This document shows, one piece after another, positions 1 through 64,000 of a stretch of 64,000 nt of DNA (position 1 is the first letter of the stretch; every line of letters begins with the position of its first letter). The position numbers were made by a program, and so were the translations under genes. The stretch comes from Acholoe squamosa (taxonomy: Eukaryota > Annelida > Polychaeta > Phyllodocida > Polynoidae): positions 17,942,641 to 18,006,640 of the forward strand of contig OX439044.1 in the NCBI GenBank assembly GCA_949317995.1, written 5' to 3'. The notes beneath the pieces were generated by a model. That model did no database searches. It had not been told where the DNA came from and was given only the letters and a program-made list of their open reading frames with translations.

Positions 1-1215
1 TCCCACTCGGGCCGGGCGCCAATGGAATTAGGCCGGGGACGAGTAGGTCAGGAAAAGTAGCTCAGTCCTACTCCGCCCTGGGACGTACTGCTCATAGCAA
101 TGTGATTTGTGCCGGAATGTGACCAAGTTTCCTCTCCTCACCTGCCCCCATTGTTCTGTTTTCCTGGGTCTCATGGTATCTTGATTATCAACAGGTGGTT
201 CTACAATTCTACTTACAATCTAGGGTTTATTGGAAATATTCCGGTCAAGGAGCAATGCCACTGCACAGCGGTAAATTTATACACCCCCCTTAAATACCTG
301 AGTTACATTCCAGAAAAGTAATTTTCCAGGTTAGGTATCACTCAGGTCCTAACCAATGAGCATATTTAACCTAATTTCTTTCACATCAGCACAATTCTGA
401 ACGCTGCAAATGCCTGTTCTTGTTGGGGGAGAACGGGCTCACTCCCATTGGGCATACCCTTTGGAAACCGATACAGGAGGGTTGTCTGTATGTGTTATTA
501 TTCTTTCATCACTGATAGTAGTGTGGGGTCCCCAGGGATCCCTCCCTGACCTTACAGACTGACCTCTGACCTTCTAGGATAATATATTCCAGACAGCTTT
601 AGAGGTAGCAGGGTAGGGGGAGCTTGTTGGCTCAGAGATGGACTTTAACATGAATTTCACTAATTGAGAAGACTGAAATTATGTTTTACTTTCATGGTCG
701 AAATCAAGTGATATTTGAGATCTTAATCACATTCATTTGCTTCAACCATAATTTAGGTTAGGATTTGTGGCATCTTGTGGGTTTCATAAGCAGTCCTTGG
801 ACACCAGAAAAATGATGATTTTACCTAAGGGAATAAGAGAATAATTTTGAAATGAAAAAAAATGCTCCCAAGATGTATAATATGGCATATCCTACAACCA
901 TGAGGACTTAATACTAGGGCCCAGTTCTAATGTCTGGCATAGCCTCCTGGCTGCGTGGATCTCAGTAGAGTGTCTTTGGGTGATGGTGGTGGCCGCAGGT
1001 GAGGGGGCTGTCGGCGGGCATTAGGAGTATCCAGCTGGGATGGGGCTACAGTCCTACATCCTGCAGGGCACACACCTGATTGGTAATGACGGGCCCTTCT
1101 CCTTACCCCTCCGGCCCTCTACCACCTCCCCACCACCAGTTAACATTTTTAGAGTTTGATAGTGCCTTAATATACACTGTCTACCCTATGGGGTTGATAT
1201 CGGTGTTCCAAAAGG
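1..1215. other. Non-coding, nothing recognised
   Basis: I see no coding exon, RNA gene or clear repeat here. The one open frame (109-321) has no recognisable motif and no splice context that would make it convincing. Confidence 0.5.
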
Positions 1216-1220
1216 TTCGG

Positions 1221-1280
1221 CATGATGCATGAATGTAGCCCTGGCGAGTTTATTCCTCAGGGCTGCCTTTATGCATTATG
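1221..1280. repeat. Small hairpin repeat, family copy A
   Basis: The left arm at 1221-1243 (CATGATGCATGAATGTAGCC...) pairs imperfectly with the right arm at 1258-1280 (...CTTTATGCATTATG). The same arm sequence recurs in the hairpin at 8375-8459, so this looks like a short dispersed palindromic element and not a chance hairpin. There is no coding content. Confidence 0.5.
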
Positions 1281-2391
1281 GCGAGCAATATGCATGCAGA
1301 ATGCCCGATCGCCCCTTGTAGGGTTATCTTAACGGCCCGGCCGAAGTGGATCTGCTTAGTACTAGGCTCTGGATGAAATAACAACCTGTGACAGGCCACC
1401 ATGCACTGGAGGGGCTATGGAAGGGGAAGATGGGTGGGGATGGGGGTGACTGGATGAACACAGGGAATAATCTCACTTTGATAATGGAGAGTCTAAGCAT
1501 GCATCTAGGTTATACAGCAAGGCATCTTATCAATATACTATCACCATTCTGAAACTGTTTTGCCCTGAGACGCTGCTTTTTATATTGTGATAGGATGGAA
1601 TAGAGCTGAGTAGGTAATGATTTTTAGAATATTCCATGTTTTAGAATATTCCATTTTCATATTGTGGTTATATATGAGTATATTTAATCAGATCATCACG
1701 ACCAGCAGTATAGCTTAAGAGAATACTGAGCATGGGTCTATAAATGTCGATGTTCCTATTGCAGGCAGTATGGCACTTTGAAACTGGAACCCTACCTGGG
1801 CAGCAGGCGGCATTCTTTTACAAGACAACCCTTGTACTACTGAAATAAATATCCTTTAGTGTTATATTACACAGCCCCTTCTGCCATTCCCTTTCCATAG
1901 AAGAAATCCATCGACAACAAACATCCATTATCTGAGGATCAGAATAAAAGCCGAGAGTGTCATGTATCTATATTAGGGGACTATAGGATCCGTTGATGTT
2001 GTATAATGAATCACATTGATCGTAAATTATTCACTTTGTGTCAGCTTACAGGCGGCCTAGATGATGTTTCCGGACCTTTCTTCTGATATCACAGGCGGGG
2101 GGGGGGAGGCTGAAGGAGACTATGGAGAGGTGTAAGTGGACCATTGTGAGTGGTCTGAATATACAATGTGACACAACACACCATTGACATGGACAGTATC
2201 ACACAATAAATCAATGATTTATACAACAAATAGAGAGAGCATAAGTACCAATGATAGCTATACATAAACCTATAACATCCATCATCATCTTCATATATCA
2301 GATCACATGCTACAATTAGGCAGTGCCCACGCCCATGAAGGTACGCCGGCAGTAGATTAGCACATGAGTGGTACCTGGATGTTTTATAAGG
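1281..2391. other. Non-coding, nothing recognised
   Basis: AT-rich sequence with a short G run near 2098-2107. No gene or repeat structure could be supported. Confidence 0.5.
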
Positions 2392-2640
2392 TTAGACCTG
2401 GGGTGTGCCCAGTGATACAGTCCCAGGTAGCAAAAATGGTGTGGCCCGAGTCTGGGCCAGAGCGGGCTCCTGATGTGGGCCACACTGGGTTAACACAGTG
2501 GGCGCCCGATGGGTTTTGTCCTCAGCAAAGGGTCTGGGCCACACTGGGCTAACCGATTCGGGCACAGATCTGTTTGAAATTGGGCTCACCGATTTGGGCT
2601 CAAAGTGAATTTAACATGGGTTTTTGGTGTGGCCTAAAGT
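2392..2640 (+). repeat. Left arm of a 2.3-kb inverted repeat
   Basis: This segment repeats a GGGCCACACTGGGCTAAC / CCGATTYGGGC theme several times. Part of it (about 2508-2550, GGGTTTTGTCCTCAGCA...) returns in reverse complement at about 4455-4500. The two arms flank the G-rich minisatellite, so the whole 2.4-4.7 kb block may be one composite or foldback-type element. Confidence 0.55.
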
Positions 2641-3477
2641 GGGCTGCCTGATTTGATGAAAAATTAGTGGTGACATGTTAAAAATTCTTTTTGAGAAATT
2701 TATCCAAAATCTTTTCTTTTTTTTAAAAGTCAATAAGCAACAAATCCTTGAGCTAATCTAACCCCCCCCCCATATCACCAAAGCAGTAAATGCAATATCT
2801 ACCCAAGTGGAAAGGCAGAGCAGTACCATTCATTTGAATCAAACTCATTCAGCCAACACAAGGCACTTTGATTCATTAAAGTGACATTCTGGCCTCAATC
2901 TTCCCCCACTAATTCCCTATGTAGGAGTAGAGAAGAGAGCCTTCAAGTTCATAATGACTGTACCTCTGCATATCTGCTCTTGTTCCAAGTTCAGTGCAAT
3001 AGAAATGGTGTTGCCATTCCACTACTACTCAGATTACCTTGATTTGCACTTTTGACTAGAAACATCTAAGTATTTCCAGACTATGAGAAAGTCTGCACAT
3101 TATTACTTCATATCTGATTTAGTAGTCTATTCCAGTTGTCCTATGTCTAAAAGAAATAAGTTTGGTATGGGTAGTAGAATTCTGCCTGGAGTGCTGTGAA
3201 ACCACTTTGTAGTGAGTCTGCCATGGACTGGCCTACAGAGGCAGGGGATATTTTTGGTTTCTCAATTGCCTCTATATATAGTCCTCTTATACCTGACCAA
3301 GTGTGGGACCTGTTTGCCCCCACACCACAAATACACCTTGCAAGCCTACTAGTACAAAGAAAGACATGAAGCTGTTCTTTCCAGTGTTGCCTTTTACATT
3401 AAATATCTGGATCCCTACTATGAACCTACCTGTGTATTAATGGTATAGGGAAAGTGTCCTACAGCAGTGGTGGAGGG
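2641..3477. other. Spacer inside the inverted repeat, no gene seen
   Basis: AT-rich unique-looking sequence between the left arm and the minisatellite. No coding sequence is recognised. Confidence 0.45.
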
Positions 3478-3960
3478 AAGGGAGGGGGGAGGGCAGGGCA
3501 GGGTGAGAGGAGGGCAGGGCAGGTGAGAAGAGGGAAAGGCAGGGTGAGATGAGGGCAGGGCAGGGCAGGGTGAGAGCAGGGCAGGGCATGTGAGCAAAGG
3601 AGATGCCAGGGCAGTGCAGGGTGAGAGTAGGACAGGGCAGGGTGAGAGGGCAGGGCAGGGTGAGAGCAGGGCAGGGCAGGGTGAGAGCAGGGCAGGGCAG
3701 GCATGTGAGCGAAGGAGATGCCAGGGCAGTGCAGGATGAGAGTAGGGCATGGCAGGGTGAGAGCTGGGCATGGCAGGGCGAGAGCAGGTCAGGGCAGGGT
3801 GAGAGCAGGGCAGGGCAAGGGTAAGAGCAGGGCAGGGCAGGGTGAGAGGAGGGCAGGGCAGGATGAGAGTAGGGCAGGGCAGGGCGAGAGCAGGGCAGGG
3901 CAGTGTGAGAGCAGGGCAGGGCAAGGCAGGGTGAGGGCTGGGAGTGAGAGTGAGTGAGTA
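3478..3960. repeat. G-rich minisatellite, about 21-bp unit
   Basis: Tandem copies of a unit close to AGGGCAGGGCAGGGTGAGAGC run for nearly 500 bp. Variants (GTGCAGG, GCATGTGAGC) create a higher-order repeat: the GCATGTGAGCRAAGGAGATGCCAGGGCAGTGCAGG block appears twice. GGG runs on one strand give strong G-quadruplex potential. Long open frames on both strands are artefacts of the repeat, with Pro-Cys-Pro-Ala-Leu on one strand and Gly-Gln-Gly-Arg on the other. Confidence 0.9.
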
Positions 3961-4109
3961 ATAGATGTTTAACGCCATTTCGACAGTTATGGCCATATTC
4001 ATGGCGAGATCCTCATTACACAAATTCACAGAGGAATGTGTCAGTGCCTGCGCATATGTGCACCACACACATCCTGAGGGGATAGGAAAGAGGAGAAATA
4101 TACCCTTTT

Positions 4110-4260
4110 AAGTGGGCTAGGGAGGCCCAGGGAGGGCAGGGTGACAGAAGGGCAGAGCAGAGCGGGGTGAGAGGGGGAAAGGGCAGGGCAGGTTGAGTGG
4201 AATGAGGAGGAGATGGAAGGGGTAGGGTATGGATAGGGGAGGGACGAACAAAAAAGAGAG
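4110..4260. repeat. Degenerate outlier of the G-rich minisatellite
   Basis: GGGCAGGGTGACAG, GGGCAGAGCAGAGCGGGGTGAGAG and GGGCAGGGCAGGTTGAG continue the unit of the main array after about 150 bp of unrelated sequence. The array was probably longer once, or was split. Confidence 0.65.
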
Positions 4261-4374
4261 AGGGAGGGGGAACACTCATCACAGAGTTTAGAACAGTTCA
4301 GAAGATGAGGCTGCCCTGTCCAAACCCACTCTCACCCCAGACTGGGAAGACTTCATGCAGCTAAGTACCCATCT

Positions 4375-4720
4375 TGGGATGCCCATTTTGAAACCATCCT
4401 GGGCCCAATGTGGTTGCCCATTTTAAAGCTGACCAGTGCCAAAATCGGGCGGCCCAATGTGGCCCAGACCGTATGCTGAGGACAAAACCCGTTGGCAGCC
4501 CAACGGGCTCAAGTGGGTTTGCCCGATTTGGGCTGCCCTGTGTGGCCCTGACTGGAAACCCAGCATCTGCCGAACCTAAAACCCATGTACTGAATACTGC
4601 CCGCTTTGAACCACCTTATCCCGGGTAAAACCAATTTGGCCCCAAGCGGGCTTGCTACATGGGGTGTGCTTTGACAAGACCCAGGAGGCAGTTGGCACAG
4701 TTTGACCATTGCTGAGAACA
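4375..4720 (-). repeat. Right arm of a 2.3-kb inverted repeat
   Basis: The segment is rich in GGGCTGCCC, CCCAATGTGGCCCAGAC and CGATTTGGGCTGCCC words. Read on the minus strand it matches the left arm at 2392-2640. No open frame here is convincing as a gene. Confidence 0.55.
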
Positions 4721-7700
4721 GGGCCCTGGCACCCACCGTTACACACACCTGTTGCTGCTAGTCCTCCTGTGCACAATAACCATTGGTTTCAATACCATGG
4801 CAGGGTCGTAGGAAAAGGGGGGCGGGGCTTGAGTATGTCTGCCTTCCTCCCAAGTTTACCAAGAATTCATGATAAAATGGACAAGAAGCTAAAGCTTTGT
4901 ATCTCATATGACATTAATATAATAATTAATTGGACAGGGGAAATGGGGGTCTGAGCCTCAAATGTGATGTAAAATTCAACAAAATTTACTTCCTATTCAA
5001 ATTCTATATTTCTATGAATAGGCGTCATCATGGTTGAGCCAACAATTCAAGGAGGTTATGGTGGGGCCCCCACTGCCCCCCCCCCCAATGAAGATTTGCT
5101 TCCTACGCCTCTGCATGGCCCATCCCCATCACCCCCACTCCGTCCACCCACCCCCTCCTCCAACCCCTAGCCCTGAGAATTCACAGTCTGTGTTGGGATG
5201 ATGGACGTTGTCTGCAGGACCCCTGCAGGGATGTTCTGTTGTTTCTTACCCCCTGCACAACCTACTGGCATGAACAGCACACTGGGTCAGGGTAGTAACA
5301 ATATATTGTGTTCAGTTTTTGAACAATGCTCTGGGGTAATATCCACTAGGCATGTGAGAACAGGAGGGGTTGTATATGGATGATCACAACATGGGGGTAA
5401 TTGAATTATGGGATGATGTACAACATGCATCAATTTGAGACAGGATACAGCACTTTCAGCACGAACTACTATAAATAATAGACGATGTTACTACTATTAT
5501 ACAGTCCTACACTGTTAGACTTCGGCAAGGGGTTTGCAGTAGATTGCTTCTATTTTTTTTGCAAACAGTAGTAGTTGCTGTCAGTACAAATCCAATGCCC
5601 CGATGTAGATTACCTTGTACCCAGTACAGTGGTCTTTATAACCCATTTACAATAGGGACTGGGAGTGTGCATACATTGACATAGCATGAAGTTCAAATTT
5701 AATCTTGTGTCTCATTTCTGTCAGGCTATGGTTTCTTTTCCTGGGGATTCAACACAGAGAACTACAAGGGGCCTGGCAGAGGCCATCCATTGACCTTGTC
5801 GTATCTGAAAGAAAGAGATTAACAGGCATGTATGGGTGTTAACAGGGTTTACAGCTGCTAACGAACCAATGGCTGCTACGTACCTGCTCAATTTATTCCA
5901 TCTGATAACGCTTCAAGGGGAGGTGTCCGCTTCTGGTGTGACAGGGTACCCTTGTAATATTGGTTCTGTAAGCACCCTTTGTATCATAATCATCTACCCA
6001 CAGAAAAAATAAATATTCTCAATTTCCACCTACATTATCATCTTCATCAGTGCCAGCCTTATAGCTATGAGCTGGTGCCTCACTTGCCACCTGCTAAATG
6101 GTGGGGACTACTGGCAGGAAAGGTAGAATTCTGAGTTTATAAACTGAACTCCACTGAGGTATATCACCTCAGAGTTTATGTCATAAGTCTAGGCAAACAT
6201 TGTTTATAAAGGCTGAGAAATGTGTGCTATGGCAATATCAGGAATGTAGTAGAGTTCCGGTTTTAGGATCCCAGCACATCCAATGTTCATGTCTTCTGTG
6301 GAAAAGAATTCCTGTTTGCAAGAATCAGATTTATCCATATCTTGGGGACTATCTTATCATGACCAGTAAAATACAGTGGTCGTTTGCACACCTCATGCAA
6401 TATGATGAAATAATAAAAGATAACGTTTTAATGTGCTGATTGCATAAGGATACATTCACACTTAACTGTGGGCACTACAATGGCCGCCTTTTATTACTTA
6501 TCAATTAGGTTTTGTTTTCAAAGCAGAGACATTCTTTCATTAGCCTTTTTACCTGGCATTATGATCTGACTGTCAAGGTGGCTGAAGTAACAGAATGACA
6601 CTAATCATTAGCCATAGTCGTATCTCCATCAATACAAACTGTCTAAGCCATAGTTTAGCCCGGCCTATACACAGGTGCATGTTCACGTCCAATTTGCTGC
6701 TCAGAAAGATGATATCAGGCAAAGGAATGGAAGGGGAGAAATCAGAAGCAGTGGGACTGTGAAACACTATACACATCCTACAGCTCCGCCATCTGTACAA
6801 CATCCCCTAGCCTGCCCCCTTGTTGCGCTGAAGCAAGTCGTGCCATTACAGGTTACAAACACAATGAGGGGTTGTCACTTAAGAACATCTTTTGCTACCA
6901 TCTGATATGTTTCCAGGGCCTTTCTATTTTTTCTCTGGATTTGTAGACCTACACTAGTTCTTCGTCAGTCATCTTGCAGCAACCATTAACTGGTAGGTCA
7001 TTCAATTGGACTGTACAGCCTATTTGGCACAGGCATATCCTGGTTTAGGCTTACCAAGAGGTGATTACTGGTCACTTCTACCATGCCAATTTAGTAATGT
7101 GTAGATGGGTAATTGTTAAAGTACATATCATTTTTGTCATTAGACTACTACACTAATGGTATTGATTTGTGTGAATTGTGCACATTGTGATAACCTGTTT
7201 CAAAGTAGCATTTTCTGTGACTGAGATCTTGTCATGGCAATTATAGTAATTGGCTTAAGGCTGTTTCCTGCCCACGTACACCCGTGTATGGTATAATCAC
7301 TGATAATAGTCCATGTGGCCTGGGACATCTGCTCAGATAACAGGTATGCTGAGCAGGTAACCATGATAACCATAATATGTCATATTGGTATACAATTACT
7401 GCGATGACAGGTATTTGATATCACAGGGCGAATCAGATGAATTCCATTACTTATTACCAATTATCTTTGGAAATGATAATCAATTATTTTTATCAATGGG
7501 GGATGGAAGCCGCTGTGGTTTATTTAGATCATGAGATGAGTGGAAAGTCATATGGTTTATGTTATATATTCATACTAACAGATCGATATGTTATGGCTGG
7601 TTTGCAGGCACACCCACGCCAAGTATAATAGTATGCACGCACAGGCAAAATAGTGCTTGAAGGCCATTCACGCAGGTGTGCATGCAGTCACGAATACAGA

Positions 7701-8374
7701 ATAATGCCCCCCCCCCCTTAAGCTAGTAGCAGGCTCTACCCTGGAGGACCGCATTGACTTCTGGTTATCATGCGCCTTCAACTGATTCTGATGTATTAGA
7801 TGATGTTATCATTGATACTCAGGAAAGGACGTGCAGTCTCTGGGGCATGGTGGGGAGTGCTGGGGGCGCATGGGGGGATGGGTATAATCTCTTCAATGTG
7901 GTGGGTGCCGCCACAGCAATGTAGATGTAGGGCTGTGCTGAAGGATGGAAATCCAATTTGGAGCAGCTCCCATCATATGGTAATGGCGATTGTTATCTGT
8001 GAGCAACTCAGCTCAGCCTGGGCGTGGGAGCAGAAATGCAAACTGGAGGTGTCATGCTGAGACTGCTTGTACAGATACAGACACATTACTTGATCTAACT
8101 CTTAAAGGTGTGAATAGTGCTTGAAATCATTACGACATGTGGTCATCATGATGCATGCATTGAGACCTAGTGACTACATGTCTGCATCATCATCACCATG
8201 CACACCTTTAGTACAGTGGTCCACAAGGGACAAAAATTATGTTTGCAAATGGTAGTTGATTTTCAAAAGATTTTCAAAAAAAGCTTGAGTCCAAATGCAA
8301 AGTGCAATGTGAAAGTAAATCTAATTTTCTTTGCTGTCAAGCTAAGCTATTGCTTTGATACACCCCCGTGGGAA
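4721..8374. other. Non-coding, nothing recognised
   Basis: 3.6 kb of AT-rich sequence with short open frames only, none with a domain, signal peptide or exon context I recognise. A C run near 5080-5088 and GGTGGT/CACC patches are low-complexity. Confidence 0.5.
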
Positions 8375-8459
8375 GGTCTCGATGCAAGAATGCAGCCATG
8401 GCAAGAATGCAGCCATGGAGGGCAGGCTTTACATGGCTGCATTTATGCATCATGAGACC
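8375..8459. repeat. Small hairpin repeat, family copy B
   Basis: GGTCTCGATGCAAGAATGCA at 8375 pairs with TGCATTTATGCATCATGAGACC ending at 8459. The loop side holds a 17-bp direct duplication (GCAAGAATGCAGCCATG at 8384-8400 and 8401-8417). The arm words match the hairpin at 1221-1280. Confidence 0.6.
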
Positions 8460-10504
8460 AGGAACAATTATAATACATTAAAATATGTTCCCCTTAAAGG
8501 GCTAGCAAAAGCGCGTGAATAGAAAGCCAAATGAGCTAGGTAAGGTTAACAAAGGAGAGGGGGGTGGGGCTCGTGTTGCCATCGGAAATACCATATCATT
8601 TATGCATGTAGTACATATGTGCATCAACTGAAATGTGAATAGGGTATGTTTATTAAATGTAGGCTTATATTATATTCTACCAATCTTATCTTTTCATTAT
8701 CAGTAGAAAATAGAGGGATGCCAGATTGGATCTGTGAAGTATTACCTATAACTATAGGGGGGGGGGATCAGACTATGAATTATGAATTAATATATACAAT
8801 TTTATACGGTCTCACTAATTATAGTGATACTCTGTATCTCGCCATTTTTCTCACCTGGGCATAGAATTATAGTATTGTGATGTGAATTGTATTTTAATAA
8901 TGCTCAATGTACCTTGTACTATACATTCCGTTTAATATTTATACCTGATATGGCTTTTGTTGGAGTCGATCTAAATGTACAGATGTAATGAGCCGATAAT
9001 TTTTTTTTAAACAACAACAACATAATGATACTGATCTTCAGACAGGAACAGCTATACACCACTCGTTCAGTGAGAAGCACTATTGGAAAGACTGACTTAC
9101 ATCCCTACATTTACACATATGCGAATGACTACCGGGTATATCCAGTTATGATTTAATAGAATCCATACTACAGACACGCCTTCCATATACTTCTGATGCA
9201 CAGAGACTGAGAGAGTATTGGCAACAAGTATCATAAATAATACAGAAGCTGAACTGTGTCTCTGCAACAAACTCAGACTAAATATATGATACCACCAGTA
9301 TAATATCAAATAAACCAGCTCCAGACGATATGGCTGCATATACCCAGAGCTATCATCCACATAGATCTAGAGCAGACACAAGACAGACAAACAAAGCAGG
9401 ACCCACCTCCGTATTCCTACCCACTGCAGTGGCAGAGAAGGAAAGGGCGGGAAGTAAAGAAATGTCGTCTGCTTCCAATTAATAGCCCAGAAGGGGACTG
9501 TAATTATTGGTGGCGGCGTGAACTCGGACGCAGGATGTATTATTCATGTGTAGGGCCTCTGGGCCGTGTGGGGAATGGGAGATGGGGGACAAAAGCCAGC
9601 AGGCACCACCTTATATATACTCTACCTTCTGCCCCGTGTTATCCTTAGACGTATCTTCACTATACCAGCGAACGACCAGGCTAGATACCATGCTAGAGAA
9701 TATTATATTGTATATAGAATTGATATTGCAATGATATACGTGACATGTATATATTGCTATTTCTGGCGACAGTTATTTATAAAATCAAATATTGCTTCTG
9801 TATGATAAATTTACATTGTAACATTGCATGCCTGATTATATATGCAGACTATCTGCGACAATTCACTCATACTAGTTATCCCTGTTCTGCAAACTTGATA
9901 TTTCTCTTGACTGGCCATTTGGTGAATGAAAATTTAGAGACACCGAGACAGACAGACGGAGCATTGTCAAAGTTCCATGTCACCTAGTTAAAACTTTCAC
10001 CTAAAATGAAGAAGGTAGACCACTCAGGAGGAGTCGGTGGTCGCGGCGGAAGTCGTCGAAGCGCGCTGTGCCTTGCCGACCTAGCAGCGGGCGTCAATGA
10101 CTTGCAGAACCAGGGCATCCATTATTCAGAGAGATGCTCCTTTGTAGGCGCAACCTTTTTCTGTGTGCTGTGTGTACCGTGTGTGGGTGATGTCGTGGCT
10201 CCTTCATTACCCCAGTGCTACACTCTCTGCATGGAGCAGGGCAAGGAGGCAGGTGGTGGAAATAGTCACAAAGACCATTCACCCCCAGGGGAAGATAGAT
10301 GGGGGAGGTGCGGGAGGGATGGGGAAGGAAGGGAAGGAGAGTAGGAAAGGGGTAAGGGAGCAGGGGCCAGGGGACGAATGAAGAAAAGGGATGCGAGGGG
10401 AGCAAGAGGGGAGAAAGGAGGGAGTGGATAATTGGAGGGAGAAAAAGGTGGGCTTGGATGGAAATGATGGCGGGAGAGAGGGAGGGGTTCATCACTGGAC
10501 ACCA
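8460..10504. other. Non-coding, nothing recognised
   Basis: AT-rich up to about 9.9 kb. A purine-rich stretch at about 10290-10490 gives Pro/Ser-rich phantom frames on the minus strand. The 112-codon frame at 10006-10344 has no recognisable features. Confidence 0.45.
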
Positions 10505-10734
10505 CCCAGTAAATACCATACCAAAATACTACGTTGATATTTGGTATAACTAGGGCTTGATATATGGACGTTGAAACATTAAGGTTTAACTATGTCCTAG
10601 ATACATAGTATCTAAAATACATTTTCCTACGTAATTTTACATTTTTCTCCGACCAAACAAATTCATAAAAATACAAAAAATAAATAAAAAAAAAATTATA
10701 AATCCCCCAACATCAAAATCAATCTAGCTATGGG

Positions 10735-10802
10735 CTGGGATTGATCCCAGGACCCCTGAATTTAAAAAGCTTTGCTCTACAGACTGAGCTAACCAGGAAA
10801 CC
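10735..10802 (-). repeat. tRNA-derived sequence (SINE-like or tRNA pseudogene)
   Basis: On the minus strand, TTAGCTCAGTCTGTAGAGC is a good A box and D-arm (GCTC/GAGC pair). Downstream, GGTCCTGGGATCAATCCCAG is a B box/T-arm with a 4-5 bp stem. The anticodon stem and acceptor stem do not pair, so this is not a working tRNA. An A/T-rich tail follows at about 10650-10700, as in tRNA-derived SINEs. Confidence 0.55.
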
Positions 10803-10892
10803 AATATATCTGGCACCCAAAAGTATAACATATTCTCTTGGCAGTAAGTATACAGTAATACAAATGACTTGATGGACATTTGACACACAAAT

Positions 10893-10965
10893 CATCATCA
10901 GAGTCTGTAGTACAGTGCAAGTAGGAATCCATTGTGAGAGGTCTGGGGTTCAAGGCTTCTCCTTG
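10893..10965 (+). repeat. Possible second tRNA-like tract, degenerate
   Basis: TCTGTAGTACAGTGCAAG is followed 30 bp later by TCTGGGGTTCAAGGC, which resembles A- and B-box spacing on the plus strand, opposite in orientation to the tract at 10735-10802. The stems are poor, so this is weak. Confidence 0.25.
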
Positions 10966-11192
10966 GTGGATATTTTACCAACGTTTTGTTTCAGTTTTTT
11001 TTCCCTTTTTTAGGTAGATTTTTGGTATGAAAAAAACGTAGAAATACGTATTTGTGAATACTACGTAGCTAGAATGTAAATAAACATTAACGTTTGAACG
11101 TCCACATACGAAGCAAAAATACGTAGTTGCAACCAAAATTCTATGTATCTATACCTCTTACAACGTCTATGTACGAAGTTGTGTTTACTGGG

Positions 11193-14100
11193 CAAAGGGT
11201 GAAGATTACAGAAGAGAGGGAGGAGATGAGAGAAGATATGAGATGGTGGTTTGAATGGAGAAGTAAGGCGGATAGTACAGGGGATGAAGAGCTGAGCAGG
11301 TGACGAGGTGGGAGGTGTGCTGGCGTAGGGAGTCACTTCATTTGATGTGGAATAATCAATAACACTAAGTGTATGAGAGAAAGGATACACACAGAGTATG
11401 TTTAGGTAAAGGAGTACCTAAATACGACTTCCAGGTGGACTCAGAGCCACCTCCCTGCCAACAATTGTAGGATGTGTAAGCAGTCAGCTTGTGGGCATTG
11501 ATAACAACTGGATGACCAATGAGATGGCAGGCATGTATATATATTCCCTGCCATCGGCCAGGGCCAGAAATGGAGACTAATACACGGACATATAGTTCCC
11601 AGAGGGAATGTCCGTGGATATTTCTAAAGATGTCTTATATCTTCATTAAAAAGTGATAAAATGTTTTTTGCGTTGGCCCTGTCTTACTTGGTAGGTCGGG
11701 TGAACTGAAAGCAAACGTTCATTTTCCTTTTTATAATTTTCAATTGACCCTGGAACTTTGTCCTAGCACAGAGCAAGTGCAAATGGTTATAGGCTTTGAT
11801 TTGCAAGTTCAAAATGTGACATAGGCATGTTGTTGAAAGGTAGAATATTGTCAGGTCGGTGGTGTTTCTACCGCAACATCATATTGAGGGGAGAAGGCAG
11901 TGCAGCTCATGCAGCGTCGTCAGCAGGAGGGATCACTTGTGCAATCCTAAGCTACTGAAGGAAAAGGCTTGGTGAGATGTAAGGGCGGGGTCCGCCTATA
12001 GGAAAAGCCAGCGTGGGTCGGGGGTAGCTGTTGGGAGGAGCATTAATAATAAATATGTGTTCCTCCTGGCCCTAGTGCCTATCTCTCTATGGTTCATACA
12101 TACAGCCATATTAGATATGCAGGCTCTATGTAGCCAGGGCACCATGGAGGATTAACATAACAAAGAATGATAAAGCTTGCTTTGATGCAGCTAGCATAAT
12201 GCATGTTCAGCACTTTTTTTAGTAGGTGTATTAATCTATCCTCATTCATGTATTATAAATAACATTGTGGTAGGCAGGTGGCTGTCTACATGCAATATGC
12301 CATGGGGAAACATCACTCCTAGGAAGCTCCACCAGGTTATATCCTTATTTCAAATTCCTTTAGAAGCATTACTCAAGTTTGGCTGATGGCTGAGTAGGTG
12401 GTAGTGCTGCACTCAGTAGGCAGGTGCTGACTTCATGTACTAGAGCAGGACTGGAGGAGAGGACCAGCCAGCTCACCACCGGTACCGATCACCTTGAGGG
12501 ACCTGTAAAGGTCACCCTGGCCTCCTCCTCCACGGTCTCACCAGGAGGACTACATTATGCAAATGAGCCCCTCGTCGTAGTAGAAGCTAACAAGTGAGAC
12601 TCGCAGCCCTCCTGCCACCCCCTCAACCCCCTCATACACCCCTCATACCTTGGTATCTGCCCCCCCCCCATTCATCCAACCCCAGTGACCCTGCCTCCCT
12701 CATTGAATCTCATCAACATTTCTCCCCCTAGTCTGGGCTATTTATTTATTAGAAACTTCTATTTTTACTCGGGGATGGTTAGATGGCGTGCAGTGTCGTT
12801 TCATGGTGTTTAGGCTCTTATTTAGTATTCCTCATTTGATCAGTGGTGAAAGGTGTACAATGCATCACTGCAGTCTTCATAATACCTCTATTGTATATTC
12901 ATATGGAACATTTGACATTTAATATCTGATGTCCATAACAAAGGCGGCTGAACATTGCGTCTGGTCTAAAGCGTGTGTTGTCTAGAGGGGGTCAGCGACC
13001 TGTGGTTGTGTTTTAGCCTTATTTTTCGCTTTTACCTATTGAAAGGCAAAGAGTGCATAGGGTTCACGCAAGAAACATACGGCCGCACAGGAAATACAGG
13101 CTGATTTCTGTCGGTGTCTTTACCTGGAGAAGAACCCCAGTACGATCCAGGTAGCTCGCCATCACCAACAAAATGTCGTCTGTTCCCTTTGCTTACCCCA
13201 GGCGAGCGACTGCTTTGTGTATAATGTTCAGGTGGCCAGCGAGACTGAGAAAGAGGTTCCTGTTCTGTTTCTATTGTTAATGTTATGGCGTTCTTCCTAT
13301 GCTGGACTATGCTGTTGATATCTTTGCGTCAGTTGAATTATCACCGGCGTCAATGCCTCCCTCTTAGTGCAACCGTGTGAGAGGACTTTGACCTTGCCGG
13401 TGTAGGCAGTAGGAAGGGATTTCTAATCTGTATAGCTGGTTTTCAGCTCTGCCCATAACGTTCGACCTTGGTCAGGGCAACAATGTGCCTTCACGTTGAG
13501 TCAGTTGATCCTGACATATGTCGAGTGGTTTGAGCAGACGACAGCTGACTGACATTTCCCGCGCTTTTTGTTTTCACTGAGCTCCACTCAATATATGCCT
13601 ATGTGCACGGTGTAGCATTGGTATCAGCGACTTTGTTGACTCTTCCCCCACCACGGTGTACCAGTACACGTCATGTGGATGTTTCTGTATATACCGTATC
13701 ACTTCATAGACCAAAATCAACACAAGAAAAAAAGGAAAGCACGCGCCCTCTCATTTCATCTAGGCACAACCAGGAATTAGTAGTACACTGATATAATTAT
13801 TTACACTTATAAATGTACTGTACAATTTCCCTGTGCCATGAGTAAAGAGGGTGGCGGGGAGGGGGTTGTTTGGAGTGGGAAATCAAATTTGAAGGTTAGT
13901 CACTGTTTCTGTGTAACCGAGAGGGAAGTGCTACGCCACTGGGAGGGTGCGCTGGACGTGAGAGCAACTCAGTCCGTGGTACTACAACAACAGACCGTGC
14001 ACAGAGAAAGTGAGCAGCTCACGGTACCTGTCCCTCCCTGCCCACCTGCACACAATCACCAACCCAGCCAACACTACCTACTCACCAGCCTGTTGACTGC

Positions 14101-15552
14101 AGCAACCCCCATCCCTCTCCCACACACATTTTCTATCAACACCTCAGTATCACGTGTCAGTAGGGCCCACCCGGCCTGCCACAGATCAGAGCGTGACGCA
14201 CAGCACAGCAGCGACACCACCGGCGTTTGTATGATCTACTCTGGTGGGAGGGCCTGGGGAGGGAGGGGTGGTGATGCAGGGGAGGGGGCTGAGGGTGATT
14301 AAGAAGCTTATATAGTCTATGTCAGAGGTAGATGTTTGGGGAGGGACATAGATACTAGCTGCATATTTCGGACATAACCTCTATTGTGTCGGAATCAGCC
14401 ATGCTCACTTGGCTATCAAAGAGAAGGGTGTGGCTGTCCTGTAGTCTATAAATATGTAAATGTATTTTAAGGTGGGCAGGCACACCTAGACGTATACCAC
14501 CCACAACGATCAACTGAAGCTGGTGTCAAACATTAATAAGTACATCAAAGAAAACCAGATAATCTTATCATCGTGCCAATTGGTCTACTTTAAAAGTTCT
14601 CATACATTGGACTAAAGTATGCAAACTTTATACGTATACAAGGGTACTTGATCATTCTATGTACACCAGTTTATTTCCTCTATAAAATATTTTTTGCCTT
14701 TAAGAGCAATGATATTAATCGAGAAATTATCTACAAAATACATAGACAGAACCCTGCCATTATGAATCGTGTGAGTAGTATACGACGAGTGAGACTGTGT
14801 TATGGGTACACGAAGTAGTATATGGAAAGTGCCAGGAGGTCCAGACAACTCTGCCGAATGATATGCACTGAATAGGAAGTAAACAACAAAGGAATATTGC
14901 ATCCTATTACTATTTTGTTACTCTGTACAGGTGTGATATGGTTTATACATCTGCATACTTCGTTTTTATGCCCTCCCTATGTGCCCAACTTATTAGACTT
15001 GGGTATAATATGCCGATTTTGGAGCCTCATTAATTCATTCATCACAAGTCTCACTCAGAATAACTATGCAGTGGATATTTCAATGGAGATATGAATGAAA
15101 ATGCTTTATTCTTCAGTCAATCTGTTTGCAGATCCCTGTTTTTAATCTTTAATCTAAAAGGACGCAGTGCATTTGGCAATATCAGTTATTGATGAAAAAT
15201 TCCGTCTAAAAAGAAATGAGGTCAGACTGCGGATTAGCCTTCGGGGTAGCAATAAGATTTCCCCCAATTGCTTCTGACATTTGTTAATAATATTTATCTA
15301 GATTATTAATTAGGAAAGGCGGAGGAGTAGTGCATTAAGTGGGAACGAGTGCCCCATCCTCGATGCAGAGAAGAAAGAAGATACGTGCACTGAACGCCGA
15401 AATGCAAGATGTCTTCCTATGTATTTATCATAATACCTCTTGAATATTTGCTAAGGTAAAGTGCATGGGGCCAGATCCTTCAATTGAGGTAGAAAAGCTA
15501 ATGATGATCATGAAATATGGCTAGATGTGACCAAGCATGGGGATAAATGCAC

Positions 15553-15555
<3 letters not shown>
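11193..15555. other. Non-coding, nothing recognised
   Basis: No exon or RNA gene can be supported. An ATGCAAAT octamer lies at about 12557. The 154-codon frame at 13838-14302 is low-complexity towards its end and has no family resemblance I recognise. Confidence 0.45.

Positions 15556-15600
<45 letters not shown>
15556..15600. repeat. (GA)n microsatellite
   Basis: About 22 GA dinucleotides in an uninterrupted run. Confidence 0.95.
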
Positions 15601-15604
<4 letters not shown>

Positions 15605-15659
15605 GGGTCTGGATATATAGAGAAGCTCCTTGTAGCTTTGGCATAGGTAAGTTGGTGAC

Positions 15660-16250
15660 CATCAGGTAGTATACCACCCTGGAGGAGGGAGGGGAGACCG
15701 CAGACCAGGCTCCTCCTGGGCGGCAGGAAGGGTACTGTGGAGCCGAGAGGAAGGATCATCGGTCTCCGGTGGTGGCCCCCTGCTCCCCTCCCCCTCACTC
15801 CTACCCATGGCGGCACCCTGCCACCACTGGACGGCGAGAGAGCCCATGTCTATCCGTCAGTTCTCTCCGGGAGGAGACCCTCAAACCCCCGGCTCGGCGC
15901 CGAGCTGCCCCTGTCGGAGCCCCTCCTGTGGCCTCCTCCTCCAGTGGCTGAAGGCGTGCAGCAAGCGGCGGGGCTGGAAAATGAATCAGCAGGTCAGCTT
16001 TCAATATTGATGAGGATCAGAGAGCGTGCACGCCTAATTAAATTGAGTCGGCTTTCTGTGAGGGGGGGGGGGGGTTGTGATGGTGGTGAGGAGGCGGAGG
16101 CTATGAGAGTTGCTACATCGGCCACAGACATGTACACAGGGCAGCCTGCCTCCTCCAGGTTGCTGCTGGTGTACCTGGAGCAGGGAGGGTTAGCCAAGGA
16201 GGAGCCCTTATTGCACTGGAGGAAGTTCAGACCCCGAAGGTGAACATGGC
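15660..16250. other. GC-rich patch, function unknown
   Basis: This block is clearly richer in G+C than its neighbours. It gives long overlapping open frames on both strands (for example 15737-16243 on + and 15994-16458 on -), as expected from GC bias. It also contains a G11 run and a TAATTAAAT word. It could be a CpG island, an enhancer or an exon of an unrecognised gene; no domain is visible. Confidence 0.35.
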
Positions 16251-19139
16251 CGCTAATATTAGTACTGCCGCAGGAGATACAACACACTAAAGGAAAATAA
16301 AGTTTTGATAAAACACATTGAAATGCTCGGCTAGAAAATTGATGGCTTATCTCTTGTTGATTAAAAGCCCTGAACCATATTAACCCCATGTGACCTGTTG
16401 ATTCAAATCTTTTCTTTGGACCAAGTAGAATTCCGCCAACAAATCCTACTACAGGCACCTACCTTTCCTTTATAAGATCCAACCTCTTCAGGAACCATTA
16501 TCTCAGTTCGCATCTGTAAACACCTTTTATCTTTATCATAGGGGACAGCATTTGTATGTATTTTGTTAGACCATGTCCTTTTCGAAATTCTCCTGTCGAC
16601 ATCCCAAGTTTCTGATCATGGTTACATGGGTTATACCGCAATTTCATCTTTGAAACATGTAAACGTAGAACCTCACCTGCAACATCAAAGTTATCCCTAC
16701 AACTTATAACAAAAATACTAAAAATGAAAAAGAGAATGACATACTGGTTAATATATGGTTAAACTTCGATATTAATTACAACCTTTGTTAATAGAAGACT
16801 TTGAAGTTGAGAATCTTATAAGTTTGATATGTGAAAAGAATAACGATTCACAATCCATGCTTTGTTCTGGTCGTCCATTTATGAATTTTTGGCTCTTCTC
16901 GGGTGTCTCTTGAATAAAACATGCCCAGGAAGAGAGTCAGAACAAATAAATCAAGTTTTATAATTCATAAGAATCCAAAGGAGCTAATGTGTTTTCAATT
17001 TAGATGAAAGGCCTCGGGAAACAATAAGAAATGAGCCTGATGAAAGATAAGAAAGGAGGGGAATGAGCACTGATAATGACGATTTTGCAATGGCTTTCTA
17101 CGTAAATCTCCCCAAGGCCATTTTTTAAATATTTACACTATCCCCTCATGAGCTGGGCCTCCAGCACTGACATCCCAAATCACACCATGTGGATGGGCAA
17201 TATGTACACCTAAATCTAGGTAAATATTTCAAGAGTTTCCTATCTTTCGGTAGATCTACCTTATTGAGCTCTGTGGGAGAGTGTAGTGTTCAATGTAATA
17301 GGTCGGCTATGTATATTTTAACCCTTTAATGACACCATGGTGCCTACAGGTTCACGCTCCTTGGTCGTCATGATACAGTAGAGGTGGACTTACAATACCT
17401 TTGAGCCTGTGCTTGCCAGCACCGCATTGAGGTGTGGTATAGATCTGGTTTTTAGGAGGGTTCCGTTGGGTCGGTTTGATGCATACATCATTAAGGTATA
17501 TGGGGAAGAGGCATTACCTCCTCTCCGACTCTTAACAAGTTAAGACCAAGGTCAGGTCGATGAACTAGCGTGCACACTAATTAATGAAAGGCACAGTAGA
17601 AGATGTAATGAGTGACCTGTATGCGGCTATGGCATGGATTGGCAGAGTTGAGGATATGCACTCGTCATGTCCTTATATGACCTACTTCTGGGGTGTATTT
17701 CAATATCATTTACGACAACATAGGCCTCGGGTTATCAATAGAACCACTGTGTGTCATTTTACTGTGACTTCTACTTATGCCTGAAGTGCTACGACTGCTC
17801 TACCAAGTCCTATTGGATGAAGACAAAAGCCCCAACCTCTAGGAGGAATCACTGATGACAGCAGGCACCTCCATAACGCACACCTGACCGTCAGTGACCA
17901 TTGTGAGACTAGGGTCCATATACAATATATCCAGGGGTCTGTTTCAAAACAGAAAACGATTTCCCCCTCTTTTTGATTTTCAAACGATCATAAATTATGC
18001 AACTGGTTAATAATCATAACGCTGCCTTTTGCGCCACAGTAAACCGTTGAAGGAAAATGGCCTCAGACTATTCAGAACTATAGTACAAATATCCCAGCTG
18101 TAGAAACCTGTGCTAGTGCTTTGTACAATTCTGTATATACTATCATGTAAATCCTACGATTTACCCAGATTCTATGATTGTTGTACAATTTTACTGATAA
18201 TACTGTGAGTTGGCGATCGTACAACGTTCTGAAATAGACCCCAGGCCCATGGAGGTAGGGGAAAATGCACTTAGATCTATGGCACTATACACATGACTAG
18301 GTGGTCCTACATTTATATAACCAGGCAGTATATTTACTTCTGAAGTTTTGGCAATATCCATAGATATTGATAAAACTGCAGAATGATCTATCCTCACCGG
18401 TTTAAATGAACTATTTAAGATCCTGGTAAACAGAGCCTCCCTATGTTTCAAAATCCCTATAGATCTACAAAAGGATTATGAAAGTAATTTCAGTTATTGT
18501 AGCCATTATGCATTGATGCAGTCATAGCTGCAGGAATGGGGTAGGTAGGGTTGGATGCTGAGTAATGTCAGGCTGTAAAACAGGGAGGCGTTTGACAGGT
18601 AAACAGGTTTTCTGACAGGGAGAGGTGGGCAGTTAAAAATGGGCTGTTTGGGAGAGAGGGACAGGGCAAGTACCAGTGCATGTAGGTTGCCTAACAGAGA
18701 GAAGAATGGGACAGGTAGACATACTATTAAAACATAGGGCAGAGGCAGATAGGCTGTCTGACAGGGTGGGAAGGGCAGACAGATAGGTTTATGAAACTGG
18801 AGGCAGGGGTGGTTAGAGTACACAGGTTGTATAAGAGACGAGAACAGGGTAGATAGACAAGTTGTTTGACACAGATATTTGAGAGGTTATTTTCTATGTC
18901 AAATAGTCTATCAGGGATGTTTACAAATGGTATGAGAGTAATAAACATTCATGAATAGGTGTATGTTTGAGGCCCAAGATTTTGAGATTTTTCGACATTT
19001 CAATATGTTCGGGGCATGCATGACATTTTGAGATTTAGGGACATCTAAAGATATTTGTGACTTAGGGTCCTTATATAAACTCTAAGTCACAAAAGGTCTG
19101 TTGTATAGGAACCTTTTAGCACATAGGAGCTACCCTCTA
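16251..19139. other. Non-coding, nothing firm
   Basis: AT-rich. About 16860-17110 is non-repetitive, with homeodomain-like AT words, and reads like possible conserved regulatory DNA, but that cannot be tested here. No gene is recognised. Confidence 0.4.
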
Positions 19140-19184
19140 AACACAACTTAAGAATTGAACCTTCCCATGAACCTGTAGATTATT

Positions 19185-20060
19185 GTAAGCACATGGCACA
19201 TGTAGATGTCTTGAGTTATTCCTGGGAATTATTGAGGGGACTGTCTGGGCAATCACAAGTCATGTCACATGTTTACATCTCGAGTTGTTCCTTGAAACTA
19301 AACATGTTTGCGTAAGCCAGTGGACTCCTGTGGAGATTACAAGTCATGAGACAAATTGACATCTTGATTTATTTCTGATTTACAACTGAGTTAATTCTTG
19401 GAGCAATCATAAGGAAAACATATCTCATGAGGGACGCTCTCCTGGGAATTAACTGAGTTAATTCTTGTAGCAATCACAAGTCGAGACACAAGTTTAGATC
19501 TCAACCTATTCCTGCAACTGAACATGTTTTCATGAAGCAGTGGACTCTTGTGGGGATCACAAGTCATGACATGAGTTCACACCTGGAGTTATCCATGGAA
19601 ACTAGAGTCTTTTGGCAATCACAAGTCCTGACACAAGTTTACATCTCAAGTTATTTCTAGGAATTGGATATGTTCCTTCTAAACAAGACCCAAGAGACAA
19701 ACGTTCTGATGACACAGTGGATTATCATGGAGAAAATATGAGTACAAAATAACGCAGGTGCATTCTTGTGTTGATCACAACTCGTAACACAATATCTTGA
19801 GTTATCCCCAGGAGTTGAACTTTCTTATGAATCAGTGGGTTCTTGTGAGAACTACAAGTCACAACATGTGTCTATATCTTGTGTTATTCCCCCAAAAGAA
19901 CATGTTTAACTTGGGTAAATCTGGTGTATGTGCCAAAACATGAGAAAGACACAGGCGATTCTTGAGAATTATGAACATATTCTTTTCTGACAATCAACAT
20001 CTTGTGAAGTGAATGTGTACAATTCTCAGAGGAATTACAAGTCATGACACAAGAATGTTT
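19185..20060. repeat. Degenerate tandem array, about 90-110-bp unit
   Basis: A diverged unit recurs: AATCACAAGTCATGACACAAG, then a TTACATCTCGAGTTATTCC-type stretch, then GAACATGTTT and GTGGACTCTTGTGG. Copies start near 19247, 19337, 19463, 19559, 19616, 19852 and 20035. The unit length varies, so this is an old satellite-like array. Confidence 0.75.
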
Positions 20061-21025
20061 TGGGTAAGCCTTAGGATTGTATTTGCAGGGTATGTCTTAA
20101 CTTTTGAAAGATAGGGCCATTTTAGGAGATAGGGGCCTGCCAGGGGCCCCTTTTTAAAAGGTCCTTCATTAATCCTATATGTTTAGCTGATGTAGAAAGT
20201 ACTCCGCTGCCACACTCATACTCTACAAGCATTTATATGTAGACACCTCTTGCCAATCGGAATACAATGGAAAAATGAGATAAAAGAGCAGAATCTATAT
20301 CCCTAACATGGTCTGGTCGTGTCACAAGTCCGCCCAAGGTGGTGTTGGCAAATCTATCAAAGATCAAGGATTGGAAGCAGATACAAAAACAGATCAAAGA
20401 CCTTAAGCCCAGTGCTTGTTGATCCCTGTTCAGTGCTCAAATAAAAGCCTGGCTATAGGCGTGTTGGCTGGTGTCCCCAAAGACCCTATCGTCCTTTGTC
20501 CTCCATTGCCCTTGTGTGTCAGTCCTTTTCATGTCAGTTTGTCAACATAAGTGGATTTAAAAAGATGCCTCGTCATCAAAGACACCTCTAGCTTTCCCCT
20601 TGTGCCCTTGGGACTGACTAGGTGACCGTGGTATCATGCCACACACTCTTCCCTTTTTGCTAGACTCCAGAGCCTTGAGGCTGGTATTGATTCACAGGTT
20701 TTGTGTTTTCCTTCACTGGTCATAAGAGGCTTAGGGAGAGTAGGAAAGCACGCAGTCCCCAACGGAGACTTGGAATCTAGCCCTAAGGCTACTTGGAGAA
20801 AAGTGTTGTCCTTGCGAAGTAAAAAGGTTTTGCTATCATAGAGTTTGTATTTGGGCTTGTTCTTTTCTGGTTTACAACCCCCCCCCCCCTTTTTTTTTAT
20901 CGAAGTAAAGCTATTGTGCTTTATATAAATATAAGCTAACGTATGCTGACGAACTATTGTTACGTATTCAAATACGTTTAATACTTAGGTGCCTTCTCTG
21001 TTATTGTGTGAGTAATAACAGTTGA
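20061..21025. other. Non-coding, nothing recognised
   Basis: No coding sequence seen. A C10 run followed by a T run lies at about 20879-20899. Confidence 0.5.
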
Positions 21026-21027
21026 AC

Positions 21028-21250
21028 TGTGACCTGGAGGCCGTTGCGAAAGGAGTGGTCCGAGCTAGTTTTGTCGAGGGTCTTATTCCCAAAAAGGAAC
21101 TGACTGACCTCAGGGAATCAATTGGTCATAAAAGTAGTTCAGGAGGGTGTTGCGAAAGGACAGGAATTCAATTCTCTCGGAGGTGCTATTCCCAAATGGG
21201 AACTGACTAACATCAGGCAATGACTTCTCCCCTGTTTTACAGCAAGGTAA
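21028..21250. repeat. Two-copy tandem duplication, about 110-bp unit
   Basis: GGCCGTTGCGAAAGGA...CTTATTCCCAAAAAGGAACTGACTGAC...ATTGGTCATAAAAG at 21028 recurs from 21139 as GGTGTTGCGAAAGGA...GCTATTCCCAAATGGGAACTGACTAAC. Looser copies of the GAACTG/GGTTCTG theme continue to about 21730. Confidence 0.65.
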
Positions 21251-23746
21251 TTGGTTATAGAAGTGGTTCTGAAGTGGTCATGAATTGGGGAATCCTTCCC
21301 AGTATGACTCACACTAAGAGGATTGATTCCAAGAAGTGTAAGGTGAGAAATTGGTTCTGAGCAGCAGAACAGTCAGGAACTGGAAGGTGAGTTATGACAG
21401 TGAGAATCCGGATCCGTTCTTTTGCAATAGCCTCCTGGAGTGTTCAGGAAATTAACGGATGCTTTCAAAGTAAGAACCAATTCCCGGTTTCCTCCTCTAA
21501 TTATTTGGCCTACTTACTATGGGAAGCATTTGGATCGAACCAATCATGGAACCAGTTCCCTAAGCTTTTTGTAATGCAGTCTAATTCAGAGAAAGTCAAT
21601 TCCATTTTTTAAAACAAATTTATACTTTATTAACCAAACAAAGGGGTACACGATACATGCCCTTTCCTAATAGAGTATAAGGTGGGAATCGGTCTCTCAG
21701 ACTGAAGAATTGCTGGTAACTGGATGGTGCACTAGCTACAGTGAGAATCAAAACGGCCTCCAGGCTTATTGCATCTTTTACAACTTACGCTATCTGTACA
21801 TTATCGGATTTATTGAAATATTACATAAAAACGTGTTGATTGCCTCTCCCAGCATTACCTGACATATATATGATCAGACATGCATATCCCTTCATATCAT
21901 GAAATGTTATTGTAATATCTAGTATTGTAAAATGTACAGGAGTGGTTTTTATCGACTTAATCTAAACATCTATAAAATGATTTTTCTGCTCTGAAAGAAA
22001 ACATACCTAGCAAAACATCATCTAATAATGATCCATGGTCGAATCTCATATATCCCACAATCCATCAAGAAGCAGAAGCCCCCGTAATGCGCATGATCAT
22101 CAGCTTATGCTGGTTCCCTACCGGAGCCTGTTGCTGGTTTCTTAGTCCATTCCACACCCGCAGCGTGGGCGTTGATATATATCTATGCGTGGGTGGGCTA
22201 GTCGGTGGGTGGATGTAGGAGGCAATGGGCCAAGAATGGGTAGGAGGGACGGGTGCAGATAGGAGAAGGAAAGTGAGGAAGATAGGTTCTTATCTGATGA
22301 AAGATTCATTTGGAAGGCACCAGAGGGCGCCAAATAGACCAAAGGTGATGTGTCGATTGGGAGATTGACGTCATATATGTTGGATGCAAGAGATATCTGC
22401 TTTACAGCATTTTTGTCGTATAGTTACTATTTTCGATGTCCCCATGATCATTTCGTCCATTTCCATTAATAAATGTGATAGGGCTTTACATAAGCTCTTC
22501 GGGCGAAGATGTCAGCCGAGACTTATACAGAAATATGTAACTTCAGTTCTTATGCCTTTTTTGTCCTTTCAGAGATCCAAAAACACCAACAGTCACGAAT
22601 GGTGCTGAGTTATGAAGTAATATGTCTTCCCTTGCCAACAAAACTGCCTTTTAGGAAATTCATACCAGGACATAGCTAATATCCTATGCAATCTTTGTTC
22701 TTGTATGTGGATATTACCCTTCTGCTATCAATTGAAGCAGAATATGGCTATCTAAATTGAAGAGCTAAAGCAGTAATTGTAGCATCTAAGTGTGAATTGA
22801 TAACCAAAGTGCTGGGTATCACATTTCCATGGGCTCTTTAGACAGAATGAATCGATTGCAGGGCAGGGTATCATCATCTCAGTTAAAGCTCCCCTTTAGA
22901 AAGAGACAAAATGGGCTGTGTGGCTCTGTGAAAGAGCCAGTGTCTAGGGTTGGGAGGAGGTGGGAATGGGGTCGGGGTGGGCCTCCATGGAGCCTAATGT
23001 GGTGATGAAAAAACTGATTACCTCCCCCCTCCCCCTCCTACCCTAGCATGCCTCCCCCATACGGCCTATACGAGCAGCTCATGTGAGTTGGTGGTGAGTC
23101 GCTCTCTTGTCGCCAGACATGGCATTCCACTTAGGCTTATTAAGCGACGCTGCTGACAACAATGGAGGGCCTGGGTCTTTGTCTCCCTGAGCTACTCACC
23201 AGGCCCGATTACCTACTCACTGCCACTAACGACCTGCTCACACGAGACCTGGCGATATAGTAGGGTACACTATCTATAACTTAAGTAATGTCTCTATATG
23301 AAAGATATTGAGTACTTGCTGTGGATAAATCTATATCTAAGGGTTTACTACATTCTATTATGAACAACGATTTGTAAGGAAATAGAGGACCAGGGGGGCA
23401 TTTTTCAGCAATATTTATTTGCATAATTGCATGACAAAATGCCATCTAGTGTCATATAACAATCATGCTTCATAGTTTATATACACTACTTGAAGGATGA
23501 TAATCGCAAACAACTATTATAAATTCTCCTTGTGTGGCACACACATCATGGTAATGACCTTGGGGTTTAATTAACTCTTCAATGAGGCAATCCATCAAAC
23601 ACCTCACTCTTCACACACCACACCAGTTGCATACATATACGTCTCCTTTTTGTCACTAAGCATTCTTATGCTGCAGCTAGATGTATGTTGAGCCTGAAGT
23701 TTTTGTTGTTGAGGCAGAGGGTTAAAAGAGGAGAAATATAGAGGCA
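21251..23746. other. Non-coding, nothing recognised
   Basis: Mostly AT-rich, with a GC-richer patch at 22920-23260. No convincing coding sequence. Confidence 0.5.
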
Positions 23747-24584
23747 ATGTTAAAGCATTTGCAGATGTTGGTAGAAAAATCAGGTACTAAGATATACACT
23801 GTTGCAGCTCTGGTGGCATACGACAATCTGTCAGAACTAGAGCTAATGATGATGGTATTGAGGCCTTTGGCACTCTTGAAAATTCTGATATCCTTAGGCA
23901 CCTATCTTATGATGGCACAGTGCAAGCCCAAAAGGCATATGATTCTAAGTCTAAGAATGTGGGTAAATCTAAGGTCTCGAACAATTCATGTTATGCATTC
24001 AACAGAGCTGAGGGGTGCTTGAGGGATCCCTGCAAGTACAAACATATCTGTAGTAATTGTAACACTTCTGGACATAACAAGATTGAATGTCAAAAAGCTA
24101 GAATTGATTAGGAATACGTGGGTAGCCAATATCCTATAGCTGGTAGTAATAATGTGTGTTTTATGCTGGATCCAGTTATAGTAGGTTTGGTAGATGTTGG
24201 CTTACCTCCATATGCCACTCCAGTAAAGGGTGTGAAAGAAGTTGTAGAAACTAATAATGCTGATCCATTTCTAGCTCTCAGGCCGGGTCAGGATATCTCA
24301 AGTAACGAGATTGATGGTGAAGTTCCTCAAAAAGATTTTCCATTGGAAAATGAGAGTGATTTTGTTACTAATATTGACTCAGAGGAGTTGTATATTACAT
24401 ATGGTGGCCCAGTATAGGGTGAGAATGAACCATTATTTACCGTAAATGTCAAAGATTTACCTAGCATCAGGGTGTATGACAGTTGTATGAAAGGTGTGTG
24501 TAAGTGTGTTCATTACATTTGTGGGGAAAAATCCCAAATTTTATCATCCAGAGTGGCTTCTTTATTAACCTGGAGTTTAATTAA
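23747..24584 (+). pseudogene. Decayed retroelement gag-like region with zinc fingers
   Basis: The frame ending at the TAG at 24109 encodes a Cys/His module: CYAFNRAEGC, then CKYKHIC, then a CxxC-x4-GH-x4-C knuckle. This resembles gag proteins of DIRS-like and related retroelements. The first part lies in another frame (23747 onward). After the stop, a second stretch (24118-24417) runs on, acidic and Ser-rich. It continues past a further TAG (24415) up to the inserted element at 24585. The same strand and order as the reverse-transcriptase fragment downstream imply one element. Frameshift plus stops mean it is dead. Family assignment is by pattern only. Confidence 0.6.
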
Positions 24585-25300
24585 AAACATCCTGGGATCC
24601 CAACCCCAGCGATCTTAGTGTAGGCACATATCATTAGACCTGGCTGGTCTACCCTATGTAATGCAGTGGTTGCAGGCCTGTCCAGAATAGCTAGTCCTGG
24701 GATCACTTCACTATTCCATTTCCACCACTAAGATCACTGCAATCTTAGTGAAAGAAATGCATAGTGGTTTCACCTGAGTACAAGAGCACTTACAGGGAAC
24801 ACTCCTGATCAAAAGAGTGAATAGCCTGCTGCATACATAAAGAGGGGAGGGAGGACGTTTGCTGAGTGTCCTTGAGAGCTCTTAGGGCTACTCATGCATT
24901 AAGTGCACTGTAAGGTAATTCTTCCCTTCTCTCTCTTTGTCCTGGGGGAGGGCACAATGCTTCTAATAGGTATAAATCATACATTCATGGGAACAACTCT
25001 TGAATACTGTACGGGGGTCAACTGCACCCTGTGCTCTTTTGTTAGCCCATATGGGGACGGGGAACGATGGTATAAGCACTCTTGTGAAGAAGAGTGACTC
25101 CACAGCTATTCCTTTATTTTGGGACTCTTACCCCTGTGCCTAGTCAGTTCTTCTTGGAATAGTGTAGGAGGGCTGAGGCTAAGATCGATGCGATCTTAGT
25201 GCTGGCTAGGATATGTGAAACCAGTCAACTCTTAAGATCGCTTAATAGGATAAGGCTGATTTATTCCTAAGATCTCGGGGGTCGTGATTCCAGGATGTTT
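24585..25300. mobile_element. Non-autonomous TIR element (hAT-like MITE), 716 bp
   Basis: The ends are inverted repeats of about 33 bp: AAACATCCTGGGATCCCAAC at the left and the complement ...GATTCCAGGATGTTT at the right. Subterminal GCGATCTTAGTG / CACTAAGATCNC words occur in both orientations at about 24608, 24725-24750, 25170-25205 and 25230. The target is duplicated as TTAATTAA at left and CGAATTAA at right (6 of 8 match), compatible with an 8-bp hAT-type duplication. There is no transposase. It interrupts the retroelement coding region. Confidence 0.7.
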
Positions 25301-25903
25301 CGAATTAAGCTCCAGAAAGGTCTCATTAATATTAATAGTATTGAAGCAGATTTTTTATGGCATGGCTTTGTACAGGGTTTTAAGATTGTAGACCCAGATT
25401 GTAGTACTACTTACTACTGTAGGAATTATAAATCTATTCTTGAAGGAAGATTTTACAATGAATTTTATGTCATGTTAATGGAGGAATTAGTGTCAGGTCT
25501 AGTGTCCAAAACTGAAAATACACCTCAATGCATTCACTCACTTGGTGGAGTTGAAAAATCCAATGGCAAATTAAGACCAATAACAGATTGTAGCATGCTG
25601 GAAAAAATCTCCACTAATAACTTCATGGATACTTCTAGTTCTACTATAATGATATTGGCACTGTTACTGCTCAACTGGATAGGAATAATTGTGGTTGACT
25701 TAAAGTCAGCCTATAGAACCATAAATGTATATGGTCCTCATACAACTAAGCAGGCTTTCAGATGGGATTTTGGACATGGAGAGGAATACTATGTTAGCAA
25801 TACATTAACTTTCGGTCTTAAATGTGCACCTTACATATTCAATAGGATATCTGACTTCATTGTAGAAGTAGTGAAATTGTATGGTGTTCCCCTGGCTGAT
25901 TAA
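25301..25903 (+). pseudogene. Reverse-transcriptase fragment of a DIRS/Ngaro-like retroelement
   Basis: The frame shows ordered RT blocks: KSNGKLRPITDCS (finger), VDLKSAYRTINVYGP (palm, first catalytic Asp), the AFRWDF strand, then LTFGLKCAPYIFNRISDFI (block before the active site). The frame stops just before the expected Tyr-x-Asp-Asp motif, so the active site, RNase H and any recombinase are missing. The pattern fits tyrosine-recombinase-type retroelements better than Ty3 or BEL, but that is judgement from motif wording. No LTR or split direct repeat is found around it. Confidence 0.7.
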
Positions 25904-26142
25904 ATTGAAAAACGTGGCAGCACAGGATGGCATACACGATGAGGTAAACCGTCAAGAATTAAATCCAGTTCCTGTTTCTTCCTTTGGTATGGAGTAACAT
26001 AGCGTACTTTAGCGTTATCTATTGCTTTTATAACATGCATATTCATTTTTTTTTTCTACTGCATTGGCAGTAGATATGAACGTTGAATTACGTATTCATG
26101 AATGTGCCTTATAGTTATTTCGGTTTTCCGTAATTGAACGCA

Positions 26143-26316
26143 AAGGACTAGAGGAAACCCTTACTCAGCAAATTCTCTATAGCTATTCCGTTTCTTTTAC
26201 TGCCATAATATGGTAGTAAATATTGCTATTCCATTTCTTTTACTACCATAATATGGTAGTAAAAGAAACGGAATAGCAATAGAGAATTTGCTGAGTAATG
26301 GTTTTCTTTAGTCCTT
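26143..26316. mobile_element. Foldback element (palindromic MITE), 174 bp
   Basis: AAGGACTAGAGGAAACCCTT... on the left is mirrored by ...GGTTTTCTTTAGTCCTT on the right. The arms extend inward through GCAAATTCTCTAT, CTATTCCGTTTCTTTTAC and a TACCATAATATGGTA core that occurs twice. Nearly the whole element can form a hairpin. No coding content. Confidence 0.8.
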
Positions 26317-26326
26317 ACAGAAAACT

Positions 26327-26342
26327 TATCTATGTACTATTC

Positions 26343-26407
<65 letters not shown>

Positions 26408-26436
26408 ATAAATATTATCTATGTACTATTCTTTAA
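26327..26436. repeat. (TA)n microsatellite between a 20-bp direct duplication
   Basis: TA repeats run 26347-26404. ATCTATGTACTATTCTTTAA occurs on both sides (26327-26346 and 26417-26436), so the microsatellite sits inside a short duplication. Confidence 0.9.
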
Positions 26437-28639
26437 GAGGAGAGGGTGTTTCAAAAGAAATAGTCTGTTCTGATGTATTGCTACCCTGACGACAATGCCA
26501 TGCCCTCTGTGCTTTTATTCTGATGCTTATTGATTATCCTTTGACAAGATGTATACATGTACCTATCTTTGTTATGAGATTCATGATGGAAGTAGGTTTA
26601 AGATATCTCAACATGAAGTAAGTCATTCTACCTGTATAATACATGTACTTTTATTAGACTGATTCTGGCTTGTCATCGAATTTGTATTGTTTGAGAAAAT
26701 AGATTTAATGAGGCATAAAATGTCAATTTATAGAGGCAAATAAAGAAAAGAGACGTGTCCCTTCATGGTCTTATCAAGGCCTTAGGGCACCAGAGTTGAC
26801 TGTGAGACCTTGCAACTGTTCCATATGGGACCATTCCTAAGCCCACACATTCTGGATGGGCCTTATCAGAGATGTCCTGATGGCAAATCAGAACCTTGCC
26901 AGGCCATCAGTCCTTTCACATGTTTATGGTACCCCTAGTAATAAAAGAGCCATATACACAGGCTCCCACCTTCCCCACTACAGCACTACCACAGCAGATT
27001 TGCCAAGTCAGCAGAAAATCAGAGGGGCTCTGAATGGCCCCTCTACCGTAATGCACTGCTTGGCTATCACTTAATGCCTTTGAGGGGGGATAGTGGGGTC
27101 GTAGTGTAGAATGGAGGTGGTGGAATGTTATAAATACTTATGTATTAGCCAATGGCGTGTACATACATTCACTGGTGCACCTGGATAAATGCAAGTATCC
27201 TGACCGTGGCCGTTATATGTACAAATTTATCAAAGTCAACAAAGAGCTCCAGCAAAGCAAAGAAGGGAAACAATTTAGAGATTTGATAAACTTGAAATGT
27301 TGTTCATTAAGATTTCCTGTGACTCAGAAATGTCGTTATGATAATTATTAGAACCAGTTTTATTAAAGCCGGCCTGAAGTTGCGGTTGTTCACTGCGTTG
27401 GGGAATGCAGTGCTCGGCTCTCATGAAAGTTTCAGTGGTTCTAAAGTAGACATTGACAGGCCTGCTTAGATAGAGGCACGCACGTACTATAAGGACTGCT
27501 CGTCGGCACACTAGACGCCCTTGTCAGGCTTATAACTCACAAAAGTTCCCTGTCTTGCAAATATTCACAAAATAGTCCCTACATTTTTTACATATTTTGG
27601 TCAGATAGCGACATCCTCAGACGGGACATATCGGACAAAATGTTTCACTTATTGGCCATTTGTAAGATGTGACCATCTCATGTCCCTGTGTTTTATATGG
27701 TCGTTATCTCACGACATCAGCATCTGACAAAAGGTTATAAAATCCCTCAGAGAATTTGACAAACTGAAAAGTGACATTGCGGTAAGAACACAACACCCCC
27801 CTCCCCACCATTCACAGTTAGATGAGAAAATTACATTTTTTTCAAATGTTTTATAAATGGGAGACCAAAAGTGCAAACTCACGCACATAAGCCGTGGCTT
27901 ATATGCGAACTCTAGACCTCCGGTAGCTTATACAATGTTCCTAAAGTCAGAATGTGGCCTGTCTGATATTCAACCCTAAAGAACAGTGCTAAACCCTTAA
28001 TTACCAGGCTTCAGGTCCAGCTTTTATCATTATCTCAAAGTCACGGTGTTGCTTGTATGGCTGCTGCTTGGGAGAGGTTTACTTGGGAGAGTTTGTTAGC
28101 ATGGTTTCATCAGAATCAAAGCCCACCCCCCCAAATAAAAATAAAAATAAAGATAAATCACCTCCCACCCTCCCACTGACATTCTCCCTCTCAGAATTCC
28201 TGAAGTTACTCCTGGAATCCCCCCTCCCTAGAACTTCATCCATCTCTCGCTTGTCACTAACCCTCACTCCTTATCTAATCCCATCCCTGACCCTAAACCT
28301 AACTGTATTCCTTATCCCTAGCCCTATCCTGAAGAGCGTGAAGGACATTTAAAATATAGACAACCATAAAACACTCACTCCCCACCGCACACCCACCCCC
28401 GCATCTACTTAGTAAACTGCGAGTAACTAAACATTTTTAGTTACTACCTGAGAAGCTCAATACAGTGACCTTTATACCAGTTCAGACATGCTCACCATAT
28501 CCTTCAAAGTTCCCCTCTCCTTCACTGCCAGTGCTCGCCAGCGAAATTGAATCATACAAAGCATGATTCTCCTACTCGGGATTTGCATCTGCTTTAGCGG
28601 CGGTCCACAAAGCCCCTCAAGTACCCTTTCCATTAAATC
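26437..28639. other. Non-coding, nothing recognised
   Basis: No gene supported. A C-rich pyrimidine stretch at 28100-28320 carries irregular CCCTRACC words but is not a telomere-type array. Confidence 0.45.
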
Positions 28640-28760
28640 TGGCCCATGGCGGAATTGTTTGGCAAGACAAAGATGGCGTCTTGTGGGCGTGCGCGCGCAT
28701 ACAGGAAGTCGGCTCGACCGGAAGTTTGTGTGTGTACCAAGACAATGGTTTCATTTCCTG
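28640..28760 (+). promoter_or_regulatory. CpG-rich promoter-like patch
   Basis: Within about 80 bp there are AAGATGGCGTC (YY1-like), GGGCGTGCGCGCGCATAC (NRF1-like) and two ETS-like sites (CAGGAAGTC, ACCGGAAGT). The local CpG density is far above that of the neighbours. This combination is typical of broad metazoan promoters. No transcript is proven. Downstream short frames (28646-28852 and 28859-29071) could be 5' exons, but I recognise no product. Confidence 0.4.
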
Positions 28761-29454
28761 ATCCGCCCAGAGTGGCGGGACAGCGTCAGCATCAGAAGGA
28801 AGACTCAGTGGCAGAGCAGCACCCCCTCACCAACTCTTACAACCCCCAGTAGTAGAATATGGAGGCTTCGAAAGGTATTGGTAGAAGCAGAGGGGTACTT
28901 ATTCCTCTGGAGCCAAGGCTTAGACCTAGGATGAAGCTGTCAAACTGGTTTGGGTCTGAATTACTGTGTACACGTTCAATGGCAAGGCAAGAAATTTCCT
29001 GTCAAAATCTGCATTTTCTCTTCTACTTTTATTTCCCGTTTTTCATTGTTTACCAATCCCCCTTGTCTTGAATATTGGAGAGGGTTGATGTCAGCTACAA
29101 TAACTAAATCAAAGTTAAAGACAGATACCAGTATCCAGTCATAATTACCTATACACTGGCACACGAAAGGGAGGGGGGTATATTCATGGACCATTTAAAG
29201 AGGGGAAAGAATAGATCAACCAGCTGTTTTCTATATGCTTCACCAATAGTAATTGAGTTGATTAAGTATAGTCTCAATATTGGTAAATTGAGACTGAGAT
29301 CACTCAATGGTAAAACATGTGGTAGCCATAATAAAGAATTCTGTATGTTCAATCCCATCCAATGTCAATGTCTTTCCTCTTAGTTTTCCATAGTGTGACA
29401 CCTTATGTCATGTATCTAATTACACTCATTTCCATTAGTTATCAATTACAGAAA

Positions 29455-29822
29455 CTGCTTAGAGTTTGAGAATGCACAATGGCAGTCAGAGTTTTGGGAA
29501 CTTAAAGTTGATGAACTAACATACAAAATTAAATCGCTGATATCAAATCTGAGGCAACATGCACACACTTTTCCTTATAATGTAAGCCATAGTTTCACTC
29601 CAATAAAAGCATTCATCCCTATGGAGTGACTAGTGACAGACAGAGTCTAGTAATTGGGTACTGCCCTCCTTTGAAAACAGTTGTGGTTTTAGCTAAACTG
29701 GTTCCAAGAGAGACACCTAGTGAGATGCGGCAGGATTATGAGTTACTTCATCAGGATATTCTAGAGGGCAGCACCATGTTGCGTTCTGCAGTTCAGAAAA
29801 GATGTTATACTACAACTTCCTA
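29455..29822 (+). pseudogene. Unrecognised decayed reading frame
   Basis: After an acceptor-like TTATCAATTACAG, an open stretch of about 57 codons (NCLEFENAQWQSEFWELKVD...) ends at a TGA at 29627. A second open stretch in another frame (29626-29820, GYCPPLKTVVVLAKLVPRET...) follows directly. Amino-acid composition is protein-like in both, suggesting one ancestral frame broken by a frameshift. The family is not recognised. It may belong to a retroelement or be the remnant of a gene starting near 28.6 kb. Confidence 0.3.
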
Positions 29823-30381
29823 ATGGAATTTAAACAGAAATTCGCATTAACGCTGACATTAACTATCCTCATTGTATTTTCCAAGGACGAATCATCAAAA
29901 CGCTCTTCATCCTCCACCCATCTGCTTAGAAACATCATCAAGTTATCAAAATAGTGAAACATAATATTCTTAGCTTCGATACATGTAATAGGAATTCAGT
30001 AGAACGAACAATGTAAAATCTTTAGACTGACGGTGTATGCTCCACATGCAGGGAACGTCATTGATGGGGAATTAGAAAAAAAAGAAAACATTTAATGATT
30101 ATCGCAAATTTGTTTAGGATACTGTTCAGCCTTAAACTGTAGGTGGTGTCCTTATAGCCTGGGTAAAGGGAAGCTTAATTACAATGATAGACAGCCTTTA
30201 GAATAACTAAAATAAGGCCTATACATGTTTTACTACAATTTGTAGGGATACAACAACCATAGAATCATTCAAAAGAGAATATCCGGTACTTATCTAATGA
30301 ACTTTACGATTCTATTTTATGTTTTAATTTCAGCGTTTATATGGGGTACATAGGTGTCGGTATATTTTTTTCGGGCCTTAA

Positions 30382-31100
30382 CCTTTTGGTGCCCAGAACT
30401 ATTTGACAATTTTCTATTAATTTCACAGGTATATCACTCTGTTGTTGAATACCATATGCTATTCCAATCTTCTGTTATGATATGGGCCTCTTATCATATT
30501 TGCTGAATGCCCTTGATTTAGTTTTTCAGCTCAGTCATGAGATATCAGGTCCAGTTTGGTTGCCATAGCAACTAAACATGCAATTAATTGAAAGTATTTA
30601 GGCCATTCTGTACAATATCTCCATATTCTTATCAAGTATTAAGCTTGAATTAGGTTACTAACCCACGCTTGTCAATACTTTGTTCCTACTACTCAAGAAA
30701 TAGATTCTTTTGGTAATAAACCATGAGAAGATATCTGTGGATATGAAAGATTTCAATCAATGAATACCATAGAACAAAGAATAACTTCCAATTCTTGTGG
30801 GATAATTGGGGTACTATAAGCTAGCAATAGCTATAGCTTGGTGCCATGTCAGACCCTTGCCTTTTGGCAGGCTGACCCTCTAATGAGCCACATATTTTCA
30901 TGTTTTGACTTGCTGTTCCTGAACTAATAAAGACACATTGACATGGATGGTCCCATTGGAATTGTGAGGTCATGCCCGTTTTATAGAGGGTCTAACTGTG
31001 CAGATTGGACAAGGGGAAGTATCTCATTGACTATTATGCTTCAATGTACATCTATTTAAGCCCAAAACCGCGCATTTAAGCGCGCTTGGGCACGTAAGGG
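30382..31100. mobile_element. TTAA-flanked TIR element (piggyBac-like MITE), 719 bp
   Basis: TTAA (30378-30381) precedes CCTTTTGGTGCCC. The other end is GGGCACGTAAGGG followed by TTAA (31101-31104). The ends match at 10 of 13 positions as inverted repeats. A TTAA target duplication with CC-starting termini is the piggyBac pattern. There is no transposase frame inside. Confidence 0.5.
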
Positions 31101-31104
31101 TTAA

Positions 31105-32160
31105 GGATCAGTGTTAACACTCCCACTTCGGCTCTACTCAGCCACTGACACATATTTCTTAGGAAAGGAAATGTTTGCTCAGGTTTTACGTTTGAAAATA
31201 TGTGGGAATTGGTGCATGACAAAACCTTTTCTCTAGCCTTTGACCTGGTTCTGCGGTACTTACTGTCCGTCGCTACCAGCATCGTTATAGGAGTCTAGAT
31301 TTTGTTATTCTTTCAAAAAAGGGAATTTTGATATTTAACATTATCTTGGATAAAATGATATAAAATGGATGAGATCAAACTCAGGTAAAGGTTAGTTAGT
31401 AACGATACAGTTGATTCCATTTTCATTAGCCTAATAAGTTAGGAGTAAAAATAACATAAATGTTTCTAAGGCAGTATTTCAAACATAGCAAAGTTACAAC
31501 CAGTGTTGCCATAGCCATTTTATAGCCAAATATTTGAAGAATAAATACTGGCCTTTTTAGAAACACCTACTACATAAAGTCTATAATCGCCAATTGAACT
31601 GTTATCTCATCTTTGTATGGTGAGATGTAAATATTGCCAACTTCTGGCATTAAACCTCCTTCTACACTATAACTAAATTGAATGCCTTTCAAGATATTTC
31701 GAGCGTAAATAACCGTGGAGTAGCACATGTTCATTGCCTAACCAAGCCTTTTAGAGAAAGGCCGATTTATCACATATGAAATATTCTCCCAAAAACACAT
31801 CTTTCGTATAGCTCTAAATGCTCACTGTAGCATGCTGTTATGATCAGCCGCACGCCAGTCTGATTCCCTGTGAAGGTATATCCACAGTAACTAGTCGAGA
31901 CCTATGCACAAAATCTGCTTGGAGAGCAAAGACACTGGATACGGGACGCCGAACATACAAAATTAAAAGGGCTTGGTCAAGGCTAGAATAATCGAATAAA
32001 CACGTTCCTTCGTCACTTGCACAGGAGGGTGGAACATTAGTCTAGAGATCAATCCTTCATATCTGAGACTGCTCATGATTCTGATAAGACTATTATCATT
32101 ATAATAACAAGAAGAGCTTCTCCGCGGGTACAATATAGAAAGATGCCAATGACGACACGT
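31105..32160. other. Region upstream of the first cGAS-like gene
   Basis: No coding sequence or repeat found. It should include the promoter of the gene starting at 32255, but no TATA box or initiator can be fixed. Confidence 0.4.
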
Positions 32161-32254
32161 CCGGGTATGTGAGTTTCCTGATCTGTCGCCAGGACAGCTC
32201 AAACATCCTTTGTTCCATTCCAGCAGGGGTAACCTACATACATCCAATACAAAG

Positions 32255-35180
32255 ATGGGTGAGTAGGCGTAGTTCCTATAGGCATACGCTATACACAGTT
32301 GTTTTCTGGATTGGGATATACACCAGTAGGGCTAGACCTATTCCATGCATGGGAATATCGTAAAATGTCTCTAAGCCTAATTGGATATAGTCAGATTTGT
32401 TCAATATGACTGCCTAATTGATATGATTAATTCGCTAATGTTGCTATCAAGGGCTCTATCGAGTTACAACAAACACATCACTTTTTGGCCAAAAAAATTA
32501 GATGAAAACACACATAATTATGCTGCTTGTTTCCAATTGAATGAGCTAAAGGCTATTTCCTAAGTTACTACGACTGCATGCAGCCAATACGATTTGAAAC
32601 CATCAAATTAGTGGCGGTGATCGTAGGTAATGCCATATGCACTCTATCAGAACTTACATATGTACCAATTACAAAGGGGTTAGCAGGGTGCTGCAAGGAT
32701 TAGTGACATTCAGTTTAGGCTTGTACTTGGCAATATAATAATGGTTTTCACTACGAACAGCAGTTGTAGCATGTTAAGAAATGACCTCCTGAGGTGTCTG
32801 GAATCATTGATGTTCAATGAAGTCATGATATTATTAGTGTAAGGAAAATATAGACCCCCTTACATTGCCTTTCGTCGGCAGTATTTATAATTCAAAGATA
32901 AGAAAGAAATAGACCATAGCATTTATACTTCCCCTACCCCTGTGCAGGAATGGGAAATGGTCGTACTTAGTTCACACCCACACATCACCTAAGGTCATTC
33001 GCTCTAGTTTCTGATGTTTTGTTCTTGTACGAATCCTTGTTCCTGACTTCTCAAAATGGATCATTTTAATCGTTTAAAGTAGATCTTTACCAATCCATAA
33101 TTCTAAAAGTGGGACAGTGTCCTCAGGATTTCCTTTTTAATTCTAAGACGGGATGGTTTCTTGTGCACCCAAACTGTTCCTCAAAGAGTCATGGCAAGTA
33201 TAGTCCAGTACCTGTCTTTGAGTGAGATGGGGTGAACGATCCAAAAGAAGTAGGGCGAATGATATAGGGCAAACACATGATCCATAACCTGCAGAGATTT
33301 GGTTTGAATACATGGAGTAGATCTATACAGCCTACGGCTATTGTGTATTATTACCATTCTATTTCTTCTCAGATGGAGGAACAGATCCTGGGAATGAAGA
33401 ACAGGCAAAGATGCAGTTTGCTGAAAGGTCTTGGCCTGGAAACAAGTTAGGAAAACCCAATGCACACTCAGATATCATCAGAACAGCAGTGAATGCCATT
33501 ACAGCTAACCAGCAAAATGTCTTCAAAGGGGTGCTAAATGTTGTGCAGGACCACCAAATAAAGAAGCTCAAGCAGAAAACTAAATTACGTTACATACTCT
33601 ATGGAGTGGGATTCGCCATTCTAAGTGTAGGAGTCATCTCACTTGAGTTTGTCTTCCCACATGCAAGAATTTACCTAGCCATGGTAGGTTTGTTTCTGTT
33701 CTTGATTTTACTATTTGCAATCACAATGCTGTATGTTCGGTTTGGAAAGTCACGATGGGTCATTAACCAAAGGCTGAGGAATGCTGCAAGGTACATTGAT
33801 ATCTGCCAGGTCTCTGAGGAATACACCAAATTAATGTTACCTACATTTGACCCAGAGGTAAAGGCAGTGTGTCATTGTCAACTGGCTGGTAGTTCTAGTG
33901 ATGGTTTTGGATTCTTCCCCTCGTTCAGTGCAAATGTATCAAAGTGTAGTTTGCTACCTGTAACACCATTCACTCAAGATGTGGATATGAATCTGTTCTA
34001 TGATGCTCTAGCCCTAAATGACAAGAACCTCTTCGATATAGGCCAACCAGGGTTCTACTGGATACAGATTAACCAGGGAGAGCTGCTCCCTGTTGGTGGT
34101 GAGTCGTTCATAAAGGACTGCCTTGTTCAGCATCCACAGATACCAGGGAAGTCATTTCTATCAGGCAGAGCTGTGTCAGAGAAGATAGGGTCCTTCATTC
34201 CAACTGATAGAAGAAATGTGTCATACAACTATCCTGCCATTACCTACAAGACTATAATTGGAGGTCCTCAAGGTAGATTCAATTTTGATGTGGATGTCGT
34301 GTTTGGCATCAATATGGGACTGTGGCCCAAAGAAGCCTGGGCGTGGCCAGAGAGAGTAAGAGATAAACTTCCTGAAGATGTCATCCAAGCTGTGCAGTCT
34401 CTGGGCTGTTATATAGTTCACAAGCACTGCAGTGGGTCAAACCTTCACCTTGACCATCGGAATCATGATCTAGACTGGAGGATAACCTTTGCAGAAGCTG
34501 AAAGTTTGCTCTTCAAGCATCATGCCTCAAAGGAGGCTCTTAAAGTCTGCTATGTCATTGTAAAATTCATCCTGAAATACCATATCAAACTCAGCAAGAA
34601 GTCATTCCCTGCACTGAAATCCTACTACCTGAAGACAGTGTTTCTGTGGTTTGCTGAGGAAGGGCACACTACCTATAACATGATTCAGGCCAAGAACAAT
34701 GGTCACCTTGCTGATTTATTTCTCTTGCTCTTTGAGAAATATCAAAAGGCTCTGGAGAAAGGACACCTTCCCCATTACTTTATGCCATCAGTGAACATCA
34801 TTGGATCTTGTACTAAACAGCAACTGAAAGCAGGCATTAAATTCATAAAGGAGCTGAGAGGAAAGCCAATCCTGCTCATAGAGAGCTTTGATGGGGCATG
34901 GCTCAGTCACAAAAGGTACACCATTATGCTGGCCTCACTCTTGGTTGTTATGTTCCTCTCACTTGGCCTCTGGGTGTTCTACAGATATAGAACAGCCGTT
35001 CTCACATCTGATGCTGATGAGAGTTTCCTTGAGTTAGTTGGGGAAAAGCACAGAGATCTTCTCGAATATGATCTCGATACAAGACTAAATTTCCTGAACT
35101 GCCTCAAGGATTGGGAGTTTGGCTTAGCTGACCTGGAGCCTGCTATAGCCTTTTGTCGCAAGAAGCTGGGGCTCAAATGA
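32255..35180 (+). CDS. Membrane-anchored cGAS-like/Mab-21 nucleotidyltransferase, copy 1
   Basis: Two exons: ATG plus G at 32255-32258 with donor GTGAGT, then 33373-35180 after acceptor TTCTTCTCAG, giving about 603 residues. The polypyrimidine tract just before 33373 and the matching exon phase in the two paralogues support this start. Predicted membrane helices lie at about 75-94, 102-124 and 517-537. The catalytic core has AGSSSDGFG (Gly174-Ser175), QDVDMNLF (Asp204, Asp206) and FNFDVDVVFG (third carboxylate Asp309). The C-terminal Mab-21 half has the WRITFAEAE, LKSYYLKTVFLWF and HYFMPSVNI blocks. No cGAS zinc-thumb insertion is seen. A soluble tail of about 65 residues follows the last helix. 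In this family, activated enzymes make cyclic dinucleotides for STING-type signalling; activity, ligand and membrane are inferred. The 1.1-kb intron is the shortest of the three copies. Confidence 0.85.
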
Positions 35181-37620
35181 ATGGGCAATAGCTGGATAAC
35201 CAACAAAATACTCTCATTATGTGGTTACTCTTGTATATATCACTTCATGTCTATTCTAGTTACTGATATCATAGATTGTGATCGAGATGCCTTACATTTG
35301 AGGAGCTTACAGGAGGGAAGTGGATATAACTATTTGCTATTTGAGGATGTCCGAGAAGAACACATGGCCATGTTAAACTTTATATAGGTTATCGTAGCAT
35401 TTACTACATTGCCAATTGATCAATTGAAGATTGTGAAATGATTAGAGAATAGAAAACGATTTTCTTCACATCGAGACTGTCTGTTGGTCTATAATGCAAA
35501 AATGCATTTGAGTGCATTATAGGCAACACAGTCAAGAAATAGTTGTCTATTGTCTTTATAAAACATTGAACATCACCTTCCAAACAATGAGTCACCCAAC
35601 TAATGTATGTTGAGACCAATTAATGGCGCTCAACTTGTTAACAGCTACCGTGACCTTGCTCAGGTGTGCACTACACTATTATAACGTACCCAAGGTCACT
35701 CCTATCGTGCAGCAGTTCAGCCATTTTAATTAAAATGATCCACAAGTAATGCCGCCTAAACATATATCACATCAATATTATCATCATTAACCTAGAATCA
35801 AAATCAAATAGAGCAGAGTTTGTTCTCCCTGATACATATATACGTGTACAAGACACGTGAGAGTAGCTATAAGTAATTCTGACCTGAACATGTTGCAGTT
35901 CCTTGAATGGACATTTTCACAACGGTCTGTCTGCGTCAAGAAAATAATGGCTTTGCTCGCAAAGTATTCACTACTACCATAATATCTGTGCTAACATTAT
36001 CGTAAATTATAGCATCGGGGAGCTTTAGTTCTTGAAATGGTCTATGTAATCTTTTTGAAGATTGGGTAATCAATAAAAAGGATCTTGTTATAATAATATG
36101 CTGTATTAAAGTTCTTATTTCCAAAGTTGATGTGCAAGAAGGATACCATAGGTCGCCATTAATTATCCCTCTATGTACCTACAGCCTATTTTAGATATTC
36201 AAGCCAAGAATCAAAGTTTAAAAAAGTTCTTATTTCATGCATGGCCTCTGTTTCCTGAATTGAAGCTATCTGAAGCGGCCTCTGAGTTTGTTCCTCATGT
36301 TATAGATATAGTGTAACGTCAGCAAAGTTCTTGTGGGAAGTCCTCTCACGGATAAATCATGAACGCCTTTTCTTCTGTATATTTGAATTATAGCTTGCCA
36401 TCCCGCCATTTATGTACACATAGAAATGGAGAATTTGCCTTCGGCCTGTTTTGATATGTCTGAGATCCAAGGTTTTTATTCACGTACCTTTACCTTAGGA
36501 GTCCAATACCAAGACCCAGTGGTTGATTTAATATTGTGTTCAGCCACCAGTGAGCGCCACTGCAATGTGGCATCTTGAACAGAGTTGAAGCCTTAAGAAT
36601 CAATCTTACACACAAAAATGAGGCACTTTTAGACATGATAAATGCTTGAATAAACCTATGCGATTTGTGTAGCTATATCACAAGGCAAAAGCAGCAATTG
36701 CATTAATACTTAAATGATAATACCATTTCAGTCTACGATACAACTAACCTCATGCATTGTAAAAGATCCTCAAACAAATAATTGCCACACTGAAAACTTA
36801 CCCCCCCTCCCCACCGTCGTATATGATATCCTCTTCATGGTTCCGTCTACCTGGTTCCTAATGTAAGTATTGTATGTAGATATAACCCACATCTTGGTAT
36901 CCTGGAGCTGCTATGATAACATTGGGGGAGGAAAAACCCTTAGTTTCACATGACCTAAGCTATGCCTATGGAGTGCAAGTTGTGACTCACGTGCACACAT
37001 GGGCCCATATGGTCTCATAGAATGAATTGATCCCACACTATAATTTAATATAGCGCAAAACACAATAGCACCCATTGGAACATGTACATTTTCTAAAAAT
37101 CACCCTATATCTAATAGAGACATCCTTCCTTCATAATCTAGACTTAAAATATGAATTGACCACGGAAATTTTGAGCACCGGACTATCGAGTAAAAACACC
37201 GTGATGCTGCCTAAACTTGCACTGAATAAAATGTAAATTCACTATTTCCAACCAAGCCCTTGAAAAAATGGGTATGCACTCTGACAAATGCCCTCCTGGT
37301 ATTTTATCTAGAGCAGCAAACATTCACCAACATGTGTACTGGTTTTATATTTATTGGCATTATTTTTCAACATGGTTATTGACCATTCACTGTGCCTGCA
37401 GTATTCACTTCTGACCACAATCGTATATGACTTCGGGTTTTCGGCGGGATTTCCCTCACTGAGACCATGTGTATATCCTGTCCCTGTTCACTAGGTCAGG
37501 CTAAATTTGGGGTCATTATACATGTTCGCCTCACCCTCACCGACCTCTATATGTAGTCACAGAGAATCACAAATAGAGACAACCGGCCAACAAACCAGTC
37601 GCTTCAACATTGAAGCTGGA
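35181..37620. other. Intergenic spacer between copies 1 and 2
   Basis: 2.4 kb, AT-rich, no exon recognised. ATTAAA- and AATAAA-like words occur at about 35746 and 36069, but no clear poly(A) site for copy 1 can be chosen. Confidence 0.45.
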
Positions 37621-37814
37621 CGATTAGCATAAGGATAACACAGTAAAGAGAAAAAGCCAGCCAACAGACCATATTCTTTCTGGTCAAAGCTGAACAACAC
37701 ATCCCGGTTACTGGAGAGAGGGATACTTCATTTATACATGTATCACAGATATGTGAACTGTAAGGTGGCTTGGCTACCCTCCGAGGTGTCAGGTCTGACT
37801 TGGAAACATCAAAA
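37620..37814 (+). promoter_or_regulatory. 5' UTR/promoter block shared by copies 2 and 3
   Basis: TGTAAGGTGGCTTGG and its surroundings (37741-37814) match 44353-44429 upstream of copy 3, and a weaker match (GCCAGCCAACAGACCA versus GACCGACCAACAGACGA) continues further out. Conservation here but not in the introns suggests transcribed leader or promoter-proximal sequence. The corresponding block is not evident in front of copy 1. Confidence 0.55.
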
Positions 37815-40800
37815 ATGGGTAAGTCTCGAATTCTTTGTTCATTTGCTAAGTTCTATTCATAGTTGAGTGGTTGCTAGCTGGGTTGGGTGGTACACTTTCG
37901 CCCCCCTCCCGACCCGGGGGCCCCAATTTAAAAGACTAGCCCCTAGCATTTGCCCCCCAGCCACCCCCCCCCACACACACACACATACAAACATTCGACG
38001 CTACTCTTAACCCCATGCCACCTTAGAAGGCTTACTATTTATTTTGTCATCCACAAACCTATTCCGATTTTCCCTATCATTTTTAACACTTTTTTCTACA
38101 ATATATTCCATGACTTGTGCCAAGGGCTGAATCATAGAGTATGCTATGCTTTTTTAGGTATCTTTTGACCCCCCTTTTTCTTTTATTATTTTAGAACCGT
38201 ACCCCGCCCCCCCCGCTGTGTGATATACTTTATGGATGGATCGCCCCCAAAAGGTCCAGATTTTGAAGCTGTAATTTATAGGTATCTTGTAGTTGCAGTG
38301 AAACAATGGTACTTACAAATGTACAAATCCCGGGGGGCCACTCACCAAACTATTGAATACCATGTGTGAACATGATTTCAAGGGAAAGGGGCCCTTTTTG
38401 GGCCCTAGGCATTGGCCCTCGAGGGCTCTTGATTAGGGGTGCTTTTAGGCAATTTTGAAGGAAAAGGGGGTAATTTCTAGACCACATATGCTCTGAGCTC
38501 TAACGTTTTTTTTATGTCAAAATGGGTTAATTTAGGTAGATGTCATAGTGTTTTTTTTTTTTTTTATGAATGTCATTTTCTACGGTTAGGTGGGTATTTT
38601 TGTAGGGTCGTCTTTTATTAGGGTATTGTATTTGTCATTTTCCCTTGATTAAGGGTCAAATCTATGAATATTTCTACCCGTGAATAGGGTACCAAATCCA
38701 AGGGCTTGTTCACACATAGAAACTATAGAACAGATAGGCAGTGCCCCCCCCCCCCCAGAGTACAAATACACTGGAGTAGTATCCGTTAGAGGACATAGCA
38801 ATGCCATGATGCCATCTAGTGAGAAACCTATGAACTGACTTTCAGAGAAGTAGGAGGGACGGGTCGTGGTACTGGCATCAGTATCTTACACAACGTTTTC
38901 TAAATTCACCCCATGTTCTGCCTAGGTGAACAGATGTTATACTCAGGATTTTGAATGAGAACAGAATTTAGTCGAGTCAGCTCTCACAGTTTGTCTTTTT
39001 TACAACTAAATATATGCTCCAGTCTAATTGATGATATTCCACTCTAGGATTCCACTGCATGGCTATCACTGTCGGTCCCTGCACTCAGCTACAAAAGAGA
39101 ACGTCACCTGTTTTCTCACTTAAGATTCACTGTCCTTATCTAGAGGCCCTTCAGATACAACCCAATATGATAAGTATAATTATATTCGCACCACCAAGAG
39201 CTTAAATGTTGTGTTATGTGCAGAGCAGAGCAGAGCCTTTAGTATAGCCTTTTACCACAGTGGGCATGCAGAACACAAGACTCAATATCTTTTATCGACT
39301 CTATTAGGCCTAAAAAAGCTTGGGTTTCTGGCTGCTCTAGCTATTTAACTTTTTTATTTGGATCCCTGATTTGGTAGGTCGATCTTACAATAAGAATCTA
39401 AATACGAATGAGGTCAAATAAAGGGAAATGGAAGTTCTAAGCATATGAAAGCCATTTAGCATTTTTAAGTAACAGCTGTATGGTGGTGCTCTGAGGGTCA
39501 ATACAGAAACCCTCAGCGTACAGAGTCTCTGGAAGTATTGTGATTAAATTTCCTATGTATTATTATACATTTCTCATACCAAAAGCAATGGTACACTTTA
39601 CCAGAAAATGGATTTGGAAACAATTTTGAACAGTAGAAGGTGAACCCAATCAGTAGAAACCGTAATTTAGGAACCCAATGGTTAGTGTTTGCAAACCTTT
39701 AGTGATAACAGTCTTTTTTTCTATTCTTTTGAAGCTGGAACAGTGAATTATGGCTATGAAGCCCTAGCTGAAGAAGAAGACACAGAAATACGGTTGAGTG
39801 GAAGAGATTCGCAAGGGACCAACTCACACTCAGACCTCCTCCGAACAGCAGTTAATGCCATCACAGCCAATCAGGAAAATGTATTTACAGGGGTTCTAGA
39901 TGTTGTGCAAGACCACCACAGACAGAAACTCAAACAGAAAACATTACTCTGCTATGGAGTATATGCACTTGTTTTCGCAGGCCTTGTTGCAGGGGTTGGT
40001 AGCCTTATGTTTGTATCAATAAAGGCTGGAATAGTATTCATAGCACTCATTGGTCTGTCAGTGTTGGCGATTCTGATCTTTCTTCTTATGTTGGTGTATG
40101 TTTGCTTTGGGAAGTCACATAAGGTCATTAACTGGAGACTGAAACATGCTGCAAGATACATCAATGTCTGTCAGGTATCTGAAGAATACACCAAATTAAT
40201 GCTCCCAAACTTTAGTCATGAGGTGCAGCAAGTGTGCCACTGTCAATTGGCTGGTAGTTCTGGAGACAGTTTTGGATTCTTCCCCTCCTTCAGTGCCAAT
40301 GTGTCACCGTGTAGCAGAAAACCAATACCTTTCACTCAGGATGTAGATATGAACCTGTTCTATGATGCTTTAGTACTTAGGGAGGACAACCTCATTGATA
40401 TAGGCCAGCCAGGATTCTGTTGGGTACAAATCAACCAAGATGAATTGCTGACAGATGTTGGTGAGTCGTTCATAAAGGACTGCCTTGTTCCACATCCACA
40501 AATACCAGGGATGTTATTTCTATCAGGCAGAGCTGTGTCAGAGAAGATAGGGTCCTTCATTCCAACTGATAGAAGGAATGTATCCTACAACTATCCTGCC
40601 ATTACCTACAAGACTGAAATCAAAGGCCCTCAAGGTAGATTCAATTTTGATGTTGATGTTGTGTTTGGCATCAAATTGAGCTTGTGGCCTGATGTTGCTG
40701 AGGACTGGCCAGAAAGAGTAAGAGATAAACTTCCTGGAAATGTCATCCAATCTATACAATCATTGGGATGCTACATTGTTCACAAGCACTGCAGTGGGTC

Positions 40801-41551
40801 AGACTTTCACCTCAATCATAAGAACCATGCCTTGGACTGGAGAATTACATTTGCTGAAGCTGAAAGTTTGCTCTTCAAGTACCATGCCTCAAAGGAGGCC
40901 CTTAAGATTTGTTATATCATTTTGAAATTTACCTTGAAAAACTACAGCAATGTCTCAAAGAGGTCTCTCCCTGCACTGAAATCCTACCACCTAAAGACAG
41001 TGTTTCTGTGGTTTGCTGAGGAAGGACATACTACCTATGACCTGGTAGAGGCAAAGAACAATGGCAACCTTGCCAATCTGTTCCTACTGCTGATTGAGAA
41101 ATACGAAGATGTCCTTGAGAGAGGCCAACTTCCCCACTATTTTATGCCTTCAGTGAACGTCATTGCATCCTATTCCAAGGAGGAGTTGTCAGCAGCAGTT
41201 AAAATCCTAAAGAGACTTAGGCGCAGGCCCATCCTCACCATAGAAGCATTTGACCATGCGTGGATCAATGAGAAGAGGTACACTATAATGATGCTCTCAT
41301 TGTTCATTTTCATAGTCATTGCAACAGCTCTCCGCGCGGCCTTTCCTACCTCAGACTTCTCGAATTCAGATGAATCTTTCCTTGATCTAGTGGGAGAGAA
41401 AAATAGGGATCTTCTGAAATACAACTCTGATACTCGGCTGAAGTTCCTCCGCTGTCTCCAGGAGAAGTACCACGAGTTGGCTGAAAAGTTCAGCACAGCT
41501 GACCCAGAACCCGCCATCTTATATTGTCGGCAGAAGCTAGGACTGAAATAA
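37815..41551 (+). CDS. Membrane-anchored cGAS-like/Mab-21 nucleotidyltransferase, copy 2
   Basis: Exon 1 is ATG plus G at 37815-37818 followed by a perfect GTAAGT donor. Exon 2 is 39735-41551 after TTCTTTTGAAG, giving about 606 residues starting MAGTVNYGYEA. The open frame extends upstream to 39689, but that stretch is the intron's pyrimidine tract. The acidic N-terminus is followed by the conserved helix LLRTAVNAITANQENVFTG. Membrane helices lie at about 72-95, 98-125 and 517-534. The nucleotidyltransferase signature is Gly175-Ser176, Asp204/Asp206 and Asp309. The C-terminal blocks WRITFAEAE and LKSYHLKTVFLWF are intact. The tail after the last helix (SDESFLDLVGEKNRDLL...) matches copy 1. 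It is the best preserved of the three. Expected role: intracellular nucleic-acid or other danger sensing with cyclic-dinucleotide output, by analogy only. It could instead be a non-catalytic Mab-21 protein. Confidence 0.87.
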
Positions 41552-41722
41552 TGGCACAATATACAGACACATGACAGGATTCATATCATGTACTAATATG
41601 CATCAAATGTTTAACATTAATATTCGTCTAGATGGCTAAGTGCAATTTCTCAGGAACATATATCTGGACATATCTGAAATTAGCTCATCCACCATATGCA
41701 TGTAATATGGTAAAGTTATGAC

Positions 41723-41728
41723 AATAAA
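41723..41728 (+). terminator. Candidate poly(A) signal of copy 2
   Basis: AATAAA lies 172 bp downstream of the copy 2 stop codon, a normal 3' UTR distance. No downstream element is tested. Confidence 0.45.
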
Positions 41729-42971
41729 TTTTGAAAAGGCTTGACTAATTGTGGACAGATGAGGGGAAAGGATCCTCCGAGGTAAAATGTGAAATTTAAG
41801 ATTGATGTTACCAGCTTAAAATGAGGTATAACCCATGAATATAGCCCTTCTAGTCTTGGAGATATTGCTTCACGAATATGGGATGACATGACTGCATCAA
41901 AACAACCAATAAGCTCTATCATTCATTGGTTTAATTGAATCAGGCATCTAATTAGCATAATGGTTTGAATAATTAATTACAAAATGACCATCTCTTTCCA
42001 TACATTTGGGCATAGCTTTGGATCTAGAAATGCTATCTTTATGCTTTTTCAGCATATGAATCTCCATGAATCATTCTATCTGTCGACATTATTTTTTTCC
42101 TATTTGGAGTATGATTTTGGTTACCATGGCAATACATTTCTCTTAGAACCCTTATTTAGGCCTTGTTTTGGATTCAAAGCGTTCCATTTACATTCCAATT
42201 GTATAGGAAGTGTCAAGAAATAGAACGTTTTTGAGAAAACCATCTTTTTCAGTGTAAAAAAGTACATAATAACAATTTTTTTGTCTATTTTTCACATTTT
42301 TAGCCTCTGTAGCTCCCCTAGTGGCCAAATCCAGTACTAAAAATCCCACAGGGAGGGCCCTTTCCCTTCATTTGCCCACGATTTATAAAGGGTTAATGTA
42401 TACAATTTCTGTATTCTACACGACTTCTGTATCCTGGAAGGGAAAAGATGATAATTAATAAAATTTGTAATTAGACCATGGATAGACCTCCCTCCTATAT
42501 GTGACTATGAATGAAGCCAAAATATCCAACAAACAGTGAATAAACAAATTTTATAAACGTCATAATACGTATCTAAACCGAGAAGTATTAACATTGCATA
42601 GAAACGTTTCTGGACAAAAGTCATTCCAACCCGAAAATTATGTTGTCTCATTCTGTCTCCCCGTCTTCTCCCTCTTCCTGTCTATCCAGTCGATCTGACG
42701 GCACATTTAAACATAATCCTAGTGCACACGTTTATTGACATACTATGTACATAGTTTATGCTAATTGAACACCTGGCAATAGATCTACACACGAAGTTCA
42801 CAGACCGATTTAATACACAGAAATAGTCGAGTCTCAAACATGGGACAAACATAATCATTGTTTTGTTCCCACCGCTCCCTATGCAGTTATAGTGGTCAGA
42901 ATTTCAGCCAAACTTATGCAGTGGAACCAAGGCATAAGTAAGCTCTAATAGTTTCGCCTCCCTGGTCCCTA
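41729..42971. other. Intergenic spacer after copy 2
   Basis: AT-rich. No exon, RNA gene or clear repeat recognised. Confidence 0.45.
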
Positions 42972-42975
42972 TTAA

Positions 42976-43172
42976 CCCTTTGAGGTCCTGACCATGGGGA
43001 CGGCCCCTGAAAAAAGTATAGCTCCTAGAGGACGAGCTTATTTTCAATTCCTAAACAAATCCTATATAATGGGCGTCAACTATAGTCGACGCTAGGCCCA
43101 CCATGGTGTCGACTATAGTCAATGCTAGGCCTACCAAGGTGTCGACTATAGTCGATCCTAGCCCTCAATGGG
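42976..43172. mobile_element. TTAA-flanked MITE with internal palindromic repeats, 197 bp
   Basis: TTAA at 42972-42975 and 43173-43176 flanks ends CCCTTTGAGG and CCTCAATGGG, which are inverted repeats with one mismatch: the piggyBac-type pattern. Inside, about three copies of a 42-bp unit each carry the palindrome TCGACTATAGTCGA or a variant, with CTAGGCCYACCAWGGTG between. No coding content. Confidence 0.65.
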
Positions 43173-43176
43173 TTAA

Positions 43177-44200
43177 ATGTGTTAATGTGTGCAATGCAGA
43201 TATAACCCACATCCGTATCCTGCCCATCTTCTCGTCCTCTCCGTCCTCCAGAACGACTGTGACTTCAGGATGAAGCTGTCGCAACATTGGAGCCACATAT
43301 ATTGTTGTAAAATGCCTGTACGTAAATTGATCTATATTATTCTACTCCAGTTATCTGATATTCACTATGAAATCCTGCCCACCTAACAGAAATACGTTAC
43401 TTTAACTCAGAATAAGGTTCCTAAAGTTATCTAACGCTTAAAACCTTTTGACATGTGTGCCCACTTTCTATTTGCTTCAATAAATTTCTCATATATATCT
43501 ATGACCATCTAATCGATATTTGATAACGGCCAATGTGTCCCCTCATTATCAATATTACTTAAAAGAAATCACCCTTATTAGGATACTCTGTATGGTTGAC
43601 AAAATGACACTAATTACCATCAGAATAATATCTTATTAACTTCAGAGAGAAAAATGCTGTACAGTCTAACAAGATCATCTCAAGGACTGAATATTTAATA
43701 GTACTAACCCACACCTCATATGAACCAAGACATATTGAAATATACCTTAATACCCCGCATATAAGACGTGGCTTGTATGAGGATGGACCGCTACTGCGTC
43801 TTATAAAGCATCAGCATAAGTTGGCCTTACGCCTTTATAGGTTTCTGATATCATATCATTGTATAAGAGTGTTTCAAATCAATCCCAGGTGCATCAAATA
43901 GATTTTCCTGTAACTCCCTTCCTTTGACTTGTACGCGGGTGCGCCTTATGCGTGGGTTATTTCGGTATAGGGAGGTTTCTTGTTTGCTATGTGTGCGCGG
44001 CCATCTTAGTCCTGATCTCGGAATCTCTCGCAAGATTATGTAGGTACCATACTTGCAAGTAGCATGATGACATGCCAGGAACAAGCGAGGTTGCTAGACC
44101 AGAGCAGGAAATCACTGATGTCAGCATGCAAGTGCTCCTCTCGGGAACAAGTCCTGTTCCGTAAGGTCGCTATATATACGGTATACACCTCGGTCACTAG
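43177..44200. other. Intergenic spacer before copy 3
   Basis: No gene recognised. Short open frames overlap on both strands without motif. Confidence 0.45.
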
Positions 44201-44352
44201 GTCATATATAGTGAACGTACGGTTTTGGTTTCGCAAACATCATCCTGACCTAGTCAAACAGTATCACAAAGAGATGCGACCGACCAACAGACGATGAGGC
44301 TGAACTATACCATAATTATCTTCACTATATATAGGGGATACGTTATTGGTAT

Positions 44353-44429
44353 ATGTGTTATAGATATGTAAACTGTAAGGTGGCTTGGTTATCCTCTGAG
44401 CTGAGACATTTAGCTTGAAAACGACCATA
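44353..44429 (+). promoter_or_regulatory. Copy 3 leader block homologous to the copy 2 leader
   Basis: GATATGTAAACTGTAAGGTG and the following GGCTTGGTTATCCTCTGAG correspond position by position to 37748-37790. The homology runs to the start codon and stops there, where the copy 3 sequence turns into a G run and a tandem repeat. Confidence 0.55.
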
Positions 44430-47400
44430 ATGGGGGGTCTTGATGGGGGGTCCACATGTCACATGTCAATTTCAAGGAAAGGCCATGTCACATGTCACTA
44501 ACCTTTTCCTTCCCTATGTCCTTGTCACTAAGCTCCATGTCACATGTCGATTTTAAGGAAATGCCATGTCACATGTCACTAAATTTCTATTTCCCCATGT
44601 CCTTGTCACTAAGCTTCATGTCACATCGATTTTAAGAAAAGGCCATGTCACCCTGTCGAATTTAGGGGTCTAGACCCATATAATGGGTAAGTGATTGACT
44701 TTTCCTTTACTGATTGTGTTAACATTTTAATGAGAAAGCAGTCGCTCAATCACTTGATTTAATGTAAGTCCTCTCCCTCCTTTCCTCGTTTGAAGGGATT
44801 GTAGCAATAAAATTAATGAGACTGAGTAAGCCCAGTCCAAGATACCCTTATTTGAAATATAGTCACCAAATATTTTCAACTAATAGTAACAGCCCACACC
44901 ACCATCTGCTGAGTCCTGAGACATTGTATGTACTGTAATGTAGTGGTATACGGTCACTGTGAGTCCCTTTACACCAGAAATTCCTCAAGCCATGCTTATT
45001 TTGCCTGCAATTCATTTAGTAACATGATTTCGTCACCCCTACAAGTAGCAATATATCTCTAGATGCCATATCAATGCAATCTAGGATGCCATGACGCCAC
45101 AAAAGTCGTAAAATAGTTCCTGATGTGAAACTGTTCGGCACCCTTTTATAACGTATACCAGTATGTGTGTCTGTGCATCATTTGAAGCTGAAATAACACT
45201 AGGACTATAAAGTCAAAATTCCACCACAGTGGAACGTGGGTCTACGCCACATTCCATGAACTTGATGAAGGCATCCATCCCTTGAGGGTGAAAGGCCGGC
45301 TGAATCGACTGTGTGGAGATCATTGCAAGTCTCAATACTCCCTACTCTGTTTTGGCAAATTTCCAAACTAGAACATTAACCCCTGTTGATCATTTACAAC
45401 TCAAATTTCCTTCAGTGCATGCAGACCTGTTTTGGTGTTTGCTTCATCACCAAAATCTAAATTCGGGGATGACTGCTCTGATCCCAGATGCATTGAAAAC
45501 ATGGAAGGTCCGAAACTAGTCAGCGGTGACAATACTGACAGTACAGAGTCATCATATTGACGACTCAGGTCGTCAGGATGATGACCTACAGTCGTCATTT
45601 TGACTACCTAAAGTTGTAGTTTTAGGTATCATCAACTTGAGGACCTAAACATGGTCACCGCTGACTAGTTTCGGATCTTCCATGTTTTCAGTGTGTATCC
45701 CCCAGGTTCTAATAGATGGTGCCACCTCTCAGGGACAAGACCGATAGATCGACACTTTAGGCACTTGGGCATATTTCTCAATGGTAAACGATCAACTTTT
45801 TGTACTTGGGCCAAGGGAAATTCTATTTCAGAGAGGGGGACTCTTTTGATGGTGGTAGACTAATTTCTGTAATTAGCAGTTGTAAATAGTTTAACATACT
45901 GTTGCCGGCATGTAAATAATTTTGTGTTATGCAATATTAAGATGATCCCCAAACGAGGTAAAATTATCTGTATTTTTATAATCTATATAGAGTATATTGG
46001 TTCCACTGCGGGGTCGGTTTGGCGAATTTTCGTTAATCCGACGATTTATCATATTGCAAAGTTATAGCAAAACTTCGCCCCAACCGATGGTAGTGGAAGC
46101 AGTGCGTCTTCCACTATATAGCCGATTTTCGGGGCCATCCACAAATGACGTCATGCTAGCAGAAGGAGCGGGGGGTGGGTCAGGCTCAGCATGACGGAAT
46201 TAATTTTCCACATACTTTCAACATTGCAAAATTGGCAAAAATAACCGGACAATGGGGGAGGGGGGATCAAAAATGGTCAAACTTTGCATGACGTCATTTA
46301 TGGATTGCCCCTTACAATTGAGAAACACCCCAGTCAACAAAAAACGTTGCAAAACGTTTCAGAACGTTTCCCTATGGCTCCTTATCATGGCAAAACGTTT
46401 TAAAACGTTAAAACTAGGACGTGCCACTTAGTCTGGGATCCTGACCGGAAATACCTAGCTGCTAAATCCTGTTGGGTAAGGATATTTTTTATGCCCCATA
46501 TAAGGTCTAGGCAGTGTTCAAAAAGGATTTTTTTGCCAAATATTGTGCACAATTTTGACCCAATCTTCAATCTGCAACAGTGGAGGACCCACTCAATTCT
46601 ACAGCAGTGGAGGTAATACCTTCAAACCTGGTTATCAAAACCCAGGTACATCATTTGCAAATACAAGTCATGTTTTTAAAAAGTCTGTCTCTACCCATTC
46701 TTAGCTGGAGCGGTGAATTATGGCTATGATGGTGATATCGATGAAGATACAGCAACATGGTTGAGTGGAAGAGATTTTCCAGAGACCACGCCAACGAGAT
46801 CAGATTCAGACCTCCTTCAAGCAGCAGTGAATATCATTACAGCCAATCAGGAAAATGTCTTTACAGGTGTACTCGATGTTGTTCAGGAGCACCACAGACA
46901 GAAACTCAAACTGAAAACTATGATCTGGTACCTACTGTGTGGACTTGTATTTTTTAGACTTGCTGCAGTATTATGTGGCTTGGTATTGTGGTACTCCATA
47001 CCAGTTGGGTTAGCACTTGTGGCTCTCTTATTGCTGTTAATATTGGCAATTGTTAGCTTACTCCTTAGCTATTGTATATGTTGCCGCTGTAAGTCACCCA
47101 GGGTCATCAACTGGAAACTGATGCATGCTGCAAGGTACGTCACTGTCTGTCAGGTGTCTGAGGAATGTACCCAATTAATGTTACCAAACCTCAGCCCTGA
47201 GGTGCAGGAGGTGTGCCACTGTCAACTAGCTGGTAGTTCTGGAGACAGCTTTGGATTCTTCCCCTCTTACAGTGCCAATGTGTCAAAGTGTAGCACAGGA
47301 GTTGTACCTTTCAGACAAGATGTAGATATGAACTTGTTCTATGATGCTTTAGTCTTAATGGAGCAGAACCTTGTGGACATAGGCCACCCAGGATTCTGTT

Positions 47401-48341
47401 GGGTAGAGATTAACCGGGGAGATCTGATGACAGGTGTGGGGGAGTTATTCTTAAACAACTGCCTTGTCCACCATCCTCAAATTCCAGGGAAGCCATATCT
47501 ATCAGGCAGACTTGTGTCAGAGAAGATAGGGTCCTTTATTCCAACTGACAGAAGGAATGTATCCTACAATTATCCTGCCATTACCTACAAGACTGTGATT
47601 GAAGGTCCTCAAGGTAGATTCAATTTTGATGTGGATGTCGTGTTTGGCATTAAAATGAAATTGTGGCCAGAAGTGGCTAGGTTATGGCCAGACAGAGTAA
47701 GAGATAAACTTCCTGAAGATGTCATCCAAGCTGTGCAGTCTCTGGGCTGTTATATAGTTCACAAGCACTGCAGTGGTTCAGAATTCATCTTTGAACATCA
47801 GGATCATGACCTAGACTGGAGGATTACCTTTGCAGAAGCTGAAAGTTTGCTTTTCAAGCACCATGCCTCAAAGGAGGCCCTCAAGGTTTGTTACATCATT
47901 GTAAAGTTTGTCTTGAAAACCTACATCAAAAACTCTAGTAAGTCTCTCCCTGAACTGAAATCCTACCACCTGAAGACAGTGTTTCTTTGGTTTGCTGAGG
48001 AGGGACATACTTCCTATGACTTGGTGGAAACCAAGAACAATGTCAATCTTGCCAATTTGTTTCTACTGCTCATCGAGAAATATGAAGATGCCCTTAGAAA
48101 AGGAGAACTTCCCCACTACTTTATGCCATCAGTAAACATTATTGTATCCTACACCAAGGAAGAGATGGCAGCAGGCATTAAAGCCTTCAAGAGACTAAGG
48201 CGGTGGCCCATCCCCACCATAGAAGCCTTTGACCAGACATGGATCAATCAGACGAAGAACACCATAATGGCGCTCTCAATGCTAATAATACCAGTCCTTT
48301 TATTTTGTGTCAAAGAAGCCCTTCAGTCTTTATACCAATAG
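44430..48341 (+). CDS. Membrane-anchored cGAS-like/Mab-21 protein, copy 3, C-terminally truncated
   Basis: Exon 2 is 46705-48341 after acceptor CCATTCTTAG. The homologous first exon is ATG at 44430. The usual GTAAGT is replaced by a G run, and the nearest in-phase donor is the weak GTCTTG at 44437, which would give ATG GGG G and a protein of about 547 residues (MGAGAVNYGYDGD...). Two N-terminal membrane segments lie near 72-130, ending in a CICCRC cluster. Gly179-Ser180, Asp208/Asp210 and Asp313 are all present, and the Mab-21 C-half is complete. The third helix ends at SLYQ and a stop, so the tail of about 65 residues found in copies 1 and 2 is absent, and the DNA after the stop shows no trace of it. 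The open frame is otherwise intact over 1.6 kb, so recent or ongoing function is plausible. The start exon is the least certain part. Confidence 0.75.
44444..44665. repeat. Tandem repeat in intron 1 of copy 3, about 98-bp unit
   Basis: CCATGTCACATGTCACTAA, a TTTCCTTCCCTATGTCCTTG-type stretch, then GTCACTAAGCTCCATGTCAC and a TCGATTTTAAGGAAA stretch repeat about 2.3 times. The array begins within 20 bp of the expected splice donor. Confidence 0.8.
45495..45689. mobile_element. Palindromic MITE in the copy 3 intron, 195 bp
   Basis: 36-bp terminal inverted repeats with a single mismatch: GAAAACATGGAAGGTCCGAA... at 45495-45530 and its complement at 45654-45689. The middle contains smaller GACGACTCAGGTCGTC-type hairpins. 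No coding content; superfamily unassigned. Confidence 0.8.
46131..46311. mobile_element. TIR element with CRE-like palindromes, 181 bp
   Basis: The ends GGGGCCATCCACAAATGACG... and ...CGTCATTTATGGATTGCCCC match at 24 of 26 positions as inverted repeats. Both arms contain TGACGTCA, the consensus of a CREB/ATF site. It lies about 400 bp before exon 2 of copy 3. No target duplication is obvious. Confidence 0.7.
46328..46437. mobile_element. Possible small MITE with ACGTTT repeats
   Basis: Starts CCCAGTCAACAAAAAACGTT and ends AGTCTGGG. AAAACGTTT-like palindromic words recur five times. The start resembles the CCCAGTAAAY end of the element at 10505-11192. The inverted repeat is short, so confidence is limited. 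Confidence 0.35.
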
Positions 48342-48549
48342 TGCAAAGGGCACTTCTCCCTTTTGGGTGTTGTGAATAATGAATATTTGGCAACTTGCAA
48401 AATATGCATTGATTCAAACTGTCACAGTTTTCTGCAGACCTTGCAGATGTGTGTCATGTGAAATAGACAATAATTTTCGTCGGACAAGAAAATTCCAGGT
48501 GGCCTATACTGCAAGAAAATTGCTACCAAATTATTTGAAATGGTCGAAA

Positions 48550-48589
48550 GTGAGTGTTGGAAAAAAATTTTTTTTCTTCCAACACTCAC
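48550..48589. repeat. Perfect hairpin downstream of copy 3
   Basis: GTGAGTGTTGGAA at 48550-48562 is exactly complementary to TTCCAACACTCAC at 48577-48589 around an A/T loop, about 210 bp after the stop codon. It could form a stem in a 3' UTR or be part of a small repeat. Confidence 0.6.
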
Positions 48590-49341
48590 TCGAGTATAAA
48601 ACGATAAAAAAAAATCCATGGGATTTTTTTTTATTATTCCTTCTTGACCGTTAATGGAATGAGTAGGAAAAGGAAAAATCGCAGATTGCGAGCTAGCTGA
48701 CCAGAAACTGCTGAACTTGTCAGGGTTTACCCCTACCTATGCACTATAAATACCACTGGTGAGCCTGGTCAAGGCTTTTGAATATATTAAAAGAAAAGGT
48801 CAGACCACAATGATTAAAGTCATTCGGGTATAGAAAATTAAAAATATGAGCATTCACTCCCCTAGATACACCTGATGAGGCACCGTGAGGGCTAAAGCAC
48901 TCTAAGACATCAATTCTGTTAATGTAAATAAATACCCTACCTGCACTTTGGGTAATCTCACACCCAGGTTTTTTGGTTTTATTGAAAACCTTTAAATTCA
49001 CAAAAGTTGCATCCTGAAGGGATCTCTTTTGTAGTTTAAATTTTTATAGTGTCCACAAAGAGTTTTATGGTTGCTTTTCACTGATCCAATAAACAACCCT
49101 GGCCAATCACCAGAGGCGGTAAATCCGTGCGGACAAGGTTTCAGTAAGAGGGTAGTGTTGGGACATTGCCCCTCGTCTACTGGAAACACAACATTTTTTT
49201 AGCCTAACTATAAATTCAGACACAAAATGTCATTCCTTACACTGCCCTCCTTTCTAATTGTTCTAAATAGTAGAGTGTGCCTTGCATTGGGCCGTTTCCC
49301 TTCATATTCATCAATTTCCGGTTGTATATTTATAGAAATAT
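48590..49341. other. Spacer between copy 3 and the LTR
   Basis: No coding sequence recognised. The stretch at 48870-48990 (GGCACCGTGAGGGCTAAAGC...AAATAAATACC) resembles the 3' end of a non-LTR or Penelope-type repeat, but this is only an impression. Confidence 0.35.
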
Positions 49342-49633
49342 TGTAATGAACACGAGTGGCCCGGTGGCAAGCCACCGAACGAGATCGGCGCCACTGATGA
49401 CGTCATAGATGACATCACAGAGGAACGTCACATGATCAGGACTATAAAAGGGCAATTTGGGCCTTTGGGAAGACAGATGTGATCCAGGCAGCGAAGAGGC
49501 AACACTTATGCCCTGTGCTAGAATATTAGTACATGCATTGATTCCATTGTGTAAAATTATATGCAAATATTAAACAGTGTTAAACTTTTTGCATGCCTCC
49601 TTATGCTCTTTCCCGTAGTCGACATTCTGTACA
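49342..49633 (+). mobile_element. Probable LTR of a Ty3-type retrotransposon
   Basis: It starts TG and ends CA (TGTAATGAACACG...ATTCTGTACA). Promoter-like content: TGATGACGTCA followed by GATGACATCA (CRE-like), ACGTCACATGA, then CTATAAAAGGGC (TATA box) and an ATATTAAA downstream. TTGGTCACAGCGGTTCG right after the CA resembles a primer-binding site. No second LTR is found in the window, so it is a truncated copy. Confidence 0.55.
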
Positions 49634-50366
49634 TTGGTCACAGCGGTTCGTTTTTCTCTATGAACCTACGCAGAAGAAACGGGAGGGACATGAGATAAAG
49701 AGAGATCCCCGGGGACGAGATAAGGCCGAGTTAGCGAGAATCGTATAATTGCAGTAGTGAGGAGCCTGGGTAAAGACCTTAGAGAAAAGATGGCAAGCTG
49801 TGGCTGAAGATAACCACGGGAAAGATCTGATAGATGGTGCAATTTGAAGATGACCTGCTATTCGGTGGTTGCAGTTGGCTGTTCGTTGGTGGCAGCCGTA
49901 GATCTATACTGGAGGAGGGAGTGGCAGATAAGGACCATGGGAAAACAAAATTTATGTAGACAGCAATGGTCTGACATGGCTGGATGTCTGAACCATAAGT
50001 CCAGTTTTAGCAGTCAGGTGGTAGCTAAAAGTGGCAATAAAATGGTCACTGGTGGTTTTCTTCAATGGTCCGGCGGTTTTCGTTATGCAGTTTAGGCCCC
50101 CTTTCTGAGGGAGGTTGAACATTGTAGGAAAATATACTAGCAGACTGATAACAAAAGAAAAGCTTAGAGGAGCATGGGAAAGAAATCTGAGAGCTAACAT
50201 CTAGCACCTGGCAGAAACCACCTGTCCAGTGGGTCTTGTATGATTTCAGTTTCATTGGTGATGCCCGCTACTGACAGCCCAGCCTAAAAAAAAACAAAGA
50301 CAAGGACAGGCCTGTGATGAGAAATACTGCAGAGACACCACCAGTGATATTAGATAGGGATTGTAT
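49634..50366 (+). other. Remnant of retrotransposon leader and unassigned spacer
   Basis: A candidate primer-binding site begins at 49634. The first few hundred bases are purine-rich (GAGGGACATGAGATAAAGAG...), as in untranslated leaders. No gag or pol motif is seen before the large inverted repeat begins. Confidence 0.35.
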
Positions 50367-50529
50367 AGACCAGGGAAAATTCCATAAAATTTAGCTTTAA
50401 ATCTTCCTAGAGGCATTTTTAGTACAGGTCAGCAACAGTACTATTCTGGGTAATTTGGGCATGCTTAACAAGAAAATCACTGTTGCCAAGCTCAAAAATG
50501 GCTGCTTCTGGGTAAAAATGCTCGATTTA
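50367..50529 (+). repeat. Outer part of the left arm of a giant inverted repeat
   Basis: AGACCAGGGAA, then GGCATTTTTAGTACAG, then AAAATCACTGTTGCCAAGC line up in order with the reverse complement of 63207-63369. The arm is cut at 50529 by the Harbinger insertion and resumes at 59314. Confidence 0.8.
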
Positions 50530-50950
50530 AGCGGGTATTCCACTGCATCGTTCTGCCTGAATAAGTCTGATCTGACCGATTTTATAGTGGGATTTCCTCA
50601 TCTAACTTGTCATTTTAGGTATTCCACTGGTTAAAACCGACCAAAATAAGGCTGACTGACTGTGTTTCCCCCCACATATCCGATTTTCCATTTTAAACCG
50701 ACCGACTAATTTCAATGGAACAGCATATCCGATGGTCGCGTTAATATGCATGCAGTCAGATTAGGGTAATCCAATTGATTTTGATAAATCAAAAGAAAAT
50801 CGGTTTTGGTCAGGCCGACCGAGCGCTCAATACGCCATCTGTAGTTTTGTTGTGTTACTATAAGTTCTGATGCTAGTCGGTAGGTGTCCTTAGTATCCAT
50901 CTGGCGTCCTTGTCATGTTATCCCTTCTTCCTGTCATAAAAAATTGAAAA

Positions 50951-53458
50951 GATGGCGCCGAGACAAGTACAAGGATCATCCCAAAGTGGGAAAGCAAAAG
51001 CCTGTAAATCAAGAAATATACAAAACAACCTGCGAAAGAAGAGTCTGTACTAGAGAGTCAGGCAACCAAGAGTCCGGGTGAGGAAAAGAAAACACCAGTT
51101 AAACGTCACACTCGTCGACGTCAGGGAGCTCAGGTGGGGTAAAGCTCCTGCACTCAATTTGAGGAAGATGAACATCATGCTGAAAAGGAGGGAAACGAAG
51201 GGCATAAAAAGGTATGCTCTACTACATGCCAGTAAACAATATGTTATTCATCTATCAAAATGATCCTAATTTACACTGTAGGCAGTTACCATTTAGCTCG
51301 GGGGGGTTGTTTTACAATAAAAAATCTTGCTTTTCTGGTCCTTTTGACCTTTAGGTGCAAAGATTTTGTGTTAATTTATTTTTGTCAAGGTGTTTATTAG
51401 TTGGTGGGGTCAGGTGGATCGCTCGGCTTTTTTGTTCTTATTATTCTAAGTAGTACAAATTTTTATAGTAAGGCATATTCCTCTTCCTTTCATTTTACAC
51501 TGTCATGGATGACTAATTTTAATATAACTTATTTATTTTCCTTCAGGAAACCGGCTTTAAGCATCCAAATAATCCTGCACGCCCTCCTAAGCCCTCAGTT
51601 GAAGATGATGACGATGACGATAGCATGTCTGACAGTGAGGTAGAGGAGGCACGGCGGAAGTTGGCCAAATTTAATCATCGTCAAGCAAAAAAACAGTTGA
51701 ACGATTCTCGCAATTTAGAGCAACAGGTGCAAAGTCCACGTAGACTTGGAAGTGGAGACGACTATTTAGATAAAGACTCAAAGGATCGTACCCCAACTAA
51801 CAGTTCTTTAGGGGGGGATAACATTGCCCATGATAACAAAGAATATGATTTTGACTCTCCCAGCCGATACTTATGGAAAGAAGGCAAAGAAGAAGATCTA
51901 TGTAGATTGTGGGCGTAGGAGAAGCATCTTTACATGACTCGACACCCTCAACACCGTTACCCCAACAAGAGGGATACGACTATACAATGTTTTGCTGCCA
52001 TTCTAAATATCAGACGTAAGTTTAAATTTTTTTTCCAGTTACAGGTAGTTTTAACTCACATGTATGATATGGCAGAGACAAAGAGACTTGAAATCAAATT
52101 CTTGACCCTCTCTTTTAGGAAAAGTTATTTCTTTTCTGTGTCCATCATAAGTTATTCAAATACTAATGTCTTCCCTCTCATTATGTTTCAGCCAAGGCTA
52201 TAACCACCCGAATGCAGAGGCTCAGAAGGCAGTTCACAAAAATCAACAAGTTTCAGGAAGGAAGGAAAACACTGACTGACAACATGAAACACTGAGATTA
52301 TGTGCTTTTTTGAGGAATGCTGATGCCTCACAGCCAACTGTCACAAACTACAAATAGCCAGCCAATCCAAAGAATGCACCTCAAACAGTGACAGATGATG
52401 AAGCTGACGATGAAATCGAGTCCATAGAGCCGACTCCAAAAAAGCCCAACTACAAGTTCAATCTGTCTACACTTAAACGTCGGTCGCGATTTATATACGT
52501 GAGTAATTATTCTGACTCCAAAGTCAAACCTTAAGTGAAAAGGGGAAACAAGGTTATACCTGAAAATAACCTACTTCTTTTTCCTTATCTGATTGGGTAA
52601 TCATAGTACATATATGTTGAGCGATTGTTTATATCATTTTTGTCATTGTCAGTGTAGTAGGCATCACGGAACTTTGAAAACCCAATTAATCCATAAGTAA
52701 ATGATTTGTCCTCCCCCCTTCAAAAAAATATAATTGATATAAACCAGGTTAATTTCTTCTTTGTCTAGTCCAGAGTGTTGACGTGCATTAATTTTGTTTT
52801 TTTGCAGACAAAGAAAGCGGCCGCAGCTTCAAAGTGCTTGGACATGAGCCCCATAGCGGATGTTGATCTGACAGGGGATGACGGCGGTCAGGAATTACCT
52901 GGAGGAAATAAACTAGTGAAACTGATTCGGTCAGATCCACCCGAGAAAAGAAATCTTGAATCGTAAAATTATCCCCCTTGATGAAAACATAGACCTGATG
53001 ATGACTTTGATCTCATTTCATCTCCAGCCAAAAAGAAAAAGACAATGAATGTACAATAAGAGACCTCTACTTCAGCCACTTCCAATCCTAAAAACAGTGG
53101 ATGTTCCAAGAAAAGTAGTGGGGGCCGTACTAAATAGCAGATTGTAGCGGACAAGAAAACCAAACCAGCTACCATGAACTACCCTGTCCCAAAGAAAAAG
53201 GAAGAAAAGGCTGAAGGAGGTAAATTGGCCGATCAAACTCGGTACAATGTGAAATACAGTAAAGTAGATAACATGGAATGGTTCGAGAAGCAAGGATCAG
53301 CATACCGTGCTACCCAAGAGAAGCAGAGGGCTGCAGATAAAAAAAATCTAGCTTCTTCTCTCTTAAACAAAACAAATGAAATGAAGCAGGCAGTTTCTGG
53401 ATTGTCTGAACTGGGCCAGCAAATGGCCAATAAAAACTTGGCCGATGATGATTGCTAG
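50951..53458 (+). pseudogene. Harbinger accessory (Myb/SANT-like) gene, degraded
   Basis: Coding traces lie on the + strand from ATGGCGCCGAGACAAG at 50951. They include a Lys/Arg-rich start, an acidic exon after TTCCTTCAG (51550 on, with an Asp run then SDSEVEEARRKLAKFNHRQ), a basic TTRMQRLRRQFTK stretch near 52200, an exon at about 52808-52965 after a TTTTTTTGCAG acceptor (DVDLTGDDGG), and a C-terminal helical exon to 53458 (VDNMEWFEKQGSAYRATQEK...). Several frame changes and stops interrupt the reading. In Harbinger elements the second protein binds DNA and brings the transposase to the ends. A SANT helix is not clearly readable, so that identity rests on position. Confidence 0.5.
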
Positions 53459-56171
53459 GATACAAAATGGGTGAATACATTGGTGCCACATATGAAGGAC
53501 TTACCAGTGAAGGTGAAAAGGCTGTTTATGGTTAAAGCATTCACCAACCTTGTTGGAAAGTTAGGTGATTAGGTTTTTATGTAACCTGCGATGACTACAT
53601 TACTTGAACTATAGGTCAAAGATAGGAGCCTATCGGATCTGATTGCAGCACATATCATACAATCGTTGGAAGTTTTCTTGTGTTTCATATAGCATAAGTA
53701 ATAATGATATCCAGGATTATCATACATGTCAATGTATGAACATGTTTGGCCACAGTATGTGTGGTATGTTCATGGGAGGACCAATACCTGTAAAAGGATT
53801 TACTGATCTGATCAGTAATGTTTTTGTGAAAAGTCAGAAAAGGATTTACCTTGTTCCTAGTCGTAAGTCGTTTGAAGTTTATTTGTAATTTATTTTTTAG
53901 AAGCAGTAGTTTTAACCAACTAGCATGATGTAGCTTTATTCATGTAGAGTAGCATCTTATACTTTTTCGGTGCTGATTACATATAGGTCACATATATTTT
54001 TATCATGACATAGCGCTATCAAAGATGTGACTTTTTAGCTCATATAGAGGAGGCAAAGATGAAAATTAGTGTTCCAAACTTTATCATCGTTTTCAGATTA
54101 ATCCAAATATGATGGTGCTTTTATTGATATATTATGACATGCCTTTGTGTGTTGATCTGAGTAGAGAGAAAAGATATTGCGAGTAACTAAAGAACGATGC
54201 CTTCTGATGAAAGCATCATTAACATTTTAGTGCTATACATTTTCAAAGTTTTACTTGCAAGTGTTGAAACATTGGTAGGACTAGTATAGAATACAAACAT
54301 GATTTCCTGTGGGAGAGGAAAAATCATCTTGTTACTGTTCAGAGTTAAAGAAAATAAATTGATGCTGTTTGTCCTTTACAAAAAGAAATCTTCATCTTTA
54401 AATATACTTATGACATGTGCATTTTCTTTTATGCCAAACATAACTACAAAAATACCATGATGTACAGGCTCCTTCAATCATTCTAAAGACTTCTGGCATC
54501 TATCATAATAAATACCGGTCAGCTCTACACTATTACATTCTCTCTTTACATACATGACAGATGAAGTACGTTCGACATACATAAAATCTTGCCAAAGTGA
54601 AAAATATACCCTAATGTCTACTATGACATTGTCATACTAGTAATTATGCATGATCAAGTTGTCATATGAGAAATATCATATGACTAGTGGTGTATGGAGT
54701 AAATACATCAGGCTCTTATAAATAGTGTTATTTCCAGTTATCACTAGTTTTATTCAGCTTTAGGCAACATGTAAGAAATATCAATCACACAGTTGTTAAT
54801 ATGCAGGTAATTTCCACATACAGTAAATATACAATAGTTTATAAAGTATAATGTTCTGTTCCACTCCACCTGTGAGGTAATAATAATACAATGTCCAGCA
54901 TAGTTCTAGGTGGGTTCCCACACCTAGCTCCTGACCTGCTGCTTAGAGGAATAATGTAATAATGAATAACTTTACCCTCTGGTGGATGTCTTGAGGAAGA
55001 TAGCCTCTGGCCACTAATGATGGAAACCAATGCCTGTCTAGCATAGTTTCACCATAGTGCAGTGGTATAGCAGGTAGCAGGAGATGACTGGAGCTGTTAC
55101 CTCTGGAGCGGTTCTGGATGTTCTGCCTTCTAGGGGGTGCAGGCAGGCTATTTGAAGCAAATCTTGGCATTGCACCTCAGACTGACTGGGGCCAGTGGCA
55201 TCTGCCTAACTCTGCAATTGTTGGAGGGGAGTCTTTCATGTGTCACTGGGTGCACAAAGGACCCCCATGGACGCCGCTGTGTCCCCCATTGTCTTGGTCG
55301 GTTCTGTAACTTCAAACCCCCATATCTTGGAAGTTTACGCCGTTACAACCGCCATTTTGGGCGTGCGTAGAGTTGAATATGCCAAGTTTATAATGCCCGC
55401 TTGCCAGGCGCGTAACTCGCGCTGGTTCATCTGTAGTGCATTCGGAGGTCGAATCCGTCTCTATGGCGTAACTTCCTTAATAATAGGAGTTCCGCCTTGA
55501 TCTTAGACTCATTTTGACCGTCTTATTTTATGCTTTCCATAGATGCTTTGATATTTGACCTAGGTTGCTCAGGAGCAACGCTAGAGCGACCGGACGGTTA
55601 TGGCGTTGTGCTTATGTAACCTATTGTTCAGTTGTTAGGGTGCTCAGACACTCATGACGGCGTCTGCGGTGCCCAGGCACCCGTGACGGCCGGTTGCATT
55701 CACTTACAACTTATTAGTTTGTGCACTGAACCATGAGGTCGCTGATTTAGACCCTCAGATTTATTATATTGTGCAGTGAACCATGAGGTCAGACCCTTTG
55801 ATGTTATAACCTCTGTCTAACTGACCTGGCTGGTGTGCAGTGGGGCATGAACGCTCTTATACAAAGTTTGAGCGCTCTTATAGCTCTTAGAACCAACCTA
55901 TGTATTAATTTCTTATATATTCTTTGATTAATACAATAATATGTTAGAATTTATGGAATAATAAAATGGTATATGATAACATGCTGCTCTATACATAAAT
56001 CAGAGTTTAAGTACGATCTACATACCTTAAACATTCAAATGTAAAAAATGTCTACTGTTCTCTCACATGTTATGCCATGTACATAGAAATCAAGTCGGCT
56101 ATAAATATTACAAAGAAATTTAGTTCTCTGCTCCGACATCTACTTTAATAGCGCAAACACACGTCACACAC
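53459..56171. other. Non-coding interior of the Harbinger element
   Basis: 2.7 kb between the convergent genes. Mostly AT-rich, with a GC-richer section at 54840-55720. A minus-strand stretch near 54990-55170 (LPAPPRRQNIQNRSRGNSSS...) looks exon-like but is unrecognised. A partial duplication (GTGCASTGAACCATGAGGTC) occurs at 55722 and 55771. Nested insertions are likely, since 8.8 kb is long for this superfamily. Confidence 0.4.
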
Positions 56172-59028
56172 TCACTCACTCTTGCTGTCCTTTGAGTTCA
56201 TGATAGGGTTCAAGTCCTTACTCATCATCATAGAAGAGAGATCGGAGAGCAATGTCAAGAACCAATAGTGTAACTTCTCCCAGAGGTTCTTCACATACAG
56301 GGAGTGGTTCTTTTTTGACAGCCTCTTGTTGGGTCCAGGGAGTGGGATGTCCTTACGCCATAGGCCCTTATGTACTCGGTAATCTTTGCCCTCCCAGTCA
56401 GTTGATGGAAGTGTCACATAGGTTTTGGGCATCCAATCCTTCAGGAAATTGTGAAGGGCCACACAGGCCATCACAACATTCCTACAACCTTCCGTTTCCA
56501 TCTGTATTTCCCCCTCAGTATTTTAAATCGCGTGGCAAGTATACCAAAAGTGTTTTCTACACACCTGCGACCGCGACTCATGCGATAGTTGGTAAATTCT
56601 CTGAGTGATAGTCAGTTTAGAGGAGGGGTAGGGCTTCATTAAGTGAGGACCTAGACTGAAGGCCTCGTCTCCAAGGATGAAGTAGTCCATATCCCCGTCG
56701 TAGCCTGGGAAAGGAGAAGCATCGGGGATGTTGAGAGGATTGTCCTTATCATCTAGTCCCTTTCCAAAGTCGCTTTGAGAGAAGAGAGTTGAGTCTGAGG
56801 CTTTGCCCTCAGCTCCACAGTCCAGATAAAGAAAGTGATAATCACTGTCGACAACGACTAGAATTTTTTTTTTCAGTGTTTGAAAAAGTTTTATTGATCT
56901 CTACACAATACGTATAAAGTAGTGGCTGAGAACAATATATATGAGATACCAATTGGCACTCTAATCAAAATTTGTATCAATCAAACTTTATACAATGTAT
57001 AGGTGACAATATGATGAACAATGAGTAAATAAAAAAATGGTTGATGTAACATCTGACGAGACAATATGTATAAGACAAAACATGGAGTGACAAGACAGGA
57101 ACATAGCGCAACATGCAAGGTAGTAAGATAGATATCTAAAAACAGTTCATGTCAACAACAATCTGTTGAGCATTTAGCACAACACAATTACTGAATAAAC
57201 GTCGTAGGGTTATTAAATAAGAAGCGGTCTCCTTCCACAGAAAGTGTTTTTGTATAATAGGCAAAACTAAAGCAAATGAATGAGATGTTTCCCTATAATT
57301 AGTATAAAATATACTAATCAAGTTATATCACTCTATACAAACATACATGCCACAGAAAAATGATAGGTATGCCGATTCCAGTCACATTAATAGGAACTAA
57401 GAACTAGTCCTCTAATACTAGTAATCAAGGTTTAGGTTAAATTCCCCACCTCCCAATCCAAAACTACTATGTAGCACAGATTGTCTGAAGAGGAAGGACA
57501 GAGATGTTGATGAGAGCTCGAAAAACTAAATGGCACCTGCGTTAAATCTTAAGAAGATATGTTATTTCAATAAGTAGAGAGAAGCATAAGTATGATAGAA
57601 TAGAAATGTTTGTATTCCTAAAACTCTGATCCACTCTTGTTTGGTCGGATGTGTTTACCATCTACTGCTCCAATGCAATGGGGCACATTCCAGCAATCAT
57701 GGTAGCCCTTAGCTACGGCTTCCCACTCTTCTTTTGTGGTAGGAGTCTGTTAGAAAAAAAAAGTTCATATTGAATAAAAAAAAAATTCCCAGGGATTAAT
57801 TTAGATGCATTTCACATCTAGCCTCCACTTTCCATGTACTACTTACACTCTACATATTTACAGAGTAAGCTGGCACTTCCATGTACTACTTGCATCGGTT
57901 CGGTCTATTTCGGCTTGTCGGACCCCCATTAATATTGGAAATGTATGACAAATAACTCACCTGAGTAGCAGAGAAATACCCCGGCAGACACAGTGGAATA
58001 TTTCACTCAAGTAATTATACAAACACAAATAAATTAAATACTTTTTGATTTTTTTGCCTCTTATTATTCTTGTCAAAAATGAACATTATGTTATACCTAG
58101 CTATGAGTGAATTTATATTGATCTTGAAAAAAAGGGAAATAGAATTCACATTGAGGTGTTTCTCGTGAAGCACTTTGTATATGGCCCGGCATGTGATCGG
58201 AAGGACCATGGAATTGGATACTAAATAGGACTGCGCAAGTGTGAAGGTGCTGTCACCTGCAAAGTCCAACTGAAGTAAAGTTAGTGGTCAATAAAAATAT
58301 AGCACCTTTGAAAAAAAATGATGTAAAGTGGTATATACACAGGACACCATAGGGAAAGAATCCCAAGAAAGACCAATCTTAAACTGAGTCGAAGAAAAGA
58401 GATCTAAATTTAATCTCACCTCGGGTAAGATATCGTATGGTCAGGGAGAGACGCTCAATCGGAGTAATAGCCATCCTGAAGTTGGTGTCCTTCCTCTTTA
58501 TGGTGGGGTAACGAGGTCCAGCAATCCCTTGTGTACCCTTGGGTACATGCGCGTCGTTTTTAGTGAACTCCTTCGTTGCTCCGATCTGTGGGGAAAGGAT
58601 TACATTTTAGTACAGACCTTACAGTTACTGGTAATTACTGGTATTTTCAATGAGAGAGGTACAAAGAGAGACATATAGGTCAGAGTTCAGAGGCAGTAAT
58701 CAAATACATGATCAGTATAATTAATTTCTTCTGTCTCTGAACTATCGGACTTGAAACTGATTATGTCATGATTAAAAGCTGGTAGCTAAATATCAACATA
58801 TCAGTGCCTACTTACTTCTAAGAAGTCTTCCTCCAGCTTTGATAAGGTGTTCCGCTGAAGGGGATCGGTCCTGCGTCGTAGATGCTGCCTCATCCACTCA
58901 TCTGGTGGCTTTGTCTTCATGTTGAAAGCATCATAGATGTCTTGTTCATGTTACTCTAAAGCCTCAGCAAGGCCATCGGCTATTACACTGAAGCGTGTCC
59001 AAACCTCTCCTGCCTTGCATTTAGCCAT
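56172..59028 (-). pseudogene. Harbinger DDE transposase (DDE_Tnp_4 type), broken
   Basis: Minus-strand exons are: 59028-58816 (MAKCKAGEVWTRF..., donor GTAAGT); 58585-58420 (RYPTIKRKDTNFRMAITPIE...); 58256-58150 (GDSTFTLAQSYLVS...); 57746 to about 57570 (NVPHCIGAVDGKHIRPNKSG, first catalytic Asp); then 56862-56172 with VVVDSDYHFLYLDCG (second Asp), ILGDEAFSLGP, RCVENTFGILATRF (catalytic Glu) and VVMACVALHNFL. Splice phases join cleanly across the first three introns. Damage: an in-frame TAA in exon 1, a TAG after SGSEF, about 0.7 kb of inserted sequence before the second Asp, and frameshifts after KASDS, at TQRIY and after KILRG. The enzyme once cut and pasted the element at TWA sites. It cannot be made from this copy. 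Confidence 0.88.
56864..57570 (-). mobile_element. Poly(A)-ended insertion inside the transposase
   Basis: Read on the minus strand, the segment ends CAATAAAAC, 16 bases, then A10 (56873-56864). That is the 3' end of a polyadenylated transcript. It lies exactly where the transposase reading is interrupted, between SIILM and VVVDSDYH. The 5' limit is approximate and no target duplication is certain; ATTCTA occurs at both junctions. The body has no recognised gene. It could be a processed retrocopy, a SINE or the tail of a LINE. Confidence 0.5.
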
Positions 59029-59313
59029 TTTTGAATTTCACACCTAATGTGTATGTACGTATAAACAATGGTCACATGATCATTACATGATCATTTTTTG
59101 GTCACATGACCTGTACTATGCAAAACCGACCGACCAAACCATCACCCGAACAGAAAATGAAATGCGACCGATAATTGGAGTCGGATTTCAGGTAATCCGA
59201 CGTCGGATTTCAGGTAATCCGATGCTGTGGAACAGGAAATTTGACCTGACCGACGAAGAAGGATCTGTCCATCACTTGGATCATTAAACGACCGACGCAG
59301 TGGAATACCCGCT

Positions 59314-59965
59314 TTAGAGAAATACCAGAAAATGAACAATAACTTTCATTCCTGGCAATGTTTTACCTCAAAATGAAGGGAATGGATAGCCTAGACCAGA
59401 CTGTCCAAGCGGTATTGCTAATTTCAATTGCCAAAAATAAAAAAGACAAGGGATTCAGGAACCTGGGCCAGTTCTGGCCTTCATCTAAGTGAGAAGACAT
59501 TTGGTGAGTTGAAATTCAAAATTAAAATGTCAAAAAACAAACAAAATGATGGCCAGTCAGCTCTGAGACAAGCTATAAAACTCACAACTTTAATCTTTCC
59601 TAGCCTCGTTATACTTCAGAATGAAGGTGAAAGACAAACTAATCCATCTCAAGCACTAACTAAGTTTGGAAGTGACATTGGAAGTGTTAAAAATACTCCA
59701 CATCCCCCCCCAAAAAAAAAGAAAAGGATAAAAGAAATGTGAAAATCTGGAAATTATGCAATTCTCATCATTACATATCATGTTGTACCTCAAAATGAAT
59801 GGATAGCCTAGACCATTCCAAGGACTGTCCAAGCTGTATAGTCAATTTCAATTGCAAAAAGTCCCAAAAAACATGATGGCCGCCTTGCTTTCTTTAGAAT
59901 AATCCAGAAACTTCACATGGCTCAGCACTACTCATCATGTTGTACCTCAAAATGAAGGGATTAAA
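59314..59965 (+). repeat. Inner part of the left arm of a giant inverted repeat
   Basis: TTAGAGAAATACCAGAAAAT... onward is the reverse complement of 63206 down to about 62611, with roughly 80 percent identity by eye and one rearranged block. Within the arm a 20-bp word near TGTACCTCAAAATGAAGGGA recurs (about 59361, 59612, 59788 and 59941), so each arm is itself built of diverged tandem units. Confidence 0.85.
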
Positions 59966-61105
59966 AAATGAGAGTTGGTTCTGCACATTATCAAAGTGCC
60001 AAGTCAGTTTTGGAATTGTAAATTCAACAAAATAACTAAATCAGTCGAAAAAAACAACACAAAAACATAAAACACTCAATAAGTCTTGTTCGTAGTTTTG
60101 ACACAAACCATAACACACTCAATATCCATCATTCCAAATCTTGTTATACTTCTATTAGAAGAAAATAAAGAGCCAACTCTATCCAAGCAGGAAACAATGT
60201 TCAAATTGTCAAAAAGTCCCCCTCCATAATTCTAAAAGGCTATGATATTTTGATTTTTAGAAAACCTAAAAAGTATGCCTTGCTCAATATTACTCACCTA
60301 GTTACACCTCAAATAGAGGGGATTTTAGACCCTAGGCTACCCTTGACCTTCATTAGAGTGAACAGACAGTTGCTAAGTAAAAAGAAAATAACAAAACTAC
60401 TGGTATGTTAGTCAGTCTTAGTTATATCATACCCCACTGTCATGTTTTCTAGTTAGTGCATGTGACTTCCTTTGGCATTGGGGCTAACCTCTCCGTATCA
60501 GAAAAAGTACATTGGTCTTGGTGTCAAGAGAAATTACATGGGGAAGAAAGCAACAAGGAGACAACATTGAAATAAGTTAAAGTGCACCTACTCATCATGC
60601 ATAATAAAGAATAAATAGAAAATCGTCCAGAAACAATTGGGTGTGGGTAAAACCTAATGAGAGTTTTTGAATTTTGTGACAAGAGCAATGATTTTGTTTA
60701 GAAACATTGTTTAAAAGGAAGGAAAATGAAAGTTGGATAATGCCAAATTAATTGTATCATTTGCAAATGCCTACTCTTTCACTCACATCCAATTGCAAGA
60801 AGATGTAAAGATTTTATAAGGTTCACCAGGGGTCCATCATCATAATTATAAAAGCCATGCCTTATACTCAGGGTACTGTAAGAATCTACTGTGAATACCA
60901 TAATATCTGCTTTCTTGTTTATCATTGTCAATATTTCTATATAATTTTTATAAAGATATGAGACTTGTAACTGTATCTTTTAGATTATGCAGTTGCCAAA
61001 ATGTAATGTTGAGAAACATCTAAACATATCAGAAGAGTAAACCTATCAGGTATTGACATATATCTATCTCTTATTCAAGCTCAAATGCAGCATTAAGACA
61101 ACCAT

Positions 61106-61458
61106 GCCAAGAAAAAAAAGGTTTGTTTCCAGTAACCCGACCGACCATAGCAAAACAGGGCCCAGAGCAGATCTTTTTCTTTAACAATAGTTACATTACT
61201 AATAGAGGTACAAAAATGGCAGACCACTTTTTGGAAAGATCTCTGTCCACTGAATAAGCCAATATGCCTTTGTTCATAATACACTTTCTATTTATTTGGC
61301 TTAGGCCATGCTTTTATAATAACTTGGATTACAGACTTTTAAGCTCAGAATTTAAGGGGCAAAAAATTTTAAAAAGAGTGTCATTCCCCTATGGAATATG
61401 ATGGACTTGTATACTATCCGATGGTGTAGCTATTAGTTAGGGACTGGTCATTATGTTT

Positions 61459-61519
<61 letters not shown>

Positions 61520-61638
61520 GCCTATATTGGACAGGAGGAAGACTGATCTCCCCCCACCAAAAAAAAAAGAAAAAAATTTGACCTACCGACCCTACCATTT
61601 CACTTCATGTTACTGGAAACACACCTTTTTTTCTTGGC
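61106..61638. mobile_element. Nested inverted-repeat element, 533 bp
   Basis: GCCAAGAAAAAAAAGGTTTG followed by TTTCCAGTAAC (61106-61136) is mirrored by GTTACTGGAAAC...TTCTTGGC (61609-61638), about 30 bp with one substitution and one length difference. GACCGACC lies just inside the left end and GGTCGGTAGG inside the right (minus strand). No coding frame is recognised. Confidence 0.6.
61462..61515. repeat. (TA)n microsatellite
   Basis: Uninterrupted TA dinucleotides inside the nested element. Confidence 0.95.
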
Positions 61639-62610
61639 CCCAGGCTTGTATCACACACACAACTTCTAATTGTACAAAGATTCACTGTCTGTTCACCACT
61701 TCAAGAGCAATAACTGTTTGGACATTGGATAACAGTGATAACCTTATTATTATGAGAAATATATTGGTTAAAAGGAAGACAAGTGCACATGCTTTTGAAA
61801 TGGGTAGCAATATTATGCACATTTAAAAAGAATTAGAAGGCAGTGATGTCTTTCTCCAAATTGTTCCTGGTAACTTGGATTACCAGTAAATGCTTTCCTT
61901 GTTTACAAGATTGACAGTAATTTGAATTAGGTGAGTGATACAGGAATTGAAAAAGGATTAAACATGAGATTAAAACTATGAACACTCTATGATATTTTGC
62001 AGGATCCCGTAAAATGCCTACATAAAATCCATTCCCCTAACCTAACAAAGCACCCCCATATGTTATCCTCAATGGATTACACTTGATCAAAGACCATACC
62101 TTATCACCATGTTCCCCTCTTACTTCATTGAAGTATCACACTTCTAGTTAAATTCTTACCTGTTTATCTTAAAGGTAACATTTGCATTAAATCTGCATTC
62201 CCAGCCCAAATCAGGATGAGGAACTACCTTTTACAATATGATAGGTGCCAATGGGAGAAAACTGGGCTCTGCACTCTCTACTGCAGCAGGTACCACCTCC
62301 GGGAGTCCACTTCCACAAGGTTGTAGAGACTACCATGACTGATCTTATTGGTACCATGGATCAACAGATGATAAACAATTTGCTAACATTTCACCAATGA
62401 TATTTCCACATCCTCTATGCCCATTTGTGAAAATGTGCATGTTCAAATAAGGATTGATTTGAATACTGTCTAAAATTCTTTCATATGCATGTAGGATTTG
62501 ACAAAAATTAATAACAAAGCAGAGGTATAGATATGTTTTCAAAACAGATCAATAACAGCCAATGTTTGTTTTCTTTTACTTTACTGGCATCACAAATAGC
62601 TGCCTGGGCT

Positions 62611-63369
62611 CTTAAATCCCTTCATTTTGAGGTACAACATATTATGTAGTGATGAAAATTGCATAATTTACAGATTTTCACATTTCTTTTCTTTTAATTT
62701 GTTTTTGGAGGGGGGTGGGGTGGGGTGGGGTGGAGGGTTTTTAACACTTAAAAAGTCACTTCAAATCTTGGTTAGTGCTTGAGATGGACTAGTTTGTCTT
62801 TCCCCTTAATTTTGAAGTATAACAAGGCTAGGAAAGATTAAAGTTGTGAGTTTTATAGATTGCCTCACAGCTGACTGTTCACCATTTTTTTTTTTTTTTG
62901 ACATTTTAATTTTGGATTTCAACTCACCAAAAGTCTTCTCACTTAGATGATGGCCGGAACTGGCCCAGGCTCTTGAATCCCATCATTTTGAGATGCAACA
63001 TGATGAGTAGGGCTGAGCATTGTGTGGTTTCTGGATTATCTCAAAAAATCAAGGCGGCCATCTTGTTTTGGGGGATTTTGTGCATTTGAAATTAATTATA
63101 CACCTTGGACAGCCCCTGGAATGGTATTGGCTATCCATTCCCTTTATTTTGAGGTAAAACATAGCCAGGAATAAAAGTGATTATTCATTTTCTGGTATTT
63201 CTCTAAATCGAATGTCAGCCATTTTGTTTTTGGCATTTTGACACAGAAGCGGCAATTTTCATGCTTGGCAACAGTGATTTTCATGTTCAGCACACCCAAA
63301 TAATGCTGTTGCCAACTTGTACTAAAAAATGCCCCTTGGTGATTGAATTTGTAAATTGTTCCCTGGTCT
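62611..63369 (-). repeat. Right arm of the giant inverted repeat
   Basis: Reverse-complement match to 50367-50529 plus 59314-59965. It carries no Harbinger insertion: its minus strand reads GATTTAGAGAAATACC straight through, the pre-insertion target. TTTTGAGGTACAACAT-type words repeat at about 62632, 62815, 62990 and 63150. A GGGGTGGGGTGG run lies at about 62711-62735. Confidence 0.85.
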
Positions 63370-63480
63370 AGTAGGGGAAGATCGGGATAGAGACCATTGC
63401 TGCTGAAAAGGGCATTAGTTGATGGCGCTGTTGGCTTTCAGACCCTTGGCGGATCCAGACATCCAGAAGTAGCAGTTTGG
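63370..63480. other. Short spacer beyond the right arm
   Basis: No feature seen. It includes the outer boundary of the inverted repeat. Confidence 0.4.
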
Positions 63481-63700
63481 TGGTCCATGTTGGGTGTTTG
63501 GTGGTAGGCGTTCAGTGCCAAGTGTCCAATGGCTAGTGGCAGAACCCTGTTTGATGGTATCTGGCGTCTGGTGTCTAGTGGCATTGGTTGCTGACCAAGG
63601 TTTGGTGGGCAGTGTCGGGTGGTCTTACGGTGGCTAGTGTGCGGTGCTTGGTGTCAGGTGGCAGGTGTCTGGTGTCCGGTGTCAGGTTTCTGGTGGTAAC
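63481..63700. repeat. GTGTCnGGTG minisatellite, degenerate
   Basis: Words such as GGCGTCTGGTGTCTAGTGGC and GGTGTCTGGTGTCCGGTGTC recur with a period of about 10-20 bp. The open frame over it (63588 on) is a repeat artefact. Confidence 0.75.
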
Positions 63701-63854
63701 ACCCAGCTGGCGGAATGCATGTGATGAAGATGTATATATGAAGGATTGTATATATGTTTACATGTTTATTATGTTCCCCCTCACATGCACATCACTACGC
63801 ACAGTTTTGTACTCTGTTTGTAGGGGAGACTGACTTGTAGAATAACCCCCCCCC

Positions 63855-64000
63855 CCCCCACAGTCAGTGAACGAGGAACAGTCAATGAAGGAGATCCCAC
63901 CAGTGAACGATGCCCAGTCAGTGAATGAGGTCAAGTTAATGAAGATGATCCAGTCTGAGTCAGTGAGGGAGGCCAAGTCAGTGAACTAGGCCAAGTCAGT
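63855..64000. repeat. GTCAGTGAAYGAGGCCAA minisatellite, running off the window
   Basis: About eight copies of a 17-18-bp unit (CAGTCAGTGAACGAGG, CAGTCAATGAAGGAG, AAGTCAGTGAACTAGGCC and so on) begin after a C14 run and continue to the last base. Confidence 0.85.

What the first reader, a model, noticed from the sequence alone, without database searches (positions are those of the whole stretch)
32255..48341. Tandem cluster of three membrane-anchored cGAS-like enzymes
Three same-strand paralogues combine a Mab-21/cGAS fold that keeps the Gly-Ser, Asp-x-Asp and third-Asp signature with two predicted membrane helices before the catalytic core and one after it. Vertebrate cGAS is soluble. A catalytically competent, multi-pass cGAS-like receptor would be an uncommon architecture and a candidate membrane-tethered innate sensor. 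Seen: motifs and hydrophobic segments. Known: the metal-binding triad of cGAS-like receptors. Inferred: activity and localisation.
Basis: partly seen in the sequence, partly recalled or inferred. Interest (0 to 1): 0.9.

Follow-up and report, generated by a model that had tools for sequence, protein, structure and literature searches.

The report
Membrane-tethered cGAS-like enzyme gene trio
An animal genome carries three neighbouring copies of a gene for a cGAS-related protein that appears to be anchored in a membrane by three helices and keeps the residues expected for making a nucleotide signal; whether it is an active enzyme or an immune sensor is untested.

Summary
Three same-strand genes share one structure: a bare ATGG coding start, a phase-1 intron, one long exon. 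The proteins are 62-70% identical and carry both Pfam Mab-21 domains above cut-off in 3 of 3. Their best solved relatives are two chains deposited as cGAS-like receptor 1. The core is under purifying selection (omega 0.18-0.24, 3 of 3 pairs). Two hydrophobic segments precede the core and one follows it in 3 of 3. Gly-Ser, D-V-D and a third Asp are present, with cGAS-like donor-site residues, but both spacers (27-28 and 100 residues) exceed the published cGLR motif (8-20, 50-90), so the strict motif fails in 3 of 3. Two AlphaFold2 runs gave no usable model: the metal site is not shown in space. Membrane-anchored relatives of this fold are known (ITPRIP; MiD49/51). I rate it a new variant of a known kind: a three-helix, membrane-anchored, possibly catalytic member of the animal cGLR/Mab-21 superfamily. 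Activity, location and immune role are inferred.

The parts
32255..32258 (+). gene A, candidate first coding exon (ATG + 1 base, donor GTGAGT)
   Evidence: one of 7 phase-1 candidates in the stretch scanned; chosen because bare ATGG + GT[AG]AGT occurs upstream of all three genes; inferred, no transcript data
33373..35180 (+). gene A, main coding exon; joined model 603 aa (P0001 is the part from ATG 33411, 589 aa)
33594..33650 (+). gene A hydrophobic segment 1 (P0001 62-80)
   Evidence: KD 1.96; unweighted Hessa sum +2.35, i.e. marginal
33675..33731 (+). gene A hydrophobic segment 2 (P0001 89-107)
   Evidence: KD 2.87
33888..33893 (+). gene A Gly-Ser (160-161)
33978..33986 (+). gene A Asp-Val-Asp (190-192)
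34293..34295 (+). gene A third Asp (295)
34923..34979 (+). gene A hydrophobic segment 3 (P0001 505-523)
   Evidence: KD 2.54
37720..37819 (+). 100-base conserved element upstream of gene B that runs into its ATGG; 75% identical to 44335-44434 upstream of C; probable promoter/5'UTR
   Evidence: not detected upstream of A above shuffled controls
37815..37818 (+). gene B, candidate first coding exon (ATGG, donor GTAAGT)
   Evidence: one of 5 candidates listed
39735..41551 (+). gene B, main coding exon; joined model 606 aa (P0002 numbering starts at 39689, inside the intron)
39965..40021 (+). gene B hydrophobic segment 1 (P0002 93-111)
   Evidence: KD 2.25
40031..40087 (+). gene B hydrophobic segment 2 (P0002 115-133)
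   Evidence: KD 3.25
40253..40258 (+). gene B Gly-Ser (189-190)
40340..40348 (+). gene B Asp-Val-Asp (218-220)
40655..40657 (+). gene B third Asp (323)
41285..41341 (+). gene B hydrophobic segment 3 (P0002 533-551)
   Evidence: KD 2.33
41345..41548 (+). gene B C-terminal helical, charged tail (P0002 553-620), shared with A, absent from C
   Evidence: the only stretch of the model with block pLDDT 68-86; no solved relative with E below 0.027
44335..44434 (+). conserved element upstream of gene C (partner of 37720-37819)
44455..44679 (+). 81-base tandem repeat lying between the conserved element and the candidate ATGG of gene C
44683..44686 (+). gene C, candidate first coding exon (ATGG, donor GTAAGT)
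   Evidence: one of 8 candidates listed
46705..48341 (+). gene C, main coding exon; joined model 546 aa (P0003 numbering starts at 46713)
46932..46988 (+). gene C hydrophobic segment 1 (P0003 74-92)
   Evidence: KD 2.53
47010..47066 (+). gene C hydrophobic segment 2 (P0003 100-118)
   Evidence: KD 3.36
47232..47237 (+). gene C Gly-Ser (174-175)
47319..47327 (+). gene C Asp-Val-Asp (203-205)
47634..47636 (+). gene C third Asp (308)
48264..48320 (+). gene C hydrophobic segment 3 (P0003 518-536)
   Evidence: KD 2.11; unweighted Hessa sum +3.41, i.e. marginal (holds a Pro, a Lys and a Glu)

Best explanation
Three tandem animal genes encode a membrane-anchored nucleotidyltransferase-fold protein of the cGLR/Mab-21 superfamily. 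Shown: the genes, their common exon structure as a model, the Mab-21 domains, the three hydrophobic segments and the acidic triad in sequence. Inferred: an N-terminal cytosolic amphipathic stretch, two membrane helices forming a hairpin, a cytosolic catalytic core, a third membrane helix, and in A and B a short tail on the far side of the membrane. Inferred further: the core binds a nucleoside triphosphate with Mg2+ through D-V-D and the third Asp, rearranges its Gly-Ser loop on a signal received at the membrane, and makes a nucleotide product (most likely a cyclic dinucleotide) near membrane-resident receptors such as STING. The duplicates may answer different signals, since the membrane segments diverge faster than the core.
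For: Both Mab-21 Pfam domains above cut-off in 3 of 3. Best solved relatives in every search with a full protein or core profile are 8gjy and 8gjw, 'cGAS-like receptor 1': E 1.2e-17 and 2.3e-9 (P0002), 1.7e-15 and 7.8e-8 (P0001), 1.1e-18 and 2.3e-12 (P0003). Third Asp pairs with the V-D of both cGLR1 chains; D-V-D pairs with E-F-D of 8gjw in phmmer and in hhalign, probability 97.4, 262 columns. In HMMER's alignment to a cGAS chain the W-R of W-R-x-[ST]-F, the Glu seven residues on, a Lys (P0002 K417) and S-Y-x-x-K-T line up; PMC4897736 (passages) names human cGAS R376, E383, K414, Y436 and K439 as nucleotide-site residues, and reports Gln in MAB21L1 where cGAS has D319, whereas these three keep Asp. 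Core omega 0.18-0.24 with bootstrap limits below 0.35 in 3 of 3 pairs. Segments differ at 54-88% of positions between copies yet stay hydrophobic, against 23-27% in the core, as expected of lipid-facing helices and not of buried core helices. Flank charges put the core on the positive (cytosolic) side.
Against: Strict cGLR motif fails in 3 of 3: Gly-Ser to D-V-D 27-28 residues (8-20 allowed), D-V-D to third Asp 100 (50-90 allowed), and Ala instead of Gln/Thr before Gly-Ser. The N-terminal 201 residues of the core, searched alone, found no relative (P0002 and P0003 tested), and the Pfam Mab-21 match starts after D-V-D in 3 of 3. MAFFT places 8gjw's E-F-D opposite F-Y-D and not D-V-D, and hhalign's per-residue confidence there is low. 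Two AlphaFold2 runs gave mean pLDDT 42.7 and 35.3. Segment 1 of A and segment 3 of C are marginal on the unweighted Hessa sum. No relative was found in the collections scanned, which hold viruses, prokaryotes and phages, so no conservation beyond the trio could be tested.
Confidence: 0.45

Rival explanations
1. A membrane-anchored Mab-21-fold pseudoenzyme or nucleotide-gated scaffold: it binds a nucleotide (or nothing) and works by recruiting partners at a membrane, as MiD51 and perhaps ITPRIP do; the acidic residues are kept for metal/nucleotide binding or by descent.
For: Membrane-anchored relatives known by function are not shown to be enzymes: ITPRIP at the outer nuclear membrane, reported to bind IP3 receptors (PMC6550788, passages); MiD51 needs ADP as cofactor (title in the reference list seen). 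Spacing of the motif departs from the active cGLRs.
Against: Acidic triad and donor-site residues invariant in 3 of 3 under purifying selection; best solved relatives are cGLR1 chains, while MID49 scores only E 2.1-2.3.
Confidence: 0.35
2. Invertebrate members of the ITPRIP family proper, i.e. the orthologue group of a known vertebrate membrane protein.
For: Membrane anchor at the N-terminal side plus Mab-21 fold, as in ITPRIP (PMC6550788, passages).
Against: Three hydrophobic segments here against one membrane segment in ITPRIP/L1/L2 by the paper's account; no ITPRIP sequence was on hand for a tree, so this stays open.
Confidence: 0.15
3. A soluble cGLR in which the hydrophobic stretches are buried core helices or prediction noise.
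For: Only hydropathy was available; single segments above the threshold arise in about half of residue shuffles; segment 1 of A and 3 of C are marginal.
Against: Three segments in 3 of 3 proteins, three or more in only 9, 4 and 9 of 500 shuffles; KD up to 3.36; all three lie outside the Mab-21 domains; they diverge in sequence but stay hydrophobic.
Confidence: 0.05

Closest known systems
cGAS-like receptors (cGLRs), e.g. the chains 8gjy and 8gjw deposited as cGAS-like receptor 1
   Same: Collinear match through the third Asp and the helical lobe, in 8gjw from the D-V-D onward; tandem/cluster expansion is also reported for cGLRs of insects and bivalves (PMC9980059, section 5)
   Different: Membrane segments on both sides of the core; motif spacers longer than the published definition. 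That paper's main text names TPR, ankyrin and multi-cGLR fusions and uses 'transmembrane' only for STING; its supplementary Table S2 was not seen
ITPRIP / ITPRIPL1 / ITPRIPL2
   Same: Mab-21 nucleotidyltransferase fold with a membrane segment; epitope on the cytosolic side of the outer nuclear membrane (PMC6550788, passages)
   Different: One membrane segment against three here; relationship by sequence not tested
MiD49/MiD51
   Same: Membrane-anchored (recalled) paralogues within the cGLR superfamily (PMC10732462, passages)
   Different: Hit only at E 2.1-2.3 over 42-43 profile positions; single N-terminal anchor (recalled)
MAB21L1/L2 and MB21D2
   Same: Same domain pair; E 2.8e-6 and 3.5e-6 to P0002
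   Different: MAB21L1 has Gln in place of the third Asp (PMC4897736, passages); no membrane segments known to me (recalled)

Membership tests
cGLR/Mab-21 superfamily (Pfam PF03281 + PF20266) | Mab-21 nucleotidyltransferase and Mab-21_C domains above curated cut-off | tested here: met
   32.9/53.4, 36.9/54.0, 35.7/52.6 bits against 24.1, 3 of 3 proteins; the Mab-21 match covers only the part after D-V-D
cGLR enzymes as defined by Li et al. (PMC9980059) | active-site motif h[QT]GS [X8-20] [DE]h[DE]h [X50-90] h[DE]h | tested here: not met
   residues present, but A instead of Q/T, spacers 27-28 and 100, 0 of 3 proteins match
cGLR enzymes as defined by Li et al. (PMC9980059) | homology across both the NTase core and the C-terminal helix bundle | tested here: met
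   weakest in the first 60-100 residues of the core
cGLR enzymes as defined by Li et al. (PMC9980059) | predicted direct structural homology by AlphaFold2 | tested here: inconclusive
   mean pLDDT 42.7 and 35.3 with 3-row alignments; no fold search was run on such models
cGLR enzymes as defined by Li et al. (PMC9980059) | synthesis of a nucleotide second messenger | not testable with these tools
   needs purified protein
ITPRIP family | membrane segment plus Mab-21 fold | tested here: met
   by hydropathy
ITPRIP family | grouping with ITPRIP sequences in a tree | not tested
   no ITPRIP sequence on hand; no eukaryote collection in the tools
MiD49/51 | significant sequence match | tested here: not met
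   E 2.1 and 2.3

The most novel reading that the evidence does not exclude
A family of multi-pass transmembrane cGAS-like synthases: the enzyme sits in the membrane with two helices before and one after a cytosolic active core, so that sensing at or across the membrane (or release from it) directly gates second-messenger synthesis, and tandem copies with fast-changing membrane parts and tails read different signals.
Probability: 0.3. Interest if true: 0.8.

Novelty: new variant of a known kind. Interest (0 to 1): 0.5.

Why it matters
cGAS and the characterised cGLRs are treated as soluble receptors of nucleic acid, while STING is the membrane partner. A cGLR-type core that is itself built into a membrane and keeps the metal-binding residues would join sensing, membrane identity and second-messenger production in one protein and would suggest ligands other than free cytosolic nucleic acid. 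It would also give a test case for whether membrane-anchored Mab-21-fold proteins, so far known as adaptors, descend from or include active enzymes.

Tried and rejected
Structure prediction of the full protein and of the core alone, each with the three paralogues as the only alignment rows, failed (mean pLDDT 42.7, pTM 0.33; 35.3, pTM 0.28). I ran no fold search because a low-confidence model gives meaningless matches. The search for more relatives to deepen the alignment found none: viral contigs 41 pattern matches, 0 confirmed; genome contigs 118 pattern matches, 0 confirmed; phages no match. These collections do not hold animal genomes, so this says nothing on how widespread the family is.

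NCBIfam and PADLOC scans of the three proteins gave nothing relevant. The C-terminal tail of B alone matched nothing convincing among solved structures (best E 0.027, COP9 subunit 3). Searching the first 201 residues of the core alone gave only chance hits for P0002 and P0003 (P0001 not tried).

Considered and rejected: pseudogenes (long intact frames and core omega well below 1 in 3 of 3 pairs); bacterial or viral origin (intron structure and the Mab-21 family; inference); starting the proteins at the TTG/GTG that the ORF list used (in-frame Met in B first at 107 and in C at 70, inside or just before the first hydrophobic segment), which is why an upstream start exon was sought. The regex label 'K(414)' marks P0002 K413; HMMER's alignment puts K417 opposite the cGAS Lys; both are invariant in the trio.

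Paper searches for a membrane-spanning cGLR: (open-licence PMC only). In what I read of the papers opened I saw no description of this architecture; 14 of 15 papers found were listed and most of these were not opened, and no supplement was read, so this is not proof of absence from print.
Full report
What is there. The window holds three long + strand reading frames of 589, 620 and 542 codons (33411-35180, 39689-41551, 46713-48341), far beyond the 206-codon maximum in 20 shuffles of the window. No whole genome is held for the window. The introns and the animal gene family say it is from an animal; I could not name the species. The proteins P0001, P0002 and P0003 are 69% (1-2), 62% (1-3) and 70% (2-3) identical over aligned residues.

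Gene structure. In B and C no usable in-frame Met precedes the first hydrophobic segment (first Met at 107 and 70), so a start must lie upstream. Each long exon begins at a homologous AG acceptor in the same phase, and upstream of each lies a bare ATGG followed by GTGAGT or GTAAGT: 32255 (A), 37815 (B), 44683 (C). Joined, they give proteins of 603, 606 and 546 residues starting MDGGT, MAGTV and MAGAV, with introns of 1114, 1916 and 2018 bases. In B the ATGG lies at the end of a 100-base element that is 75% identical to one upstream of C; in C an 81-base tandem repeat stands between that element and the ATGG. No counterpart upstream of A beats shuffled controls.

Family. Pfam Mab-21 and Mab-21_C pass their cut-offs in 3 of 3 proteins, but the Mab-21 match covers only the part after the D-V-D. 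Among solved structures the two best relatives in all five searches with a full protein or a profile that includes the whole core are 8gjy and 8gjw, deposited as cGAS-like receptor 1. MB21D2, MAB21L1 and cGAS follow. The three proteins are thus members of the animal cGLR/Mab-21 superfamily.

Active site. Gly-Ser, Asp-Val-Asp and a third Asp are invariant in the trio. The third Asp pairs with the Asp of both cGLR1 chains. D-V-D pairs with E-F-D of 8gjw in phmmer and hhalign, but MAFFT on four sequences puts E-F-D opposite F-Y-D, and the first 201 residues of the core alone find no relative. The placement of D-V-D is therefore probable, not proven. Against a cGAS chain HMMER lines up W-R, the Glu seven residues on, a Lys and S-Y-x-x-K-T; PMC4897736 (passages) describes the human cGAS counterparts as nucleotide-site residues. 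In 8gjy the Arg is Cys, so this residue is not universal among cGLRs. MAB21L1 has Gln for the third Asp (same paper); these proteins keep Asp.

The motif published for cGLR enzymes (PMC9980059, passages and section 5) is not met by 0 of 3 exceptions: none of the 3 proteins matches, because Ala precedes Gly-Ser and the spacers are 27-28 and 100 residues instead of 8-20 and 50-90. By that definition they would not have been counted as cGLRs, which may be why such proteins escape cGLR lists (inference). Insertions in loops need not abolish activity, but this lowers confidence.

Membrane segments. Each protein has three 19-residue windows with Kyte-Doolittle 1.96-3.36, two before and one after the core. 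Three or more such windows arise in 9, 4 and 9 of 500 residue shuffles. The unweighted Hessa sum is favourable or near zero for 7 of 9 segments and unfavourable for segment 1 of A (+2.35) and segment 3 of C (+3.41). Between copies the segments are 12-46% identical against 73-77% in the core, yet remain hydrophobic, which fits lipid-facing helices better than buried core helices. Positive charges flank the N side of segment 1 and the C side of segment 2, which suggests N-terminus and core in the cytosol and, with a third crossing, the C-terminal tail of A and B on the far side. The tail is helical in the otherwise failed model (block pLDDT 68-86) and absent from C.

Selection. Core omega is 0.18, 0.24 and 0.24 with 95% bootstrap limits 0.135-0.250, 0.176-0.342 and 0.164-0.333. 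The membrane segments 1-2 run at 0.33, 0.64 and 0.72 and segment 3 plus tail at 0.63 and 0.99 in the two pairs with C, the third pair being saturated at synonymous sites. The core is thus the conserved part in all three copies, including tail-less C.

Mechanism. I think the most likely reading (0.45) is a membrane-anchored nucleotidyltransferase that makes a nucleotide signal at a membrane; the nearest rival (0.35) is a nucleotide-gated or inactive scaffold like MiD51 or ITPRIP. Nothing here decides between them. No evidence of immune function was found; it rests on the relationship to cGLRs, among which active enzymes respond to double-stranded nucleic acid (PMC9980059, section 5).

Known or new. 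Membrane-anchored proteins of this fold exist: ITPRIP at the outer nuclear membrane (PMC6550788, passages), and MiD49/51, listed with ITPRIP as paralogues in the cGLR superfamily (PMC10732462, passages). The cGLR survey's main text reports that 87% of cGLRs stand alone and that others are fused to TPR, ankyrin or further cGLR domains, and uses 'transmembrane' twice, both for STING. Clusters and large expansions are known, so the tandem array itself is ordinary. The unusual part is the two-plus-one membrane architecture around a core with the full acidic set: a new variant of a known kind.

Noticed in passing
25271-25903 (+), near 23726-24417: Reverse transcriptase fragment (Pfam RVT_1, E 3.2e-9) next to a further open stretch: remains of a retrotransposon upstream of the trio.
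   Followed up: partly
56526-56900 (-): DDE superfamily endonuclease fragment (Pfam DDE_Tnp_4, E 2e-8), remains of a DNA transposon.
   Followed up: partly
51523-51918 and 53138-53458 (+): Two exon-like open stretches with acidic/lysine-rich protein-like sequence downstream of gene C; no Pfam match at E up to 0.1. Possibly one unrelated downstream gene.
   Followed up: no
45491-45533 and 45651-45693: Inverted repeat of 43-base arms, 93% complementary, 117 bases apart, inside the intron of gene C; probably a small mobile element.
   Followed up: no
3486-3931: Long GGGCA-based minisatellite of nested periods 5, 16, 21, 26, 42 and 106.
   Followed up: no
41345-41548 and the matching tail of gene A: Charged helical C-terminal tail of about 65 residues kept in A and B, missing in C; no solved relative with E below 0.027 for the B tail.
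   Followed up: partly
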